NCBI GenBank assembly: GCA_015066105.1
Contig: SVOY01000010.1
Span: forward strand, 19,453-83,452
From: Oscillospiraceae bacterium
GTDB taxonomy: Bacteria > Bacillota > Clostridia > Oscillospirales > Acutalibacteraceae
DNA length: 64,000 bases
Direction of reading: 5' to 3'
This document shows, one piece after another, positions 1 through 64,000 of this stretch. The translations under genes and the position numbers were made by a program. The notes beneath the pieces are model-generated. The model saw nothing but the letters and a program-made list of their open reading frames with translations. It had not been told where the DNA came from and did no database searches. The stretch's first letter is position 1. Each line of letters begins with the position of its first letter.

Positions 1-1187
1 GAGTTTTCTTCTGTAACGGTCACCCTTTCATAAAGCGGGTGGCTTTTTATTGTTTCCATAAGGCAGTCGCGCTGTGTGCGGTAAAAGTTCCGCATACGGT
101 TAATGTGCTTTTCAAAATGCCCCTTTTCAATAAAAGAGGCGAGGGTGTACTGCTCAAAGTTTGCAACGGTGCAGGAATAAAAGCTCAGCTTCTCGTTGTA
201 TTTTTTCATCAACGCCTCGGGCAGTATCATATAGCTTATTCGTATTGTCGGTGTCAGTGATTTTGAAAAGGTGTTGATGTAAATTACCTTTTCAAGCACG
301 TCAATGCTCTGCAAAGAGGGGATAGGCTTGCCCAAAAGGCGGAATTCGCTGTCGTAATCGTCTTCTATTATGTATCGCTCCTGCGATTTTGATGCCCAGG
401 AAAGAAGCTCGTAGCGGCGGCTTACGGGTGTTACAATGCCCGTGGGAAAGTGGTGCGATGGCGAAATGTGAAGCACATCTGCCTTGCTTTTTTCAAGCAT
501 ATTCACATCTATGCCCTGGGTATCAAGAGGCACGTGAACACAGTCAACCTCGTTGGCCTTGTAAATGTGGTGGATTTTTCTGTAGCCCGGGTCCTCAAGG
601 GCATAACGCTTGCCTCTGCCCAAAAGCTGAATTATCAGCGAATAAAGGTATTCCGTTCCGGCACCGATGATAATCCTGTCGGCGCTTACCTTCATTCCGC
701 GGAACTGAAAAAGGCAGTCGGCTATTGCTTTTCTCAGCTCATATATTCCCTGACCCGGTGAACTGACCATAAGCTTTTTGCGTTCATCTGACATTGTTTC
801 GCGCATCAGCCTTGTCCACGTTACAAAGGGAAAGTTGTCGCTTGACGTGTTGTTTTTCACAAAATCAGCAAAAAACTCATTCTCACCGTGCGCTTCTGAC
901 CTTGCTTCTTCGGGCGCTTCCGTCGTCTTGAGCTCTGCCGCCGAGGCAATGTGTGACACAAAAAAGCCGCTTTTAGGCACGGAGTAAATATAGCCCTCTG
1001 CCATAAGCTGACCGTAGGCGGACTCTACTGTTATGGTGCTGATGTCAAGATTTTTTGCAAGTGCCCTTTTTGAGGGAAGCTTTTCATCCGGTGCAAGGCG
1101 GAAGGAGAGAATGTCCTCCTTTATGCAGGTGTAAAGATATTCGTAAAGGCTCATACCGTTTCTGTTTTCAAAGGAGTATGTGAGCAT
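1..1187 (-). CDS. pdxR: MocR/PdxR-type GntR-family regulator with aminotransferase-like domain (3' end outside window)
   Basis: Minus-strand reading from ATG at 1187 gives MLTYSFENRNGMSLYEYLYTCIKEDILSFRLAPDEKLPSKRALAKNLDISTITVESAYGQLMAEGYIYSVPKSGFFV (wHTH GntR) followed by aminotransferase-I-like sequence (YIIEDDYDSEFR...SKSLTPTIRISYMILP); open to window edge; divergent from a pyridoxal kinase gene. Confidence 0.85.
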   Translation of the reverse strand, partial: MLTYSFENRNGMSLYEYLYTCIKEDILSFRLAPDEKLPSKRALAKNLDISTITVESAYGQLMAEGYIYSVPKSGFFVSHIASAAELKTTEAPEEARSEAHGENEFFADFVKNNTSSDNFPFVTWTRLMRETMSDERKKLMVSSPGQGIYELRKAIADCLFQFRGMKVSADRIIIGAGTEYLYSLIIQLLGRGKRYALEDPGYRKIHHIYKANEVDCVHVPLDTQGIDVNMLEKSKADVLHISPSHHFPTGIVTPVSRRYELLSWASKSQERYIIEDDYDSEFRLLGKPIPSLQSIDVLEKVIYINTFSKSLTPTIRISYMILPEALMKKYNEKLSFYSCTVANFEQYTLASFIEKGHFEKHINRMRNFYRTQRDCLMETIKSHPLYERVTVTEEN

Positions 1188-1254
1188 ATATATTCACCTC
1201 AACTGACTATATAAATTAAATTGATTTTGGTTATTTCAATATGGTCACAAATAG

Positions 1255-1260
1255 TATAAT
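1255..1260 (+). promoter_or_regulatory. -10 element (TATAAT) of pdxK promoter, poor -35
   Basis: TATAAT about 50 nt upstream of the pdxK ATG; no good -35 at 16-18 nt, compatible with activator dependence. Confidence 0.4.
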
Positions 1261-1310
1261 ATATAGAAAAGCTTTTGTAAACAGTATTTTCAATATTGAG
1301 GTGTTTTTAA

Positions 1311-2141
1311 ATGAAAAGAATAGTAACAATCCAGGATATCTCCTGCGTAGGCAAATGCTCACTTACGGTTGCACTGCCCATAATTTCAGCAATGGGCGTT
1401 GAAGCCGCAATTATTCCCACGGCTGTGCTTTCAACCCACACAATGTTTCCCGAGTTTACCGTAAAGGACCTTACAAGCGAAATCAAGCCTATTACCGCTC
1501 ATTGGAAAAGGGCAGGCTTCGGCTTTGACGGAATTTATACGGGCTACCTCGGCTCATTTGAGCAGATTGACCTTATGAAGGAGCTTTTTGCCGATTTTAA
1601 AACAGAGGACAACATTATTCTTGTTGACCCTGCAATGGCTGATAACGGTAAGCTTTATCCTGCCTTTGACGAGGCCTATGCAAAGTATATGGCCACACTT
1701 TGTGCCAAGGCAGATATGATAGTGCCCAATGTTACCGAGGCTTGCTTTATGCTTGGTGCTGAGTATAAGGAAAGCTACGACGAAGCTTACATAAAGGAGC
1801 TTTTGGGCGGCCTTTCCGCACTTGGTGCAAGATATGCCGTGCTCACGGGCGTAGGCTTTAAAGAGGGCAAAACGGGCGTAATGGGCTATGATAAGGTTAA
1901 CGACGAGTATTTTTACTTTGAGCAGGATAAGCTTCCCTGCGCATATCACGGCACAGGCGACATTTTCTCAAGCACCTGTATGGGAGCGATGACTCTCGGC
2001 CTTGATTGGAAAAAGGCACTTACCGTTGCCGCAAAGTATACTGCAGAGTGCATCCGCATCACCTTTGAAACACCGGGCTCAAACACCTACGGCGTTGATT
2101 TTGAAAGGGCAGTGCCTTACCTGCTTGAACTGTTAAAGTAA
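1311..2141 (+). CDS. pdxK: pyridoxal/pyridoxamine kinase (PfkB-like)
   Basis: ORF 276 aa: VTIQDISCVGKCSLTVALPIISAMG..., LVDPAMADNGKLY, HGTGDIFSS ribokinase-like motif. Confidence 0.85.
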   Translation: MKRIVTIQDISCVGKCSLTVALPIISAMGVEAAIIPTAVLSTHTMFPEFTVKDLTSEIKPITAHWKRAGFGFDGIYTGYLGSFEQIDLMKELFADFKTEDNIILVDPAMADNGKLYPAFDEAYAKYMATLCAKADMIVPNVTEACFMLGAEYKESYDEAYIKELLGGLSALGARYAVLTGVGFKEGKTGVMGYDKVNDEYFYFEQDKLPCAYHGTGDIFSSTCMGAMTLGLDWKKALTVAAKYTAECIRITFETPGSNTYGVDFERAVPYLLELLK

Positions 2142-2188
2142 GCAATTCAAAAGCTCTGTTCATCAATTGCTTTTGAACCCATAAAAGT

Positions 2189-2226
2189 ACAACCGTTGAC
2201 TGTAAAAATCAACGGTTGTTTTTTTG
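2189..2226 (+). terminator. Rho-independent terminator
   Basis: acaaccgttgac-tgtaaaaa-tcaacggttgt followed by ttttttg. Confidence 0.8.
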
Positions 2227-2275
2227 TTTAATTGCGGAGCCTTGCCCCCAAAGTCCACAAGCTTCTGATTTAAAA

Positions 2276-2308
2276 AAGCTCAGCACTGCTGTGCTGAGCT
2301 TTCTTTTA
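2276..2308 (-). terminator. hairpin terminator
   Basis: aagctcagcactgctgtgctgagctt near-perfect inverted repeat directly after the 2311-2499 minus gene. Confidence 0.6.
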
Positions 2309-2310
2309 AC

Positions 2311-2499
2311 TTATGCCTGTGTTTCTGAAATGAAATCAGCTTCCATGCAGGAGCAGGAAACATAGTTCTCTCTGTCGTCTGCGTTCTTAGCCTTTTTCTT
2401 TTCGATAAGCTTTGTAACAGCAATATAAATACCTGCAACTGCTGCTGCAACCGCAATAATAATAGCTACAATTTTTGCAATTTTCTTAAATGTTTCCAT
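2311..2499 (-). CDS. small single-TM membrane protein
   Basis: METFKKIAKIVAIIIAVAAAVAGIYIAVTKLIEKKK...; GGAGG RBS upstream supports the internal Met at 2499. Confidence 0.5.
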   Translation of the reverse strand: METFKKIAKIVAIIIAVAAAVAGIYIAVTKLIEKKKAKNADDRENYVSCSCMEADFISETQA

Positions 2500-2573
2500 G
2501 GTTTGTTCCTCCATAAATATTATTACTCAATAATTATATCATCACAAACTTTTTAAGTCAATAGTTTTCGCCT

Positions 2574-3530
2574 TTAATTATAATTTATAGTGTAATTACT
2601 TGTGTAAGTGCCTTCCATTGTTATGCTCACGTTGATTATCATTTTACCCGTGCCGCCGCCCTTTGAGCTGAGTTTGTGCTCAATTGAGGTTATTCGTCCC
2701 TCTGAGTCAAAAACGGCCTTAACGGTTGAGGGTGCATAATCAATGTTCAGCTCTGTCATCGTTGCCCCTGAGGGAACGAGTGCTGAGGGGTCAATTACCT
2801 CAACCATTGTTGAAAGGTTTGCGGCAGGCGAATACATCGTCTGTGACTCTGCCTTGAGTGTCAGCGTTACTGTGTAGCCGCCGTCGGCGTTTGCCGTTGC
2901 AGCTGCCTCGGTTACTGCATCGGGGCTGCACTGTGCCGCAGCGTTAAGCGGAGCTATTGTTGAATTCGGGGTCTCTCCCGTTGCCGCATCCTTTCCGCCG
3001 ATAAAGGTATAGCTTTCGGGCTCGGGGGGAGCGATAAGGTTGTTTGCAAAATCCATTACCGTGTTTTTCAATGCCGAGCCGCCCGTCATCTGTACGTCTG
3101 TGATGTTAACATTGAGAGTGTCAACCTTGTCCATTTTAAAATTCTGAGTGTTTTTAAGCGCATTTACACCGTTGACATAAGCGTTGATAATCTCATTTGT
3201 CCCCTTGGGTACAGAGCCTTCATTCTTTTTGGTCGTCGTCTCAGTAGTATCACTCACGGAAGGTGCTTTGGTTGTTGTGCTTGTGCTTGCAGGTGCATTT
3301 GTCGGCTGAGTGGGGGAGGGGCCGAAAATGCTCTGCGTGCTTGCCGCGGTTGACGGCGCAGTTGTTGAGGGCGGAAGTGTAATTCCCGTTGTAATCTGCT
3401 CATTACCGCCCACGGGCACCTGCGCGCTCCGGCGGCTTCTTACGGTGTAGGCTATTGCAAAGGTTATGCAGAAAACCCACACCGAGGCTACAACAATGCA
3501 TGAAAGCTGTAGAAATTTTTTCTGTGTCAT
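2574..3530 (-). CDS. membrane-anchored extracellular protein with Thr/Ser/Pro-rich linker
   Basis: ORF 318 aa: N-terminal TM, TTTAPSTAASTQS... linker, globular C-terminus. Confidence 0.6.
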   Translation of the reverse strand: MTQKKFLQLSCIVVASVWVFCITFAIAYTVRSRRSAQVPVGGNEQITTGITLPPSTTAPSTAASTQSIFGPSPTQPTNAPASTSTTTKAPSVSDTTETTTKKNEGSVPKGTNEIINAYVNGVNALKNTQNFKMDKVDTLNVNITDVQMTGGSALKNTVMDFANNLIAPPEPESYTFIGGKDAATGETPNSTIAPLNAAAQCSPDAVTEAAATANADGGYTVTLTLKAESQTMYSPAANLSTMVEVIDPSALVPSGATMTELNIDYAPSTVKAVFDSEGRITSIEHKLSSKGGGTGKMIINVSITMEGTYTSNYTINYN

Positions 3531-3610
3531 TTGTTTTATCCTCTCGGAAAAAGGATTTTTTATAAAATCAAGGGATACCGGATAAGTATCCCTTGATTAA
3601 AGTTGCTTGC

Positions 3611-6600
3611 TTATCTTGTAAAGGTATAAGAGAAGCTTGAGGTGCCGGTGATGGGAATCTTGAATTCCATTGTGTCACCCTTTTCGAGTGATACACCGCT
3701 ATCGTTGGAATCCTCTGAAACAGTCATGCTCATTGAGAACTTGCCCGTGAAGGGTGCGTTTGCAGTGTAGGATTTGAGAACGTAGTCCGAAGCGATTACA
3801 GCCTGAACGGTTGTTTCACCTACTACAACCTCTTCTGTCTTAAGGCCGTCCTGAGAGAAGCTTGTTGAATTGAGCACTGAAAGGAAGCCGTCGTGATAAT
3901 AGGGGTTGTTCTTTTCCTGCTTGAGCTTGAAGGAAACTGAAAGGCTGCCGTCTGAATTCTTTGTAGACTTGAAGTCCTTGATACCCTTTGACCATGCAGT
4001 GGGGTTGTTACCGTTGTAAAGGTAAGCAGCTCTTGTTGAGTTTGTGTTGGGCTCGATAAAGTTCTTGAGTGTAACAGTAACGTTGTTTTCGTCCTTTGTC
4101 TCGCCGTTTGTGAAGGTGAAGTTGTAGTTGTTGTTTTCAACAATATCGTTTGCAAGCTCGTCTTTAAGAAGACCGCCTAAAAGAGCACCGAGAATCAAGT
4201 TTTCTTTTCCGTTGACATAAATCTGAAGGTCGCCGCACTTGGTGGAGATTGAAGAACTGAACTTAACACCGATGCTGTCCTGATAATTCTTTGTGTTGTT
4301 TATCGCCTGTGTGAGATAAAGAAGCTGGCTGTTAACTGAAGCTGAGTCGCTGTTGTTTACCTTAAGTGCATTTGTCTTAACGGTGAGTAAGCCCGTACCG
4401 CTGAGGGTCTTGTTGCTGCTGTCATGAGCGACAACGGTGAGTGAGTGGATTGAGTCGGGTGCAAGTGCAACCTTGAGCACGTATTTGTCACCGCTCTTTG
4501 TGAGCTCGCTTACGTTATAGGTTGTGCAGTTATACATAATAAAGGGATAGTATGAGTTGATTGTATAGCTTGCAACGTTTTCATAAGCGGGAACCTTGAT
4601 TTCGGTGTAATAATCACCCACGCTGATGTCGATATCGGCTGTATCGCCGGTAACTACATCGGAGGTAATGCCTGCGTAGCCGTTTGCATCAACAACGCGC
4701 ACACGGTAAATTTCTGCCCTTGAAGCGGCAGGCTTGTCTGCGAGTGCAGTTTCTGTTGTTGAAATAATGCTGTCCTCTGTCAGCTTTTCGTATGCCTTGA
4801 ACTTACCGTCGTTGAAGTCGAATACGGTCCAATCCTTTGCCTGGAGAGAATCAAATCTTTCAACAACATAACCCTTTGCACCGCTTACCTCTGTCCATAC
4901 AAGCTCAATTGAGTTTGTGCCCGAAGCGGTGGAAACTTTTGTTTTTGCCGTGCTGAGGGTTCTTACGGAAACTGCTGATGAATATGCACCGTAGGTCTTT
5001 GTGCCGGAGTTGTTTACATAAGCGCGCACTCTTACCGAATAAGCGGTGCCGGCCTTAAGGCTCTTGATTGTTGCGGTTGTGCCTGTTGTTTCGGGTGCGG
5101 ATGTCCAGTTGCTGCCGTCAGCCGAATACTGAATCTGATACTTTGCAGCGCCTGTTACCTTGCCCCAGCTTACGGTAACTGTATCTGAGGTTGAAGCAGA
5201 AATGATTACGCCGTTAACATTTGTTGTGCCGGCTGAAATCGTGGGAGCCGCGGGGGCAGTGATGAAGGAGAAACTTGAAGACTCTGCACTCTTTGTGCTG
5301 TTGAGCAATGCTCTTACCTTGAAGGTATACTTTGTGCCTGCCGAAAGGCCGGAAAGAGTGTAGCTTCTTGTTGTGCCGGTGTTAACCCAGGTGCCGGTTT
5401 TGGAGTTGTAAATCTCATAGGCTGTTGCGCCTGTTGAGGCTGTCCAGGTCACCTTGAGTGAGTTGGTTGCGGCACTTGAAAGGCTGATTGTTTTGGGTGC
5501 AAGCACGCTTGTGTATGCAGAAACAGCTGATGAGTAGCTGCCGTAGCTTGTTGCGCTTATATCCTTGACATTGGAGTTCTTTACGTAAGCGCGTACTCTG
5601 AAGTAGTACTTTGTGCCTGCCTTGAGGCTGCTTACCGTTGCCGATGTGCCTGTTGTGGTTGAAAGGCTTGTCCAGTTCTTGCCGTCTGCGGAGTACTGGG
5701 GCTGATAGCCTGCGGCACCCGTTGCCTTGCTCCAGGTGAAGGTGAGTGCGCTTGAGGTGCTCTTTGAGGCCTTTACGCCGCTTACCTTTGCCGGTGTTGT
5801 TATATATGTACGGGTTGCAGATTTTGTTCCGTCATATGAGCCGGAGTATGCTCTTACGATAAATTCGTATTTTGTACCTGCCTTGAGGTTCTTTACTGTA
5901 AGAGTTCTCTTTGTTTTGGTGTTGGTCCACTTCTTTGTGGCCTTGTTGTAAACCTCATAGCCCTTTGCACCGTCAACTGCTGACCAGGCAAGAGAGAGGC
6001 TGTTTGATGTAACGCCCTTGAGCACAAAGGATGAAGGAGCCGTAAGTGCGGGGCCTGTCTTTATTGTTGAGCTGTAGTCGCCGTAAACCTTTTTCTTTGA
6101 AACGGTTCTGTAGGCACGGATACGGAAGCTGTAGGTCTTACCGAGGGTGAGCTTTGAAATTGTCATTGAGGTTTTGGTGGTTGTTTTATAGGTTGTCCAT
6201 TTTTTGTTGCTGTAGCGCTGAACAACGTATCCGCTTGCACCGGAAACCTTTGACCAGGAGAGCTTTACGGAGTTTTTGGTGGGTGAGGACTTTACGGTCT
6301 TTACCTTTGCGGGTACGGGCTTGCCCTTCACCACTGAAGACCAGGAGCTGTAGGTGCTTCTGAGAAGTCCCTTATCAATAGCTCTTACGCGGTAGCGGTA
6401 GGTCTTACCCGTTGTAAGCTTTTTGTCGGTATAGCTTGTTGACTTGGTTGAGCTTGTCAGTGTGGTCCATTTTTTGCCGTCGGTTGAACGCTGAACCTGA
6501 TAGCCGCCGTCAGCACCCTTAACCTCAGACCAGGTGATGGTAACTGAGTTGTAGGTTACGGACTTAACCTTTGCCTTGGGCGCACTGATAGCCGAAGCGA

Positions 6601-6670
6601 TGAGCATGGTTGCAAAAACCGTAACAACGCAGAATGCTAAAGCCAGAGCACCTTTGAATGTTTTTTTCAT
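3611..6670 (-). CDS. secreted multi-fibronectin type III domain protein
   Basis: Signal peptide MKKTFKGALALAFCVVTVFATMLIASA; about 7 FN3 repeats (ITWSEVKGADGGYQVQRSTDGKKWT...YRYRVRA etc.); RBS gaggt supports the start at 6670. Confidence 0.8.
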   Translation of the reverse strand: MKKTFKGALALAFCVVTVFATMLIASAISAPKAKVKSVTYNSVTITWSEVKGADGGYQVQRSTDGKKWTTLTSSTKSTSYTDKKLTTGKTYRYRVRAIDKGLLRSTYSSWSSVVKGKPVPAKVKTVKSSPTKNSVKLSWSKVSGASGYVVQRYSNKKWTTYKTTTKTSMTISKLTLGKTYSFRIRAYRTVSKKKVYGDYSSTIKTGPALTAPSSFVLKGVTSNSLSLAWSAVDGAKGYEVYNKATKKWTNTKTKRTLTVKNLKAGTKYEFIVRAYSGSYDGTKSATRTYITTPAKVSGVKASKSTSSALTFTWSKATGAAGYQPQYSADGKNWTSLSTTTGTSATVSSLKAGTKYYFRVRAYVKNSNVKDISATSYGSYSSAVSAYTSVLAPKTISLSSAATNSLKVTWTASTGATAYEIYNSKTGTWVNTGTTRSYTLSGLSAGTKYTFKVRALLNSTKSAESSSFSFITAPAAPTISAGTTNVNGVIISASTSDTVTVSWGKVTGAAKYQIQYSADGSNWTSAPETTGTTATIKSLKAGTAYSVRVRAYVNNSGTKTYGAYSSAVSVRTLSTAKTKVSTASGTNSIELVWTEVSGAKGYVVERFDSLQAKDWTVFDFNDGKFKAYEKLTEDSIISTTETALADKPAASRAEIYRVRVVDANGYAGITSDVVTGDTADIDISVGDYYTEIKVPAYENVASYTINSYYPFIMYNCTTYNVSELTKSGDKYVLKVALAPDSIHSLTVVAHDSSNKTLSGTGLLTVKTNALKVNNSDSASVNSQLLYLTQAINNTKNYQDSIGVKFSSSISTKCGDLQIYVNGKENLILGALLGGLLKDELANDIVENNNYNFTFTNGETKDENNVTVTLKNFIEPNTNSTRAAYLYNGNNPTAWSKGIKDFKSTKNSDGSLSVSFKLKQEKNNPYYHDGFLSVLNSTSFSQDGLKTEEVVVGETTVQAVIASDYVLKSYTANAPFTGKFSMSMTVSEDSNDSGVSLEKGDTMEFKIPITGTSSFSYTFTR

Positions 6671-6850
6671 TTTCGAATTACCTCCGATCATTTTATGTAA
6701 TTTGTTCTGCAAACAATTATTACCTTGTTTGGCCGTAAAGACACCTATAGCATTATAAGTATATATATAATAGCATATATTGTGTAAAATTACAATTCTT
6801 TTTTCGCTTTAATCTGTTAATTTTTTGTGTGGAAAATTTGTTCTTTGTGC

Positions 6851-6880
6851 AAAGAAAAAGAGACGGGCAACCCCGTCTCG
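6851..6880 (-). terminator. rpsT terminator
   Basis: minus strand gagacggggttgcccgtctc followed by tttttcttt. Confidence 0.75.
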
Positions 6881-6899
6881 CAATTTTCTCTAAACTCAA

Positions 6900-7160
6900 T
6901 TATTTTGAAGCGTTGAGCTTGAGTGTAAGAGCTGACTTCTTTCTTGCAGCATTGTTCTTGTGAAGGAGACCCTTAGCTACAGCCTGGTCAATCTTCTTAA
7001 CTGCGAGCTTAACAGCTACTTCCTTATCCTCGGAGTTCGCTTCGATAGCAGCGTTAGCCTTCTTAAGAGCTGTCTTAAGGGCAGAGTTTGCTGACTTGTT
7101 ACGTGCCTGCTTTGTTGCGTTAACGAGAACACGCTTTTTTGCTGATTTAATGTTTGGCAT
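6900..7160 (-). CDS. rpsT: 30S ribosomal protein S20
   Basis: MPNIKSAKKRVLVNATKQARNKSANSALKTALKKANAAI... Confidence 0.95.
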   Translation of the reverse strand: MPNIKSAKKRVLVNATKQARNKSANSALKTALKKANAAIEANSEDKEVAVKLAVKKIDQAVAKGLLHKNNAARKKSALTLKLNASK

Positions 7161-7317
7161 AATTTACACCTCCTCTTATAGCGTCATGCAGAAAATATAA
7201 TATCATCTTTTGAAACAAAAATCAAGATATTTTTGCAAATTCGGATATACTTTTTTTCAAAGCGCCAATAATAATAGCACATAACTTTGAATAATGCAAT
7301 AGATTACGGAGAAAAAA

Positions 7318-8211
7318 ATGAATTTCAGAACAGATTTGGCCCTTGAAAGGCACGAAAGCGTAAAAGAAAAGGACCTTGCAGGCGTAAAGCTTGAGGTCAA
7401 AGAGTGCAAAAGCATAAAAATCAGCAACATAACCGTTCTTGATGAAAGAGGTGAAAGGGCACTCGGCAAGAAAAAGGGCAGATATATAACCGCGGAGCTG
7501 CCGTCACTTGAAAAAAGTGCCGATATGCTTGAGGATTGGGGCGGTGTACTTTCTGAGGAAATAAGGGGTCTTCTGCCCGAAGCTGAGGGCACCGTGCTTG
7601 TGGTCGGTCTCGGCAACAGAGACATAACCCCCGACGCTCTCGGCCCCGAGTGTATATCTCTTCTGCTTGCCACAAGGCACATAAAGGGTGAGCTTGCCGA
7701 AAGCGTCGGGCTTTCATCGCTTCGCAGTGTTGCGGGCATAGTGCCCGGTGTCCTCGGCAACACGGGCATTGAAACGGCTGAGATACTTAAGGGCATTGTC
7801 GCCCAGATTAAGCCTTCTGCCGTAATCGTGATTGACGCTCTTGCCGCAAGGAGCCTTGAACGCCTGGGCAACACGGTTCAGCTGTGCGATACGGGCGTTT
7901 CACCGGGCTCGGGCGTGGGCAACAAGAGAAAAAGCATTGACGTTGATTTTCTCGGTGTGCCGGTAATTGCCATAGGTGTGCCCACGGTTGTTGACGGCAT
8001 AACCGTTGCCCTTGACGTGATTGAGGCGGGCGGCGTTGAGCTGAGCGAGGAAAAGAAAAGGGATATACTCAGAGGTGAAAAGGGTATGATGGTCACCCCA
8101 AAGGAAATTGACCTTATGATAAAAAGAGCATCAAGGCTCCTTGCTCTTGCCGTAAATATGGCCTTGCAGCCGTCAATGGAGGCTCAGGAAATTATGGCCA
8201 TAGTAGGATAG
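7318..8211 (+). CDS. gpr: GPR endopeptidase (germination protease)
   Basis: MNFRTDLALERHE..., VVGLGNRDITPDALGP, VIVIDALAARS, TGVSPGSGVGNKRK. Confidence 0.95.
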   Translation: MNFRTDLALERHESVKEKDLAGVKLEVKECKSIKISNITVLDERGERALGKKKGRYITAELPSLEKSADMLEDWGGVLSEEIRGLLPEAEGTVLVVGLGNRDITPDALGPECISLLLATRHIKGELAESVGLSSLRSVAGIVPGVLGNTGIETAEILKGIVAQIKPSAVIVIDALAARSLERLGNTVQLCDTGVSPGSGVGNKRKSIDVDFLGVPVIAIGVPTVVDGITVALDVIEAGGVELSEEKKRDILRGEKGMMVTPKEIDLMIKRASRLLALAVNMALQPSMEAQEIMAIVG

Positions 8212-8302
8212 GGTGACGAGCATAATCCGATAAGGCTTATCAGGTTCGGTAAAGCTGTAATTATTTTTGTGTGCCGTGAATAAGCATATCATATAAAAAA
8301 GT

Positions 8303-9433
8303 ATGGTGGGGGCTTTTATGGTGCGCTTGAAAAAATCCGGCATAAGGCTTATAACGTGTACGGCACTTGCCTTGTTTGCCGTGCTTTTGCTCAGCCTTTT
8401 CCCTGCGCAGTCAGCCTCGCTTATTTCTGAGCTGACCTTATACAGCGTTAAAAGCTATTTTCCTGCGTATTCAGCCAAAGAGGAAGCGGCAAAGGCCGTT
8501 GCCGCCACCGTGACCGAAAAAAAGGCAGCAGAAAGCACCGAAAAGCAGGAAAAGACGAATTCCGCTGAGCTGACAGAAACCGATGAAGACATAAAAAAGC
8601 TGATGAAGGAGGCTGAAAAAGCCACTGCCAAGGAAAAAAAGGGCGGGGCAATAACCGATTACACCTTTACAACCGACGGCGTTACCGACAGCTTTGAGAA
8701 TGTGAGGGTGAAAAACACCAACAAAACCAAAATCAGCATTGAACAAAAGCTTGAAGAAAAGCTTGAGCTTACCGTGAACAAAAATGAGCCGGCCGTGCTT
8801 ATTTATCACACCCACACAACGGAGACCTATCAGCTTCTTGACCGTGATTTTTTTGCAAAGGATTTTGCCTCGCGAAGCAACGACAGCGGCAAAAATATGG
8901 TGCGTGTGGGTAAGGCGATATGTGATGAGCTTGAAAAACGCGGCTATAAGGTCATTCACGACACAACGGTTTACGACAAAACCTATTCTGGGGCATATTA
9001 CCGCTCAGAGGATGCCGCAAGGGCTCTGCTTGAAAAATACCCGTCAATAAAAATCACCCTTGACATTCACCGTGATGCAATTCAAAGCGGCAGCACAAAA
9101 ACAAGGCCCGTTGCTGAAATAAACGGCAAAAAGGCGGCTCAGATTATGATTGTTACGGGCTGTCAGGAGGAGGGCAACGGCATAACCGATTTGCCCGAAT
9201 GGGAGAAAAATCTCGCCTTTGCCCTTAAGCTTCAGCAGAATATGGAAAGCTCCTTCAAGGGTCTCACCCGTCCCGTTTTCTTCTGCGACAGGAGCTATAA
9301 TATGGGGCTTACACCGCTTTCACTTTTGGTTGAGGTGGGCACCGATGCAAACACCCTTGAGCAGGCAGTTTATTCGGGAAAAATGTTCGGCGTTGCCCTT
9401 GCACAGCTTCTTGAAGAATATGAGGAGAAATAA
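8303..9433 (+). CDS. spoIIP: stage II sporulation protein P
   Basis: AVLIYHTHTTETYQ, IHRDAIQSG, VGTDANTLEQA: SpoIIP amidase/endopeptidase motifs. Confidence 0.9.
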   Translation: MVGAFMVRLKKSGIRLITCTALALFAVLLLSLFPAQSASLISELTLYSVKSYFPAYSAKEEAAKAVAATVTEKKAAESTEKQEKTNSAELTETDEDIKKLMKEAEKATAKEKKGGAITDYTFTTDGVTDSFENVRVKNTNKTKISIEQKLEEKLELTVNKNEPAVLIYHTHTTETYQLLDRDFFAKDFASRSNDSGKNMVRVGKAICDELEKRGYKVIHDTTVYDKTYSGAYYRSEDAARALLEKYPSIKITLDIHRDAIQSGSTKTRPVAEINGKKAAQIMIVTGCQEEGNGITDLPEWEKNLAFALKLQQNMESSFKGLTRPVFFCDRSYNMGLTPLSLLVEVGTDANTLEQAVYSGKMFGVALAQLLEEYEEK

Positions 9434-9654
9434 TGGAATTAAAGCGAATATTAAGGCAGTACGCATTCACCCTTGTTGTTATAATGTGTATCGGTCTGCT
9501 TCTGTCAGGCTTTGCCACAGTGAGAGAAAAAACACGGTATAATATGGATATGACACCCTATGAGACCGTGGAAATTACAGATATAGGTAAAAAAATATCT
9601 GAATTTGTCAAAAATTTCTTGACATACAGCCTCAATAGTGCTAATATTGTCTAA
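9433..9654 (+). CDS. small single-TM protein, start overlaps spoIIP stop
   Basis: 73 aa; MELKRILRQYAFTLVVIMCIGLLLSGFA; ATG overlaps the end of spoIIP. Confidence 0.5.
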   Translation: MELKRILRQYAFTLVVIMCIGLLLSGFATVREKTRYNMDMTPYETVEITDIGKKISEFVKNFLTYSLNSANIV

Positions 9655-9670
9655 ACCGAATAAATCAATT

Positions 9671-9832
9671 AAAGATAGAGGCGCGGTTGACAAAAGTACC
9701 GTGGGCATTAAATGGGCTGTCGCAAGGTCCGTTCACGCAAAAGGGGAGACCGCCGAAGACATCAGGCGAAAGATGCTCTGGGCGAAGGGAATAACATCTC
9801 TTCGACTGTCGCAATTTTGCGGAGTGCTATTA
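9671..9832 (+). promoter_or_regulatory. lysine riboswitch (L box)
   Basis: AAAGATAGAGGCGCGGttgacAAAAGTA...AAAGGGGAGACCGCCGAAG...GACTGTCGCAATTTTGCGGAGTGCTAT matches L-box conserved blocks; upstream of dapA. Confidence 0.9.
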
Positions 9833-9876
9833 TAATTGTCACATACAGTATTTTCGTACTGTTACGGCTGTCATTT

Positions 9877-9912
9877 TACACTCGATGCAAAATCGGGTGT
9901 TTGTTTTTGTAA
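9877..9912 (+). terminator. riboswitch-associated intrinsic terminator
   Basis: acactcgat-gcaaa-atcgggtgt followed by ttgtttttg, between L box and dapA. Confidence 0.7.
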
Positions 9913-9973
9913 ATATAAAAGCAGATTGGAAATTGATGCTTTCGGTAATATTTCATCACAAAGGAGAATTATT

Positions 9974-10864
9974 ATGTCAAACAATCCAATTTTTACCGGT
10001 GCGGCAACTGCCCTTGTAACCCCCCTTAACGAAAATGGTGTAGATTATGAGGCCTTTGGCAAGCTCATCGACTGGCAAATTGAAGAGGGCATCGATGCCC
10101 TTGTAATTGCAGGCACCTCGGGCGAAGGCTCAACCCTTACCGACGAGGAGCACAGAGAGGTGCTTAAGTTCTCTGTTGAAAGGGCAGCGGGCAGAGTTCC
10201 CATCATTGCAGGTACGGGCTCAAACGATACCGCTTATGCCATTGACCTTACAAAGTATGCCTGTGAGGTCGGCTGTGATGCAATGCTTGTTGTTACACCC
10301 TACTACAACAAGGCAACACAGAAGGGTCTTATCAAAATGTATACCGCCATTGCAGATGCAAGCACAAAGCCCATAATCCTTTACAATGTTCCCTCACGCT
10401 CAGGTGTTAATATTGAGCCTGCTACATATGCCGCTCTTGCCGAGCATCCCATGATTCAGGGCATCAAGGAGGCAAACGGCCAGATTGACAAGATTGTTGA
10501 AACAATGTCACTTTGCGGCGACAAGCTTGACCTTTATTCAGGCAACGACGACCAGATTATTCCTCTTATGTCCGTAGGCGGCAAGGGTGTAATCTCCGTG
10601 CTTTCAAATGTTCTTCCCAAGGAAACAAGCGAAATGTGCCACAGATTCCTTGACGGTGATGTTGCCGGTGCCGCACAGATGCAGTTTAAGTATTTCCCCC
10701 TTGTAAAGGCTCTTTTCAGCGAGGTTAACCCCATACCTGCAAAGGCAGCCGTAGCCGCTATGGGCTTTTGTGAGGACTATGTACGTCTTCCTCTTACTAC
10801 TATGGAGGATGCAACAAAGGCAGTTCTTCTTGAGAGAATGAGAGAAGCCGGAATCAACGTTTAA
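9974..10864 (+). CDS. dapA: 4-hydroxy-tetrahydrodipicolinate synthase
   Basis: ATG with AAGGAGAATTATT RBS; IFTGAATALVTPLNENGVDYEAFGKLIDWQIEEGIDALVIAGTSGEG. Confidence 0.95.
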   Translation: MSNNPIFTGAATALVTPLNENGVDYEAFGKLIDWQIEEGIDALVIAGTSGEGSTLTDEEHREVLKFSVERAAGRVPIIAGTGSNDTAYAIDLTKYACEVGCDAMLVVTPYYNKATQKGLIKMYTAIADASTKPIILYNVPSRSGVNIEPATYAALAEHPMIQGIKEANGQIDKIVETMSLCGDKLDLYSGNDDQIIPLMSVGGKGVISVLSNVLPKETSEMCHRFLDGDVAGAAQMQFKYFPLVKALFSEVNPIPAKAAVAAMGFCEDYVRLPLTTMEDATKAVLLERMREAGINV

Positions 10865-10928
10865 AAATAACCATATACATAAAATTGCCGCGGTCATTTA
10901 CTGCGGCAATTATTGAAAGGATAATGAA

Positions 10929-11669
10929 ATGAAAATCATAGTTAACGGTGCCGCAGGCAGAATGGGTCAGACCCTCTGCGGCTTGATAGAAAACAGCGAA
11001 AAGCATTCCGTTGCCGCATACTGCAGCCTGGAGTATGCGGGCAGTGAGGATGCCTTTCATCTTGCCGATATTGCCGCCTTTGACGGCGAGGCAGACTGTA
11101 TAATTGACTTTTCCTCACACAAGGCAACAAAGCAGATAACTGAATATGCGGTAAAAAGAAAGCTCCCCCTTGTTATTGCAACAACGGGTCAGGATGAAGC
11201 TGAAATGGCTCTTATCAGAGAGGCTTCAGCGAAAATCCCTCTTTTTTATTCGCAGAATATGTCCTTCGGCGTTGCACTTTTAAACTGCCTTGCAAAAATT
11301 GCGGCAAAGGCACTGCCCGACGCTGATATTGAAATTATCGAAAAGCACCACAACAGAAAAGTTGACGTACCCAGCGGAACTGCACTTTTACTTGCCAACG
11401 GCATAAAGAGCGTAAAAGAGGGTGTTGAGTACAACATCGGCAGACACGAAAACGGCAAAAGGCAGAAGAACGAAATTGGTATTCACTCAATCCGTATGGG
11501 CAACGAGGTAGGCACACATGAGGTTATTTTTGCCCTTGATTCACAGGTGATAACCCTCACTCATGAGGCTGAAAACCGCGGCCTTTTTGCAGAAGGCTCA
11601 CTTACCGCCGCCAATTTCCTTGTGGGCAAGGAAGCGGGCTTTTATAATATGGATGATATACTTGAATAA
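10929..11669 (+). CDS. dapB: 4-hydroxy-tetrahydrodipicolinate reductase
   Basis: MKIIVNGAAGRMGQTLCGLIE..., EIIEKHHNRKVDVPSGTAL. Confidence 0.95.
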   Translation: MKIIVNGAAGRMGQTLCGLIENSEKHSVAAYCSLEYAGSEDAFHLADIAAFDGEADCIIDFSSHKATKQITEYAVKRKLPLVIATTGQDEAEMALIREASAKIPLFYSQNMSFGVALLNCLAKIAAKALPDADIEIIEKHHNRKVDVPSGTALLLANGIKSVKEGVEYNIGRHENGKRQKNEIGIHSIRMGNEVGTHEVIFALDSQVITLTHEAENRGLFAEGSLTAANFLVGKEAGFYNMDDILE

Positions 11670-11727
11670 TGCGGAATGCGGAATTAGAAATTCGGAATTA
11701 AGGCGGCTGTTTGCCGCCTTTTTGTGT
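11670..11727 (+). repeat. dispersed gcggaatt-type repeat plus GGCGGC/GCCGCC terminator hairpin, copy 1
   Basis: atgcggaatgcggaattagaaattcggaattaaggcggctgtttgccgccttttt. Confidence 0.6.
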
Positions 11728-11877
11728 TAACCGTTGTTCTGAGGGAGAGGGTGGAACGGTTGACAACGGATTTTTATTGTGATAAAATAAATTTGAAAGA
11801 TGAAGGGGGTTAGTTGTGACGGTTGTAAAGCAACAAAAACCTTCTCTTGATTGTAAGGTGAGGAAGGGAAAACGCGG

Positions 11878-13059
11878 ATGGATAATCTTAAGAAAAAATA
11901 CCGCTACACAAAGCTCGGGTGTTATTTTACGGGCTTTTCAATGTCTGCGGCTGCAAATCTTTCGGCAGTCCTTTTTATTACCTTCAACGAGTTTTACGGA
12001 ATTTCCTTTACTGCACTCGGCTTTCTTGTTTTGGTTAATTTCTGCACACAGCTCGGTATTGACCTTGTTTTTACCTTCTTTTCGGATAAATTTAATCTTA
12101 CCAAAACCGTAAAATCAATACCGCTTTTGGTTGTGGCGGGTATGATTGTTTATGCTGTTGTCCCCATGGTGAAACCGGAAGCAACTTATACGGCGCTTAT
12201 TCTCGGAACGGTAATTTTTTCTGTCGGTGCCGGTCTCGGTGAGGTTCTCACAAGCCCCGTAATTGCGGCTATACCTTCCCCTAATCCGGAAAGAGAGATG
12301 AGTAAGCTTCATTCGGCTTACGCATGGGGCACGGTGGTTGTTGTTATTTTAAGCACCTTGTTTTTGAAGCTTGCAGGAAACAGAAATTGGATGTATCTTG
12401 CACTTTTTTGGAGCATTATACCTCTTATTTGCTTTTTGTTTTTTCTTAAGGCTGAAATTCCCAAGCCGGATATTCACGACGGAGAAAGCAAAAATAAAAA
12501 GCAGAAAAGAGATTTCGGAATAATACTTTGTACTGCCTGCATCTTTTTCGGCGGTGCAGCTGAGTGTACAATGATGCAATGGGTCTCAGGCTTTGCTGAG
12601 AGCGCACTCGGTATTTCCAAGGTTTACGGTGACATTTTCGGAATGGCGCTTTTTGCTCTCACTCTCGGTATAGGCCGCACGCTTTATTCAAAGAAGGGTA
12701 AAAATATTTATCGGGTGCTCCTTTTCGGAATGGGTGCTTCCGCCTTGTGCTATATAGTCGCTTCTATTGCGCAAAATCCCGTTGTAGGGCTTATTGCCTG
12801 CGTAATTACGGGCTTTTGCACTTCAATGCTATGGCCGGGCACAATTGTTTATACAAGTGAAAAATATCCCTCCTGCGGTGTGGGCATTTACGCTCTTCTT
12901 GCGGCAGGTGGTGACCTCGGTGCTTCTGTTTCACCTCAGCTTCTTGGAATAATTGCCGATGCATCGGGTATGAAAGCCGGAATGCTTGTCGCATCAGTTT
13001 TCCCGATTGCAGGTTTTTTAGTGTTAATTCTCGCGCAAAGATATTTCAAAAGGAGATAG
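11878..13059 (+). CDS. MFS transporter
   Basis: 393 aa, about 12 hydrophobic segments, MFS-like; FGMALFALTLGIGRTLYSKKGKN. Confidence 0.75.
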   Translation: MDNLKKKYRYTKLGCYFTGFSMSAAANLSAVLFITFNEFYGISFTALGFLVLVNFCTQLGIDLVFTFFSDKFNLTKTVKSIPLLVVAGMIVYAVVPMVKPEATYTALILGTVIFSVGAGLGEVLTSPVIAAIPSPNPEREMSKLHSAYAWGTVVVVILSTLFLKLAGNRNWMYLALFWSIIPLICFLFFLKAEIPKPDIHDGESKNKKQKRDFGIILCTACIFFGGAAECTMMQWVSGFAESALGISKVYGDIFGMALFALTLGIGRTLYSKKGKNIYRVLLFGMGASALCYIVASIAQNPVVGLIACVITGFCTSMLWPGTIVYTSEKYPSCGVGIYALLAAGGDLGASVSPQLLGIIADASGMKAGMLVASVFPIAGFLVLILAQRYFKRR

Positions 13060-13160
13060 GATAAATTTAAGACAGGGGATGGCTCTCTGTCTTGATAAAA
13101 GTTAATAGCATTAAGCACAGGGTTTGGCTCGTTTGCCGCCCTGTGTTTTTCATATAACAA

Positions 13161-13217
13161 AAAGGCGGCAATTTTGCCGCCTTTTAATTCCGAATTCCGA
13201 ACTCCGTATTCCGAATT
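13161..13217 (-). repeat. dispersed gcggaatt-type repeat plus terminator hairpin, copy 2 (inverted relative to copy 1)
   Basis: reverse complement reads aaattcggaatacggagttcggaattcggaattaaaaggcggcaaaattgccgccttt. Confidence 0.6.
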
Positions 13218-14080
13218 TACTCTATTCCCTTAAGTGCCTCAAGCTCCTTTTTGTCAACCTTAATCTGCTTGTCCTTGATAATTTTTACTTCCTTGCGGTG
13301 AACCTGAATGGGTGCGCCGTCGGGGTTCTTTTCAAGTGAAACCTTGAGCATACCCGTAAGCAGATTGTTGTCAACAACCGTGCCCTTGCCGTCCTTTGTT
13401 TCAACAATGGCACCGTATTTGGGCGTTACGCGTAAAAGGTGTTCATAGGCCTCTTGCTCATATTTGAGACAGCACATAAGTCTGCCGCAGGTGCCGCTGA
13501 TTTTGACGGGGCTTAAGGAAAGGCTTTGCTCCTTTGCCATTTTGATTGAAACGGGCTGAAAATCGCCAAGGAAGGTGTTACAGCAGAAGGGCCTGCCGCA
13601 AATGCCGAGGCCGCCGACCTTTTTGCTCTCGTCTCTTACGCCGATTTGTCTGAGCTCAATCCTTGTGCGGAAAACGGATGCAAGGTCCTTTACAAGCTCG
13701 CGGAAGTCAACTCTTCCGTCGGCAGTGAAGTAAAAGAGAATCTTGTTTCTGTCAAAGGTGTATTCAACATCAACAAGCTTCATTTCAAGCTTGTGCTCGG
13801 CAATTTTTTTGTGACAGATATCAAAGGCTTCCTTTTCCTTAAGCTTGTTTTCCTTTATTACCTCAATATCCTTTTCGTTTGCAAGGCGGATAACGGGCTT
13901 TAAGGGTGTTGTGATTTCCTCGTCGTCAATCTCTCTGTTTGCAATGGTAACACTGCCGTATTCAAGGCCCCTTGCCGTTTCAACAATAACCTTGTCGCCC
14001 TTGTTGTATTCCTTGCCCTTGGGGTCAAAATAGTAGTTTTTGCCTACTTCCTTAAATCTGACGGAAATAATCTCTGCCAT
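13217..14080 (-). CDS. ricT: PSP1 domain protein, RicT/YaaT
   Basis: MAEIISVRFKEVGKNYYFDPKG..., GVRDESKKVGGLGICGRPFCCNTFLGDFQPVSIKMAKEQ.LSLSPVKISGTCGRLMCCL. Confidence 0.9.
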   Translation of the reverse strand: MAEIISVRFKEVGKNYYFDPKGKEYNKGDKVIVETARGLEYGSVTIANREIDDEEITTPLKPVIRLANEKDIEVIKENKLKEKEAFDICHKKIAEHKLEMKLVDVEYTFDRNKILFYFTADGRVDFRELVKDLASVFRTRIELRQIGVRDESKKVGGLGICGRPFCCNTFLGDFQPVSIKMAKEQSLSLSPVKISGTCGRLMCCLKYEQEAYEHLLRVTPKYGAIVETKDGKGTVVDNNLLTGMLKVSLEKNPDGAPIQVHRKEVKIIKDKQIKVDKKELEALKGIE

Positions 14081-14108
14081 ATATATCAATTCCTTTCTTG
14101 GGTGAGTA

Positions 14109-15032
14109 TCAGTGTGATTTTATACCGTAAATCAGAGAAGAGAATCTTGTCAGTGTAAGATTCTGGTTTGAATTACGCATACTGTTTTCATAAAGCTCCT
14201 GCAGGGCTCTTGTGATTTCGAGAGTCTTTTTTGCCGTGAGCCTGGTGCTGAGCTGCTTTGCCGTGTCGGCAAAATCCGAAAGAGCCTCCTTGCCGCCGTG
14301 CTGAAAGGTAAAACAGTCGCGGAAAATCAACTGCATACCCAGCAGGGTATACCTGAAAAGCTCCTTGTCCTTCTGCAGCGGTGCAATTTTAGCAAGAAAG
14401 CTGAGCTCGTTTTCCTTTGCAAGGCAGAGTGCAAGCTCACCGGCAAGCGCAAGACCCTTGCCGTATTTTTCATTTTCACCGTCGCAGTATACCTCTTCGC
14501 CGAGGCTGTAAGCGGTCGCTCTTGAAATAATTGTGTCAAGCAGACTTGACTTTGCACCGCAGCACAGTATAAAAAGCAGATGCTTTGCAGGCTCCTCAAA
14601 AATTTTGAGCAGTGCATTCTGTGCCTGAGGGTTCATAAGCTCGGCCGAATCAATGATGAAAACGCTTTTGTTTCCGTCGTTGGGAAGAACGCTTGCGGCT
14701 TTTTTCAGCTCTCTTATCGGCTCAACCTTAATCATATTGCTTTTCTCATCCTTTGTGAGAATGTGAACATCGGGGTGGTAGCCGGCTTCAACCTTTTTGC
14801 ATTTGTTACAGCTTCTGCAGGGCTTTTTTTCACCCTCGCACAAAACTGCCATTGCAATTTCCTTTGCCGCCTGAAGCCTTGTTGCCTTGTCTGCGCCCTC
14901 AAGAATAAGCGCGTGTGACAGCGTACCCGAGTGAAGGGCGGTTGTGATTGAATTTGTAAACTGTGCAGATGTGTTGATATCTTCAAACACGCTTTTCCCT
15001 TCCTTCACGCAATAATCCATATCATTATACAT
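14109..15032 (-). CDS. holB: DNA polymerase III subunit delta'
   Basis: HALILEGADKATRLQAAKEIA, CRSCNKCKKVEAGYHPDVH, NALLKIFEEPA. Confidence 0.85.
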   Translation of the reverse strand: MYNDMDYCVKEGKSVFEDINTSAQFTNSITTALHSGTLSHALILEGADKATRLQAAKEIAMAVLCEGEKKPCRSCNKCKKVEAGYHPDVHILTKDEKSNMIKVEPIRELKKAASVLPNDGNKSVFIIDSAELMNPQAQNALLKIFEEPAKHLLFILCCGAKSSLLDTIISRATAYSLGEEVYCDGENEKYGKGLALAGELALCLAKENELSFLAKIAPLQKDKELFRYTLLGMQLIFRDCFTFQHGGKEALSDFADTAKQLSTRLTAKKTLEITRALQELYENSMRNSNQNLTLTRFSSLIYGIKSH

Positions 15033-15070
15033 TAAAAAGCTGATTTTTACAAGTATCTTGCAAAATAAAA

Positions 15071-15117
15071 AATAAAGGAGCTGTAAAAAACTTCTGTTTT
15101 TTTACAGCTCCTTTATT
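15071..15117 (-). terminator. terminator downstream of 15121-15330
   Basis: aataaaggagctgtaaaaaa...tttttttacagctcctttatt long inverted repeat. Confidence 0.7.
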
Positions 15118-15120
15118 TTC

Positions 15121-15330
15121 TCACAGGTTAAAAAAGGCCTTGATCCTTTCCTTGCTTAAGCCGTATTTCGGCTTTTCCTCTTTTGGTAAAGGCTTTACGG
15201 GTGAATTTACGGGGTAGGGGGCAACTGTAAAGCCCTTGAGCAAGGGCTCCTCATTGCTTGCCTTTTCACCGCATAAGGGGCAAAGGGTGTAATTTTCGCC
15301 TAAATCAACATTACATTTTAAACATCTCAT
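15121..15330 (-). CDS. small zinc-ribbon protein
   Basis: MRCLKCNVDLGENYTLCPLCGEKA: two CxxC pairs. Confidence 0.6.
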   Translation of the reverse strand: MRCLKCNVDLGENYTLCPLCGEKASNEEPLLKGFTVAPYPVNSPVKPLPKEEKPKYGLSKERIKAFFNL

Positions 15331-15331
15331 T

Positions 15332-16594
15332 TTATTTTACTCCGTTTCCGTGGGTGCTTTCAATTCTTACTCTTAAGCCCTGCTGAGTAATTACCCTCAC
15401 ACATTCTCTTGCCCAGGATGTATCGTGAGTGCAGGCAGAAAAGCAAAGGTTGAAAATACCGTTGCAGCTGAGTGAGGAGCAGGTGGAAATAAGGCCGTAG
15501 CCGCTTGTGTCGCCGTTTACGCCGTCGGCACGGATAACCTCGCCCTCAAGTGTGGGCGAAAGCTCGCTGTTGCCCGTGTTTGTGAGGATTGTGGTGTTGT
15601 TGCCGTGCGATTTTTCCTGCCTCATCCTCACAACGGGAAGCTTGATAAAGTTAGGCACGAATTTAATTATGCCGTTGTTTGCAAGTGAGCCGTAGCTGTT
15701 GAGTATTTTCTGCAGCTCCTCAACGGTGAGCCTCTTTTTCAGCTGACCCTTTACCTTGTCGCAAACCTCGTCAAAGCTCCAGTCACGCCTTCCCTCAGGG
15801 AAAAAGTCGATACGGCTCTGAATGGTGAAATTACGCACCGTTTTTGACGGGAAAAAGCGTCTGAGATTTACGGGAACGGCGATGACAATGGGCTCTGTTA
15901 TCGGCTTTGAGGCGTGGCGGACGGTGCCGAGAATAAGCGCGGCGGAAAGATACTCCGTTATGGTCATATCCCTTTCCTTTGCCTTTTCGTGAAGCTCTTT
16001 GGTATCCATCATTGCAAAAATCATCTGCAGAAAGCCCTTTTCAATGGTGCCTTCAATCTGATGGGCGTGAAACTCCTGCTCAACATCGGTGCTGCCGTTT
16101 TTCTGATAGTAATCGTTAAAGGCGTTGGTGATTTCCTCTTCTTCAAAGGGCTCGGGGCAGTAGGGGGCATCGGGGTTGTTTTTCAGCTCAACATATCTTT
16201 CAAGCAATGCGGTAAAATAGGTGTCAACACCGAGTCCGTCGCCGATATAATGGGCACATTCAAGGCCGAGCCGGTTTTTGTAGTAAACAATTCTGAAATC
16301 GGGTCTGCCGTCATTTCTTACGGTTATGGGTAAAAGCTGAGTTGAAAACTCCTCTCTTATTTCCGGCAAAAGGCTTGTTCTTTCCTGGTAATTCCAGAAA
16401 AAGCCCTTTTTAATTGCAGTGTAGATGCTCGGGTAGCGGGGCATAAGGTCTTCTGCCGCTTTTTTTACAAGCTCGGGTCGGACCTCGTCCTTTAAAATTA
16501 CTGCCATACGGAAGGTTCTGCCCCATTTTTTGTTGCTGAGGCTTGAAAACATAATTGAAGCAGTATCTACCTTCATCCAACGATATTCTGCCAT
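15332..16594 (-). CDS. condensation/acyltransferase-fold protein (alcohol acetyltransferase-like)
   Basis: 420 aa; AHYIGDGLGVDTYFTALLERY resembles HHxxxDG-type motif of CoA-dependent acyltransferases. Confidence 0.5.
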   Translation of the reverse strand: MAEYRWMKVDTASIMFSSLSNKKWGRTFRMAVILKDEVRPELVKKAAEDLMPRYPSIYTAIKKGFFWNYQERTSLLPEIREEFSTQLLPITVRNDGRPDFRIVYYKNRLGLECAHYIGDGLGVDTYFTALLERYVELKNNPDAPYCPEPFEEEEITNAFNDYYQKNGSTDVEQEFHAHQIEGTIEKGFLQMIFAMMDTKELHEKAKERDMTITEYLSAALILGTVRHASKPITEPIVIAVPVNLRRFFPSKTVRNFTIQSRIDFFPEGRRDWSFDEVCDKVKGQLKKRLTVEELQKILNSYGSLANNGIIKFVPNFIKLPVVRMRQEKSHGNNTTILTNTGNSELSPTLEGEVIRADGVNGDTSGYGLISTCSSLSCNGIFNLCFSACTHDTSWARECVRVITQQGLRVRIESTHGNGVK

Positions 16595-16753
16595 TTTTTT
16601 CAGCTCCTTGATTTTGCCTGTGCTTAATATACATATTCCTTAATATAGTTCAATATATTGTATCATATTGTATTTACATTGTCAAACAGATAGGGGGTAT
16701 TTATTGCCCGGACAAAAAAATGATAAAAAAAGTGAAAAACTTACAAAAAACTA

Positions 16754-16781
16754 TTGATATTTTCATTTTATATGTTAAAAT
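16754..16781 (+). promoter_or_regulatory. sigma-A type promoter for ferredoxin
   Basis: TTGATA-N16-TAAAAT, 34 nt before the ferredoxin ATG. Confidence 0.55.
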
Positions 16782-16815
16782 GTATCTATAAACTAAAGAA
16801 AGGGGAGTTACTGGC

Positions 16816-16986
16816 ATGGCATATGTAATTAGTGAAGATTGCATCTCCTGCGGCGCTTGTGCAGACGGTTGTCCCGTTGGCGCTATCGCAGAAGGCGACG
16901 GCAAGTTCGAAATCGACGCTGACAGCTGCATCGATTGCGGCGCTTGTGCAGACGGTTGTCCCGTAAATGCTATCAGCGAAGGCTAA
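16816..16986 (+). CDS. 2[4Fe-4S] clostridial ferredoxin (56 aa)
   Basis: MAYVISEDCISCGACADGCPVGAIAEGDGKFEIDADSCIDCGACADGCPVNAISEG; RBS aaggggag; absent from the supplied ORF track because of size. Confidence 0.95.
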   Translation: MAYVISEDCISCGACADGCPVGAIAEGDGKFEIDADSCIDCGACADGCPVNAISEG

Positions 16987-17003
16987 TAAGCTAAGATAAA
17001 AAA

Positions 17004-17040
17004 TGTGGCTATGATTTTCATAGCCACTATTTTTTTATAC
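17004..17040 (+). terminator. ferredoxin terminator
   Basis: gtggctatgattttcatagccac followed by tattttttt. Confidence 0.8.
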
Positions 17041-17874
17041 AATGCTTTCAAGATACCTTTCAACCGCATCCTCCCAGGGGGGGAGCCTTTTAAAGCCCCT
17101 TGCAGTCAGCCCTTCCTTTGAAAGGCGTGAATTTTTAGGTCTTACCGCCCTTGTCGGGTATTGCTCGCTTGTTACGGAATTGACAGTTACGCTTTTATTC
17201 GCTTTTTCAAAAACAAACCGCGCAAGCTCTGCCCAGGAGCAAAAGCCCTCGTTTGTGCCGTGGTAAATGCCGTAACGCTCTGTTGCAATCATATCGCACA
17301 GAAGCACTGCAAGGTCCTTTGAATAGGTGGGTGAGCCAACCTGGTCACACACAACACTTACCTCGCTTTTTGTTTCGGCAAGTCTGAGCATTGTTGCAAT
17401 AAAGTTGGTGTTCTTTTCGCCGAAAACCCAGGAGGTGCGCACAATGAAAAACCTTTCAAGCAGGCTTTTCACCGCTTCCTCGCCTTTTAATTTGCTCATA
17501 CCGTATACACCTAAGGGACCCTTGGGGTCGTTGGCCTCAAAGGGCTTGTCTCCCTTGCCTTCAAAAACATAATCCGTTGAAACATAAAGCATTTTTATGC
17601 CGTGCCTTTTACATTCTGTGGCAAGATAAGCCGTTGCCCTTTCGTTTATTTCAAAGCACAGGTCTTTTTCATCCTCTGCCCTGTCAACCGCAACATAGGC
17701 GGCACAGTGAATAAGCGCGTCAGCCTTGTTTGCCTTGAAAAAAACTTCAACGGCCGCTTCGTCGGTTATGTCAAGCTCATCCTTATCAATGCCGATAAAG
17801 GGTAAGGCTCTTTTTTCAAGCTCACGGCAGACATCACCGCCAAGCTGACCTTTTGCACCGGTTACAATAATCAT
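17035..17874 (-). CDS. rfbD: dTDP-4-dehydrorhamnose reductase
   Basis: MIIVTGAKGQLGGDVCRELEKR..., YVSTDYVFEG, TNEGFCSWAELARFVFE. Confidence 0.9.
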   Translation of the reverse strand: MIIVTGAKGQLGGDVCRELEKRALPFIGIDKDELDITDEAAVEVFFKANKADALIHCAAYVAVDRAEDEKDLCFEINERATAYLATECKRHGIKMLYVSTDYVFEGKGDKPFEANDPKGPLGVYGMSKLKGEEAVKSLLERFFIVRTSWVFGEKNTNFIATMLRLAETKSEVSVVCDQVGSPTYSKDLAVLLCDMIATERYGIYHGTNEGFCSWAELARFVFEKANKSVTVNSVTSEQYPTRAVRPKNSRLSKEGLTARGFKRLPPWEDAVERYLESIV

Positions 17875-18434
17875 TTGCTTTCACTCCAAACAAAGTCAAC
17901 ATCGCTTTCACAAAGAAAAGGTGCGTTTTTATCCTTTTTAGAAAGCACGGGCTCGCTTACCGGCCATTCAACACCTATTTCCTTGTCATCGTAGCGTATG
18001 CTTCTGTCGTGCTCGCCGCTGTAATATTCATCCACCTTGTAAAGCACCTCAACGTTTTCGGTGAGTGTAACAAAGCCGTGACCGAAGCCCTTGGGGATAA
18101 AAAGCATATGCTTGTTATCCTCGCTCAATTCAGCACTTATCCATTTGAGATAAGTGGGGGAGCCCTTTCTCAAATCAACCGCAATGTCAAGGATTTTACC
18201 CCTTGTACAGCTTATGAGCTTTGACTGAGCCATGGGTGTTTTCTGAAAGTGTATGCCCCTGAGGGTACCCTTTTCCTTTGAGTATGAACGGTTATCCTGA
18301 ACAAAGGTGACGTCAATGCCTAGCTTTTTCAGCTTTTCACAGCTGTAGGCTTCGTAGAACCAGCCTCTGTTATCGCCGAAAACATCGGGCTCAATGAGCT
18401 TTACATCGGCAAGACCTGTATCAATAATTTTCAT
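17871..18434 (-). CDS. rfbC: dTDP-4-dehydrorhamnose 3,5-epimerase
   Basis: FVQDNRSYSKEKGTLRGIHFQ, FIPKGFGHGFVTL. Confidence 0.9.
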   Translation of the reverse strand: MKIIDTGLADVKLIEPDVFGDNRGWFYEAYSCEKLKKLGIDVTFVQDNRSYSKEKGTLRGIHFQKTPMAQSKLISCTRGKILDIAVDLRKGSPTYLKWISAELSEDNKHMLFIPKGFGHGFVTLTENVEVLYKVDEYYSGEHDRSIRYDDKEIGVEWPVSEPVLSKKDKNAPFLCESDVDFVWSESK

Positions 18435-18554
18435 CCTATCACTTCACTTGATTTTTTTGTTATTATATCTTACCCTTTGTCATTAGTCAAGGAATCCTTG
18501 ACAAAGAAGGGGAAAATATTATAATAATAGTATAAAAAAGAGAGGAGAAACGCC

Positions 18555-19739
18555 GTGGTTGCAGGTATTGTTTGTGAATACAATCCCTTTCATAAGGGTC
18601 ATTTATATCAGCTTGAAAAAACAAAGCAGGCGGGTGCCGATGCCGTTGTGTGTGTTATGAGCGGCAATTATGTTCAACGCGGCGAATGTGCCTTTGTTGA
18701 TAAATGGACAAGAGCGAGGTCGGCGGTGCTTTGCGGCGCAGATGTTGTTATTGACCTGCCCGTTCCCTGGGCGGTTTCCTCGGCGGAGAATTTTGCAAGG
18801 GGCAGTGTTTACCTTTTAAAGCAATTCGGTATAGACGTGCTTTCCTTCGGCAGTGAGTGCGACGGTAAAAAAAATCTGCTGCTTGCCGCAGAAAGCGTTA
18901 AGGATGAGCGTGTTGCCGCTCTTATTAAAAAGTATATGTCGGAGGGCTCAAGCTATCCCTCGGCACTGTTCAAGGGTGTAAATGAAATTTACGGCAGTGA
19001 AGCGGCGGCTGTCGTTTCTTCGCCTAACAGTACCCTTGCTGTTGAATATATAAATCAGCTCAATGAATGTGAAGGCATTGATTTTATGCCCGTTAAACGA
19101 AAGGGTGCTTTGCACGACAGTGATGCCTCTGACGGGGAGCTTCTTTCCGCTTCAAAAATAAGGGGTGACATTGCTGGCGGAAGGCTCAGTGCGGCTTTTT
19201 TGCCCGAGGCTTCATATGATGGCATTTGTGCAATGCTGAATGACGGCTGTGCACCCTGCCTTATAAGTAATAATGAAAGGGGAATCCTTTCCTCGTTAAG
19301 GGAGCTTACGCCTTATCAGCTTGAAGAATATATAAGCGACGAAAAGGGCCTTGCTCAGAGGATTTACGATGCAATGAGAAGTGCGCGAAGCCTTAATGAG
19401 CTTTACGAAAGCGTTAAGGTGAAAAATTACACCCTTTCAAGAATCCGCCGTGAGGTGCTTTGCGCCTGGCTCAGAATACCGAAGCAGACGGCACTCGGTC
19501 TGCCTCCGTATATCAGAATTCTTGCCGTCAGTGAAAAGGGACTCGAGCTTCTTTCGGCGGCGAAAAAAAATTCTGCAATTCCGGTGGTTACACGTCACAC
19601 GGAAATGCAGAAGCTGTCAAAGCAGGCAAAGGAAATTTATGAAATTCAGTGCTCCTCAACGGATAAGTTTGCCCTTTTTTCACCAAGGGTGAGAGAATGC
19701 GGACTTGAACAGCGAAGTCCGCTGATTGTTGTCAGATAA
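18555..19739 (+). CDS. tmcAL: tRNA(Met) cytidine acetate ligase (YlbM family)
   Basis: MVAGIVCEYNPFHKGHLYQLEKTK...CVMSGNYVQRGECAFVDKWTRA. Confidence 0.85.
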   Translation: MVAGIVCEYNPFHKGHLYQLEKTKQAGADAVVCVMSGNYVQRGECAFVDKWTRARSAVLCGADVVIDLPVPWAVSSAENFARGSVYLLKQFGIDVLSFGSECDGKKNLLLAAESVKDERVAALIKKYMSEGSSYPSALFKGVNEIYGSEAAAVVSSPNSTLAVEYINQLNECEGIDFMPVKRKGALHDSDASDGELLSASKIRGDIAGGRLSAAFLPEASYDGICAMLNDGCAPCLISNNERGILSSLRELTPYQLEEYISDEKGLAQRIYDAMRSARSLNELYESVKVKNYTLSRIRREVLCAWLRIPKQTALGLPPYIRILAVSEKGLELLSAAKKNSAIPVVTRHTEMQKLSKQAKEIYEIQCSSTDKFALFSPRVRECGLEQRSPLIVVR

Positions 19740-21021
19740 TCTCTCCGATGCAGTAATCACCGTCACCTGTGGCGGTGATTTTTATGCTTACGGTTTTTCC
19801 GTGAAGGTCGCCGTCGGCTTTGAATTTTACGGGTATATAATTTGCCGTGTAGCCGGTATAAAAGCCGTTTTTGTCGGTTACCTCGGGTATAACGCTGTAG
19901 CTTTTGCCGATTTGTGAAGCAAAAAAGCTGCGGCGTATTTTTTCGGCCTCCTCAAGCATTATTTTACAGCGTTCATCCTTTATTCTGCTGTCAAGGTGTC
20001 CCGGCAGCTTTTCGGCACGGGTGCCCCTTCTTACGGAATAGGGAAAAACATGCACCTTTTCAAAGCCTGTATCCTTTACAAAGTCAAGGCTTTCTTTAAA
20101 ATCCTCTTCGCTTTCACCTGCAAAGCCTACCATCACATCGGTGGTAAGGGTGCAGTCTTCAAAGGTGCTTCTGAGCCTGAGTGCAATTTTTCTGAATTCA
20201 TCGGCGGTGTAATGTCTGTTCATGGCTTTAAGTGTTCTGTCACATCCGCTTTGCAGTGAGAGATGAAACTGAGGGCAAAGCTTTTCACATTCGCTGAGCT
20301 TTTCAATCACCTCATCGGTAAGGTGGTCGGGCTCAAGGGAGCCGAGACGTACCCTTTCAATGCCCTTTATGTCATTTACAGTCTTTACCGCCTCGGGGAA
20401 GCTGCTTCCCGAATCCTGACCGTAGGAGGAAAGGTTGATGCCTACGAGAACTACCTCGTTGTAGCCCTTGCGGGCAAGAGCCTCAACCTCTTTTTTCAGC
20501 TCAAAAAGAGGCTTTGAGCGCACTCTGCCCCTTGAATAGGGGATTACACAGTATGAGCAGAAGCGGTTGCAGCCATCCTGGATTTTCACATAAGCTCTTG
20601 TGCGCTCCTCAAAGCAGGTGATGGTGTCGCCGCTGAAGGCATCGCCCTTAAGATGCTCCGATACGCTGAAAATTCTTTTGCAGTCCTTTCTGTACTGCTC
20701 AAGCAGGGCGGGTAAAAGAGCGTTGTTTTTGTTGCCAAGTACAATATCAGCCTCAACAAGCTCCCTTGACTTTTCGGGATAAGCCTGAGGCATACAGCCT
20801 GTAAGAATTACAATCGAGTCGGGGTTGTTTCTTTTGAAGCGGCGTACTGCCTGCCTTGTTTTCTGGTCGGCAGAGGCCGTAACTGTGCAGGAATTTATAA
20901 CGAAAACGTCGGCCTTACTGTCGCTTGTTGTTTCGTAGCCTGCTTTTTTCAGAGCCTCGCTCATTGCTTGGCTCTCATATTGATTGACCTTACAGCCTAA
21001 TGTGTAAAATTTAACCTTCAT
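19732..21021 (-). CDS. mtaB: tRNA (t6A37)-methylthiotransferase MtaB
   Basis: MKVKFYTLGCKVNQYESQAM..., INSCTVTASAD, IQDGCNRFCSYCVIPYSRGR. Confidence 0.9.
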   Translation of the reverse strand: MKVKFYTLGCKVNQYESQAMSEALKKAGYETTSDSKADVFVINSCTVTASADQKTRQAVRRFKRNNPDSIVILTGCMPQAYPEKSRELVEADIVLGNKNNALLPALLEQYRKDCKRIFSVSEHLKGDAFSGDTITCFEERTRAYVKIQDGCNRFCSYCVIPYSRGRVRSKPLFELKKEVEALARKGYNEVVLVGINLSSYGQDSGSSFPEAVKTVNDIKGIERVRLGSLEPDHLTDEVIEKLSECEKLCPQFHLSLQSGCDRTLKAMNRHYTADEFRKIALRLRSTFEDCTLTTDVMVGFAGESEEDFKESLDFVKDTGFEKVHVFPYSVRRGTRAEKLPGHLDSRIKDERCKIMLEEAEKIRRSFFASQIGKSYSVIPEVTDKNGFYTGYTANYIPVKFKADGDLHGKTVSIKITATGDGDYCIGEII

Positions 21022-21038
21022 TGCATTTACCTGTTTCC

Positions 21039-21884
21039 TTATTTTTTACTGTATTCGGCAGGCGTTATGCCGTATTCGCCCGTAAAGGCACGGTAAAAGC
21101 CTGCATAGTCACCGAAGCCGCAATTTGAAGCAACGGTTGTCGGCTTAATTCCGCTTGAAAGCATCTGCTTTGCGTGGATAAGCCTTTTAAGGGTAATATA
21201 TCTGTGTACACTTGTGCCCACAACACTGTTGAAGGCGTGGGAAAGATAATATTTGCTTACAAAAAATTCATCCGCAATAGTAGAAAGCGACAGCTTTTCA
21301 CAATAATGGTGATTTATGTAATCAAGAACGGACAGAATAAGAGGAGAGAAGGAATTTTCCTTATCGTGCTTTTCGCCGTAGCTGAGCGAAAGACGGTTAA
21401 GCTCCACAAGAATGCGAAGAAGAATTGCTTCGCAGGCAAGGTCGCTTGCGTAATCTTCACTGCTCTGCTCTCTTATAAGCTCTGTAAGAAGTGTCCTTAA
21501 AAGCTCCTGGGATGAAAAGGAAAGTCTTAAAAGATTGGTGTGGTCGGGGATTGTGCTGTCAAAGCAACGTGAAAGGCTTGTGTTGTTGCTTGAAAGCGAA
21601 AACAGATAATCCTTGTTTATCCACAGCACAATTCTTTCGTAATCGCTCTGGGCTTCGCCTATTCTCGGCTGATGAAGCTCAAGGGGATTTATAAGAAGCA
21701 GGTCGCCCTTTTTCATTTCATATATTTTACCTTCAACGCTGTATTCAACACTGCCGCTTATGAAAAAATAAATTTCATAAAAATCGTGCTGATGAACGGG
21801 GACACCTGCAAATCTTGCATCTCTGTAATGAAAAATTTCAAAATTACTTTTAGACATACTTTGTCTCGGGTCAAAAATCTGCAT
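21039..21884 (-). CDS. AraC family transcriptional regulator (cupin + HTH)
   Basis: VPVHQHDFYEIYFFISGSVEYSVEG; C-terminal AraC HTH (ISKYYLSHAFNSVVGTSVHRYITLKRL...CGFGDYAGFYRAFTGEYGITPAEYSKK-like). Confidence 0.85.
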   Translation of the reverse strand: MQIFDPRQSMSKSNFEIFHYRDARFAGVPVHQHDFYEIYFFISGSVEYSVEGKIYEMKKGDLLLINPLELHQPRIGEAQSDYERIVLWINKDYLFSLSSNNTSLSRCFDSTIPDHTNLLRLSFSSQELLRTLLTELIREQSSEDYASDLACEAILLRILVELNRLSLSYGEKHDKENSFSPLILSVLDYINHHYCEKLSLSTIADEFFVSKYYLSHAFNSVVGTSVHRYITLKRLIHAKQMLSSGIKPTTVASNCGFGDYAGFYRAFTGEYGITPAEYSKK

Positions 21885-22038
21885 ATGATTTACCTCAAAA
21901 TATAATCGTATAATATATCATATAGCAATATTAACAACCAGTCAAGCAATTTTCACTATTTTTATTGTTAAAAAAATGTGATAAAATAAAATGACGAAAT
22001 TGGGGCTCTGTGCCCCGCGAAAGGGGAAAAGACAGAAA

Positions 22039-23451
22039 ATGACAGCTTTTATGACAAAGGATTTTCTTCTTAAAACAGAAACGGCAAAAAAGCTTTATCA
22101 CGGTTATGCCGCTTCTCTTCCGATTATTGATTATCATTGTCACGTAAGTCCCAAGGAGATTTTTGAGGACAAGCACTTTTCGGATATAACCGAGGTCTGG
22201 CTCGGCGGCGACCATTACAAATGGAGACTTATGCGCTCAAACGGCGTTGACGAATATTACATTACGGGTGATGCTCCGAAAAGAGAAAAGTTTCAGAGGT
22301 TTGCCGAGGTGCTTCCCAAGGCAATAGGCAACCCGATGTATCATTGGTGTCACCTTGAGCTTAAAAAATATTTCGGCTATGAGGGCATACTCAATGCCGA
22401 TACCGCCGAAGAGGTCTGGCAGCTTGCCCTTGAAAAGCTTTCACAGCCCGATATGGGTGTAAGGGGTATAATTGAAAAAAGCGGTGTTGCTTTTATCGGC
22501 ACAACCGACGACCCGATTGACACTCTTGAATACCATAAAAAAATACGCGACGAGGGAAGACTCAGCTCGGTTGTTGCTCCCTCCTTCCGTCCTGATAAGG
22601 CTTTTCAGCTTAATAATCCCTCTTATGCATCATATATTGAGGCGTTAAGTCAGGTTTCGGGCATTAAAATTGACGGCATTGAAAGCCTTAAAGCCGCACT
22701 TAAAAACAGAATTGATTATTTTACCGACTGCGGCTGTAAGGCAAGTGACCACGGCCTTAACTATATTTATTTTGAAAAGGCTGACAGTGAGTCTCTTGAC
22801 AATGCCGTTAAAAAGGCACTCAAGGGTGAAAAGTGCACACAGAAGGAAATTGATGCCGTGGGCACTGAGCTTCTTCTCTTCTGCGCAAGGGAGTATAAGC
22901 AGGCAGGCTGGGTAATGCAGCTTCATTACAACTGCCTGAGAAATCCCAACAGTAAAATGTTTGAAAAGATTGGCCCTGATACGGGCTTTGACGTAATCGG
23001 CCCTCACGACAGCACGGCGGACCTTACAAGGCTGCTTGACGCTATGTACAGTGCCGACGCACTTCCAAGAACAATACTTTACAGCCTTGACAGCAAGGAT
23101 AACAGTGCTATTGATACCGTGCTCGGCGCTTTTCAGCAAAAGGGCTATCCCGGCACCCTTCAGCACGGCTCTGCCTGGTGGTTCAACGATACAAAGCTCG
23201 GTATGGAGGAGCAGCTTAAGAGCCTTGCCTCCCTTAGCCTTTTAGGCAACTTTGTCGGTATGCTTACCGATTCAAGAAGCTTTTTGAGTTACACAAGGCA
23301 CGAATATTTCCGCCGCATACTCTGCAACCTTATAGGCACCTGGGTTGAGGACGGAGAATATCCTTATGACGAAAAGGCACTTAAGGAAATTGTGGAGGGC
23401 ATCTCCTTTAACAATGCAAAAAGATTTTTCAGCTTGGAGGATTTAATATGA
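22039..23451 (+). CDS. uxaC: glucuronate/uronate isomerase
   Basis: MTKDFLLKTETAKKLYHGYAASLPIIDYHCHVSPKEIFED; HGSAWWFNDTK. Confidence 0.93.
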   Translation: MTAFMTKDFLLKTETAKKLYHGYAASLPIIDYHCHVSPKEIFEDKHFSDITEVWLGGDHYKWRLMRSNGVDEYYITGDAPKREKFQRFAEVLPKAIGNPMYHWCHLELKKYFGYEGILNADTAEEVWQLALEKLSQPDMGVRGIIEKSGVAFIGTTDDPIDTLEYHKKIRDEGRLSSVVAPSFRPDKAFQLNNPSYASYIEALSQVSGIKIDGIESLKAALKNRIDYFTDCGCKASDHGLNYIYFEKADSESLDNAVKKALKGEKCTQKEIDAVGTELLLFCAREYKQAGWVMQLHYNCLRNPNSKMFEKIGPDTGFDVIGPHDSTADLTRLLDAMYSADALPRTILYSLDSKDNSAIDTVLGAFQQKGYPGTLQHGSAWWFNDTKLGMEEQLKSLASLSLLGNFVGMLTDSRSFLSYTRHEYFRRILCNLIGTWVEDGEYPYDEKALKEIVEGISFNNAKRFFSLEDLI

Positions 23452-24497
23452 AAATGTCATTCCGTTGGTACGGCTACGATGACCCCGTTACCCTGAGAAA
23501 CATCAGCCAGATACCCAATATGCGTTCAATCGTTTCTGCAGTTTACGATGTTAAGCCCGGTCAGGTATGGCCCGAGGAAAGCCTTGAAAAGATGACTGCC
23601 GAATGTGAAAAGCACGGCCTGGTTTTTGATGTTGTTGAGTCAATTCCCGTGCCCGAGGATATCAAGCTCGGCAGTGAAAACAGAGACGAGCTTATTGAGG
23701 TTTACTGCGAAAACATCCGCCGCTGTGCAAAATACGGTGTTAAGTGTGTTACCTACAACTTTATGCCCGTTTTTGACTGGACAAGAACTCAGCTTGACAA
23801 GGAAGCTCCCGACGGCTCAACAAGCCTTGTAATGTATTGGGACCAGATGAAGGGTCTTGACCCACTCACCGACGACATTGACCTTCCCGGCTGGGATGCA
23901 AGCTATACAAAGGATGAAATCAAGGCTCTTTTCAGAAAGTATGCCGAGGTAGGCGAGGACGGCCTTTGGGCAAACCTTGAGTATTTTCTCAAAAAGGTTA
24001 TTCCCGTTGCCGAGGAATGTGACGTAAGAATGGCCATTCATCCCGATGACCCCCCGTATCCCATTTTCGGACTTCCCAGAATTATCACCAATGAGGAAAA
24101 TCTTGACCGTTTCCTTAAAATTGTAGACAGTCCCGCCAACTCGCTGTGCCTTTGCACCGGCTCACTCGGCTGTGCAAAGACAAACGATGTTGTTAAAATG
24201 GTAAGAAAGTACAGTGCAATGGACAGAATTGCCTTTATGCACATCCGTAACATCCTTATTATGGAGGACGGCTCCTTTGAGGAAAGCGGACACCTTTCAT
24301 CCTGCGGCAGTATTGATATGTATGAGGTTGTAAAGGCACTTGTTGAAACAGGCTTTGACGGCTATGTGCGCCCCGACCACGGCAGAATGATTTGGGGCGA
24401 AACGGGCAGACCCGGCTACGGCCTTTATGACAGAGCACTCGGTGCAACATACATCAACGGACTTTTTGAGGCTTGCGAAAAGGCTCTTAACAAATAA
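23448..24497 (+). CDS. uxuA: mannonate dehydratase
   Basis: MKMSFRWYGYDDPVTLRNISQIPNMRSIVSAVYDVKPGQVWP. Confidence 0.93.
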   Translation: MKMSFRWYGYDDPVTLRNISQIPNMRSIVSAVYDVKPGQVWPEESLEKMTAECEKHGLVFDVVESIPVPEDIKLGSENRDELIEVYCENIRRCAKYGVKCVTYNFMPVFDWTRTQLDKEAPDGSTSLVMYWDQMKGLDPLTDDIDLPGWDASYTKDEIKALFRKYAEVGEDGLWANLEYFLKKVIPVAEECDVRMAIHPDDPPYPIFGLPRIITNEENLDRFLKIVDSPANSLCLCTGSLGCAKTNDVVKMVRKYSAMDRIAFMHIRNILIMEDGSFEESGHLSSCGSIDMYEVVKALVETGFDGYVRPDHGRMIWGETGRPGYGLYDRALGATYINGLFEACEKALNK

Positions 24498-24509
24498 GGA
24501 GGAATAAAA

Positions 24510-25361
24510 ATGAAGAAAAACGTGCTCGGTACAGACCTCAGCGGCAAGGTTGCCGTTGTAACCGGTGCAGGCGGTGTGCTTTGCTCAGGCTTTGCAAAGA
24601 CTCTTGCAAGAGCCGGTGCTAAGGTTGCTCTTCTTGACCTCAACGAGGAAGCAGCAAAAGCATTCGCTGACGAAATCGTTGCTGAAGGCGGAGCTGCAAA
24701 GGCTTATAAGTGCAACGTGCTTGACAAGGATGTATGTAATGAAGTTGCTTGTGCAGTTGAAAAAGACTTCGGCAAGTGCGATATTCTTATTAACGGTGCA
24801 GGCGGTAACAACCCCAGAGCAACTACTGATAAGGAATATTATTTTGCAGGCGATATCGATGAGGACTGTAAAAACTTCTTTAATCTTGATGCTGACGGTG
24901 TAGGCTTTGTATTTAATCTCAATTTCCTCGGCACACTTATCCCGACTCAGGCATTTGCCAAGCAGATGCTCGGCAGAGAGGGTTGTAACATCATCAACAT
25001 TTCATCAATGAACGCCTTCACTCCTCTTACAAAAATTCCTGCTTATTCGGGCGCCAAGGCCGCCATTTCAAACTTTACACAGTGGCTTGCAGTGCATTTT
25101 TCAAAGGAAGGCATCAGAGTAAACGCTATTGCTCCCGGCTTCTTCTCAACAAAGCAGAATGCCGCACTTTTATGGAATCCCGACGGCTCACCCACACCGA
25201 GAACGGACAAAATTCTTGCCGCAACTCCTATGGGTCGCTTCGGTGAGGCTAAGGAGCTTGACGGTGCGCTCCTGTTCTTAATCAATAACGATGCCGCAGG
25301 CTTTATCACGGGCGTTGTTCTTCCCGTTGACGGCGGCTTCTCATCCTATTCAGGAGTATAA
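24510..25361 (+). CDS. SDR family oxidoreductase, likely D-mannonate (fructuronate) oxidoreductase
   Basis: Rossmann VTGAGGVLCSGFA, YSGAKAAISNFTQW; position in uronate operon. Confidence 0.75.
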   Translation: MKKNVLGTDLSGKVAVVTGAGGVLCSGFAKTLARAGAKVALLDLNEEAAKAFADEIVAEGGAAKAYKCNVLDKDVCNEVACAVEKDFGKCDILINGAGGNNPRATTDKEYYFAGDIDEDCKNFFNLDADGVGFVFNLNFLGTLIPTQAFAKQMLGREGCNIINISSMNAFTPLTKIPAYSGAKAAISNFTQWLAVHFSKEGIRVNAIAPGFFSTKQNAALLWNPDGSPTPRTDKILAATPMGRFGEAKELDGALLFLINNDAAGFITGVVLPVDGGFSSYSGV

Positions 25362-25375
25362 GTTTACAGTTAATT

Positions 25376-25403
25376 CGGCCCTCGGCCCTCGGCCCTTGGC
25401 TCT
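25376..25403. repeat. heptamer microrepeat (CGGCCCT)x3 + TGGCTCT
   Basis: cggccctcggccctcggcccttggctct read directly. Confidence 0.8.
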
Positions 25404-25422
25404 CTCTAATGGAGGATTATAT

Positions 25423-26370
25423 ATGGATATGTTTAAAGAAATTTATGAATTAGGTATTATTCCCGTTGTTGCTATTGAGGATGCCGACAAGGCAGTGCCC
25501 CTTGCAAAGGCACTTCGCGACGGCGGACTTCCCGCAGCTGAAATCACCTTCAGAACTGCCGCCGCTGAGGAGGCAATCAGAAGAATTACGGCTGAATGTC
25601 CCGATGTGCTTGTTGGTGCCGGCACGGTGCTTACCAAGGAGCAGTGCGACAGAGCTATTGCCGCAGGTGCAAAGTTTGTTGTTACTCCCGGCTTCAATCC
25701 CGAGATGATTGCATACATCAAATCAACGGGTATTCCCATGATGCCCGGTGCCGCAACTCCCGGCGAAATGGAGCAGGCAATGAGCATGGGTCTTACAAAC
25801 ATCAAGTTTTTCCCTGCCGAAGCAAACGGCGGCGTAAACAAGCTCAAGGCACTTGCAGGTCCCTACCAGGCCGCAAAATGGATGCCTACGGGCGGTGTCA
25901 ACACAAAAAATCTCAACGATTATCTTTCATTTGACCGCATACTTTGCTGCGGCGGCACATGGATTGCAACAAGTGCCGACATCAATGAGGGCAAGTGGGA
26001 TGACATTACCCGTAAGTGTAAGGATGCCGTAAAGACAATGCTCGGCTTCAGGCTTGAGAAAATCTGCATTTACGGTGACAGTGACAACGCTGAAAGGAAT
26101 GCTCAGCTTGTGGCATCACTCTTCGGCTTTGACACAGCAGAAACGGAATGCGGCTATCAGGCAGGCTCACTCTGCTTCGGCAAAGAGCAGAGCGATGCAA
26201 AGGGCTGTATTGTTATTTCCACCCTCAACGGTGACAGAGCTATGAGCTACCTTAAGAGAATGGGTGCTGAAATTGACCCTGACATCTGGTATGACAAAAA
26301 GGGTAAGGTCAGCTGCTTCGGCCTTAAGGACCTTATTGCAGGCTTTGAAATCTGTATTGAAACAAAATAA
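25423..26370 (+). CDS. kdgA: KDPG/KHG aldolase with C-terminal extension
   Basis: GIIPVVAIEDADKAVPLAKALRDGGLPAAEITFRTAAA...VGAGTVLTKEQ...TPGFNPE; about 105 aa extra at C-terminus; GGAGG RBS at 25411. Confidence 0.85.
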   Translation: MDMFKEIYELGIIPVVAIEDADKAVPLAKALRDGGLPAAEITFRTAAAEEAIRRITAECPDVLVGAGTVLTKEQCDRAIAAGAKFVVTPGFNPEMIAYIKSTGIPMMPGAATPGEMEQAMSMGLTNIKFFPAEANGGVNKLKALAGPYQAAKWMPTGGVNTKNLNDYLSFDRILCCGGTWIATSADINEGKWDDITRKCKDAVKTMLGFRLEKICIYGDSDNAERNAQLVASLFGFDTAETECGYQAGSLCFGKEQSDAKGCIVISTLNGDRAMSYLKRMGAEIDPDIWYDKKGKVSCFGLKDLIAGFEICIETK

Positions 26371-26387
26371 GCAAAGGAGAATATATT

Positions 26388-27413
26388 ATGAGCAAAAGAA
26401 TTGTATGCTTCGGTGAGATTATGCTTCGCCTTGCTCCCGAGGGCTATTACAGATTTTTCCAGAATGACAGAATGCAGGCTACCTTCGGCGGCGGTGAGGC
26501 CAATGTTGCAGTATCACTTGCCAACTACGGTATGGATGCTTCCTATGTAACAAAGCTTCCTTCACACGCAATCGGTCAGTCGGCAATCAACTCACTGCGC
26601 GCCCTCGGTGTTGACACAAGGGATATTGTAAGAGGCGGCGAAAGAGTAGGTATTTACTACCTTGAAAAGGGCGCCTCACAGCGCGGCTCGGTTTGCATTT
26701 ATGACAGAGCGTATTCCGCAATTCAGATGGCAAAAAGAGAAGATTTTGATTGGGATAAAATTTTCGAGGGCGCAGACTGGTTCCACTTCACGGGCATTAC
26801 TCCCGCAATCGGCGGTGACCTTGTAAATATTTGTCTTGACGCCTGCAAGGCGGCTAAGGCAAAGGGCGTAAAAATTTCCTGTGACCTTAACTACCGCGGC
26901 AAGCTCTGGACAAGAGCAGAAGCACGCGAGGCTATGACAGAGCTTTGCAAGTATGTTGATGTATGCATTTCAAACGAAGAGGATGCAAAGGATGTTTTCG
27001 GCATTGAGGCTGAAAACACCGATATTTACGGCGGCAAGCTTGATAAGGAAGGCTACAAGTCAGTTGCAAAGCAGCTTATGGATACCTTCGGCTTTGAAAA
27101 GGTTGCAATCACTCTGCGCTCATCAATTTCAGCTTCTGACAATGACTGGGCAGGTATGCTTTACGACGGTGAAAATTACTGCTTCTCAAAGGAATATCAC
27201 CTTCACATTGTTGACCGCGTAGGCGGCGGCGACAGCTTCGGCGGCGGACTTATCTATGCTCTTCTTTCGGGCAAGAGTACACAGGATGCTATTGAGTTTG
27301 CAGTTGCGGCTTCTGCACTCAAGCACTCAATCGAGGGCGACTACAACCGTGTAGGCGTTTCTGAGGTTGAAAAGCTTGCCGGCGGTGACGGCTCAGGCCG
27401 CGTTCAGCGATAA
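26388..27413 (+). CDS. kdgK: 2-keto-3-deoxygluconate kinase (PfkB)
   Basis: CFGEIMLRLAPEGYYRFFQ..., DRVGGGDSFGGGLIYALL. Confidence 0.85.
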   Translation: MSKRIVCFGEIMLRLAPEGYYRFFQNDRMQATFGGGEANVAVSLANYGMDASYVTKLPSHAIGQSAINSLRALGVDTRDIVRGGERVGIYYLEKGASQRGSVCIYDRAYSAIQMAKREDFDWDKIFEGADWFHFTGITPAIGGDLVNICLDACKAAKAKGVKISCDLNYRGKLWTRAEAREAMTELCKYVDVCISNEEDAKDVFGIEAENTDIYGGKLDKEGYKSVAKQLMDTFGFEKVAITLRSSISASDNDWAGMLYDGENYCFSKEYHLHIVDRVGGGDSFGGGLIYALLSGKSTQDAIEFAVAASALKHSIEGDYNRVGVSEVEKLAGGDGSGRVQR

Positions 27414-27501
27414 TTACGGTAAAATTTCTCTCCTGCCTTTTTCTTAAGGTGACGGCAGGGGAGAGTTACAATAAAACAACAAAATTTAAGGAGAATCAAT
27501 T

Positions 27502-28971
27502 ATGAGTACAAAAGCAAAAGCACCTCAGGGTGCGGTAAGACCCTTTGGCTGGCAGGATAAGCTCGGCTATGCAATGGGTGATATGGGCTGCGGCTTCTCA
27601 TTCCAGCTTGTTTCAACCTTTATGCAGCTTTTCTACCTTCAGTACATAGGTCTTTCACCCAACGACTATGCAATCATTATCCTTATTTCAAAGGCATTCG
27701 ATGCAGTTAACGATATCGTTATCGGTAACCTTGTTGACACGAAGAAAATCGGCAAAAAGAGTAAGTATATGCCCTGGATTCTTCTCGGCGCAGTTACACT
27801 TATCATCTTCAATGTTATGATTTTTGCTCCCGTTAAGAGCTTCCCCTATGCTGGTAAGTATGCATGGTGCCTTATTTCTTACTGCCTGTGGTCAGTAGCC
27901 TACACAATGGTAAATGTTCCCTACGGCTCACTTCATTCGGTTATCACTGACGACCCTCAGCAGAGAGTATCACTTTCAACCTTCCGTTCAATCGGTGCCG
28001 CTCTTCCCGCAATCATCATTATGATTGTGCTTCCCGGTATTGTTTATGATAAGGTTAAGAATCCCGTTACCGGTATCGAAGAGCAGGTGCTCAAGGGTGA
28101 AACCCTTCTTCCCGTTGCAATAGCTATGTCAGTTTTTGCACTTGTTGTTCTTTGGGGCACAACCGTGCTTGTTAAAGAGCGTGTAAGCCGTGACGCAACC
28201 GAAAACACAACCGGCTTCAAGGCAATGATGTCATCAGTTAAGTCATTCTTCACAAACAGGGCTATGGTTGGTGCAACTATTGCTTCTGTTGCCGCAGTTG
28301 CACTCTTCAACTCAACAATGGCTCTTAACAACATGGTATTCCAGTATTATTTCAAGGATACCTCCAAGGTTGGTATGGCAATGATAGGCTCCTATGCGCC
28401 TATGATTTTTGTTATGATTTTCCTTGGTAAGCTTACAAAAAGATTCGGCAAAAAGAACATTCTTGTTGTTTCAATGCTTATCGGTGCAATTTCAGGTGTA
28501 GCTTCACTCTTTGCACCCGTTACTCCCGACAGCAAGGGTATGATTCTTTACATTGTTTGCCTTATGGGTCTCAATGTAGGTAACGCAGTATTCCAGATTT
28601 CCGTATGGGCTATTGTTGCCGACTGTATTGAAATGAGCTACCGGAAGACCGGCAAGAGTGAGGAAGGCTCACTTTACGCCCTTTATTCCTTCTTCCGTAA
28701 GCTTTCACAGGGTATCGGTCAGGCAGTTGTTTCCTGGGGTCTTGTTGCAATCGGCTTTGTTGAGGGTGAAAACGCAGTTCAGCCTGAGACCTTTGGCGAA
28801 GATGTAACAAAGCTTTACTTTATCGTTCTTGCCGCAGGCTCACTTATCGCCTTCCTTGCTATGAAGTTTATCTATAACATCGGCAAAAAGGAAGAGGATG
28901 AAATGGCCGCAGCCTCCAAGGCAGCACTTGAGGCAAAGAAAAGTGCTCTCGGCGAGGGTATTGCAGAATAA
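27502..28971 (+). CDS. GPH family (glycoside-pentoside-hexuronide) cation symporter
   Basis: LGYAMGDMGCGFSFQLVSTFMQLFYLQYIGLSP...VNDIVIGNLVDTKK. Confidence 0.8.
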   Translation: MSTKAKAPQGAVRPFGWQDKLGYAMGDMGCGFSFQLVSTFMQLFYLQYIGLSPNDYAIIILISKAFDAVNDIVIGNLVDTKKIGKKSKYMPWILLGAVTLIIFNVMIFAPVKSFPYAGKYAWCLISYCLWSVAYTMVNVPYGSLHSVITDDPQQRVSLSTFRSIGAALPAIIIMIVLPGIVYDKVKNPVTGIEEQVLKGETLLPVAIAMSVFALVVLWGTTVLVKERVSRDATENTTGFKAMMSSVKSFFTNRAMVGATIASVAAVALFNSTMALNNMVFQYYFKDTSKVGMAMIGSYAPMIFVMIFLGKLTKRFGKKNILVVSMLIGAISGVASLFAPVTPDSKGMILYIVCLMGLNVGNAVFQISVWAIVADCIEMSYRKTGKSEEGSLYALYSFFRKLSQGIGQAVVSWGLVAIGFVEGENAVQPETFGEDVTKLYFIVLAAGSLIAFLAMKFIYNIGKKEEDEMAAASKAALEAKKSALGEGIAE

Positions 28972-28991
28972 TTGTTTTAATGATAATGTTT

Positions 28992-29030
28992 AAGAAGAGA
29001 GAATTTTACGGTTCTCTCTTCTGATTTTTT
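28992..29030 (+). terminator. terminator of uronate operon
   Basis: agaagagagaa-ttttacg-gttctctcttct gattttttt. Confidence 0.8.
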
Positions 29031-29115
29031 TGAAAAACAAGTGAGACTTTTTACATTTTTGTGCGACTAATAGATGAAGGGATAAAAAACTGCCTTTCGG
29101 GAAGGAGAAAAGTCA

Positions 29116-29676
29116 ATGGATAACGGTGCAAGTAGCTACCGCCGTTTCCTTGCCGGTGATGATGAGGGGATAGTGGAAATAATCAGAGCGTATAAAGATG
29201 GTCTTATTCTTTATCTGAACGGTTATGTTAAAAATATTTACATTGCAGAAGAATTGACAGAAGATACATTTTTTCGCTTAATTACAAAGAAACCTGTGTT
29301 TTCGGGTAAAAGCTCATTTAAGTCCTGGCTATATTCAATCGGAAGAAATGTTGCCGTGGATTATATAAGACGGAATTCAAAAATAGTAAACACTCCTATA
29401 GAGGATATGGAGGGTTATTTAAGTGAGCAATGCAGTCTCGAACAGTCTTACATAAAAGAAGAAAACAAAATTCTTGTTCACAAGGCTATTTCCAAGCTTC
29501 CTACAGATTACCGGAATGTGCTTTGGCTTATATATTTTGATGATTTTTCCGTTAAAGAAGCATCACAGATTTTAAAAAAATCTGACCGTCAAATGAAAAA
29601 TCTCATATTCAGAGCAAAGCAGGCTTTAAAAAATATACTTGAAAGGGACGAATTTATTTATGAAGAGCTCCGATGA
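29116..29676 (+). CDS. ECF-type RNA polymerase sigma factor
   Basis: AEELTEDTFFRLI, FKSWLYSIGRNVAVDYIRR, LPTDYRNVLWLIYFDDFSVKEASQILKKSDRQMKNLIFRAKQALK. Confidence 0.85.
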   Translation: MDNGASSYRRFLAGDDEGIVEIIRAYKDGLILYLNGYVKNIYIAEELTEDTFFRLITKKPVFSGKSSFKSWLYSIGRNVAVDYIRRNSKIVNTPIEDMEGYLSEQCSLEQSYIKEENKILVHKAISKLPTDYRNVLWLIYFDDFSVKEASQILKKSDRQMKNLIFRAKQALKNILERDEFIYEELR

Positions 29677-30436
29677 AATGGCAAAAAGTCTTTTTGAAAG
29701 AAGAGATGAATACATTATCAGTCAGAAAAGAAAACGGAGAATTTTGCTTGCTTGTACACCTGTTTTTGCGATTGCTGTGTGTATAATGCTTGTTTCTTCC
29801 GTGTCGGTTTATAACAATTATAAAATAAAGACTATAGAAAGCAAAATTTATCCCGTAACTGCTGATTTTGACAGCGTTCAAAAGAATTCAAGAATCGGTG
29901 TTTTAGCTTATGATTATACGGACAAAGCAAAGCATGTAGGCTTTATGGATTATGTGTTTGTGGGCAGGGTGGAAAAGCTTGTAGGTACATCATACACAGA
30001 TGTAAGCATAACCGACAGAAAAGTAAGCGCAACGCCGTGGACAAACTATGAAATAACGGTTTTGGGCAATATAAAAGGTGAATTGAAAACAAACATTACA
30101 ATACCTGTAAAAAAATGGGCGGGAATGGATATCAATTATGATTATCTTACGATAAATGAAGGTGATACAATGCCGAAGGAAGGTGTTTGTTATATCTTCT
30201 GTACCTTTGTTGATGAAGCGGGGGAGCTTTACATCAGCTGTAATGATGCCAATATTTATCTCGGTAATGATTGCGAAGATGAAATTTTCAAGGCGCTCAG
30301 CTGTGACAAAAGACCCGAAACAGACAGCTTTGTAATTGATTTGATTTGGGATTACATTGAAGCCGATGCCAAGAAGGATAACAGTGTTAAGCCTGATAAA
30401 GTAAGCTATCCGATAAATAAGGAGTACATCAGCTGA
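29660..30436 (+). CDS. putative membrane protein / anti-sigma partner, overlaps sigma gene
   Basis: ATG at 29660 inside the sigma gene; one TM (ILLACTPVFAIAVCIMLVSSV) and extracytoplasmic domain. Confidence 0.5.
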   Translation: MKSSDEMAKSLFERRDEYIISQKRKRRILLACTPVFAIAVCIMLVSSVSVYNNYKIKTIESKIYPVTADFDSVQKNSRIGVLAYDYTDKAKHVGFMDYVFVGRVEKLVGTSYTDVSITDRKVSATPWTNYEITVLGNIKGELKTNITIPVKKWAGMDINYDYLTINEGDTMPKEGVCYIFCTFVDEAGELYISCNDANIYLGNDCEDEIFKALSCDKRPETDSFVIDLIWDYIEADAKKDNSVKPDKVSYPINKEYIS

Positions 30437-30497
30437 ATTAGCTATATCGAATAAAATGTACTGAAAAAGTGCAGGCGCATAAATCAAGATAAGCAGA

Positions 30498-30535
30498 GGG
30501 TTTCTTCGGATTTTAAAAGTCCGAAGAAACCCTTT
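30498..30535 (+). terminator. strong terminator
   Basis: gggtttcttcgga-ttttaaaag-tccgaagaaaccc ttt. Confidence 0.8.
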
Positions 30536-30727
30536 AATGCATAAAAGCTTATTCTTGTAATCCTTCACATTTTTTTCCTAACGCTTTTTTGTGTGTCTCA
30601 GTGTTTAATAAGCTTGTCCTTCGGCCTTTGACTCTCAGCAAAATCAGCTATATCAAAAAACATATACCCCTTTACCTTTTTTATATAAAAATTTTAAGAT
30701 TTTCCAACAAAAAATCCTTGTAAAACA

Positions 30728-30756
30728 TTGTATTTTTCTTTAAAAAATGTTATCAT
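30728..30756 (+). promoter_or_regulatory. predicted promoter of hdr-flx-frd-fum cluster
   Basis: TTGTAT-N17-TATCAT; aacatt...aatgtt dyad straddles it. Confidence 0.45.
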
Positions 30757-30871
30757 ATGTCGAATGACTATGTTGGCGTTTTATGACCCTTGATGTCAGA
30801 GATAAAACGGAGAAAAACTATTGAGGATTTTGCCAAGAAAAGTCGAATAAAAATGAAAGGACAATAGATGT

Positions 30872-31666
30872 ATGAAGTACAGTTATTATCCGGGTTGTAC
30901 CTTAAGAACAAAAGCAAAAAAGCTGGACGATTACGCAAGAGCAGCTGCAAAGGCTCTCGGCTTTGAGCTTGAAGAGCTTGAAGACTGGCAGTGCTGCGGC
31001 GGCGTTTATCCGCTCTCGAGCGATGAAATCGGCTCAAAGCTTTCTTCGGTACGCGCCCTGAACGAAGCAAAGGTTAAAAAACAGGAGCTTGTCACTCTCT
31101 GCTCTGCATGTCACCATGTTATCAAGCGTGTTAACGATGATATGAAAAATGTTGAGGATATCAGAACAAGAGCGAACAACTATCTCAAGCTTGACGAGCC
31201 CTACCTCGGCGAAACAGAGGTTCTTCATTTTCTTGAGGTGCTTCGTGACAAAGTCGGCTTTGATGAAATCAAAAAGAAGGTTGTCAATCCTCTCACGGGT
31301 CGCAAAATCGGTGCCTACTACGGCTGCCTGCTTTTAAGACCAAGCGAAATTCTCACTTTTGACAATCCCGAAAATCCCACAATCATTGAGGAGCTTATCC
31401 GCGCTCTCGGTGCAGAGCCCGTGGTTTATCCCTACCGTAACGAATGCTGCGGCGGTTATATCTCACTTAAGGATAACGACCTTTCAAAGAAAATGTGCAA
31501 CACCGTTATGGACAGCGCAAAGGGATTTGAGGCAGAGATGCTTGTAACCGCTTGCCCTCTTTGTCAGTACAACCTTACAAAGAACACGGCTGACGGTGTA
31601 CCCGTAATCTACTTCACCGAAATTCTTGCCGAGGCCCTCGGCGTTAAAGAGGAGGTTGACGCATAA
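30872..31666 (+). CDS. hdrB: heterodisulfide reductase subunit B-like (two CCG domains)
   Basis: MKYSYYPGCTLRTKAKKLD...WQCCGG...CSACHHVI; YYGCLLLRP...NECCGGY...CPLCQYN. Confidence 0.88.
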   Translation: MKYSYYPGCTLRTKAKKLDDYARAAAKALGFELEELEDWQCCGGVYPLSSDEIGSKLSSVRALNEAKVKKQELVTLCSACHHVIKRVNDDMKNVEDIRTRANNYLKLDEPYLGETEVLHFLEVLRDKVGFDEIKKKVVNPLTGRKIGAYYGCLLLRPSEILTFDNPENPTIIEELIRALGAEPVVYPYRNECCGGYISLKDNDLSKKMCNTVMDSAKGFEAEMLVTACPLCQYNLTKNTADGVPVIYFTEILAEALGVKEEVDA

Positions 31667-32059
31667 GTGGAAGCTTCAAAGAAAAGACAGTCGGAAATGG
31701 TTCAGGAGATAAGCGGCACTAACCCTCTCAAATGTATGAAGTGCGGCAAATGCTCAGCTTCCTGCCCCGCATATGAAAAAATGGATATCAAGCCCCATCA
31801 GTTTGTGTCCTATGTAATTAACGAGGATGTTGAGGCTCTTGCAAAGTGCGACTCACTCTGGGTCTGCCTTTCCTGCTTTGCCTGCGTTGAGCGTTGCCCG
31901 AGAGATGTAAAGCCCGGCAAAATTGTTGACGCCGCAAGACAGATTGCCGTAAGACAGAAGGGCGGCAGCTATCTCGTTCCCGATGAAATCCCCGCACTTG
32001 TTGATGAGGACCTTCCTCAGCAGCTTCTCGTAAGTGCTTTCAGAAAGTTCAGGAGGTAA
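31667..32059 (+). CDS. hdrC: heterodisulfide reductase subunit C-like (GTG start)
   Basis: CMKCGKCSASCPAYEKMDIKPHQFVSYV...CLSCFACVERCPRDVKPGKIVDAAR. Confidence 0.85.
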   Translation: MEASKKRQSEMVQEISGTNPLKCMKCGKCSASCPAYEKMDIKPHQFVSYVINEDVEALAKCDSLWVCLSCFACVERCPRDVKPGKIVDAARQIAVRQKGGSYLVPDEIPALVDEDLPQQLLVSAFRKFRR

Positions 32060-32063
32060 AGCT

Positions 32064-34052
32064 ATGCACGGTATTGGAGTATTTGTCTGCCATTGCGGCA
32101 GTAACATCGCGGCAACCGTTGACGTAAAAAAGGTTGTTGAAATGGCAAGGCTTGAACCGGGCGTTGTTCATGCCGAAGATTATCAGTATATGTGTTCCGA
32201 GGCAGGTCAGGAAAAAATTGCCGCTGCCATTAAGGAAAAGGGCCTTACAGGTATTGTTGTCTGCTCCTGCTCACCCAGAATGCACGAGGCAACCTTCCGT
32301 AAGTGTGCCGAAAAAGCAGGCATCAACCCCTATATGGTTGAAATCGCAAACATCCGTGAGCAGTGCTCCTGGATTCACAAGGATATTAACGAGGGTACCG
32401 AAAAGGCCGTTATTCTTACAAGGGCCGCCATTGCAAAGGTAAGCCTCAACACCTCACTTCTTCCCGGTGAAAGCAAGGTTACAAAAAGAGCTCTTGTTAT
32501 CGGCGGCGGTATTGCAGGTATTCAGACCGCTCTTGATATTGCCGATGCAGGCTATGAGGTAGACATTGTTGAAAAAACTCCCTCAATCGGCGGCAAGATG
32601 GCCCAGCTTGACAAAACCTTCCCCACACTTGACTGCTCAGCCTGTATCCTCACCCCGAAGATGGTTGACGCGGCCGCTCACGAAAAAATCACACTTTACA
32701 CCTACAGTGAAATCGAAAAGGTTTCCGGCTTTGTCGGTGACTTTAAGGTTGATATCAGAAAAAAAGCAAGATATGTCAATATGGATAAGTGCACGGGCTG
32801 CGGTGTTTGTATGGAAAAATGCCCCAGCAAAAAGGCACTCAGTGAATTCAACAGCGGACTTAATAACCGCCCTGCAATTTACACTCCCTTTGCACAGGCT
32901 ATCCCCAACGTGCCCGTAATTGACCCCACACAGTGCATAAAGCTCAAGACGGGCAAGTGCGGTGTGTGTGAAAAATTCTGCCAGGCAGGTGCCATTGATT
33001 ACAAGCAGCAGGATGAGGTTGTTACCCGTAAGTACGGTGCAATCGTGGTTGCAACAGGCTTTGAGGTAATCAAGCTTGACAACCTTGAGGAATATGCTTA
33101 CTCACAGAGCAAGGATGTTATCACTTCCCTTGAGCTTGAAAGAATTATGAATGCGGCAGGCCCCACAAAGGGTCACCTTGAGCGCCTTTCAGACGGAAAG
33201 TCACCCAAGAATATTGTATTCATTCAGTGCGTAGGCTCACGCTGTGACGAAAGCAAGGGCAAGCCCTACTGCTCAAAAATCTGCTGTATGTACACAGCAA
33301 AGCACGCAATGCTCATCAGAGATAAGTATCCCGATGTAAACGTAACCGTTTTCTATATCGACGTAAGAACACCCGGCAAGAACTTTGACGAGTTTTACAG
33401 AAGAGCCGTTGAGGAATACGGTGTAAACTACGTCAAGGGTCAGGTAGGTAAGGTTGCTCCTCAGCCCGACGGCTCACTTCTTGTTCACGGTGTGGACCTT
33501 CTTGACGGCAAGCAGCTCAAGATTTCAGCCGATATGGTTGTTCTTGCTGCGGCTATCGAGCCCAACCCCTCTGTAAGACAGATTGCAACAATGCTTACTG
33601 CAAGTATTGATACAAACAACTTCCTTACCGAGGCTCATCCCAAGCTTCGCCCCGTTGAATCACCCACAGCAGGTGTGTTCCTTTCAGGTGTTTGCCAGGG
33701 TCCCAAGGATATTCCCGAAACAGTTTCGCAGGCAGGTGCCGCCGCCATTAAGGTTGTCGGACTTCTTGCCAAGGATAAGCTCCTTACAAACCCCTGCACC
33801 GCAAAGGCAGACGAGCTCCTTTGTAACGGTTGCTCAGCTTGTGCAAATGTATGTCCCTACGGTGCTATTTCATATGAGGACAAGCTCATATTTGACCACG
33901 GTGTAAGAAAGACTCACAGAGTTGCCGTTGTCAACAGTGCACTCTGTCAGGGCTGCGGTGCTTGTACCGTTGCCTGTCCTTCCGGTGTTATGGACCTTCA
34001 GGGCTTCTCAAACAGACAGATTATTGCGGAGGTGGATACTATATGTCGATGA
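32064..34052 (+). CDS. hdrA: heterodisulfide reductase subunit A-like flavoprotein
   Basis: GVFVCHCGSNIAATVDV...VIGGGIAGIQTALDIADAGYEVDIVEKTPSIGGKMAQLDKTFPTLDCSACILTPKM; multiple CxxCxxCxxxC clusters. Confidence 0.92.
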   Translation: MHGIGVFVCHCGSNIAATVDVKKVVEMARLEPGVVHAEDYQYMCSEAGQEKIAAAIKEKGLTGIVVCSCSPRMHEATFRKCAEKAGINPYMVEIANIREQCSWIHKDINEGTEKAVILTRAAIAKVSLNTSLLPGESKVTKRALVIGGGIAGIQTALDIADAGYEVDIVEKTPSIGGKMAQLDKTFPTLDCSACILTPKMVDAAAHEKITLYTYSEIEKVSGFVGDFKVDIRKKARYVNMDKCTGCGVCMEKCPSKKALSEFNSGLNNRPAIYTPFAQAIPNVPVIDPTQCIKLKTGKCGVCEKFCQAGAIDYKQQDEVVTRKYGAIVVATGFEVIKLDNLEEYAYSQSKDVITSLELERIMNAAGPTKGHLERLSDGKSPKNIVFIQCVGSRCDESKGKPYCSKICCMYTAKHAMLIRDKYPDVNVTVFYIDVRTPGKNFDEFYRRAVEEYGVNYVKGQVGKVAPQPDGSLLVHGVDLLDGKQLKISADMVVLAAAIEPNPSVRQIATMLTASIDTNNFLTEAHPKLRPVESPTAGVFLSGVCQGPKDIPETVSQAGAAAIKVVGLLAKDKLLTNPCTAKADELLCNGCSACANVCPYGAISYEDKLIFDHGVRKTHRVAVVNSALCQGCGACTVACPSGVMDLQGFSNRQIIAEVDTICR

Positions 34053-34480
34053 ATGAAGAATTCAGACCTAAAATAGTTGCTTTCTGTTGTAACTGGTGCA
34101 GTTATGCCGGTGCTGACCTTGCAGGCAGCAGCCGTCTGGCATATCCCGCCGACGTTAAAATTATCCGTGTTCCCTGCTCATGCCGAGTAAACCCAATGTT
34201 TATTCTCAGAGCCTTTGAAAGGGGAGCAGACGGCGTAATTATCTGCGGCTGTCATCCCGGTGACTGTCACTACAGCACAGGTAACTACTATGCAAGAAGA
34301 AGAATGACCCTCCTTTTCTCAATGCTTGACTATGTTGGCATTGAAAGGGGCAGAACCCGTGTTGAATGGGTAAGTGCCGCTGAGGGTGTAAAGTTCTCAA
34401 ACACCATGAATGATTTTGTTGAAACAATCCGTTCAATGGGTAAAAATGTCAGATTGGGGGATTTGAGATGCAAGAACTGA
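34043..34480 (+). CDS. flxD: MvhD/FlxD-type [2Fe-2S] subunit
   Basis: KIVAFCCNWCSYAGADLAGSSRLAYPADVKIIRVPCSCRVNPMFILRAFERGADGVIICGCHPGDCHYSTGNYYARRR. Confidence 0.9.
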   Translation: MSMNEEFRPKIVAFCCNWCSYAGADLAGSSRLAYPADVKIIRVPCSCRVNPMFILRAFERGADGVIICGCHPGDCHYSTGNYYARRRMTLLFSMLDYVGIERGRTRVEWVSAAEGVKFSNTMNDFVETIRSMGKNVRLGDLRCKN

Positions 34481-35433
34481 TTAAGCGTATGAAGGAGCTT
34501 ATGGCTGACGGCACGGTTCAGCGTGTTCTCGGCTGGAAAAAGGGCGACCTTTCATATAATCCCGAGCCTTATTACTTCAACAGCGCAGAAGAGCTTGACG
34601 ATTTTGTATACGACGGCTTCTGCGGTGCAAACTTAAGCAAATATATGGTAAAGGGCTCAAATCTTGAGGGTAAGACACTTGTTCTTCTCAAGCCCTGCGA
34701 TACCTATTCCTTCAATCAGCTCATCAAGGAGCACAGAGTTCTGCGCGATAAGGCTTATATTATCGGTGTAGGCTGTAAGGGTAAGTTAAGCCCCGAAAAG
34801 ATTAAGGAAAAGGGCGTTAAGGGTATTAAGAGCATCAGCGGTGCCGAGATTGACGGCGACTGCAAGGAGCTTAAAATTGATACCGTTTACGGTGAAAAGA
34901 CCCTCGCTTATAAGGATGTAATGCTCGAACGTTGCCACGTTTGCAAGGGCAAGGAGCATATGATTTACGATGAGCTTATGCTTGAAAGCGTTGACACCTG
35001 TGACGGCGACCGCTTTACTGATGTTGAAATCATTGAAAATCTTCCCGCAGAAGAAAAGTTTGAATTCTTCCGCAAGGAGCTTTCAAAGTGTATCAGATGT
35101 AACGCCTGCCGTAATGTATGTCCCGCTTGTAACTGCCGTAAGTGCGTGTTTGACTCAACAAAGTTTGACGCAGAGCAGAAGGCAAACGTTGACCCCTTTG
35201 AAGAGAGTATGTTCCACATCATCCGCGCATTCCACGTTGCCGGCAGATGTACTGACTGCGGTGAATGCTCAAGAGTTTGTCCTCAGGGTATTCCTCTTCA
35301 CCTTTTCAACAGAAAGTTCATTAAGGATATAAACGAATATTACGGTGAATTCAAGGCAGGTGAGGATGCCGAAACAAAGGGTCCTCTTACCGATTACACG
35401 CTTGAAGACCTTGAGCCCGGTGAAAGGAGATAA
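34468..35433 (+). CDS. Flx-type iron-sulfur subunit (2x4Fe-4S plus N-terminal domain)
   Basis: CIRCNACRNVCPACNCRKC...CTDCGECSRVCPQGIPLHLFNRKFIKDI; overlaps flxD. Confidence 0.75.
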   Translation: MQELIKRMKELMADGTVQRVLGWKKGDLSYNPEPYYFNSAEELDDFVYDGFCGANLSKYMVKGSNLEGKTLVLLKPCDTYSFNQLIKEHRVLRDKAYIIGVGCKGKLSPEKIKEKGVKGIKSISGAEIDGDCKELKIDTVYGEKTLAYKDVMLERCHVCKGKEHMIYDELMLESVDTCDGDRFTDVEIIENLPAEEKFEFFRKELSKCIRCNACRNVCPACNCRKCVFDSTKFDAEQKANVDPFEESMFHIIRAFHVAGRCTDCGECSRVCPQGIPLHLFNRKFIKDINEYYGEFKAGEDAETKGPLTDYTLEDLEPGERR

Positions 35434-35437
35434 TGCC

Positions 35438-36466
35438 ATGAATAAGATTGCAGTCAAAGAGCTTTCCGCATTATTCTCACTCATCGCGGAAAATGAGCAG
35501 TTGTATCTTCCCGCTGAAAAGGGCGGCCAGACCAACTACGCAAGATATGAAGAGGGTACAAGGTTCGACCTTTCTACCCTTAAGACAGTTAAAAGCGCAA
35601 AGGAGATTTTCTTCCCTCAGAGCGAAACTCTTTATACAATGTATAAGAACGGCAAGAAAATCCGCATCACTCAGCAGGAGCTTCAGAGCGAGAACTTTGT
35701 TGCTTTCGGTGTAAGAGGCTGTGATGTGAAGGGTATCGAGGTTCTTGATAAGGTTTTCCTTTCAGCTCCCGTTGACTCCTTCTACAGTGCAAGACGTGAC
35801 CACGGCACAATCGTTTCACTCGCTTGCGGTGAGCCCGAGGAAAGCTGCTTCTGCACAGTGTTTGGCGTTGACCCCGCCAACCCCGTTGGCGATGTTACAA
35901 CCTGGCTTGTGGGCGAAACACTTTACTGGAGAGCAAACACCGAAAAGGGTGAGGCTCTTACAGAAATGTGTGCATCACTTCTTGCTGATGCTGATGAGGC
36001 AGATGTTGAAGCTGAAAAGACAAAGATTAAAAATATCCTTGAACAGCTTCCTTACACAAATCTTTCCCTTGATTCATGGCACGGCGACGCAACAAAGGAA
36101 AAGTTCTCTTCAGAGCTTTGGAAGGAGCTTTATAAGCCCTGCCTCGGTTGCGGTACATGTACCTTTGTATGTCCCACCTGTCAGTGCTATGACCTTAAGG
36201 ATTATGACACCGGTAAGGGTATTCAGAAATACCGTTGCTGGGACTCATGTATGTATTCCGATTTCACAATGATGGCTCACGGTAACAACAGAACAAGCCA
36301 GATGCAGCGTTACCGTCAGAGATTTATGCACAAGCTTGTTTACTTCCCCGCAAACAACGACGGAATGTATTCCTGCGTAGGCTGCGGCAGATGCGTTGAC
36401 AAGTGTCCTGCATCAACAAATATTGTAAAGGTTATCAAGGCTTTTGCAGAAAAGGAGGGTAAATAA
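35438..36466 (+). CDS. Flx-type iron-sulfur subunit (hydrogenase/sulfite reductase AsrA-like)
   Basis: CLGCGTCTFVCPTCQCYDLKDYDTGKGIQKYRCWDSCMYSDFTMMAHGNNRTSQMQRYRQRFMHKL...CVGCGRCVDKCPAS. Confidence 0.8.
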   Translation: MNKIAVKELSALFSLIAENEQLYLPAEKGGQTNYARYEEGTRFDLSTLKTVKSAKEIFFPQSETLYTMYKNGKKIRITQQELQSENFVAFGVRGCDVKGIEVLDKVFLSAPVDSFYSARRDHGTIVSLACGEPEESCFCTVFGVDPANPVGDVTTWLVGETLYWRANTEKGEALTEMCASLLADADEADVEAEKTKIKNILEQLPYTNLSLDSWHGDATKEKFSSELWKELYKPCLGCGTCTFVCPTCQCYDLKDYDTGKGIQKYRCWDSCMYSDFTMMAHGNNRTSQMQRYRQRFMHKLVYFPANNDGMYSCVGCGRCVDKCPASTNIVKVIKAFAEKEGK

Positions 36467-36468
36467 GT

Positions 36469-37323
36469 ATGTGTGAATGTCATTGCCACGATAATTACAA
36501 TCTTGACACCCTTGTACCTATGGTAGGTGTTGTAACGGATATCCGTCAGGAAACTCCCGACGTCAAAACCTTCCGTGTAAATGCACCCGAGGGCGGAAAG
36601 CTCTTTGAGCACAAGCCCGGTCAGTGCGCAATGCTCTGTTGCCCCGGTGTAGGTGAAGCAATGTTCTCAATTACTTCTTCACCCACAAATAAGGAGTATC
36701 AGGAATTTTCAATCAAAAAGTGCGGTGTTCTCACCGATTATCTCCACGACCTTCAGGTAGGTGACGAAATCACCGTCAGAGGTCCTTACGGTAACAACTT
36801 CCCCGTTGATACAGAGCTCAAGGGCAAAAACCTTCTCTTCGTAGCCGGCGGTATCGGTCTTGCACCGTTAAGAAGTGTTATCAACTATGTTCTTGACAAC
36901 CGCGACGATTACGGCACAGTTGACATTCTTTACGGCTCACGTTCAGCTGATGACCTTGTTCAGCTCAAGGAAATTCAGGAGGTTTGGATGAAGGCAAAGG
37001 ATACAAACGTATACCTTACCATTGACAGACCTCAGGACGGTTGGGACGGTCACGTAGGCTTTGTTCCCGCTTATCTTAAGGAGCTTGAGCTTACAACAGA
37101 CAAAACAGTTCTTGTCTGCGGTCCTCCGATAATGATTAAGTTCGTTCTTGCCGCACTCGAGGAAATGGGCTTCTCAAAAACACAGGCATATACAACTCTT
37201 GAGCTTCGTATGAAGTGCGGTGTCGGCAAATGCGGACGCTGCAACATCGGCTCGAAGTATGTATGTAAGGACGGCCCCGTTTTCCGCTGTGATGAGGTTG
37301 ACGAGCTTCCCGACGAATATTAA
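36469..37323 (+). CDS. flxA: FlxA-type FAD/NAD(P)H-binding oxidoreductase
   Basis: KTFRVNAPEGGKLFEHKPGQCAML, FVAGGIGLAPLRSVINYVL, LELRMKCGVGKCGRCNIGSKYVCKDGPVF. Confidence 0.85.
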   Translation: MCECHCHDNYNLDTLVPMVGVVTDIRQETPDVKTFRVNAPEGGKLFEHKPGQCAMLCCPGVGEAMFSITSSPTNKEYQEFSIKKCGVLTDYLHDLQVGDEITVRGPYGNNFPVDTELKGKNLLFVAGGIGLAPLRSVINYVLDNRDDYGTVDILYGSRSADDLVQLKEIQEVWMKAKDTNVYLTIDRPQDGWDGHVGFVPAYLKELELTTDKTVLVCGPPIMIKFVLAALEEMGFSKTQAYTTLELRMKCGVGKCGRCNIGSKYVCKDGPVFRCDEVDELPDEY

Positions 37324-37356
37324 TTCAAGATTATAAGTCAGAAAGGATATAAGAAC

Positions 37357-38031
37357 ATGAGTAACATGGTAAATGTGTTTTTCTTCGGTAAAAAGTACGA
37401 AGTACCCGGAGATTTAACTGTTATGACTGCTATGGAATATGCAGGCTACACTCTTTCAAGAGGCTGCGGCTGCCGTCACGGCTTTTGCGGTGCTTGTGCA
37501 ACAATTTACAGAATCAAGGGCGACAACACCCTTAAGACCTGCCTTGCCTGCCAGAAGCAGGTAGAGGACGGAATGTATGTTGCATCAATTCCCTTCTTCC
37601 CCACAGATAAGAGAACCTACGATATTAACGAAATCAAGCCCAATCAGCAGATTATGATGGAGCTTTATCCCGAAATTTACTCCTGCATCGGCTGTAACGC
37701 CTGCACAAAGGCCTGCACTCAGGACCTTAACGTTATGCAGTACATTGCATACGCTCAGAGAGGCGAGCTTGAAAAGTGTGCAGAGGAATCCTTTGACTGC
37801 GTAGCCTGCGGCTGCTGCAGCGTAAGATGTCCTGCAGAAATCTCACATCCCATGGTAGGCCTTCTTGCAAGAAGACTTGTAGGTAAGTACATTGCCCCCG
37901 AAACAGAGCACCTTAAGGTGAGAGTTGACGAAATCAACAAGGGTAACTATGACGAGCTTATCGAGCAGGTTATGCAGAAGCCTATCACAGAGATGAAAGA
38001 GCTTTACAACACAAGAGAAATTGAGAAATAA
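37357..38031 (+). CDS. frdB: fumarate reductase/succinate dehydrogenase iron-sulfur subunit (224 aa)
   Basis: RGCGCRHGFCGACATIYRIKG..KTCLAC ([2Fe-2S]); CIGCNACTKACTQ, CVACGCCSVRCPAEISHP. Confidence 0.85.
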   Translation: MSNMVNVFFFGKKYEVPGDLTVMTAMEYAGYTLSRGCGCRHGFCGACATIYRIKGDNTLKTCLACQKQVEDGMYVASIPFFPTDKRTYDINEIKPNQQIMMELYPEIYSCIGCNACTKACTQDLNVMQYIAYAQRGELEKCAEESFDCVACGCCSVRCPAEISHPMVGLLARRLVGKYIAPETEHLKVRVDEINKGNYDELIEQVMQKPITEMKELYNTREIEK

Positions 38032-38043
38032 GGAGGGCTTAAG

Positions 38044-39642
38044 ATGTTTACTTCAGAAATGCGTGAATCCATCAAAAAGGTGGAAGCAACCAGAAAAGAA
38101 AGAATGGCTACAGAGCCCAGAAGAATGACAGCTGAAGAAAAGGATGCCCTTCTCAAGGCTTATCATCCCGACTACAGAGCTGACGGCTTTGCAGAAATCA
38201 AGGTAGGCCCCAACAAGGGTCAGAAGGCTCCCCGCGAGCTTACTGAGCTTCTTCACTCAAATTCAAGACTTCTTAAGGATAAGGTTGACCTTTCAAAGGT
38301 TGACTATGAAACCGACGTGCTCGTAATCGGCGGCGGCGGTGCAGGCTCATCAGCTGCTATTGAAGCAAATGAAGCCGGTGCTGACGTAATGATTGTTACA
38401 AAGCTCCGTATCGGTGATGCCAACACAATGATGGCAGAAGGCGGCATCCAGGCTGCCGACAAGGAAAACGATTCTCCCGTTCAGCACTACCTTGACGCTT
38501 TCGGCGGCGGACATTTTGCCGCAAGACCCGAGCTTCTCAGAAGACTCGTTATGGAAGCTCCCGATGCTATCAGATGGCTCAACGAGCTCGGCGTTATGTT
38601 CGATAAGGACGAGGATGGCAGAATGGTTACAACACACGGCGGCGGTACTTCAAGAAAAAGAATGCACGCTTGCAAGGACTATTCAGGTGCTGAAATTATG
38701 AGAAACCTCCGTGACGAGGTTCTTAACAGAAAAATCCCTGTTATTGAGTTCACCTCAGCAGTAGAGCTCATCAAGGACGATAAGGGTCAGGTTGCAGGTG
38801 CGGTTCTTCTTAATATGGAAACCGGTGACTACCTTGTTGCAAAGGCAAAGACTGTTGTTATTGCAACCGGCGGTGCAGGCAGACTCCACTATCAGAACTT
38901 CCCCACATCAAACCACTACGGTGCAACAGCCGACGGTCTTATCCTCGGCTACAGAGCAGGCGCACCTCTGCTTTATCAGGATACTATCCAGTATCATCCC
39001 ACAGGCGTTGCTTATCCCTCACAGATTTTCGGCGCACTCGTAACCGAAAAGGTTCGTTCACTCGGTGCAATGCTTGTTAACAAAGACGGTGAGGCTTATG
39101 CACATCCTCTTGAAACAAGAGACGTTTCAGCATCAGCTATCATCCGTGAATGTGCAAACGGCAAGGGCGTTGAAACTCCTCTCGGAAGCGGTGTATGGCT
39201 TGACACTCCGATGATTGAAATCCTTGGCGGTGAAGGCACAATCGAAAAGAGAATTCCCGCAATGTTCCGTATGTACCTCAACTACGGCATTGATATGAGA
39301 AAAGAGCCCATTCTTGTTTATCCCACACTTCATTATCAGAACGGCGGTCTTGAAATCGGCGGCGAGGGCTTTACAAAGGCAATCGGCAACCTTCTTGTAG
39401 CCGGTGAAGCTGTCGGTGGTATCCACGGCAGAAACCGTCTTATGGGCAACTCACTTCTTGACATCATCGTATTCGGCAGAAATGCAGGTAAGGCAGCTGC
39501 CAAGAAGGCTAAGGAAGTTGAGCTCGGTTCAATGAATCTTGACCACATTGATGCATACGCTAAGGAGCTTGAGGCTGCAGGTATTGAAACAGGTGCTGTT
39601 TCACCGCTTCTTCTTCCCAAGTATGCAAGACATGAGAGATAA
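38044..39642 (+). CDS. frdA: fumarate reductase/succinate dehydrogenase flavoprotein subunit
   Basis: DVLVIGGGGAGSSAAIEANEAGADVMIVTKLRIGDANTMMAEGGIQAA; QYHPTGVA; NRLMGNSLLDIIVFGRNAGKAAA. Confidence 0.9.
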   Translation: MFTSEMRESIKKVEATRKERMATEPRRMTAEEKDALLKAYHPDYRADGFAEIKVGPNKGQKAPRELTELLHSNSRLLKDKVDLSKVDYETDVLVIGGGGAGSSAAIEANEAGADVMIVTKLRIGDANTMMAEGGIQAADKENDSPVQHYLDAFGGGHFAARPELLRRLVMEAPDAIRWLNELGVMFDKDEDGRMVTTHGGGTSRKRMHACKDYSGAEIMRNLRDEVLNRKIPVIEFTSAVELIKDDKGQVAGAVLLNMETGDYLVAKAKTVVIATGGAGRLHYQNFPTSNHYGATADGLILGYRAGAPLLYQDTIQYHPTGVAYPSQIFGALVTEKVRSLGAMLVNKDGEAYAHPLETRDVSASAIIRECANGKGVETPLGSGVWLDTPMIEILGGEGTIEKRIPAMFRMYLNYGIDMRKEPILVYPTLHYQNGGLEIGGEGFTKAIGNLLVAGEAVGGIHGRNRLMGNSLLDIIVFGRNAGKAAAKKAKEVELGSMNLDHIDAYAKELEAAGIETGAVSPLLLPKYARHER

Positions 39643-39654
39643 GGAGAGGTAAAA

Positions 39655-40497
39655 ATGCGCGAAATTAAAACAGAAGTAATTACCGATGTAATTGAAAAGC
39701 TTTGCATTGACGCTAACTGTCATCTTCCCGGTGATGTTAAGTGTGCAATCAGAAACTGCCGTGCCTGCGAGGACGGCAACATCGCTAAGGGCATCCTTGA
39801 CGATATTATTGAAAACTTTGAAATCGCTGACAATGAGAACGTGCCCATCTGTCAGGATACGGGTATGGCTTGCGTATTCCTTGAAATCGGTCAGGATGTA
39901 CACATTGTAGGCGGCGACCTTACAGATGCCGTAAACGAAGGCGTAAGAAGAGGCTACACAAACGGCTACCTTCGCAAGAGCGTTGTTGCTGACCCCGTAA
40001 GACGCGGTAACACAGGCGACAACACACCCGCTATGATTTATACGGAAATCGTTCCCGGCGACAAGCTTAAGATTACTGTAGGTCCCAAGGGCTTCGGCAG
40101 TGAAAATATGAGCCAGATAAGAATGTTCAAGCCTTCAGCAGGTCTTCAGGGCATTAAGGATTTCATCATTGAGGCTGTTGAAACTGCAGGCCCCAATCCC
40201 TGTCCTCCCATCGTTGTCGGTGTAGGCATCGGCGGCACCTTTGACAAGGCTGCTCTTCTTGCCAAAAAGGCTCTTATGAGACCTATCGATTCTGAAAATC
40301 CCGACCCCTTCTATGCTGACCTTGAAAAGGAAATGCTTCAGAAGATTAACGAGCTCGGCATCGGACCTCAGGGCTTCGGCGGTATGACCACAGCAATCGG
40401 CCTTAACATCGAAACTCTTCCCACCCACATTGCAGGTATGCCTTGTGCAATCAACATCAACTGCCATGTAACACGTCATAAGTCGGAGGTAATCTAA
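39655..40497 (+). CDS. fumA: class I fumarate hydratase alpha subunit
   Basis: ICQDTGMACVFLEIG, PKGFGSENMSQ, PCPPIVVGVGIGGTFDKAALLAKKAL. Confidence 0.92.
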   Translation: MREIKTEVITDVIEKLCIDANCHLPGDVKCAIRNCRACEDGNIAKGILDDIIENFEIADNENVPICQDTGMACVFLEIGQDVHIVGGDLTDAVNEGVRRGYTNGYLRKSVVADPVRRGNTGDNTPAMIYTEIVPGDKLKITVGPKGFGSENMSQIRMFKPSAGLQGIKDFIIEAVETAGPNPCPPIVVGVGIGGTFDKAALLAKKALMRPIDSENPDPFYADLEKEMLQKINELGIGPQGFGGMTTAIGLNIETLPTHIAGMPCAININCHVTRHKSEVI

Positions 40498-40499
40498 CA

Positions 40500-41057
40500 A
40501 TGGAAAAGAGAATTACATTACCCCTTACAGAAGAAATTGCAAGAAGCCTTAAGGCAGGCGACAGAGTTTACCTTACAGGTATTATCTACACCTCAAGAGA
40601 TGCAGGCCACAAGAGAATGTGCGAAGCTCTTGCAGCAGGTGAAAAGCTTCCCATTGACCCCATGAATGCAACAATCTACTATGTAGGCCCCACACCCGCA
40701 AAGCCCGGCACGGTTATTGGCTCTGCAGGCCCCACAACCAGCGGCAGAATGGATGCTTACGCACCCACAATGATGTCAGTAGGTGCAAGAGGTATGATTG
40801 GTAAGGGTGCAAGACTTCCCGAGGTTGTTGAAGCAATGAAAAAGTTCGGCGGCGTTTACTTCGGTGCAATCGGCGGCGCAGGCGCACTGCTTGCAAAGTG
40901 CATAAAGTCAGCAAAGCTTATTGCTTATGAGGATCTTGGCGCTGAGGCACTTCGTGAGCTTTATGTTGAGGATATGCCTCTTATGGTTATCATTGACTCA
41001 GAGGGTAACAACCTTTACGAGCTCGGCAGAGAAGAATACCTTAACTCAAAGAAATAA
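40500..41057 (+). CDS. fumB: class I fumarate hydratase beta subunit
   Basis: GIIYTSRDAGHKRM, YVGPTPAKPGTVIGSAGPTTSGRMDAYAPTMM. Confidence 0.92.
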   Translation: MEKRITLPLTEEIARSLKAGDRVYLTGIIYTSRDAGHKRMCEALAAGEKLPIDPMNATIYYVGPTPAKPGTVIGSAGPTTSGRMDAYAPTMMSVGARGMIGKGARLPEVVEAMKKFGGVYFGAIGGAGALLAKCIKSAKLIAYEDLGAEALRELYVEDMPLMVIIDSEGNNLYELGREEYLNSKK

Positions 41058-41075
41058 AAATTAAAGCGCGTTTTG

Positions 41076-41103
41076 GTTACTTTTCCGCGCAAGGAAAAGT
41101 AAC
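41076..41103 (+). repeat. REP-like palindrome, copy 1
   Basis: GTTACTTTTCC-GCGCAA-GGAAAAGTAAC then cgcccgaccggcgaggtc. Confidence 0.7.
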
Positions 41104-41126
41104 GCCCGACCGGCGAGGTCATAAAA

Positions 41127-41164
41127 CAACACCCGCAGCTTTTGAAGCTACGGGTGTTATTTGC
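41127..41164 (+). terminator. terminator of hdr-flx-frd-fum cluster
   Basis: aacacccgcagctt-ttg-aagctacgggtgtt atttgcttt. Confidence 0.75.
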
Positions 41165-41251
41165 TTTCATTTAACAAACGGTTATACCCTACGGCATATA
41201 TATCCGAAAATTTTTATTAGTCGATTTCTTTCCTGTCGCTCGGCGCGGGCC

Positions 41252-41277
41252 GTTACCTTTCTTGAAAGAAAGGTAAC
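41252..41277 (-). repeat. REP-like palindrome, copy 2 (inverted relative to copy 1)
   Basis: GTTACCTTTCTTGAAAGAAAGGTAAC; flanking GC-rich tract matches copy 1 only in inverted orientation. Confidence 0.7.
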
Positions 41278-41296
41278 CCAAAGAACTTAGCATTTT

Positions 41297-42664
41297 TTAT
41301 TTTAGCAGTCTTAAGCCCTTCGGGTAATGGTTTTTACCCTTGCCGCCCGTGGCCTTTACTCCGCCTGCACTGCAGCCGTCAACAGTCACAACTGCCCATC
41401 CCTTTTCGCAGTCCGTGTCAATTTCTTCTCCCTTCAGATATCTTGTTATTTCATCACTGTCAGCATCAAGCTCAATTTTTCTTTTGAAATCCTTGCCCAT
41501 TGCCATAAAAAACTGGTGGTGGGGGAGAATATAGTTTTTCTTAATCTCTCCAATCGTGACTCCGCAGGAAAAGGCAACGCCCTTTTCAACATCAAGGTCA
41601 CCGCTGAAATATACAGGCTTGCCGTTATGCATCTTAACCGCGCTTTTATCGTAGCGTTCAAGTGTATCGTCAAGAAAATCAAAAACAATGGGGTCAACCT
41701 TTTCTGCTTTTTCTTTTTTGTCCTTTTTTCTCAAGGACGTAAAATCGGCGGAAAGGGTGCTTTTAAGCACTGCCGCAAACTGACCCTCACCCTTGCTTAA
41801 ATGAGGATAAAAACGCCTTGCACGGCTTATATTTTCACATTCACAGCCTTCAAACATTATACCGTCAGCCGTGCATTCCTGAACGGCGGCTTTAACGGGT
41901 ACAAGCTCAAACTCGGGGTGCTCTTTCAAAAAAGAGTCAACAACCATTTCATTTTCTTCAAGCGAAAAGGTGCAGGTGGCATAAATTAAATAACCGCCGT
42001 CCTTAAGGCATTTTACGGCATTTTCAAGTATTTCTTTCTGCCTTGCGGCACATTTTTTTACGTTATCCTCACTCCATTCACTTACGGCAATTTCCTCCTT
42101 GCGGAACATACCCTCACCCGAGCAGGGGGCGTCAACCATAACAAGGTCAAAGCAGTCGGCAAATTTTTCGGCAAGGCGGCCCGTATCCATACAGGTTGTG
42201 ATGCAGTTTTTTAAGCCTAAACGCTCTATATTGCCCGTGAGAATTTTACAGCGTGAGGGGATAATCTCGTTTGAAACAAGAAGACCCTTTTCGCCAAGCT
42301 TGTTTTTCAGCTGAGTGCTTTTTCCGCCGGGTGCGGCACACATATCAAGTATTTTCCAATCGGGGTCAATATCAACACATTCGGCGGGCATCATTGCGCC
42401 GGGCTCCTGAATATAAATCATACCCGCGTGGTGGTAGGGGTGATTTCCCGCCTTTTCACCGTAAAGATAAAAGCCGTTTTCAACATAGGGTATTTTCTCA
42501 CAGTCAAACGGGTTGATTTTTTCAAAGGCCTCGAGGCTGATTTTATCGGTGTTTACCCGAAAGGCCCTTACAGGCTCGGCCTCCAAAGCTTTTTTATATT
42601 CCTCAAGCTCCTCGCCCAGGAGCTTTTTCATTCTCTTTTCATATTCAACGGGTAATTTTATCAT
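41297..42664 (-). CDS. rRNA (cytosine-C5-)-methyltransferase, RsmF/NOL1-Nop2-Sun family
   Basis: EPGAMMPAECVDIDPDWKILDMCAAPGGKSTQL, VDAPCSGEGMFRK, YATCTFSLEENE. Confidence 0.9.
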   Translation of the reverse strand: MIKLPVEYEKRMKKLLGEELEEYKKALEAEPVRAFRVNTDKISLEAFEKINPFDCEKIPYVENGFYLYGEKAGNHPYHHAGMIYIQEPGAMMPAECVDIDPDWKILDMCAAPGGKSTQLKNKLGEKGLLVSNEIIPSRCKILTGNIERLGLKNCITTCMDTGRLAEKFADCFDLVMVDAPCSGEGMFRKEEIAVSEWSEDNVKKCAARQKEILENAVKCLKDGGYLIYATCTFSLEENEMVVDSFLKEHPEFELVPVKAAVQECTADGIMFEGCECENISRARRFYPHLSKGEGQFAAVLKSTLSADFTSLRKKDKKEKAEKVDPIVFDFLDDTLERYDKSAVKMHNGKPVYFSGDLDVEKGVAFSCGVTIGEIKKNYILPHHQFFMAMGKDFKRKIELDADSDEITRYLKGEEIDTDCEKGWAVVTVDGCSAGGVKATGGKGKNHYPKGLRLLK

Positions 42665-43407
42665 AATTCTTCACTCAATTCACTGTAAAGCATACACATT
42701 CCAACACTTGTTATTGCGGCGGTTTCGGTGCGCAGAATTCTTTTGCCCAGGGAGACAATGCTCATTCCTTTTTCATTGCATTTTTCAATTTCCTTTTCAT
42801 CAAAGCCGCCCTCGGGGCCGATAAGGATTGCAATTTTTGAGCCGCTTCTTATTTCTGAAAGAGCCGCTTTAGTGCTTCTCATTCCGTCCTCACTTTCGTA
42901 AGGGACAAGAAAAAGGTCAAATTCTTCAGCCCTTTCAATAACTGAATTAAAGGGCAGGGGAGTGTTAACGGCGGGAACAAGGTTACGCTTGCTCTGCTTT
43001 GCGGCACTTTCCGCAATGGCCTGCCAACGCTCTGTTTTGCTCTTCTTTTTCTTTTCTTCAAGCCTTACAACGCAGTTTCTCATTTCGGTGGGCGTAATCT
43101 CGCTTACACCGAGCTCGGTGCATTTCTGTATAATAAGCTCCATTTTATCCGCCTTGGGAAGTCCCTGAAAAAGATGTATATAAACGGGCAGCTCCGTGCT
43201 CTGATAGTTTTCGCAGATTATTTTTGCAACGGATGTATCGCCCTCAATGCTTTCGAGGGTGCAAAGGTGACTTTTCCCCTCAAAGCTTACAAGAAATTTA
43301 TCACCCTGCCTCATTCTCAGCACGTTTTTGATATGATTATGGTCGTTGCCGACGATGTAGAAATTACCCTCGGAATCCGCACTCTCTTTAGCAAAAAAAT
43401 TGAACAT
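42661..43407 (-). CDS. rsmE: 16S rRNA (uracil1498-N3)-methyltransferase
   Basis: QGLPKADKMELIIQKCTELGVSEITP, ILIGPEGGFDEKEIE, LGKRILRTETAAI. Confidence 0.93.
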   Translation of the reverse strand: MFNFFAKESADSEGNFYIVGNDHNHIKNVLRMRQGDKFLVSFEGKSHLCTLESIEGDTSVAKIICENYQSTELPVYIHLFQGLPKADKMELIIQKCTELGVSEITPTEMRNCVVRLEEKKKKSKTERWQAIAESAAKQSKRNLVPAVNTPLPFNSVIERAEEFDLFLVPYESEDGMRSTKAALSEIRSGSKIAILIGPEGGFDEKEIEKCNEKGMSIVSLGKRILRTETAAITSVGMCMLYSELSEEL

Positions 43408-43606
43408 CCGTTCACTTCCTTTTTTTCTGATATACAGAATTATAACAGAAAAGTTTATATATTACAACCGGTGAGCTTTAAGTTTGTTGCTTTGTCGAAA
43501 AAGCACTGTGTAAATTATCTGTTACTTTTTGCCGATAAACAAATATATAATACAAAGTGAAATATTATTCAGGAAAGCAATGAATAACACAAATCAGGAG
43601 ATTGAA

Positions 43607-43798
43607 ATGAAAATTTATAAAGAAACAGAGATGAAACATCCGTTGTATGTTGCAAAGCTCGAAAACGGCGTGGTTTTGTTCGTGTATGACGGATACGCTT
43701 CAGGTGATGACGGATATATCTACCGACCGGCTGTTAAGGAAATTAATGATGACGAGCTTGAGTTTCTTGGTTGGATAAAAGAAAAACAAAAGAGCTGA
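43607..43798 (+). CDS. small hypothetical protein
   Basis: CAGGAG RBS upstream of ATG at 43607; MKIYKETEMKHPLYVAKLENGVVLFVYDGYASGDDGYIYRPAV. Confidence 0.45.
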   Translation: MKIYKETEMKHPLYVAKLENGVVLFVYDGYASGDDGYIYRPAVKEINDDELEFLGWIKEKQKS

Positions 43799-43878
43799 AA
43801 GGCAAAAATCCCGTATCGATAAGTGATTTGCACCCTACAGCAGCTGCTGTTCGTTCCTTTAATTATTGAGCCTATAAA

Positions 43879-43916
43879 AACCACCGATTCATTTATAGTT
43901 GAATCGGTGGTTATAA
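43879..43916. terminator. hairpin terminator between convergent genes
   Basis: aaccaccgattc-atttatagtt-gaatcggtggtt. Confidence 0.7.
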
Positions 43917-43927
43917 TATTTCAAAGC

Positions 43928-45547
43928 TTAGTTTTTGTTGACTTTGATAGCGGCATTTACTGCTTCTCTTGTTGCAAGCAGCCACTCGCCGTTATGCGGA
44001 TATTCTCTGAATGTTATGCAGTGCTTTCCGTTTTCTTCAATGATAGAAAGACAGGTCTTTTTGTCTGTAAGTGTTTCAAGGGTATTGAGTGCCGCCATAT
44101 CCTGAAGAGCATCAAAGAAAACCTTGAGTCTTAACGAATGATGTGCCGTGCCGTTTTCTGCGGGATACACAATAAAACTGTCGCCTGACGGAAATTCTTT
44201 GCCGGCATCTGTGACCTCATAGGGGTTAACAAGTCCCTTTGAAAATTTTTTGTAATAGAAGTTGTAGCCCCATTGCAGGAAGCCTCTGATATCAAACTTG
44301 AACATCTGATAACCGATGACTCTTGTTCTTACTGAATCGTTGCAGAAAAATCTGTTGGACACACAGTGATTCTTTTGTGCACTGCAATAATATACCCACA
44401 GATTATCGACATTACCTATAAACTTATCTATATGGTCGTTTGCCGGTATCGGATTGGTTACTATGCCTTTTTTATAAAATTTATAATCGGACAAAGCATC
44501 CATAACAATATATCCTTCAAAAAGCTGACGGATATATCTTGCGGCCCTTTTGTATGAAAACATCATTGAAGCGTTGGGCTCATCACTGACGTGGATAATC
44601 ACATTGTTTCTGAGGCCTCTTTCTTCGATATATCCTTTAAGCTCTGCGGAGAAGGCAGCAAGAAACTCTTTGTAAGCTTTTGACATAGCCTTTGTTTTCC
44701 AGCCGAAAAGCTTTTTGTATTCGCCGTCTACCGTTGCCATTATCTTCGGTGCCTTTTTTGCTCCCCATTGGGTGAAGAAGTGTGAAAATTCAAAGTAACT
44801 GATGCCGCATCTGTGTGCCATCTCTATCCATCGGGTGAGCTTATCAAAATTGAATGAATACTTACCGCCGCTGAGAGTAATATCCACAAGCTGCACAGTA
44901 GGTCTTTCACCGCCCACGGCAGTATCCAAAGGAGGGGTGAATATGGGCGTGAGAACACAGTTCATTCCGTACTCTGCTGCTGTTTTAAGGAAATTCTCCG
45001 TTACCCGCCAATACTCATCAGAAAAAGCATCGAACCCGTAATAAGACATAAGGCAGTCGGTGTGGAACCAACAGGTATAAATGAAATCTCTGAAATCAAG
45101 CTCAGCGTCAATAATTTCAATATCAATATCCGCCCTTTTGTCAGCCACGGTAAGGCTTATTCTGTGGCTTCCCGTATCGTTAAGGGCGGCATCAATCTCA
45201 AGCCATACAACTGTTATACCCTTTTTGATATTTATCTTGCCGTCTGCAGGTAAAAGCAAATCGGGGTAATATCCGCTTTCCGAAAATCTGTAATAGTCGT
45301 CGGCACCTTTTTTCCACATAGGGAAATCCGACTTGATATGCTCAACGGTGTAGGTGCGGATGCCTTTAACAGTGCTTTCACACACTAAATCTGCTTTACA
45401 GTCTTCGGTAGCTTCAATTGCAAGCTGAAAGGATTTCTTTTCATTTTTCAGCATAGAAAAGCCTTTGTACTCAACATCAGGCATTTTATCGCTGTCATAG
45501 ATTTTTTCGAGAGAGGATAATATTTTGATGTCTTTTATGTAGGTCAT
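43928..45547 (-). CDS. DUF4091 domain protein (putative glycoside hydrolase)
   Basis: 539 aa; VIIHVSDEPNASMMFSYKRA..., LQWGYNFYYKKFSKGLVNPYEVTDAG. Confidence 0.65.
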   Translation of the reverse strand: MTYIKDIKILSSLEKIYDSDKMPDVEYKGFSMLKNEKKSFQLAIEATEDCKADLVCESTVKGIRTYTVEHIKSDFPMWKKGADDYYRFSESGYYPDLLLPADGKINIKKGITVVWLEIDAALNDTGSHRISLTVADKRADIDIEIIDAELDFRDFIYTCWFHTDCLMSYYGFDAFSDEYWRVTENFLKTAAEYGMNCVLTPIFTPPLDTAVGGERPTVQLVDITLSGGKYSFNFDKLTRWIEMAHRCGISYFEFSHFFTQWGAKKAPKIMATVDGEYKKLFGWKTKAMSKAYKEFLAAFSAELKGYIEERGLRNNVIIHVSDEPNASMMFSYKRAARYIRQLFEGYIVMDALSDYKFYKKGIVTNPIPANDHIDKFIGNVDNLWVYYCSAQKNHCVSNRFFCNDSVRTRVIGYQMFKFDIRGFLQWGYNFYYKKFSKGLVNPYEVTDAGKEFPSGDSFIVYPAENGTAHHSLRLKVFFDALQDMAALNTLETLTDKKTCLSIIEENGKHCITFREYPHNGEWLLATREAVNAAIKVNKN

Positions 45548-45560
45548 ACGGTCACCTCTG

Positions 45561-46667
45561 TCAGTTTTTGTATTTTTCCTTGTATTTCATTACTATTGCG
45601 TTCATTTCATCCATATGAGCCTCCATATCAGCTACAAGCCTGAACTGATTTCTTGCTCTTACGATATTATGCTCTGCATGGGTTGTTCTGAAATAAACGT
45701 CACCCTCAAGGTAGTCGGTAAGGAAACGGATACCGCACTCAAAGGTCATAAGCTTTGCACCGAAGGCAAGATTTTCAATTTCAGCATCACAAAGGCTTTT
45801 TGCTGTTTCGCTGAGGAAACCGTCAACATAAACATCAAAAAGCTCAAGGTCGATGCCTACCTTTGAAAGGTCAGCCTCATCCTCTGCGGCCTTGTTGCCA
45901 CCTGAACGGATGCTGTCTCCGAAGTCATAGAGTGAAAGTCCGGGCATAATTGTATCAAGGTCGATGACACAAATACCCTTATCTGTTTTGATGTCAAAAA
46001 GAACATTGTTGAGCTTTGTATCGTTATGAGTAACCCTTAAAGGCAGAATCCCTTCTGCGATAAGGTCTGTAAGCTTGTGGGTATAAGCCTTGCGGTCAGT
46101 TACAAACTTGATTTCCTCTTCACACATTGCTTTTCTGCCCTTTATGTCACTCTCGACAGCCTTGAGTAAGTTTTCGTATCTTGCAGGAGTATAGTGGAAG
46201 TTTTTGATTGTTTCGTGAAGTGTTTCTGCAGGATATCCGTCAAGAAGCTTCATAAATCTGCCGAAGGTTTTACCTGCACTTCTGAAGATATCGTTGTTTT
46301 TGGGCTTGTTGTAGGTTAAGGCCTCATCAACATAGATGTACATTCTCCATGCACCGTCGTTTTCATCGCGGTAATAGTATTCGCCGGTATTGCAGGGGAG
46401 AAAGTTGAGATTTTCTCTTTTGTAATCTCCGCCGTTTTCCTTGATTTTTTCTGTGATGTGCTTTGTTACACCGACAATGTTGAACATAAGCTCCGCAGGA
46501 TTTTTAAACACAAAGGTGTTGATTTTCTGAAGAATATATTTTTCTTCCTTATCAGTTTCAATAAGATAAGTGGCATTGATAAGACCCGCTGTAAACTGTT
46601 CTACTCTTACAATGCTTCCACCTCTTTCAAAGGCCTCAAATGCGGTTTTTATTTCCTGATTTATCAT
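45561..46667 (-). CDS. phosphotransferase, N-acetylhexosamine 1-kinase (NahK)-like
   Basis: FTAGLINATYLIETDKEEKYILQKINTFVFKNPAELMFNI; RVTHNDTKLNNVLFD; GICVIDLDTIMPG. Confidence 0.75.
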   Translation of the reverse strand: MINQEIKTAFEAFERGGSIVRVEQFTAGLINATYLIETDKEEKYILQKINTFVFKNPAELMFNIVGVTKHITEKIKENGGDYKRENLNFLPCNTGEYYYRDENDGAWRMYIYVDEALTYNKPKNNDIFRSAGKTFGRFMKLLDGYPAETLHETIKNFHYTPARYENLLKAVESDIKGRKAMCEEEIKFVTDRKAYTHKLTDLIAEGILPLRVTHNDTKLNNVLFDIKTDKGICVIDLDTIMPGLSLYDFGDSIRSGGNKAAEDEADLSKVGIDLELFDVYVDGFLSETAKSLCDAEIENLAFGAKLMTFECGIRFLTDYLEGDVYFRTTHAEHNIVRARNQFRLVADMEAHMDEMNAIVMKYKEKYKN

Positions 46668-46688
46668 TTCGTACTCCTTTTCTACCTG

Positions 46689-48455
46689 TCATCCTAACAT
46701 CGGCGTTGCGACAATAGAGATTTCAGGTGTTTTATATTTTTCAAATTCAAAAACAATAATTTCATTCTCATCCTTGAGAATTGCATCGGGTAAGTAAAGT
46801 GCCTTCTGAGGACCGATTTCCCAGTATCTGCCGAGATTGAAGCCGTTGACAAATACATAGCCTTTGGTAAAGCCACTCATATCAACAAAGCATTCACCCT
46901 TGCCTGCCTTAAAGGTACCCTTAAGGAATAGGGGACCGCTTTTACTTTCAGTTTTAAGCTTGCAGAATTTAAGGCTTTCAAGATTATCAAGAGGTATAGT
47001 GTATACATCAAAGTCTGTAAGCACCTGATTGGCAAAATGAACGCTTGAAATACCCTTACGGTCATAAAGCTCTTTGCCGTAATTCACTCTGCCCATTCCC
47101 TCGACGAGTATGCCTATTTCACTTTCAGAGCTTGTACCCTTAACAAAAAGCTGTTTTTTAAGCTTAAGTTTATTTAAGAGTGACTTTTCCTTGCATCTGT
47201 TTATTGTTGCAATTTTCTTTTTTTCAAAGTAAACGTGAGCGTAGTCGTGTACATTGTCAAAGGAAAGAAAGCCTGCATCATACTTGCCTTTAAGCTTTGT
47301 TACATAATAAACCAGACCGAAGTTCTGTCCGTAAGCCTCCATGCTTCTCGGAAGAGGTGAATAATGCTTATGAGCTATGTTGTCAAGATTTTCAAATAAA
47401 TCTGCTGACTCGGTAAGCTTCACGGTGCCGATGCTCTGCATTTTGGGTGATGGAGGAAGCTCCGTCATAGGAATATTCTGATGCTCACAGAGAAGCTTCC
47501 TTATTTTATGGTATGTATCGGTGTAGTCGCCCCATTCGGTCAGGGGCGCACAGTAATCGTAGCTTGTTACTGTAGGCTCGTAGCGCTTGATATGGTTTGC
47601 ACCTGCGGTAAAGCCGAAGTTTGTTCCGCCGAGGAACATATACATATTGAATGAGGCTCCTTGCTTAAGAAATTCTTCAAGCTCGGGGACTAAATTATCA
47701 GCCTTTCTTGTATGATGCTTTTCACCGAAATGGTCAAACCAACCGCACCAGAATTCCATACACATCTTCGGCACATCTCCGTAGGGCTTTAACGCGTTAA
47801 AAGCTGTTGATGCACGGGAACCGAAATTAAGAGTGGGTAAAACACCGTCAATTGTACCGCCTGAAAGCATATTACACCAGGTTCCGTCAGAAGTGAACTT
47901 TAATAAATTCACTCCCAGCTCATCGTACATATCACAAAGCGCGCGAAGATATTTCTTATCGTTGGAGTAACTGCCGTACTCATTCTCAACCTGCACAGCA
48001 ATGATATTACCGCCGTTTGTAATAAACAGAGGCTTGAGAATTGAAAACAGCTTTTCGAAATAATCCTTTACGTGACCGAGGTAGACTTCATTATTACAAC
48101 GAAGCTCCATATTTTTATCCTTTAAAAGCCACGCGGGGAAACCGCCGAAATCCCATTCTGCACAGATATACGGACCGGGTCGCACGATTGCATATAAACC
48201 GAGCTTTTGAGCTGTTTCAATAAACCTTGCGATATCAAGCATACCGCTGAAATCAAACACACCCTTCTGAGGCTCGTGAAGATTCCAGCACACATAAGTT
48301 TCAACAGTATTGAAGCCTGCAAGCTTCAGCTTAAGAAGCCTGTCCTCCCAATATTCAGGGAGTGTACGGAAGTAATGCATAGCTCCCGAATAAATTTTAA
48401 AGGGTTTTCCGTCAAGATAAAATTCGTTGCCTTTAATTTCAAATGAATTTGCCAT
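46689..48455 (-). CDS. GH35 beta-galactosidase
   Basis: FYLDGKPFKIYSGAMHYFRTLPEYWEDRLLKLKLAGFNTVETYVCWNLHEP, VQVENEYGSY, MCMEFWCGWFDHFGE, MYMFLGGTNFGF. Confidence 0.92.
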   Translation of the reverse strand: MANSFEIKGNEFYLDGKPFKIYSGAMHYFRTLPEYWEDRLLKLKLAGFNTVETYVCWNLHEPQKGVFDFSGMLDIARFIETAQKLGLYAIVRPGPYICAEWDFGGFPAWLLKDKNMELRCNNEVYLGHVKDYFEKLFSILKPLFITNGGNIIAVQVENEYGSYSNDKKYLRALCDMYDELGVNLLKFTSDGTWCNMLSGGTIDGVLPTLNFGSRASTAFNALKPYGDVPKMCMEFWCGWFDHFGEKHHTRKADNLVPELEEFLKQGASFNMYMFLGGTNFGFTAGANHIKRYEPTVTSYDYCAPLTEWGDYTDTYHKIRKLLCEHQNIPMTELPPSPKMQSIGTVKLTESADLFENLDNIAHKHYSPLPRSMEAYGQNFGLVYYVTKLKGKYDAGFLSFDNVHDYAHVYFEKKKIATINRCKEKSLLNKLKLKKQLFVKGTSSESEIGILVEGMGRVNYGKELYDRKGISSVHFANQVLTDFDVYTIPLDNLESLKFCKLKTESKSGPLFLKGTFKAGKGECFVDMSGFTKGYVFVNGFNLGRYWEIGPQKALYLPDAILKDENEIIVFEFEKYKTPEISIVATPMLG

Positions 48456-48489
48456 TTAATATCTCCTTTATTAAGGATAGTTTAATATT

Positions 48490-49056
48490 TTACCAAAGCT
48501 TTTCGGGATAAATGCCATCGACAATTTTCTTCTTGATAGCATCAACAACAAGCTGTTTATCCTCCTTATATGTAACGCCGTACCACTTTTCTGTGGTGTC
48601 CATAACCTTAACACTGATTTTGCCTTCTTTAAGCAGTTCGTCAACAACAAAGGGCAGGAAATATTCGCATTTGAGCATATTATCGGCATTTTTATCAAGG
48701 AAGGCAGCAAAGCGGTTTTTAAGCTCTGTCATCATCATACCGCTGAAGCCCCAGCAGTTCATTGAAACTGTGCTGTCTCTTTCAAGCTCGGTCCGGCTTT
48801 CACCGTCGTCTTCGGTAAACATTATCTTACCGTTTCTGAGAGCGATTTTTGTTCTCTCAACAATATCTGTAAGGTAACCCTCTTCGTTTGTCTTGCATAC
48901 ACCTCTGGCTACGTGGCCGTTTTCTGTAAGTGTGTTTTCGATTTTAAAGCCTACCATACAGAATTCATTATCGTTTTTATTTTTCTTGAGCTCGTTACAG
49001 ATAAGTCTGAATGTCTCTTTACCGTAATTACCAAGGTAATCTCTTTTATAAAACAA
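48490..49056 (-). pseudogene. 5'-truncated sugar-phosphate nucleotidyltransferase (TTG pseudo-start)
   Basis: Begins at YLGNYGKETFRLICNEL, matching the mid-protein (A)DDYYGKEAF region; catalytic N-terminal half absent; in-frame TAA just upstream. Confidence 0.6.
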
Positions 49057-49217
49057 ACTCCTTTATACGATACCGCTACAATTATATCAAAGAAATATAC
49101 ATTATTCAATACATATTGAGTATTAGATTATCTTTGCTGAAAGGTTTTTGTCTTCAGTTGCCGGGAAATAGAGTACGCTACCTGCCTTGCTGTACACAAA
49201 ATAGCTTTCAAATAATA

Positions 49218-49246
49218 GCTCGAGGCCAGCAAAAGCTGCCTCGAGC
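49218..49246. terminator. hairpin
   Basis: gctcgaggccagc-aaaa-gctgcctcgagc. Confidence 0.5.
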
Positions 49247-49312
49247 CATTTCTTTCTTACTTTGTAAATATTGCAGAGATAAGCAAAATTACAAATATTA
49301 TTCAGCTGTCAT

Positions 49313-50079
49313 TTATTTCTTTGAAGCTGATTTTTCAGCAAGTCTCTTTTCCTTCTGAGCCTTCTTTTCAGCCTTGAGTTCTTTGTCTGCCTTCTTTTCC
49401 TCAATATAAAGAGCTTTTAAGGCTTCGTCGATCTGATCTTCTCTGTCGTAATAGCCTTCAAGCACCTTGAAATCAGGCTTAACAACTGTAGGAGCAAAGG
49501 AGTAAACAACACTCTTGATAGAAGAAACCTCCGCACTCTCCTGCGAATTGGGAGAAAGAACGTGAATAAGATTTTCGTATGAATCGTTGAAGAAATAGAA
49601 GCAGAAGTGAAGCAACAGGTTGAAAAGCATTACGAGAGCACATTTTGCAATATAAGCCATTGTTTCACCGAAAAGCATACCTTCACCTACGATGAGGGGA
49701 AGCTTATCATATGGGAACCACACCGTTGCAAGGCATATAATTGCAGTTGGAATTGCCATTGTTACTATGTAGGGTCTGTATTTACCTGCTTTGTTTCTGG
49801 TATTATCGATGATGTTTGCTCTGATTCCGGTAAGAGGAATATTAGCAAGCACTGCGATAACATACATAATATACATATCGGTGGGATTTATACCCAATAC
49901 GCTCGAAAGCAAGGTGTTGTTTGTAGAAAGGATACAAGCATTACCTATCATCGCAATAGCGTAAGCGCCGATACAGCCGCCGCAATAAGCGGCTATTTCC
50001 TAAAGGTAATGTACTTGCCTTGCATGGGGATGTTCCAATATAATCGGACATCCGAAAGAATACTTTTGATTTTGTTCAT
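49313..50079 (-). pseudogene. GPH/MFS sugar transporter pseudogene (1-nt frameshift plus internal deletion)
   Basis: ATG at 50079 MNKIKSILSDVRLYWNIPMQGKYITFRK*; other frame continues AAYCGGCIGAYAIAMIGNACILSTNN...; C-terminal part jumps from SIKSVVYSFAPTVV to DFKVLEGYYDREDQIDEALKALYIEEKK. Confidence 0.75.
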
Positions 50080-50100
50080 TTGAGTTTCTTCCTCCATTTT

Positions 50101-50319
50101 TTATAAAATACTCTTGATCCGTTCAAGAGAAAATTTTGCAAATACAATCTTCCGACAATCAGCATCAGGCTCAAACATCGCACCGATATTTCCGTCCGGC
50201 AATGCTGTCATAGCAATGTAAACAAAATCGACCTCTTTAAGTATGAAGCTGTACTTAAAGGTCTCGCCGGCATCTTCACAGATGCTGACTGTTCTGCACT
50301 TTCTGCCATTTCTGTTGTT
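50101..50319 (-). pseudogene. C-terminal remnant of sialidase (exo-alpha-sialidase)
   Basis: Minus-frame NNRNGRKCRTVSICEDAGETFKYSFILKEVDFVYIAMTALPDGNIGAMFEPDADCRKIVFAKFSLERIKSIL* resembles the terminal Asp-box/LPDGxIGxxYE...FSLEWL region. Confidence 0.55.
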
Positions 50320-50537
50320 TTAACCTCTATCATATTTTATCTTTTTATACTTTCATTTGCTTTTGCAATTTTTAAGCAGCTTCAGGTAAACATAACACCA
50401 ACTCGTTTAGTGTATTGATAAAATATCTGAAAGTGATTATATAATACTTGTATGGTAATTTTCAATATAAATTAATAATATAAAACTAAAATTCGTTTAA
50501 ATATTAAACGGATACAAAAGCCTCACTAAAAAATGCT

Positions 50538-50763
50538 GCTTTGCGGCCCTCTTGCGGTGCCCAAAATCGCTTTTCGGCTTGGAGCGCCAAGCGATTTTGA
50601 CCGCTGCGCCATCCTCACCTTGCTTCATCGCCCGCAGGGCGCGCTTCGGTGACGATGCCCGACACGCTCCGCGTGCCTCGGGTTCTTGATTCTGCTGTAT
50701 TTATAAAAAGAAAAAGACACCGCGTTTGCGATGTCCTTTGGCAGGGGCAGAAGGGCTCGAACC
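50538..50763 (-). repeat. 227-bp tandem duplication, copy 1
   Basis: gctttgcggccctcttgcggtgcccaaaatcgctt...ggcaggggcagaagggctcgaacc. Confidence 0.9.
50739..50763 (-). pseudogene. tRNA-Trp 3'-end fragment (short copy)
   Basis: minus GGTTCGAGCCCTTCTGCCCCTGCCA = T-loop to CCA. Confidence 0.6.
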
Positions 50764-50992
50764 GCTTTGCGGCCCTCTTGCGGTGCCCAAAATCGCTTTT
50801 TCGGCTTGGAGCGCCGAGCGATTTTGACCGCTGCGCCATCCTCACCTTGCTTCATCGCCCGCAGGGCGCGCTTCTGTGACGATGCCCGACACGCTCCGCG
50901 TGCCTCGGGTTCTTGATTCTGCTGTATTTATAAAAAGAAAAAGACACCGCATTCGCGATGTCCTTTGGCAGGGGCAGAAGGGCTCGAACCCT
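50764..50992 (-). repeat. 227-bp tandem duplication, copy 2
   Basis: Near-identical to copy 1 with a few substitutions and one inserted T. Confidence 0.9.
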
Positions 50993-51010
50993 CGGCACGC
51001 GGTTTTGGAG
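50966..51010 (-). pseudogene. tRNA-Trp 3'-half fragment (anticodon loop to CCA)
   Basis: minus CTCCAAA-ACCGC-GTGCC-GAGGG-TTCGAGC-CCTTC-TGCCCCT-GCCA; no 5' half (no AGGGGCA / GCGGT upstream). Confidence 0.7.
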
Positions 51011-51174
51011 GATAGTATTCTTTCCTTACATGGTGCGGTTTTGAAGGCTTCGGGGGACATGTCGAGGGACATATTGATTTTATTTCATAGATTTTTTATT
51101 GTATTTTTCGTACATTCGACTCATCTCCTACTATGCGGTAGAATGAAGCTACCAAGTAACAAGGAGGTCTTTTT

Positions 51175-51330
51175 ATGAGCAAAAAAGTCAAAATAAAATT
51201 TACGGATTTTGAGTGTAATTTGCTTGTCAATGGTATGAATGAGTTTCGCAATATGCTTTTATCAGAAGGTTTACCAACTGAGGATGTCGATGACCTGCTC
51301 ATTAAAATCATTGACAAATCCGAAAAGTAG
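51175..51330 (+). CDS. small mobile-element-associated protein (51 aa)
   Basis: AAGGAGGT RBS; MSKKVKIKFTDFECNLLVNGMNEFRNMLLSEGLPTEDVDDLLIKIIDKSEK. Confidence 0.65.
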   Translation: MSKKVKIKFTDFECNLLVNGMNEFRNMLLSEGLPTEDVDDLLIKIIDKSEK

Positions 51331-51344
51331 AAGGCGGTGATAAT

Positions 51345-51617
51345 ATGTCAAGTGTTATAGAAGAATTATATTACGGAAATCTTGAACCGCAAGAGCTTAC
51401 TACCGAAATTACTCCAAAACTTAAAAAGAAATTGGGCCAGCTTGTAAAAAAAGAGGAAGAACTGTCAGCCATACTACCCCAAAAGGAAAAAGAACTGTTC
51501 TCAAAATATGTGAGCGCTTACAATGAATTTTCGAGCATTGGTAATTCTGACAGTTTTATTTCCGGCTTCCGGCTCGGAGCAAGATTTACATACGATACCT
51601 TTGTAAAAGGCAAATAG
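51345..51617 (+). CDS. DUF6809-like protein of integrative elements
   Basis: MSSVIEELYYGNLEPQE...YNEFSSIGNSDSFISGFRLGARFTYDTF. Confidence 0.65.
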   Translation: MSSVIEELYYGNLEPQELTTEITPKLKKKLGQLVKKEEELSAILPQKEKELFSKYVSAYNEFSSIGNSDSFISGFRLGARFTYDTFVKGK

Positions 51618-51760
51618 TATAGCCTGTTTTAATTATCAAGAGTTGCTTCGCTTCTTCTCTTGACAACAAAAACATTCTATGCTCGCTTGGAATTACGAGG
51701 GTAAGGCCCTCAAAATATAACATTTTAAGTTATCACTTATATTATCAAGGAGGATCAATT

Positions 51761-52120
51761 ATGTCAAAGAAAATCCAATACCGTCGTGTCGGTGATTATT
51801 TAATCCCTAATCTCATCATACCGCCCGAAGAAGCAAATGTCACTCTCGGTAAATGGGGTATGATGCATAAGACCTATCTAGAAAAACATAAGAAGGTATT
51901 TTTTAACACGCTACTTATGCAAGGTAAGCTTTATCAGCATTGTGCCGAGGTTGAGAAGCAGGCTACAGAAATGTTTTACCTTTTGATTGAGCAGATGAAA
52001 AATGCTCAGGGTGTAACTGAAAAATTAAAAGAACAAAAACAATTTGAATGGATACAGAAAATGAGCAACATTCAGCAACAGGCAAGAGAGCTTGTATGTA
52101 ACGAATTGATATATGTATGA
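51761..52120 (+). CDS. TnpV family transposon-encoded protein
   Basis: YRRVGDYLIPNLIIPPEEANVTLGKWGMMHKTYLEKHKKVFFNTLLMQGKLYQHC. Confidence 0.75.
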   Translation: MSKKIQYRRVGDYLIPNLIIPPEEANVTLGKWGMMHKTYLEKHKKVFFNTLLMQGKLYQHCAEVEKQATEMFYLLIEQMKNAQGVTEKLKEQKQFEWIQKMSNIQQQARELVCNELIYV

Positions 52121-52129
52121 TGCTTTAAA

Positions 52130-52170
52130 CACAAAAGCCGACGGAATTACCCGTCGGCCTAGCCTTTTAT
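52130..52170. terminator. bidirectional hairpin terminator
   Basis: gccgacggaattacccgtcggc. Confidence 0.6.
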
Positions 52171-52185
52171 AACACCAAATTTATT

Positions 52186-52968
52186 TTATGCAAAAAGTGA
52201 GGTAACAGCTTCAAAAATCATCTTGAAGAAAGCAATAATACCATCAAAAAAGCTGATTGAAACTGAGAAATCGGGTGCAAACCTTAAAACTGTGGGAAGA
52301 GTAGTCTTTTCGTCGTACTTCTCAATCTGAACTGTGTGTTCTCCGATTGTGAGATACTTGTAAGGAATCTTGCAAACACCGTTTTCATCGGGTGTGATTT
52401 CAACAGTTTTGCCGTTGTAGCCCCAAGTAAGAGTGTAACCTGTTACGGGCATTTCCTTGGTTACAGCATTCCAGTTTTCATCGTAAACTGTGTCCATGCT
52501 TGTGAATGAGATGATGCCATCACTGAGCTTTTCTGTGTTGATGACGGGATACTGCATACCTGTGTTCCAGGGATCACCGTAATACATAACGATCACATCG
52601 CCATCCTCTACTTTGTAAGCACTTACGCCTACATCGGGAGAAACGCCGTCAACCATATATGACCAGCCGTCCCACATCATCGCTGTGTAAGAGCCTGCAA
52701 CAATACCGTTGATGTCAACAAGGTAGGGACCGTAGTCTGAGTCAACGATTGTAGCAGTGAGGCTTTCGTCAGCCTCGTCTGCAGCCTTGATTACATCGAG
52801 AACGGTTGCATCTGCATTTACTGCAACATCACCGTAAAAAAGGCATTTGTCAATACCCTCAATGCGAAGTGAAACAGTTGTGTCTGCAGCAAATGAGCAA
52901 ATAGCAAATGCTGAAATGAGCATCATAGCCACAAGCATAATGCTGAGTGATTTTTTGAACATTTTCAT
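52186..52968 (-). CDS. secreted DUF4430 (transcobalamin C-terminal-like) protein with C-terminal hydrophobic segment
   Basis: Signal peptide; SLRIEGIDKCLFYGDVAV...WDGWSYMVDGVSPDVGVSAYKVEDGDVIVMYYG. Confidence 0.75.
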   Translation of the reverse strand: MKMFKKSLSIMLVAMMLISAFAICSFAADTTVSLRIEGIDKCLFYGDVAVNADATVLDVIKAADEADESLTATIVDSDYGPYLVDINGIVAGSYTAMMWDGWSYMVDGVSPDVGVSAYKVEDGDVIVMYYGDPWNTGMQYPVINTEKLSDGIISFTSMDTVYDENWNAVTKEMPVTGYTLTWGYNGKTVEITPDENGVCKIPYKYLTIGEHTVQIEKYDEKTTLPTVLRFAPDFSVSISFFDGIIAFFKMIFEAVTSLFA

Positions 52969-53046
52969 TTTTTGTTCATTCCTTTCAATTAAGATTTTTA
53001 TGTAAGCTTATCCTTATCGTGCACTATAAAGATAAGTCGTTACCAA

Positions 53047-53964
53047 TTAATAAGAGTTACCTATATCTTCACCCATGTTACAGGTAAATGAGAACACGAT
53101 CACATCACCGGGCGAAACAGAGTAAGAGCTTGTACCCACATCAGGGAATACTCCGTTAACGCTGTACATCCAGCCAGACTGTGTACCGCAGTCCTTTTCA
53201 TAAATCTGATGTATACCTTCTATATAGTAGTTGTTAAATGCAGGCGTGTAAGTGTATTCTATCTGTACTCCATTTGCTTTACAGTATTTGCAGTTGTCGG
53301 TACAGACATTTTCTTCGCAAGCCTTTTTTATAACATCAAAGGCACTCTCACCGCCATTAAGTTCGACTTTAACATTATTGAGAATTACACCGTTTGAAGG
53401 CAGAAAATCTTTTTTGCCACTCTTTAGCTTTGAAAGATTATCATATATCGTATTGCACTTTATTCTGACTGTGCAATATTTTTTCATTTCTGTAGTAACC
53501 TGCGTTGTCGGTGCAGTTGTTGAAGGCTTGGTAGTAGCAGGTTTTGTAGTGATGGTTGTTGGTTTTGTTGTCGTAATAGGTTCGGTTGTTGTTACTTTTG
53601 AAGTTGTTTGTTTTTTTGTTGTAGTCGGCTTTGTAGTAGTAGCTTCTGTTATGGTTTGCTGTTTGGTTGTTGTAGGTTTTGTGGTTGTAGCCTCGGTAGT
53701 GGAATATGCCGTAGTTGATTCAGTTGTGGTGACAGATGTTGTAACTACCGTGTTGGTTTCTGTTGCGGTTAGCGTTTCGGTTGTTGTTTCGGTTTCAGCC
53801 GCAACTGAACTGCTTTCAGGCACAGCTGTACTTGTCGTCAAAGCGGTTATAGCTGTTGCCGGTGCGGTTGATGTTGGTGCATTTGTTGGCTGCTCGGTTT
53901 CACCGCAAGCAGTTAATGTGAAGATTATCAGAAGAATACAAATTAAAATATTAAACTTTTTCAT
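53047..53964 (-). CDS. lipoprotein with Thr-rich stalk and DUF4430 domain
   Basis: Lipobox LTACGE; long TTTKPTTTK stalk; GWMYSVNGVFPDVGTSSYSVSPGDVIVFSFTC. Confidence 0.75.
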   Translation of the reverse strand: MKKFNILICILLIIFTLTACGETEQPTNAPTSTAPATAITALTTSTAVPESSSVAAETETTTETLTATETNTVVTTSVTTTESTTAYSTTEATTTKPTTTKQQTITEATTTKPTTTKKQTTSKVTTTEPITTTKPTTITTKPATTKPSTTAPTTQVTTEMKKYCTVRIKCNTIYDNLSKLKSGKKDFLPSNGVILNNVKVELNGGESAFDVIKKACEENVCTDNCKYCKANGVQIEYTYTPAFNNYYIEGIHQIYEKDCGTQSGWMYSVNGVFPDVGTSSYSVSPGDVIVFSFTCNMGEDIGNSY

Positions 53965-54682
53965 TTTTACACTCCAAAGAAAATATACCGTATTTTATTC
54001 TCAGTCGATTGAATTTGTCTGTCATAGGTTTATTGATAAAGAAAAGCAGAATACCTGTTATTATGCCGTGAATGAAATTGAAGCTCATTCCCGAAAGATA
54101 AATCTTCAAGGCAGATTTAAAGGTAAAATCTGTGCTCATCATAAGAAAAGAACAACTGTCAACTATCATTCCGTAGACTATAAAGCAAGTAAGTCCGCCG
54201 ACAATGCCTACTGCAAGGTTTTTGTTTGAGTAAGGCTTTTTATGAAAGATCAGTCCGCAGATAAAGCCAACAAGTCCCATACCGAGCATCTGAAAGGGTG
54301 TAAACATTCCCTGACCAAAGAAGAGATTTGAAACAAACATTGAAAGGCTTCCCGTAAAAAATCCGACATTTGGACCGAAAGCTATTGCTGTTACAATTAC
54401 AAGGGCACAGGTTGGTTTAACTTGTGGTATATATGCCATAACTGCCCTTGATGCGACGCAAAGTGCAATCATAACGGAAAGTGTAACAATCTCACTTGTT
54501 TTGATTTTCCTTTGCTCAAAGAAGACGTAGAAAGGAATGATTGAAAGAATGATTATAGAGACAGCGGCAATATAATAGTTTCCTTCCTGAAAGATGTTCA
54601 AAGAGAGAAACATAATTATCGGTGTCAGAATTAAAAGTATAATTACGGATATTACGGTCAGCTTATGAGATTTATTCTGCAA
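53951..54682 (-). CDS. ECF transporter S component (candidate cobalamin specificity)
   Basis: Multi-TM; TLSVMIALCVASRAVMAYIPQVKPTCALVIVTAIAFGPNVGFFTGSLSMFVSNLFFGQGMFTPFQMLGMG; B12 riboswitch-linked operon. Confidence 0.75.
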   Translation of the reverse strand: MQNKSHKLTVISVIILLILTPIIMFLSLNIFQEGNYYIAAVSIIILSIIPFYVFFEQRKIKTSEIVTLSVMIALCVASRAVMAYIPQVKPTCALVIVTAIAFGPNVGFFTGSLSMFVSNLFFGQGMFTPFQMLGMGLVGFICGLIFHKKPYSNKNLAVGIVGGLTCFIVYGMIVDSCSFLMMSTDFTFKSALKIYLSGMSFNFIHGIITGILLFFINKPMTDKFNRLRIKYGIFSLECKNEKV

Positions 54683-56322
54683 AGCTCAAGCACCTGCCTT
54701 TCCGTAACGGCAAGAGGAAAGAAATCCCTTGCGATTTTATTGGCGGTAGTAGTATAGAAGAAATTCTGTGAAAAGAACTTATTTTTTTCTGCCTGTAAAG
54801 CACACATTCCGTCAAAAATCATTGCACATTCATCACAATGCTCTGCACAGAATTCCGTATCGTGGGACACCATAACCACTGTTATTCCATTTTCATTCAG
54901 TTCTTTGATTTTGCTTGCAAACTGCTTTTTAAAAAGGTTATCCATGCCCTTTGTCGGCTCATCGAGGAAAAGTATCTGCGGCTCTTTTAACAGAACCATA
55001 CATAGGGCTGCTCGTTGCAGTTCACCGCCGCTTATATCATAAGGGTGTCTTTCCAAAAGGTCGGTTATTTCACAGAAAGAAGCGACTTCCATAATCTTTT
55101 CGTTTCTCTCTTTTTTGTCGGGTACGCTTTTAGTCAGTGCTTTATCAAGGTCTTCTCTTACAGTGTAACCACCGAAAAGGCTTTCACATTTCTGCGGAAG
55201 TACACCGATAGTTTTGCCGTAAAGCTCATCAGATTTATATTTATTGATATTCTTGCCGAAAAGCTTAATTTTGCCCTGCTTGCATGGTAAAAGTCCACTC
55301 ATAAGTGAAAGTGCCGTTGTTTTGCCTGTTCCGTTTGCTCCAAGCATTGCAAAAAATGAGCCTTTTTTTATTTTCAGTTGGAGACCTTTTAAAACGTATC
55401 TGCTTTTATCATAGGCAAAGAAAACATCTTTCGCTTCAACGGCATATTCGGTTTTTCTTTCAGTATTCGTTTCGTCAAGCTCTGTTTGCTTTGGCTTTTC
55501 AGCAAAGAGAGAAGAAAGCATCTGTCTGCCCTCTGCAACATTGAGAGGTACGAAAGAAGTAAGCTCTAAATCTGCGTGCAATCTCATAGAGGTTGGTACT
55601 GCAGAAGAAAGAAAGTCATTACTCTTGATTAGCTCTGACGGAATTTCACTGGGAGTTGTGTCAGATATGATTTCACCCTCATCAATTACAATTACTCTGT
55701 CAGCTATGGGGATAAGACTTTCCAATCGATGCTCAGTGATAATAACGGTGATTCCGTTTTCCCTGCAAAGCTTATAAACAGTATTCAGCAGAGTTTCTGT
55801 CGCCATTGGGTCAAGCTGTGAGGTAGGTTCATCGAAAACAATCACATCGGGATGCATCATAAGAATTGAGGCAAGGCATACCATCTGCTTCTGACCACCC
55901 GAAAGCTCAGAGATTTTTTTGTCAATTATATTTTCCAGAGAAAAGTAAGCTGATATTTCAGCAATGCGAAGTCTGATAGTTTTGCTGTCAAGACCAAGAT
56001 TTTCAAGACCGAAAGCAAGCTCACTTCGCACAGAGTGGGTAACTGCTTGATATTCAGTATTTTGCAGAAGAAAACCTATCTTTTCGGCAGAGTCTCTGAA
56101 AGAGAATTTATCACTGTCAAAGAAAGTTATCTTACCTATTTTAATTCCATGGGGTGTAAGCTCAGGCTTCAGCATACGAAGAAGAGTTGACTTTCCGCTG
56201 CCCGATTTTCCGCAAAGAACGATAAACTCTCCTTGATTTATAGTGAGATTTATATTTTTTAGAGCCTTCTTTTTATTATCGGGATAAGAAAAAGAAAGGT
56301 TATTTATTTTGAAATTGACCAT
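54658..56322 (-). CDS. ECF transporter duplicated ATPase (EcfA1-A2 fusion)
   Basis: Two Walker A (GKSGSGKSTLL, GANGTGKTTAL) and two ABC signatures (LSGGQKQ, ISGGELQ). Confidence 0.9.
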   Translation of the reverse strand: MVNFKINNLSFSYPDNKKKALKNINLTINQGEFIVLCGKSGSGKSTLLRMLKPELTPHGIKIGKITFFDSDKFSFRDSAEKIGFLLQNTEYQAVTHSVRSELAFGLENLGLDSKTIRLRIAEISAYFSLENIIDKKISELSGGQKQMVCLASILMMHPDVIVFDEPTSQLDPMATETLLNTVYKLCRENGITVIITEHRLESLIPIADRVIVIDEGEIISDTTPSEIPSELIKSNDFLSSAVPTSMRLHADLELTSFVPLNVAEGRQMLSSLFAEKPKQTELDETNTERKTEYAVEAKDVFFAYDKSRYVLKGLQLKIKKGSFFAMLGANGTGKTTALSLMSGLLPCKQGKIKLFGKNINKYKSDELYGKTIGVLPQKCESLFGGYTVREDLDKALTKSVPDKKERNEKIMEVASFCEITDLLERHPYDISGGELQRAALCMVLLKEPQILFLDEPTKGMDNLFKKQFASKIKELNENGITVVMVSHDTEFCAEHCDECAMIFDGMCALQAEKNKFFSQNFFYTTTANKIARDFFPLAVTERQVLELCRINLIS

Positions 56323-57179
56323 TTTCTTTCCTCCCGCAAATCATAAAGTGTCGGTAATAAAAGCACAAATGCGATAACTGTAATTAAAAGTGTAGCTAAA
56401 ATATCGGGCATTGGTATATCAATAACAGGGTTATAGTTGGATTTATATTTTGTACCGACGAAGAAGAATATTCCCGATGCGATAAGTGAAAAGAGAAGGA
56501 ATAAAGCATCCTTCACAGAGAAGCTATAACTGTTAAATGATGTTCTGCCGTGAAGTCCGTAGCCTCTTGCTTTCATCGAGTCGGAAGAGTCAATGCCTTT
56601 TTCAAGTGTCCATGAGATAAGAATTGAAAGCCTTCTTGCACCGTGACGGATTTTACCTATAAAGTCTTTTTCTGTAGGTAGATTACCGACACCTTTTTCT
56701 GCTTTTTTGATTTCTTCCGACTGACTTCTTACAATGGGGATGAAACGAAGCACCATTGAAATGACGAGTGCCGTTTTAGGCGATATTCTGCCGAAAAGAA
56801 AAATAAATTTATCACTCGTTATTATCTCGTTAAAGCTGTTAAGCCACAAAAGAGCCGAAGCAGTACGGATTGAAAAAACAAAGCCGAAAACAAGTGCTTC
56901 AAGAGTGAAATTATTTCCACTCGGCATTTTGAAAAGGACGGTAACACCGTAGTGGCTGAATATGCCGTTGAAAAAAGTTATAAGACAAATCATCGGCATA
57001 ATAATCTTCAGAAAGAATGAAACCGCCTTTTTACCTGAAAGCTTAATATCGTAAATCAGTCCTGTAATAAAGCTGACGGCAAGCAGTAAAGGATGTGATG
57101 CCGTCATACTCAGCACGAAGGCAAAGACGAAAAACACAAAGGCTGATATGGGATGTACTGATTTAAAGCCCAACTGCAT
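56304..57179 (-). CDS. ecfT: ECF transporter transmembrane protein EcfT
   Basis: 291 aa multi-TM; KARGYGLHGRTSF (ARG motif). Confidence 0.85.
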   Translation of the reverse strand: MQLGFKSVHPISAFVFFVFAFVLSMTASHPLLLAVSFITGLIYDIKLSGKKAVSFFLKIIMPMICLITFFNGIFSHYGVTVLFKMPSGNNFTLEALVFGFVFSIRTASALLWLNSFNEIITSDKFIFLFGRISPKTALVISMVLRFIPIVRSQSEEIKKAEKGVGNLPTEKDFIGKIRHGARRLSILISWTLEKGIDSSDSMKARGYGLHGRTSFNSYSFSVKDALFLLFSLIASGIFFFVGTKYKSNYNPVIDIPMPDILATLLITVIAFVLLLPTLYDLREERKWSISK

Positions 57180-57198
57180 TTTTCATTCCTCTTTCCTT

Positions 57199-58539
57199 TT
57201 ATTTCTTATTAAATAAAGTTATGATTTTTGCGATTATATTTTTAATAGCATCTATTATTTTTTGCAAGAGAGACTGAATACCTGTTTTTCCTTCTCTTAA
57301 TGCGAAGATATTTCCTGAATCATTTTTATAGTAAAGTGTACCGTCTTCACCTGCGGATACGGTGCTGATGCAGTACTGCTGCATATCTGTGTCAGGAGTG
57401 AAAAGCTCCGTTTTAACTACGGAGGTCTGTCCCTGACTGTCCTCAAAAGCAGTGATTCCGCCTGGCTTTGCATTATATGTCGAATAGATATAAATCTTTC
57501 CACTTGTTTGTTCGTATCCTGTTGAAATAAGCATAGAGGCCTGCGGATAGCCCTGCATATCGGCGGTGTAAATCTCTTTCATTGTTTTTGCATCAAGTAC
57601 AATAAATTTACCTGCGGAGCCGTTCTGACAGCCTACATAAAGTCTGCCATTATATACAACAGGGGTAGCGGTGACTGCTCCCGGAGCAGTGTAAGTTTTA
57701 AGTGAACCTAATTTACCTGATGAATCCATAGAGAATTTATAGATGTATCCTGCTTTACTTGAGGTGTAATATAAGCCGGTTTCAGCGGAATATGTAACTG
57801 ATGAACGGATGTCACCTTTGACGGCAAGGCTTGAAACAGCTTTACCCGTGCTTTTATCAAGAGAGATAATCTTTGAACTGCTTTCACTGTTCTTTTTGCC
57901 GTCATCCTTGCCGAAAATAACATATTTATCCGTTACACAGCAGCCTGCCCAATAAAAACCGCCGAGAGCTTTGTAAGTCCACTTTGCGTTTTTACTTTCG
58001 GTTTCTTTTTTTGTGTTCTCGTCTTTTACACTCAGGCAGACATAGTTAGCGTATTCTGTTTCATCGACCCAGAAGCCTGAGTAAATATATCCGTTATCGT
58101 ATGTAATCGGACACAGAGCCTGACCGCCGATAGCGTCGGTATAAACCCAAAGGGACTCCATTGTTTCATAATCGAAAGCCTGAACAATACCCTCGTCAAG
58201 AGAAACGAATATTTTTCCGTCAGCATAAAGAGGTGAAACGGTAGTATAAAGAGTTGAGCCTTCCATTTTTACACTTGCTATTTCTTCACCTGTTTCGGCG
58301 TTCAGCTTATAAAGCTTTACACCTGACACGAGAAGTACAGTGTTACCTACAACTACGGGTGGAGTAGGTGCTGCCTTATAGTTGCCACCGAATTTTTTCG
58401 AGAAAAGCAGTCTTGCTTCAGATGTTGGTGTTTGTGCAGATGCAATTCCCGTGTAAGCCTGACTTTGAGCATGAGCGAGCATACATAAGGATGAAGCAAA
58501 GATAATTAAAGCAAGTAAAAGTGATAATGTTTTTTTCAT
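57199..58539 (-). CDS. secreted PQQ-like beta-propeller protein
   Basis: Signal peptide; repeated YKLNAETGEEIASVKMEGSTLYTTVSPLYADGKIFVSLDEGIVQAFDYETME-type blades. Confidence 0.75.
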   Translation of the reverse strand: MKKTLSLLLALIIFASSLCMLAHAQSQAYTGIASAQTPTSEARLLFSKKFGGNYKAAPTPPVVVGNTVLLVSGVKLYKLNAETGEEIASVKMEGSTLYTTVSPLYADGKIFVSLDEGIVQAFDYETMESLWVYTDAIGGQALCPITYDNGYIYSGFWVDETEYANYVCLSVKDENTKKETESKNAKWTYKALGGFYWAGCCVTDKYVIFGKDDGKKNSESSSKIISLDKSTGKAVSSLAVKGDIRSSVTYSAETGLYYTSSKAGYIYKFSMDSSGKLGSLKTYTAPGAVTATPVVYNGRLYVGCQNGSAGKFIVLDAKTMKEIYTADMQGYPQASMLISTGYEQTSGKIYIYSTYNAKPGGITAFEDSQGQTSVVKTELFTPDTDMQQYCISTVSAGEDGTLYYKNDSGNIFALREGKTGIQSLLQKIIDAIKNIIAKIITLFNKK

Positions 58540-58542
58540 AGC

Positions 58543-58830
58543 TTATTCCTCAGTTTTTCTTTGTATATTACGGCTCTTTTCTAATTTTTTAAGCCCCATT
58601 AACCGTTGAGCCTTAGCCTTTCCTGCATTTCTTTTTTTTGGCTTTTCTGCAGTAGGATTAGGTTCTTTCAGCCCTGCATATTCCAAAGCTCTCGGCCACG
58701 GTCCGAGATAAGCTTTTATATGAGATATCTCGATGGGTTCAAAATCCGCTTTTTTGGGTACTCTGCCGAGTTTTTCAGCTTTCTGCCTTAAAAGATCAGC
58801 AGCATAATTCTTTTTTTCTTCTGAAATCAT
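58543..58830 (-). CDS. small protein with homing-endonuclease-associated (HNH_repeat)-like motif
   Basis: LGRVPKKADFEPIEISHIKAYLGPWPRALEYAGL. Confidence 0.5.
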   Translation of the reverse strand: MISEEKKNYAADLLRQKAEKLGRVPKKADFEPIEISHIKAYLGPWPRALEYAGLKEPNPTAEKPKKRNAGKAKAQRLMGLKKLEKSRNIQRKTEE

Positions 58831-58840
58831 TGTTAATCAC

Positions 58841-58882
58841 CTAAATAAAAATACTCTTTTAGCCATAAAGGTTAAAAGAGTA
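58841..58882 (-). terminator. riboswitch-controlled intrinsic terminator
   Basis: minus ACTCTTTTAACC-TTTAT-GGCTAAAAGAGT ATTTTTATTT between riboswitch and first ORF. Confidence 0.7.
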
Positions 58883-59009
58883 CAACAGATTTTCGGTACG
58901 TCAAAACACGCCTTTGATGAAAGCAAAAAAATAAGAATGCAAACCTCAAAGCCGACAAACGGGCGATAAATCGGTTGCACTCTTCTCACCAAAGTTGTGT
59001 AAAACCTAA

Positions 59010-59200
59010 AAGACACGGCAGGTATCCTGACTTATGATGCAGTGGTATAGACCACTCCGGGAACACTCCTTCTCAGAAAAAAATCCAATGGCAATAATGC
59101 TCCCTCTTGTCAAATACAGTAATGGCGGTTGCTCCGGATTCGAACCGGATTCCCTTTTACATCTACTCAGCTAACAACTTTTCAAACCGTATCTTTCATA
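59010..59200 (-). promoter_or_regulatory. cobalamin riboswitch
   Basis: minus AAGGGAATCCGGTTCGAATCCGGAGCAACCGCCATTACTGT...TTGCCATTGGA...AAGTCAGGATACCTGCCGTGTC (B12 box). Confidence 0.9.
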
Positions 59201-59265
59201 TCAAAATATTTAATTTAACTAATTATAACACTTTTATTTAATTTTTTCAATAGTTGGCTACAAAT

Positions 59266-59940
59266 TTATCTTTCTACTCTGTAAAGCATACAGGGTCTGC
59301 CGCCTGTTTCGTAGTTTATCTCACCCTGAGCCTTGCCCGACTCAACGAGATAGTTCATATATCTTCTGACGGTCACGGCGGTAAGTCCCGTTTTTTCAGC
59401 TATTTCATCACCTGTCAGCCATTTGCTTTGATTTTCTTTCAGGTGGTCAAGAATAACAGAAAGCGTCTTTTCCTGTATACCTTTGGGATGTAGGTCTTCG
59501 CTTTTTTTACGGGAGGAATCCATAATGAAATCTATGCTTTTCTGATTGAGAATGTCAAGTTCATCCAAAGCCTTATGCTGTGCAATGTATTTCTGCAGAG
59601 CAATCTGAAAACGCTCAAAGGTAAAGGGCTTTACAAGATAATCCACTATTCCGAGGTGTAGAGCTTCTTCCAACGATTCACGGTCATTAGCAGCAGTAAC
59701 CATAATTACATCAGTTGAAATTTGCTTTTTTCTTATCTGACGTAAGGTTTCAAAGCCGTCAAGCTTTGGCATATAAACATCCATTATGATAAGGTCAACA
59801 CTGTTTACTTCCAAAAACTCAAGGGCAGAAAGTCCGTCCTTGCACTTACCGCAAACTGAAAAGCTTTTGTTCTTCAGTATATACTGCTCGTTTATCATTG
59901 CGACCATTGGGTCATCTTCAACTACCAACACCTTATACAT
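59266..59940 (-). CDS. CitB/DcuR-type response regulator
   Basis: MYKVLVVEDDPMVAMINEQYILKN...DLIIMDVYMPKLDGFE; C-terminal HTH TGLTAVTVRRYMNYLVESG. Confidence 0.85.
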   Translation of the reverse strand: MYKVLVVEDDPMVAMINEQYILKNKSFSVCGKCKDGLSALEFLEVNSVDLIIMDVYMPKLDGFETLRQIRKKQISTDVIMVTAANDRESLEEALHLGIVDYLVKPFTFERFQIALQKYIAQHKALDELDILNQKSIDFIMDSSRKKSEDLHPKGIQEKTLSVILDHLKENQSKWLTGDEIAEKTGLTAVTVRRYMNYLVESGKAQGEINYETGGRPCMLYRVER

Positions 59941-59956
59941 TTTCTTTGCCCCTTTC

Positions 59957-61576
59957 TTATTTCTTAAAACTGACGGTAAAGGATGCACCTATACCCTCCT
60001 GTGACTCAACAGTTATTTTACCGCCTGCATTTTTCACAAGATTTTTCACCTGATAAAGACCTGTTCCTCTACCGGCACCTTTGGTAGAAAAGCCGTTTTC
60101 AAAAATACGGTCAATATTGCCTTCTTCTATACCTGAGCCTGTATCGTCAGTTGTCATGAGAAGAGCTCCCGGATTTGAATACATACCGAAAAGAAGCTCC
60201 TTTTGTCCGTTATAATTCATATCATTCATTGATTCAAAAGCATTGTCAATAAGGTTGCCTATAACCGTAACAAGAATCTCAGAAGGTACAGATATATCTG
60301 TCGGTGAATAATAGCAGCCTTCTCTTAAAACAAATTTTACATTAAGCTCAGAAGCTCTTGCAATCTTGCCGATAAGCAGAGCCGCAACAGCAGGCTCGTT
60401 GATGCAGTTCATAACCTTACTTATGGTTTCACGCTGTACCATTGTTATGTTCTGAATGTATGAGGTAGCCTCACTGTACATTTCCATCTGTATAAGTCCG
60501 AGAATAACATGGAGCTTATTGGTAAAATCGTGGTTATTTGCTCGCATAGAGTCCACAAGATATCTTGTACCTGTAAGGTCTTCCATCAGCTTAGTGTATT
60601 CCTTTCTATCGTGAAGAATACCGACTGTACCGATAACGGAATCATCCTCTTTAATAGGTATGGTATCAATAAGAATATTATCGTCGCCAGAACTTACAGA
60701 ATGGCTTGCATCCGTACTGCAAAGCAGATTAAGAGAAGAAATCGACTTGCTTAAGCTTTTGATATCCTTTCCTACAAGACTTTCTTCGTCACTGTCACTT
60801 GTAAGCATTTCGACTGCGGATTTATTCACAAATTGAATTGTCCCTTCGCTGTCAACCGCCACTATTCCCTCATCAAGGGATTCAAGAATATTATCACGCA
60901 TACGGAACATTGATGTAAACACATCGGGCTCATAGCCTAAAAGACTTTTCTTTATTTTACCGGAAAGCTCTGCTGAAATAAGCAGTTCCATCAGAATGGC
61001 AACAATGGTAATAAGTGTGAAAATGAGAATAATCTGCACTATTTCGGTTTTGATGTTTTCCATAAGCATAATTGCCATAACAAATCCGGTGTAGTTACCG
61101 TCCTCATCATATATGGCTGCATATGCTCGTCTCTGCATGCCTGAAGGTCCGTTGTCTGTTGTTGCATAATATCCTTGGGAGTTTTCTCTGAAGTTCGGCA
61201 AGGTTCCGTCATAAATGCTGCCTATAAGCTCGTGATTTGAGTGATAAAGACGTACAGTATCTCTGTTAACCACGGAGATAACATCAATGTCCTCAAGAGT
61301 ATCACGGAGGGAATCAAGATATTCCGTAAGTACGGCGGAATTAACGGCATCTGAGCTTTTTTCACCGAGAAGCGGTGACTGTGCAATAGCCTCGGCCACA
61401 TTCTGCAGATTCTGATCACGGCGTTTTGTTTCAAACTGAACATTTATAAGCGACCCCGCCACACCTAAAAACAACGCAAGGGTAACGATGAGTATGATCT
61501 GAAACCTGAAGGACATTTTCTGAATACTGCCGAGAGTGTATGTCTCTTTTTTTGAGCTTTTTACTTTTACTGACAT
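59957..61576 (-). CDS. CitA/DcuS-type sensor histidine kinase
   Basis: TM-extracellular sensor-TM-PAS; RANNHDFTNKLHVILGLIQM; DDTGSGIEEGNIDRIFENGFSTKGAGRGTGLYQVK. Confidence 0.88.
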   Translation of the reverse strand: MSVKVKSSKKETYTLGSIQKMSFRFQIILIVTLALFLGVAGSLINVQFETKRRDQNLQNVAEAIAQSPLLGEKSSDAVNSAVLTEYLDSLRDTLEDIDVISVVNRDTVRLYHSNHELIGSIYDGTLPNFRENSQGYYATTDNGPSGMQRRAYAAIYDEDGNYTGFVMAIMLMENIKTEIVQIILIFTLITIVAILMELLISAELSGKIKKSLLGYEPDVFTSMFRMRDNILESLDEGIVAVDSEGTIQFVNKSAVEMLTSDSDEESLVGKDIKSLSKSISSLNLLCSTDASHSVSSGDDNILIDTIPIKEDDSVIGTVGILHDRKEYTKLMEDLTGTRYLVDSMRANNHDFTNKLHVILGLIQMEMYSEATSYIQNITMVQRETISKVMNCINEPAVAALLIGKIARASELNVKFVLREGCYYSPTDISVPSEILVTVIGNLIDNAFESMNDMNYNGQKELLFGMYSNPGALLMTTDDTGSGIEEGNIDRIFENGFSTKGAGRGTGLYQVKNLVKNAGGKITVESQEGIGASFTVSFKK

Positions 61577-61755
61577 AACTAAAGTCTTCTTTCATTTTGC
61601 TTTCTGAAGTTATAATAATAGATTTTTCGCTTTTTGAAAAGGTTTTGAAAGTAAAATAAATGCAGAAAATCATAAAAAATTCTTTGTATCTTTTGAATAA
61701 TTGTAAATAAGAAAATTCGGTGCTACTATGAGTCAAAAAACAAAGGAGCGATTTT

Positions 61756-62028
61756 ATGGGTCCAATATTTGAAACAATTATGCTTGTATGCTTCGGCTTT
61801 TCCTGGCCGATGAATCTTATCAAGTCATACAATGCAAAAACTGCAAAGGGTACAAGTCTGCCGTTTATTCTGCTTATCATCACAGGTTATATAGCTGGTA
61901 TCACAGCTAAAGTCGTGGGTGGTCAGATTAACTATGTGCTTCTAGCTTACATCTTAAATCTTGCCATTGTGCTTATGAATCTTGCAGTATATTTCAGAAA
62001 TTCAGCATTAGACAAAAAGAACGCATAA
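61756..62028 (+). CDS. SemiSWEET/PQ-loop family small membrane protein
   Basis: 90 aa, 3 TM; FGFSWPMNLIKSYNAKTAKGTSLPFILLIITGYIAGI. Confidence 0.7.
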   Translation: MGPIFETIMLVCFGFSWPMNLIKSYNAKTAKGTSLPFILLIITGYIAGITAKVVGGQINYVLLAYILNLAIVLMNLAVYFRNSALDKKNA

Positions 62029-62040
62029 GGGGAAACGGTT

Positions 62041-62607
62041 ATGATACAAGAAAAAAACTATTTAGTACTCAACGAACTTGCAGAAAAGGATGGCACGGTT
62101 ATATTCGGCGGTAAAGAGGATATGAGCATTCCTCTTTGTGAATTAAAACAGGCATTTAGGCTTGATTCGAAGTTTTACAACAGAAGTTCTGATAACATCA
62201 ACATTACAAACGCCAAAGAGCTTTATGAAAGCTGTGTTGCACCTCTTGAACCCGATACCGTACTTCTTCATATAGGTGAAAATGACCTCGAATTGTTTGG
62301 CAAAGATCCTGATAAATTTATCAGTCTTTATCGTGAACTCATCAGTGAAATCAGATCCGACAACAAAAAATGTCGTATTGCAATAGTATCTCTTAAAAAT
62401 TATGATGGTGATATTATTACTGAGAGGTTAAACGAACAGCTTAAGTATCTTGCCGATTCAGAGAGATGTGAGTTTGCAGATATAGCAGAAAAGAAGATCT
62501 GGAATCCGATTGCTACAAGAGATGCGGTTTCGTTTGCAGATTTATTAGGAGCTAAGGTTAAGAAGCCGATATATGATTTGGCAAAAATATTGTTTTGCTA
62601 TGTGTAA
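62041..62607 (+). CDS. SGNH/GDSL-like hydrolase-fold protein
   Basis: TVIFGGKEDMS, VLLHIGENDLELF block-III-like. Confidence 0.5.
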   Translation: MIQEKNYLVLNELAEKDGTVIFGGKEDMSIPLCELKQAFRLDSKFYNRSSDNINITNAKELYESCVAPLEPDTVLLHIGENDLELFGKDPDKFISLYRELISEIRSDNKKCRIAIVSLKNYDGDIITERLNEQLKYLADSERCEFADIAEKKIWNPIATRDAVSFADLLGAKVKKPIYDLAKILFCYV

Positions 62608-62669
62608 TTCTTGAATTTTTCTTTTGGATGATGTAAAATAGCATCAAGAAAGAGAATGGAGAGATATCG

Positions 62670-63086
62670 ATGAACATACTCGTTATTGACGGACAAGGCG
62701 GTCAGCTCGGTTGTCAGATTATAAAAGCAATAGTAGCAAAATATCCCAAGGCTGAAGTTATGGCTGTCGGTACAAATGCAGTTGCGACTGCGGCTATGAT
62801 TAAAGGCGGTGCTAAAAAAGCGGCAACGGGTGAGAATCCTGTCATTGTAGCCTGCCGTAAAGCTGATGTGATTATCGGACCTATCGGCATTGTAATTGCT
62901 GATTCCCTGTTTGGTGAAATTACACCTCAGATGGCTGTTGCCGTCGGTCAGAGTAATGCATCAAGAATACTTATACCCGTCAACAAGTGCGAAAATCTCG
63001 TAGCAGGTGTACCTAATCTTACGGTGTCGGCTCTTATTGAAGATACTCTTTCAAAGCTTCAGACAATTTTTGATGAAAAGGCTTGA
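62670..63086 (+). CDS. DUF3842 family protein
   Basis: MNILVIDGQGGQLGCQIIKAIVAKYPKAEVMAVGTNAVATAAMIKGGAKKAATGENPVIVACR. Confidence 0.75.
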   Translation: MNILVIDGQGGQLGCQIIKAIVAKYPKAEVMAVGTNAVATAAMIKGGAKKAATGENPVIVACRKADVIIGPIGIVIADSLFGEITPQMAVAVGQSNASRILIPVNKCENLVAGVPNLTVSALIEDTLSKLQTIFDEKA

Positions 63087-63193
63087 AAATAAAAACAATC
63101 AATGATATAATCTGAAAAGTTATTCTGAAGAATGACTTACAGAACAGAAGTTCTTTCAATACATAAAAAACTATATTTATATGCGATACTATG

Positions 63194-63240
63194 AAGGTGT
63201 TGTTTTCTCAGAAGAGATAACTGCACCTTTTTATTTTTTG
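63194..63240 (+). terminator. leader terminator (possible attenuator) before ECF S component
   Basis: aaggtgttgttttctc-agaa-gagataactgcacctt ttttattttttg, ending 26 nt before the ATG. Confidence 0.5.
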
Positions 63241-63264
63241 TATCGTGAAAAGAAAGGACTTTCT

Positions 63265-63795
63265 ATGAAAAAACAAAACGATTTAGTAAAGCTCGCACTC
63301 GCATCCATGTTCCTTGCCCTAGCTTTTGTAATGCCTTTTCTCACAGGACAGATTCCACAGATAGGCTCCAAACTTTGCCCAATGCACATACCTGTTATCC
63401 TTTGCGGTTATGTCTGCGGAGCTCCTTGGGGTCTGGTTGTCGGTTTTATCGCTCCGCTTCTGCGTTCGGTTACTCTTGGTATGCCTCCTCTTTTTCCCAC
63501 TGCTTTTGCGATGGCTTTTGAGCTCGCAGTTTATGGCTTTATGTCCGGGCTTTTATATCGCAAGTTATCCAAAAACAAGGCCAATGTTTACATCTCACTT
63601 GTCGTTTCAATGATTGTGGGCAGGCTTGTTTGGGGTATAGTTCAGCTTTGCTGTGTAGGTTTTGACATCAGCAAGTTCAGCCTTGCCGCCTTCTGGTCAG
63701 GTGCCGTTGTCAATGCAATTCCCGGAATCATTATTCAGTTGGTGCTTATACCGATTATCGTTATGGCATTAGAGAAAGTTAATAAAACAAAATAA
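63265..63795 (+). CDS. ECF transporter S component (substrate uncertain)
   Basis: MPFLTGQIPQIGSKLCPMHIPVILCGYVCGAPWGLVVGFIAPLLRSVTLGMPPLFPTAFAMAFEL. Confidence 0.75.
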   Translation: MKKQNDLVKLALASMFLALAFVMPFLTGQIPQIGSKLCPMHIPVILCGYVCGAPWGLVVGFIAPLLRSVTLGMPPLFPTAFAMAFELAVYGFMSGLLYRKLSKNKANVYISLVVSMIVGRLVWGIVQLCCVGFDISKFSLAAFWSGAVVNAIPGIIIQLVLIPIIVMALEKVNKTK

Positions 63796-63839
63796 ATGCT
63801 ATATTAGCATACTTGTATTTATAAACATTTAACCAATTA

Positions 63840-63880
63840 AAACTCCTTGCTTCGGCTCGCACCGATGCAAGGAGTTTTTT
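63840..63880 (+). terminator. terminator hairpin
   Basis: aactccttgcttcggctcgcaccgatgcaaggagtttttt. Confidence 0.75.
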
Positions 63881-63902
63881 CGTTGGTCTTCAGCAAAGAC
63901 AA

Positions 63903-63930
63903 AACCCCCGGTTCTACCGGGGGAATAAAA
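63903..63930. terminator. GC-rich hairpin
   Basis: acccccggttctaccgggggaataaaaaa. Confidence 0.55.
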
Positions 63931-64000
63931 AAGCTTTAGTAAAAATAAAACGTGGCGAGCAATGGCAAGCCACAAAAACGTAGAGAAAAAACTTAACCTC

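Follow-up and report, generated by a model that had tools for sequence, protein, structure and literature searches.

Integrative mobilizable elements (IMEs) with a tyrosine integrase that insert into the 3' ends of tRNA genes, such as IME_Sag2603_tRNAlys, NBU1 (tRNA-Leu) and NBU2 (tRNA-Ser), are close to the element considered here, with which they share one complete and one partial tRNA copy, a relaxase, variable cargo, accretion in tandem and possibly the lack of a conjugation apparatus (PMC5704250). A complete and a partial tRNA copy at opposite ends are the usual signature of such an integration (PMC9897764). The IMEs in the table passages of PMC5704250 considered here measure 6-15 kb, whereas the present element is ~30 kb; its target, tRNA-Trp, is not among the tRNA targets of those passages, and it differs from such elements in its left end, composed of a 51-aa ORF, DUF6809 and TnpV, and in the cobalamin-regulated ECF cargo of genomes G000 and G031. 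The clostridial mobilizable transposons of the Tn4451/Tn6104 type, on the other hand, resemble it in having TnpV and a mobilization gene, and TnpV of Tn4451 has been postulated to be Xis-like; yet they use the large serine recombinase TnpX and a 2-bp target, unlike the tyrosine recombinase and the ~45 bp tRNA core found here (PMC3158075). The papers considered on TnpV and DUF6809 deal mainly with Tn4451-type elements, and a Tn4451-type identity was considered and rejected, since the recombinase is of the PF00589 tyrosine type rather than a large serine recombinase like TnpX. By sequence, the closest solved relative of the integrase is 6emy/6emz (E 3.5e-14, query residues 204-367, i.e. the catalytic part only), which we take to be the Tn1549 integrase; both proteins are tyrosine recombinases, and the present one has been found at one site, tRNA-Trp.

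In this paper, we describe a junction in the window, i.e. the whole stretch of 64,000 nucleotides analysed (G000:C4:19453-83452), the right end of which is the end of contig C4. We consider that window positions 50963-51010 are, with a probability of roughly 0.93, the distal attachment junction (attL) of an IME which uses a tyrosine recombinase and has the anticodon-loop/3' half of tRNA-Trp as its target, and that its other end lies on contig C25 of the same genome. The family appears to be undescribed, although the mechanism of tRNA integration is well known.

The tRNA-Trp fragment and the probable left end of the element

The preliminary description had read the minus strand here as the anticodon loop to the 3' end of a tRNA-Trp that lacks its 5' half, and both points are borne out. 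Window 50966-51010(-) corresponds exactly to nt 32-76 of tRNA-Trp, from two bases before the CCA anticodon through the encoded 3' CCA, and the DNA right of 51010 is element sequence that is conserved in other genomes, with the tRNA 5' half absent. Window 50963-51010 is identical in 48 of 48 positions to G000:C25:4153-4200 (sequence search, E = 1e-18 and 8e-19), where a complete tRNA-Trp was called by ARAGORN at C25:4156-4231(-); this intact gene is the sole near-full-length tRNA-Trp match in G000. The comparison of fragment and intact gene that had been proposed thus finds no divergence over 48 bp, and a tyrosine recombinase gene adjoins the intact 3' end. Nor was a complete tRNA found at the junction itself: ARAGORN called no tRNA in the window, and Rfam gave none in the window at gathering score and none at E<=1 in 50300-51250. 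The features around the junction are as follows.

50538..50735, strand not assigned: copy 1 of the R repeat (a GC-rich palindromic dispersed repeat) with a spacer and a terminator; the short tRNA piece lies to its right
50736..50763, minus strand: truncated tRNA-Trp 3' piece, nt 53-76 (50740-50763) plus 4 nt, abutting R
50764..50935, strand not assigned: copy 2 of the R repeat, flanked by the short tRNA piece on the left and the 48-bp core on the right
50936..50962, minus strand: terminator-like stem, GGACATCGCGAATGCGGTGTC and a T run, after the tRNA 3' end, read from the sequence
50963..51010, minus strand: probable attL core, matching the locus of the intact tRNA-Trp in all 48 bp (nt 32-76 of the tRNA at 50966-51010)
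51052..51075, plus strand: paired 12-bp direct repeat GGGGGACATGTCGAGGGACATAT, candidate integrase arm-type sites, 42-43 bp inside the left end
51175..51330, plus strand: 51-aa ORF, with which the conserved left-end module begins; the copies of G031 and SIG612 are 76% identical to it
51345..51617, plus strand: DUF6809 protein (PF20648, E 6e-25)
51761..52120, plus strand: TnpV (PF14198, E 7e-42)

It might be thought that the fragment resembles a tRNA by chance, or that it is a degenerate pseudogene that has nothing to do with mobility, as truncated tRNAs arise by other routes too, e.g. from a CRISPR spacer (PMC9897764); with an identity of this extent (E about 1e-18) and with the core standing at element ends across species, such an origin is exceedingly improbable. 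On the chromosomal side of the core the terminator reads GGACATCGC...GCGGTGTC, and the stem of 50936-50962 also follows the fragments in G005, G011, G031 and G032. Further out on this side, the gene block of window 43928-49056 has a counterpart, 81-92% identical, next to the fragment of G005 (L053, on G005:C63), where its orientation relative to the fragment is the opposite one. A truncated MFS_2 transporter gene (window 49313-49951, profile positions 24-141 of 427) lies near the junction on the chromosomal side, and elsewhere in the window a lysine riboswitch (9668-9837) is located upstream of the ORF 9836-10864.

TnpV and DUF6809 had been placed on the element side, and they do lie there, at 51345-52120, right of the core. 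The 51-aa ORF that precedes them (51175-51330) matched no family. In G000, G003, G005, G031, G283, G372, G450 and SIG612 the core fragment is succeeded by the left-end module; similar left ends are present in G003, G005, G031, G283, G372, G449 and G450, similar right ends in G003, G005, G032, G449, G450 and others, and TnpV homologues are found near the left end of related elements. The pair of 12-bp direct repeats recurs at both ends, at a distance inwards of 42-43 bp on the left and of 135-137 bp on the right, and its members are candidate arm-type sites of the integrase. It comes in two forms, GGGGGACAT (type I) and GGGGGGCACAT (type II), which agree between the ends of the genomes with both ends readable (I/I in G000, SIG612 and G450; II/II in G005 and G032). 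The two types are told apart by six columns of the integrase, of which two belong to the N-terminal region; a type I/II split at integrase residues 4 and 14 was set aside, as it may simply follow phylogeny.

The probable right end on contig C25 and a complete relative in SIG612

On the 3' side of the intact tRNA-Trp of C25 come the genes of the integrase, an HTH protein and a ParB-domain protein, and then a relaxase gene that is truncated at its 5' end. The integrase is a tyrosine recombinase of 388 aa (PF00589, L007:2667-3833), the gene of which adjoins the tRNA 3' end. The HTH protein has 77 aa, its G005 homologue is 98.7% identical and matches HTH_17, and its position suggests an Xis-like role; the ParB-domain protein is a homologue of the one in G005. 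The relaxase-like protein of G000 is 94% identical to residues 129-487 of a relaxase and lacks residues 1-128. The PF03432 nuclease domain occupies residues 41-172 of the G005 homologue, most of it is thus lost in G000, and the truncated protein had no Pfam match. As the N-terminal catalytic domain is missing, the relaxase of the G000 element can probably not mobilize it. Bases 6-113 of C25, next to the truncated relaxase gene, hold the start of a divergent DUF6809. A relaxase match that begins at residue 129 beside a divergent DUF6809 occurs twice in the genome, at G000:C25:6-1291 and G000:C9:62742-63522, and may represent either a recurrent truncation or a genuine short form of the relaxase.

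The preliminary description had taken the fragment for the attachment-site remnant of an integrative element. The att junction stands, but it is more than a leftover scar, as the other end is probably still in G000. Since the two ends are on separate contigs, C4 and C25, we infer their linkage into one element. The middle part (rep, MobC and the N-terminal part of the relaxase) was sought in the G000 assembly, which is 85% complete, and was not found; together with the start of C25 at the divergent DUF6809 and the truncated relaxase, this means that the G000 copy is either rearranged or incompletely assembled.

The missing middle could also mean that the attL in the window was left by another, perhaps older, element, the integrase end of C25 being a separate, later integration at tRNA-Trp, in which case the window would hold a decayed cis-mobilizable remnant. 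The tRNA-Trp gene is indeed reused: in G031 a prophage-like element comes first at tRNA-Trp and the IME next, with a shared att copy, and in G450 the right end of the IME abuts another integrase. Both cases match the tandem accretion described for IMEs, which is reported to be frequent among them (PMC5704250). Nevertheless, the arm repeats of G000 are of one type at the left and the right end, the left module matches elements that end in the very integrase of C25, and a second integrase end for the window element was not found, so that separate integrations are unlikely. The prophage-like element of G031, a reading that rests on gene sizes and sequence, lies in G031:C17:1-38000 (L055, L075, L056), at the tRNA-Trp core and in tandem with the IME.

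A single IME between fragment and intact gene is what a relative displays. A search with the integrase found 100% identity in SVQH01000001.1, a contig of 166,571 bases from the Oscillospiraceae MAG SIG612, in which ARAGORN places an intact tRNA-Trp at 136391-136466 and a 3'-half fragment lies at ~166.50-166.54 kb. An element bounded by these two in a relative had been suggested as a check, and here it is, on one contig, with 30.07 kb from fragment to intact gene. In the orientation of the window, the order in SIG612 is fragment, 51-aa ORF, DUF6809, TnpV, cargo, RdRP-family protein, Cys_rich_VLP homologue, 637-aa protein, MobC-like protein, relaxase, ParB-domain protein, HTH protein, integrase, terminator and intact tRNA-Trp, the protein families having been assigned from the G005 homologues. 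The family has a relaxase of its own (PF03432 in G005), to which the SIG612 homologue is 95% identical, and MobC of SIG612 is homologous to the PF21983/PF05713 protein of G005; no mating-pair apparatus was recognised among the profile-scanned proteins of the G005 right end. The RdRP-family protein, of 1014 aa, belongs to PF05183 (RNA-dependent RNA polymerase family, E 7e-14) and is encoded at L072:8310-11354 (G005), L124:12219-15263 (SIG612) and, in part, in L073; it adjoins a ~310-aa partner in three of the IMEs. It had no sequence match among solved structures, and we presume that it may be YonO-like.

The R repeat beside the junction

Left of the core, a direct duplication of ~226 bp holds the second, shorter tRNA-Trp piece (50736-50763), which the preliminary description had overlooked, and the body of this duplication is the R repeat. 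There are about 13 copies of R in G000. When 41 distinct copies from four genomes were inspected, 15 proved to have an intact tRNA at a distance of no more than 400 bp, compared with a chance expectation of about 1.4% calculated from 40 tRNAs in 2.48 Mb, and all 15 are accompanied by a truncated copy of the adjacent tRNA, which comprises either 5' nt 1-22 or 1-38 or else the 3' end. Several copies that were read by eye have, on one side of R, a segment of the tRNA in inverted orientation. At tRNA-Trp itself, R separates a truncated tRNA-Trp from a full one in G015, and it interrupts the att fragment in G005 and G032. The R loci considered are window 50538-50962 and L135, L136, L138, L139, L158, L164, L170-L172, L179 and L181. 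Rfam returned for R only a sub-threshold match to a plant miRNA, which was taken as chance.

As copies of R abut the site and the 28-bp piece 50736-50763, and truncated copies accompany R at tRNAs other than this one, the core fragment could be supposed to be one more partial tRNA duplication of the R-linked kind, with no integration involved. This is very unlikely: the search for the R pattern in SIG612 gave no match, and the core fragment nevertheless stands there at the element end; conserved element DNA follows the core in eight genomes, and in several of these there is no R next to the core; and the tRNA-Trp piece linked to R in the window is the shorter one. Given the lack of a match in SIG612, R is not part of the IME. 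Tentatively, and with a little less than an even chance of being right, we propose that R is an undescribed class of small repeats that inserts into the arms of tRNA genes and that it entered the tRNA-Trp locus independently of the IME.

Proposed integration, cargo and the family

The element would integrate by its tyrosine recombinase into the anticodon-loop/3' half of tRNA-Trp. Upon insertion, the 3' half brought by the element would restore a complete tRNA at the right end, which is now on C25, while the 3' half of the chromosome, together with its terminator, would be displaced to window 50963-51010. From 51011 rightwards the element would comprise the arm-type repeats, the 51-aa ORF, DUF6809, TnpV and then the cargo, and at its C25 end the relaxase remnant, the ParB-domain protein, the Xis-like HTH protein, the integrase, the arm-type repeats and a terminator. 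Excision would be carried out by Int with an Xis-type factor, and mobilization presumably by a helper conjugative element.

The direction of the exchange can be read indirectly in G003, where the fragment has ACTTGAACC, and the intact tRNA beside the end of the element has GCTCGAACC. As integration would predict, they differ in the T-arm, with GGACTTGAACC in the fragment and GGGCTCGAACC in the intact tRNA at the right end; the fragment seems to keep the T-arm of the host, the other having been supplied by the element, which places the crossover somewhere from the anticodon loop to the T-arm. The two copies of G000 share GGGCTCGAACC and so do not bear on the direction. The T-arm bases also differ between fragment and intact tRNA in G372, a case that was set aside because no end of an element adjoins the intact tRNA there. 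A comparison with empty sites by gene synteny failed, since the gene order around tRNA-Trp differs between species, and an intact tRNA-Trp followed by the terminator of the window was found in none of about 30 relative loci.

Beyond TnpV the window continues with the following genes.

52186..58830, minus strand: cargo operon with two DUF4430 proteins, ECF S component, ABC ATPase, CbiQ-like T component, beta-propeller and HNH-associated repeat protein
59000..59206, minus strand: cobalamin riboswitch (Rfam) upstream of the cargo operon, at the same place in G031
59266-59988, minus strand: response regulator (cargo), 87% identical to that of the G031 element
59957-61576, minus strand: sensor kinase (cargo), 78% identical to that of the G031 element
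61756-62028, plus strand: small ORF (cargo), 91% identical to that of the G031 element
62041-62607, plus strand: GDSL-type hydrolase (cargo), 72% identical to that of the G031 element
62670-63795: DUF3842 and a second ECF S component, running on to the contig end, outside the assigned cargo

Homologues of the ABC ATPase (47% identical), the CbiQ-like protein (34%) and the HNH-repeat protein (56%) of the operon, and of the response regulator, sensor kinase, small ORF and GDSL-type hydrolase, occur in the same order in G031:C17:38000-53298, between TnpV and the RdRP-family module. On account of this shared gene order and riboswitch, window 52186-62607 was assigned to the element as cargo, and the element side would reach rightwards to at least 62607. 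The riboswitch, the ECF components and the DUF4430 proteins, which we assume to be linked to transcobalamin-like proteins, suggest that the operon takes up cobalamin.

The IME family is thus delimited by both of its ends, the integrase, the candidate arm sites and the cargo, and its hosts are uncultured gut Oscillospiraceae/Clostridia, many of the records coming from ruminant and deer gut samples. The paired repeats offer a direct handle for finding more copies of it. As the cobalamin-riboswitch ECF operon and the two-component system are apparently carried along by the element, a vitamin-acquisition trait would be horizontally mobile.
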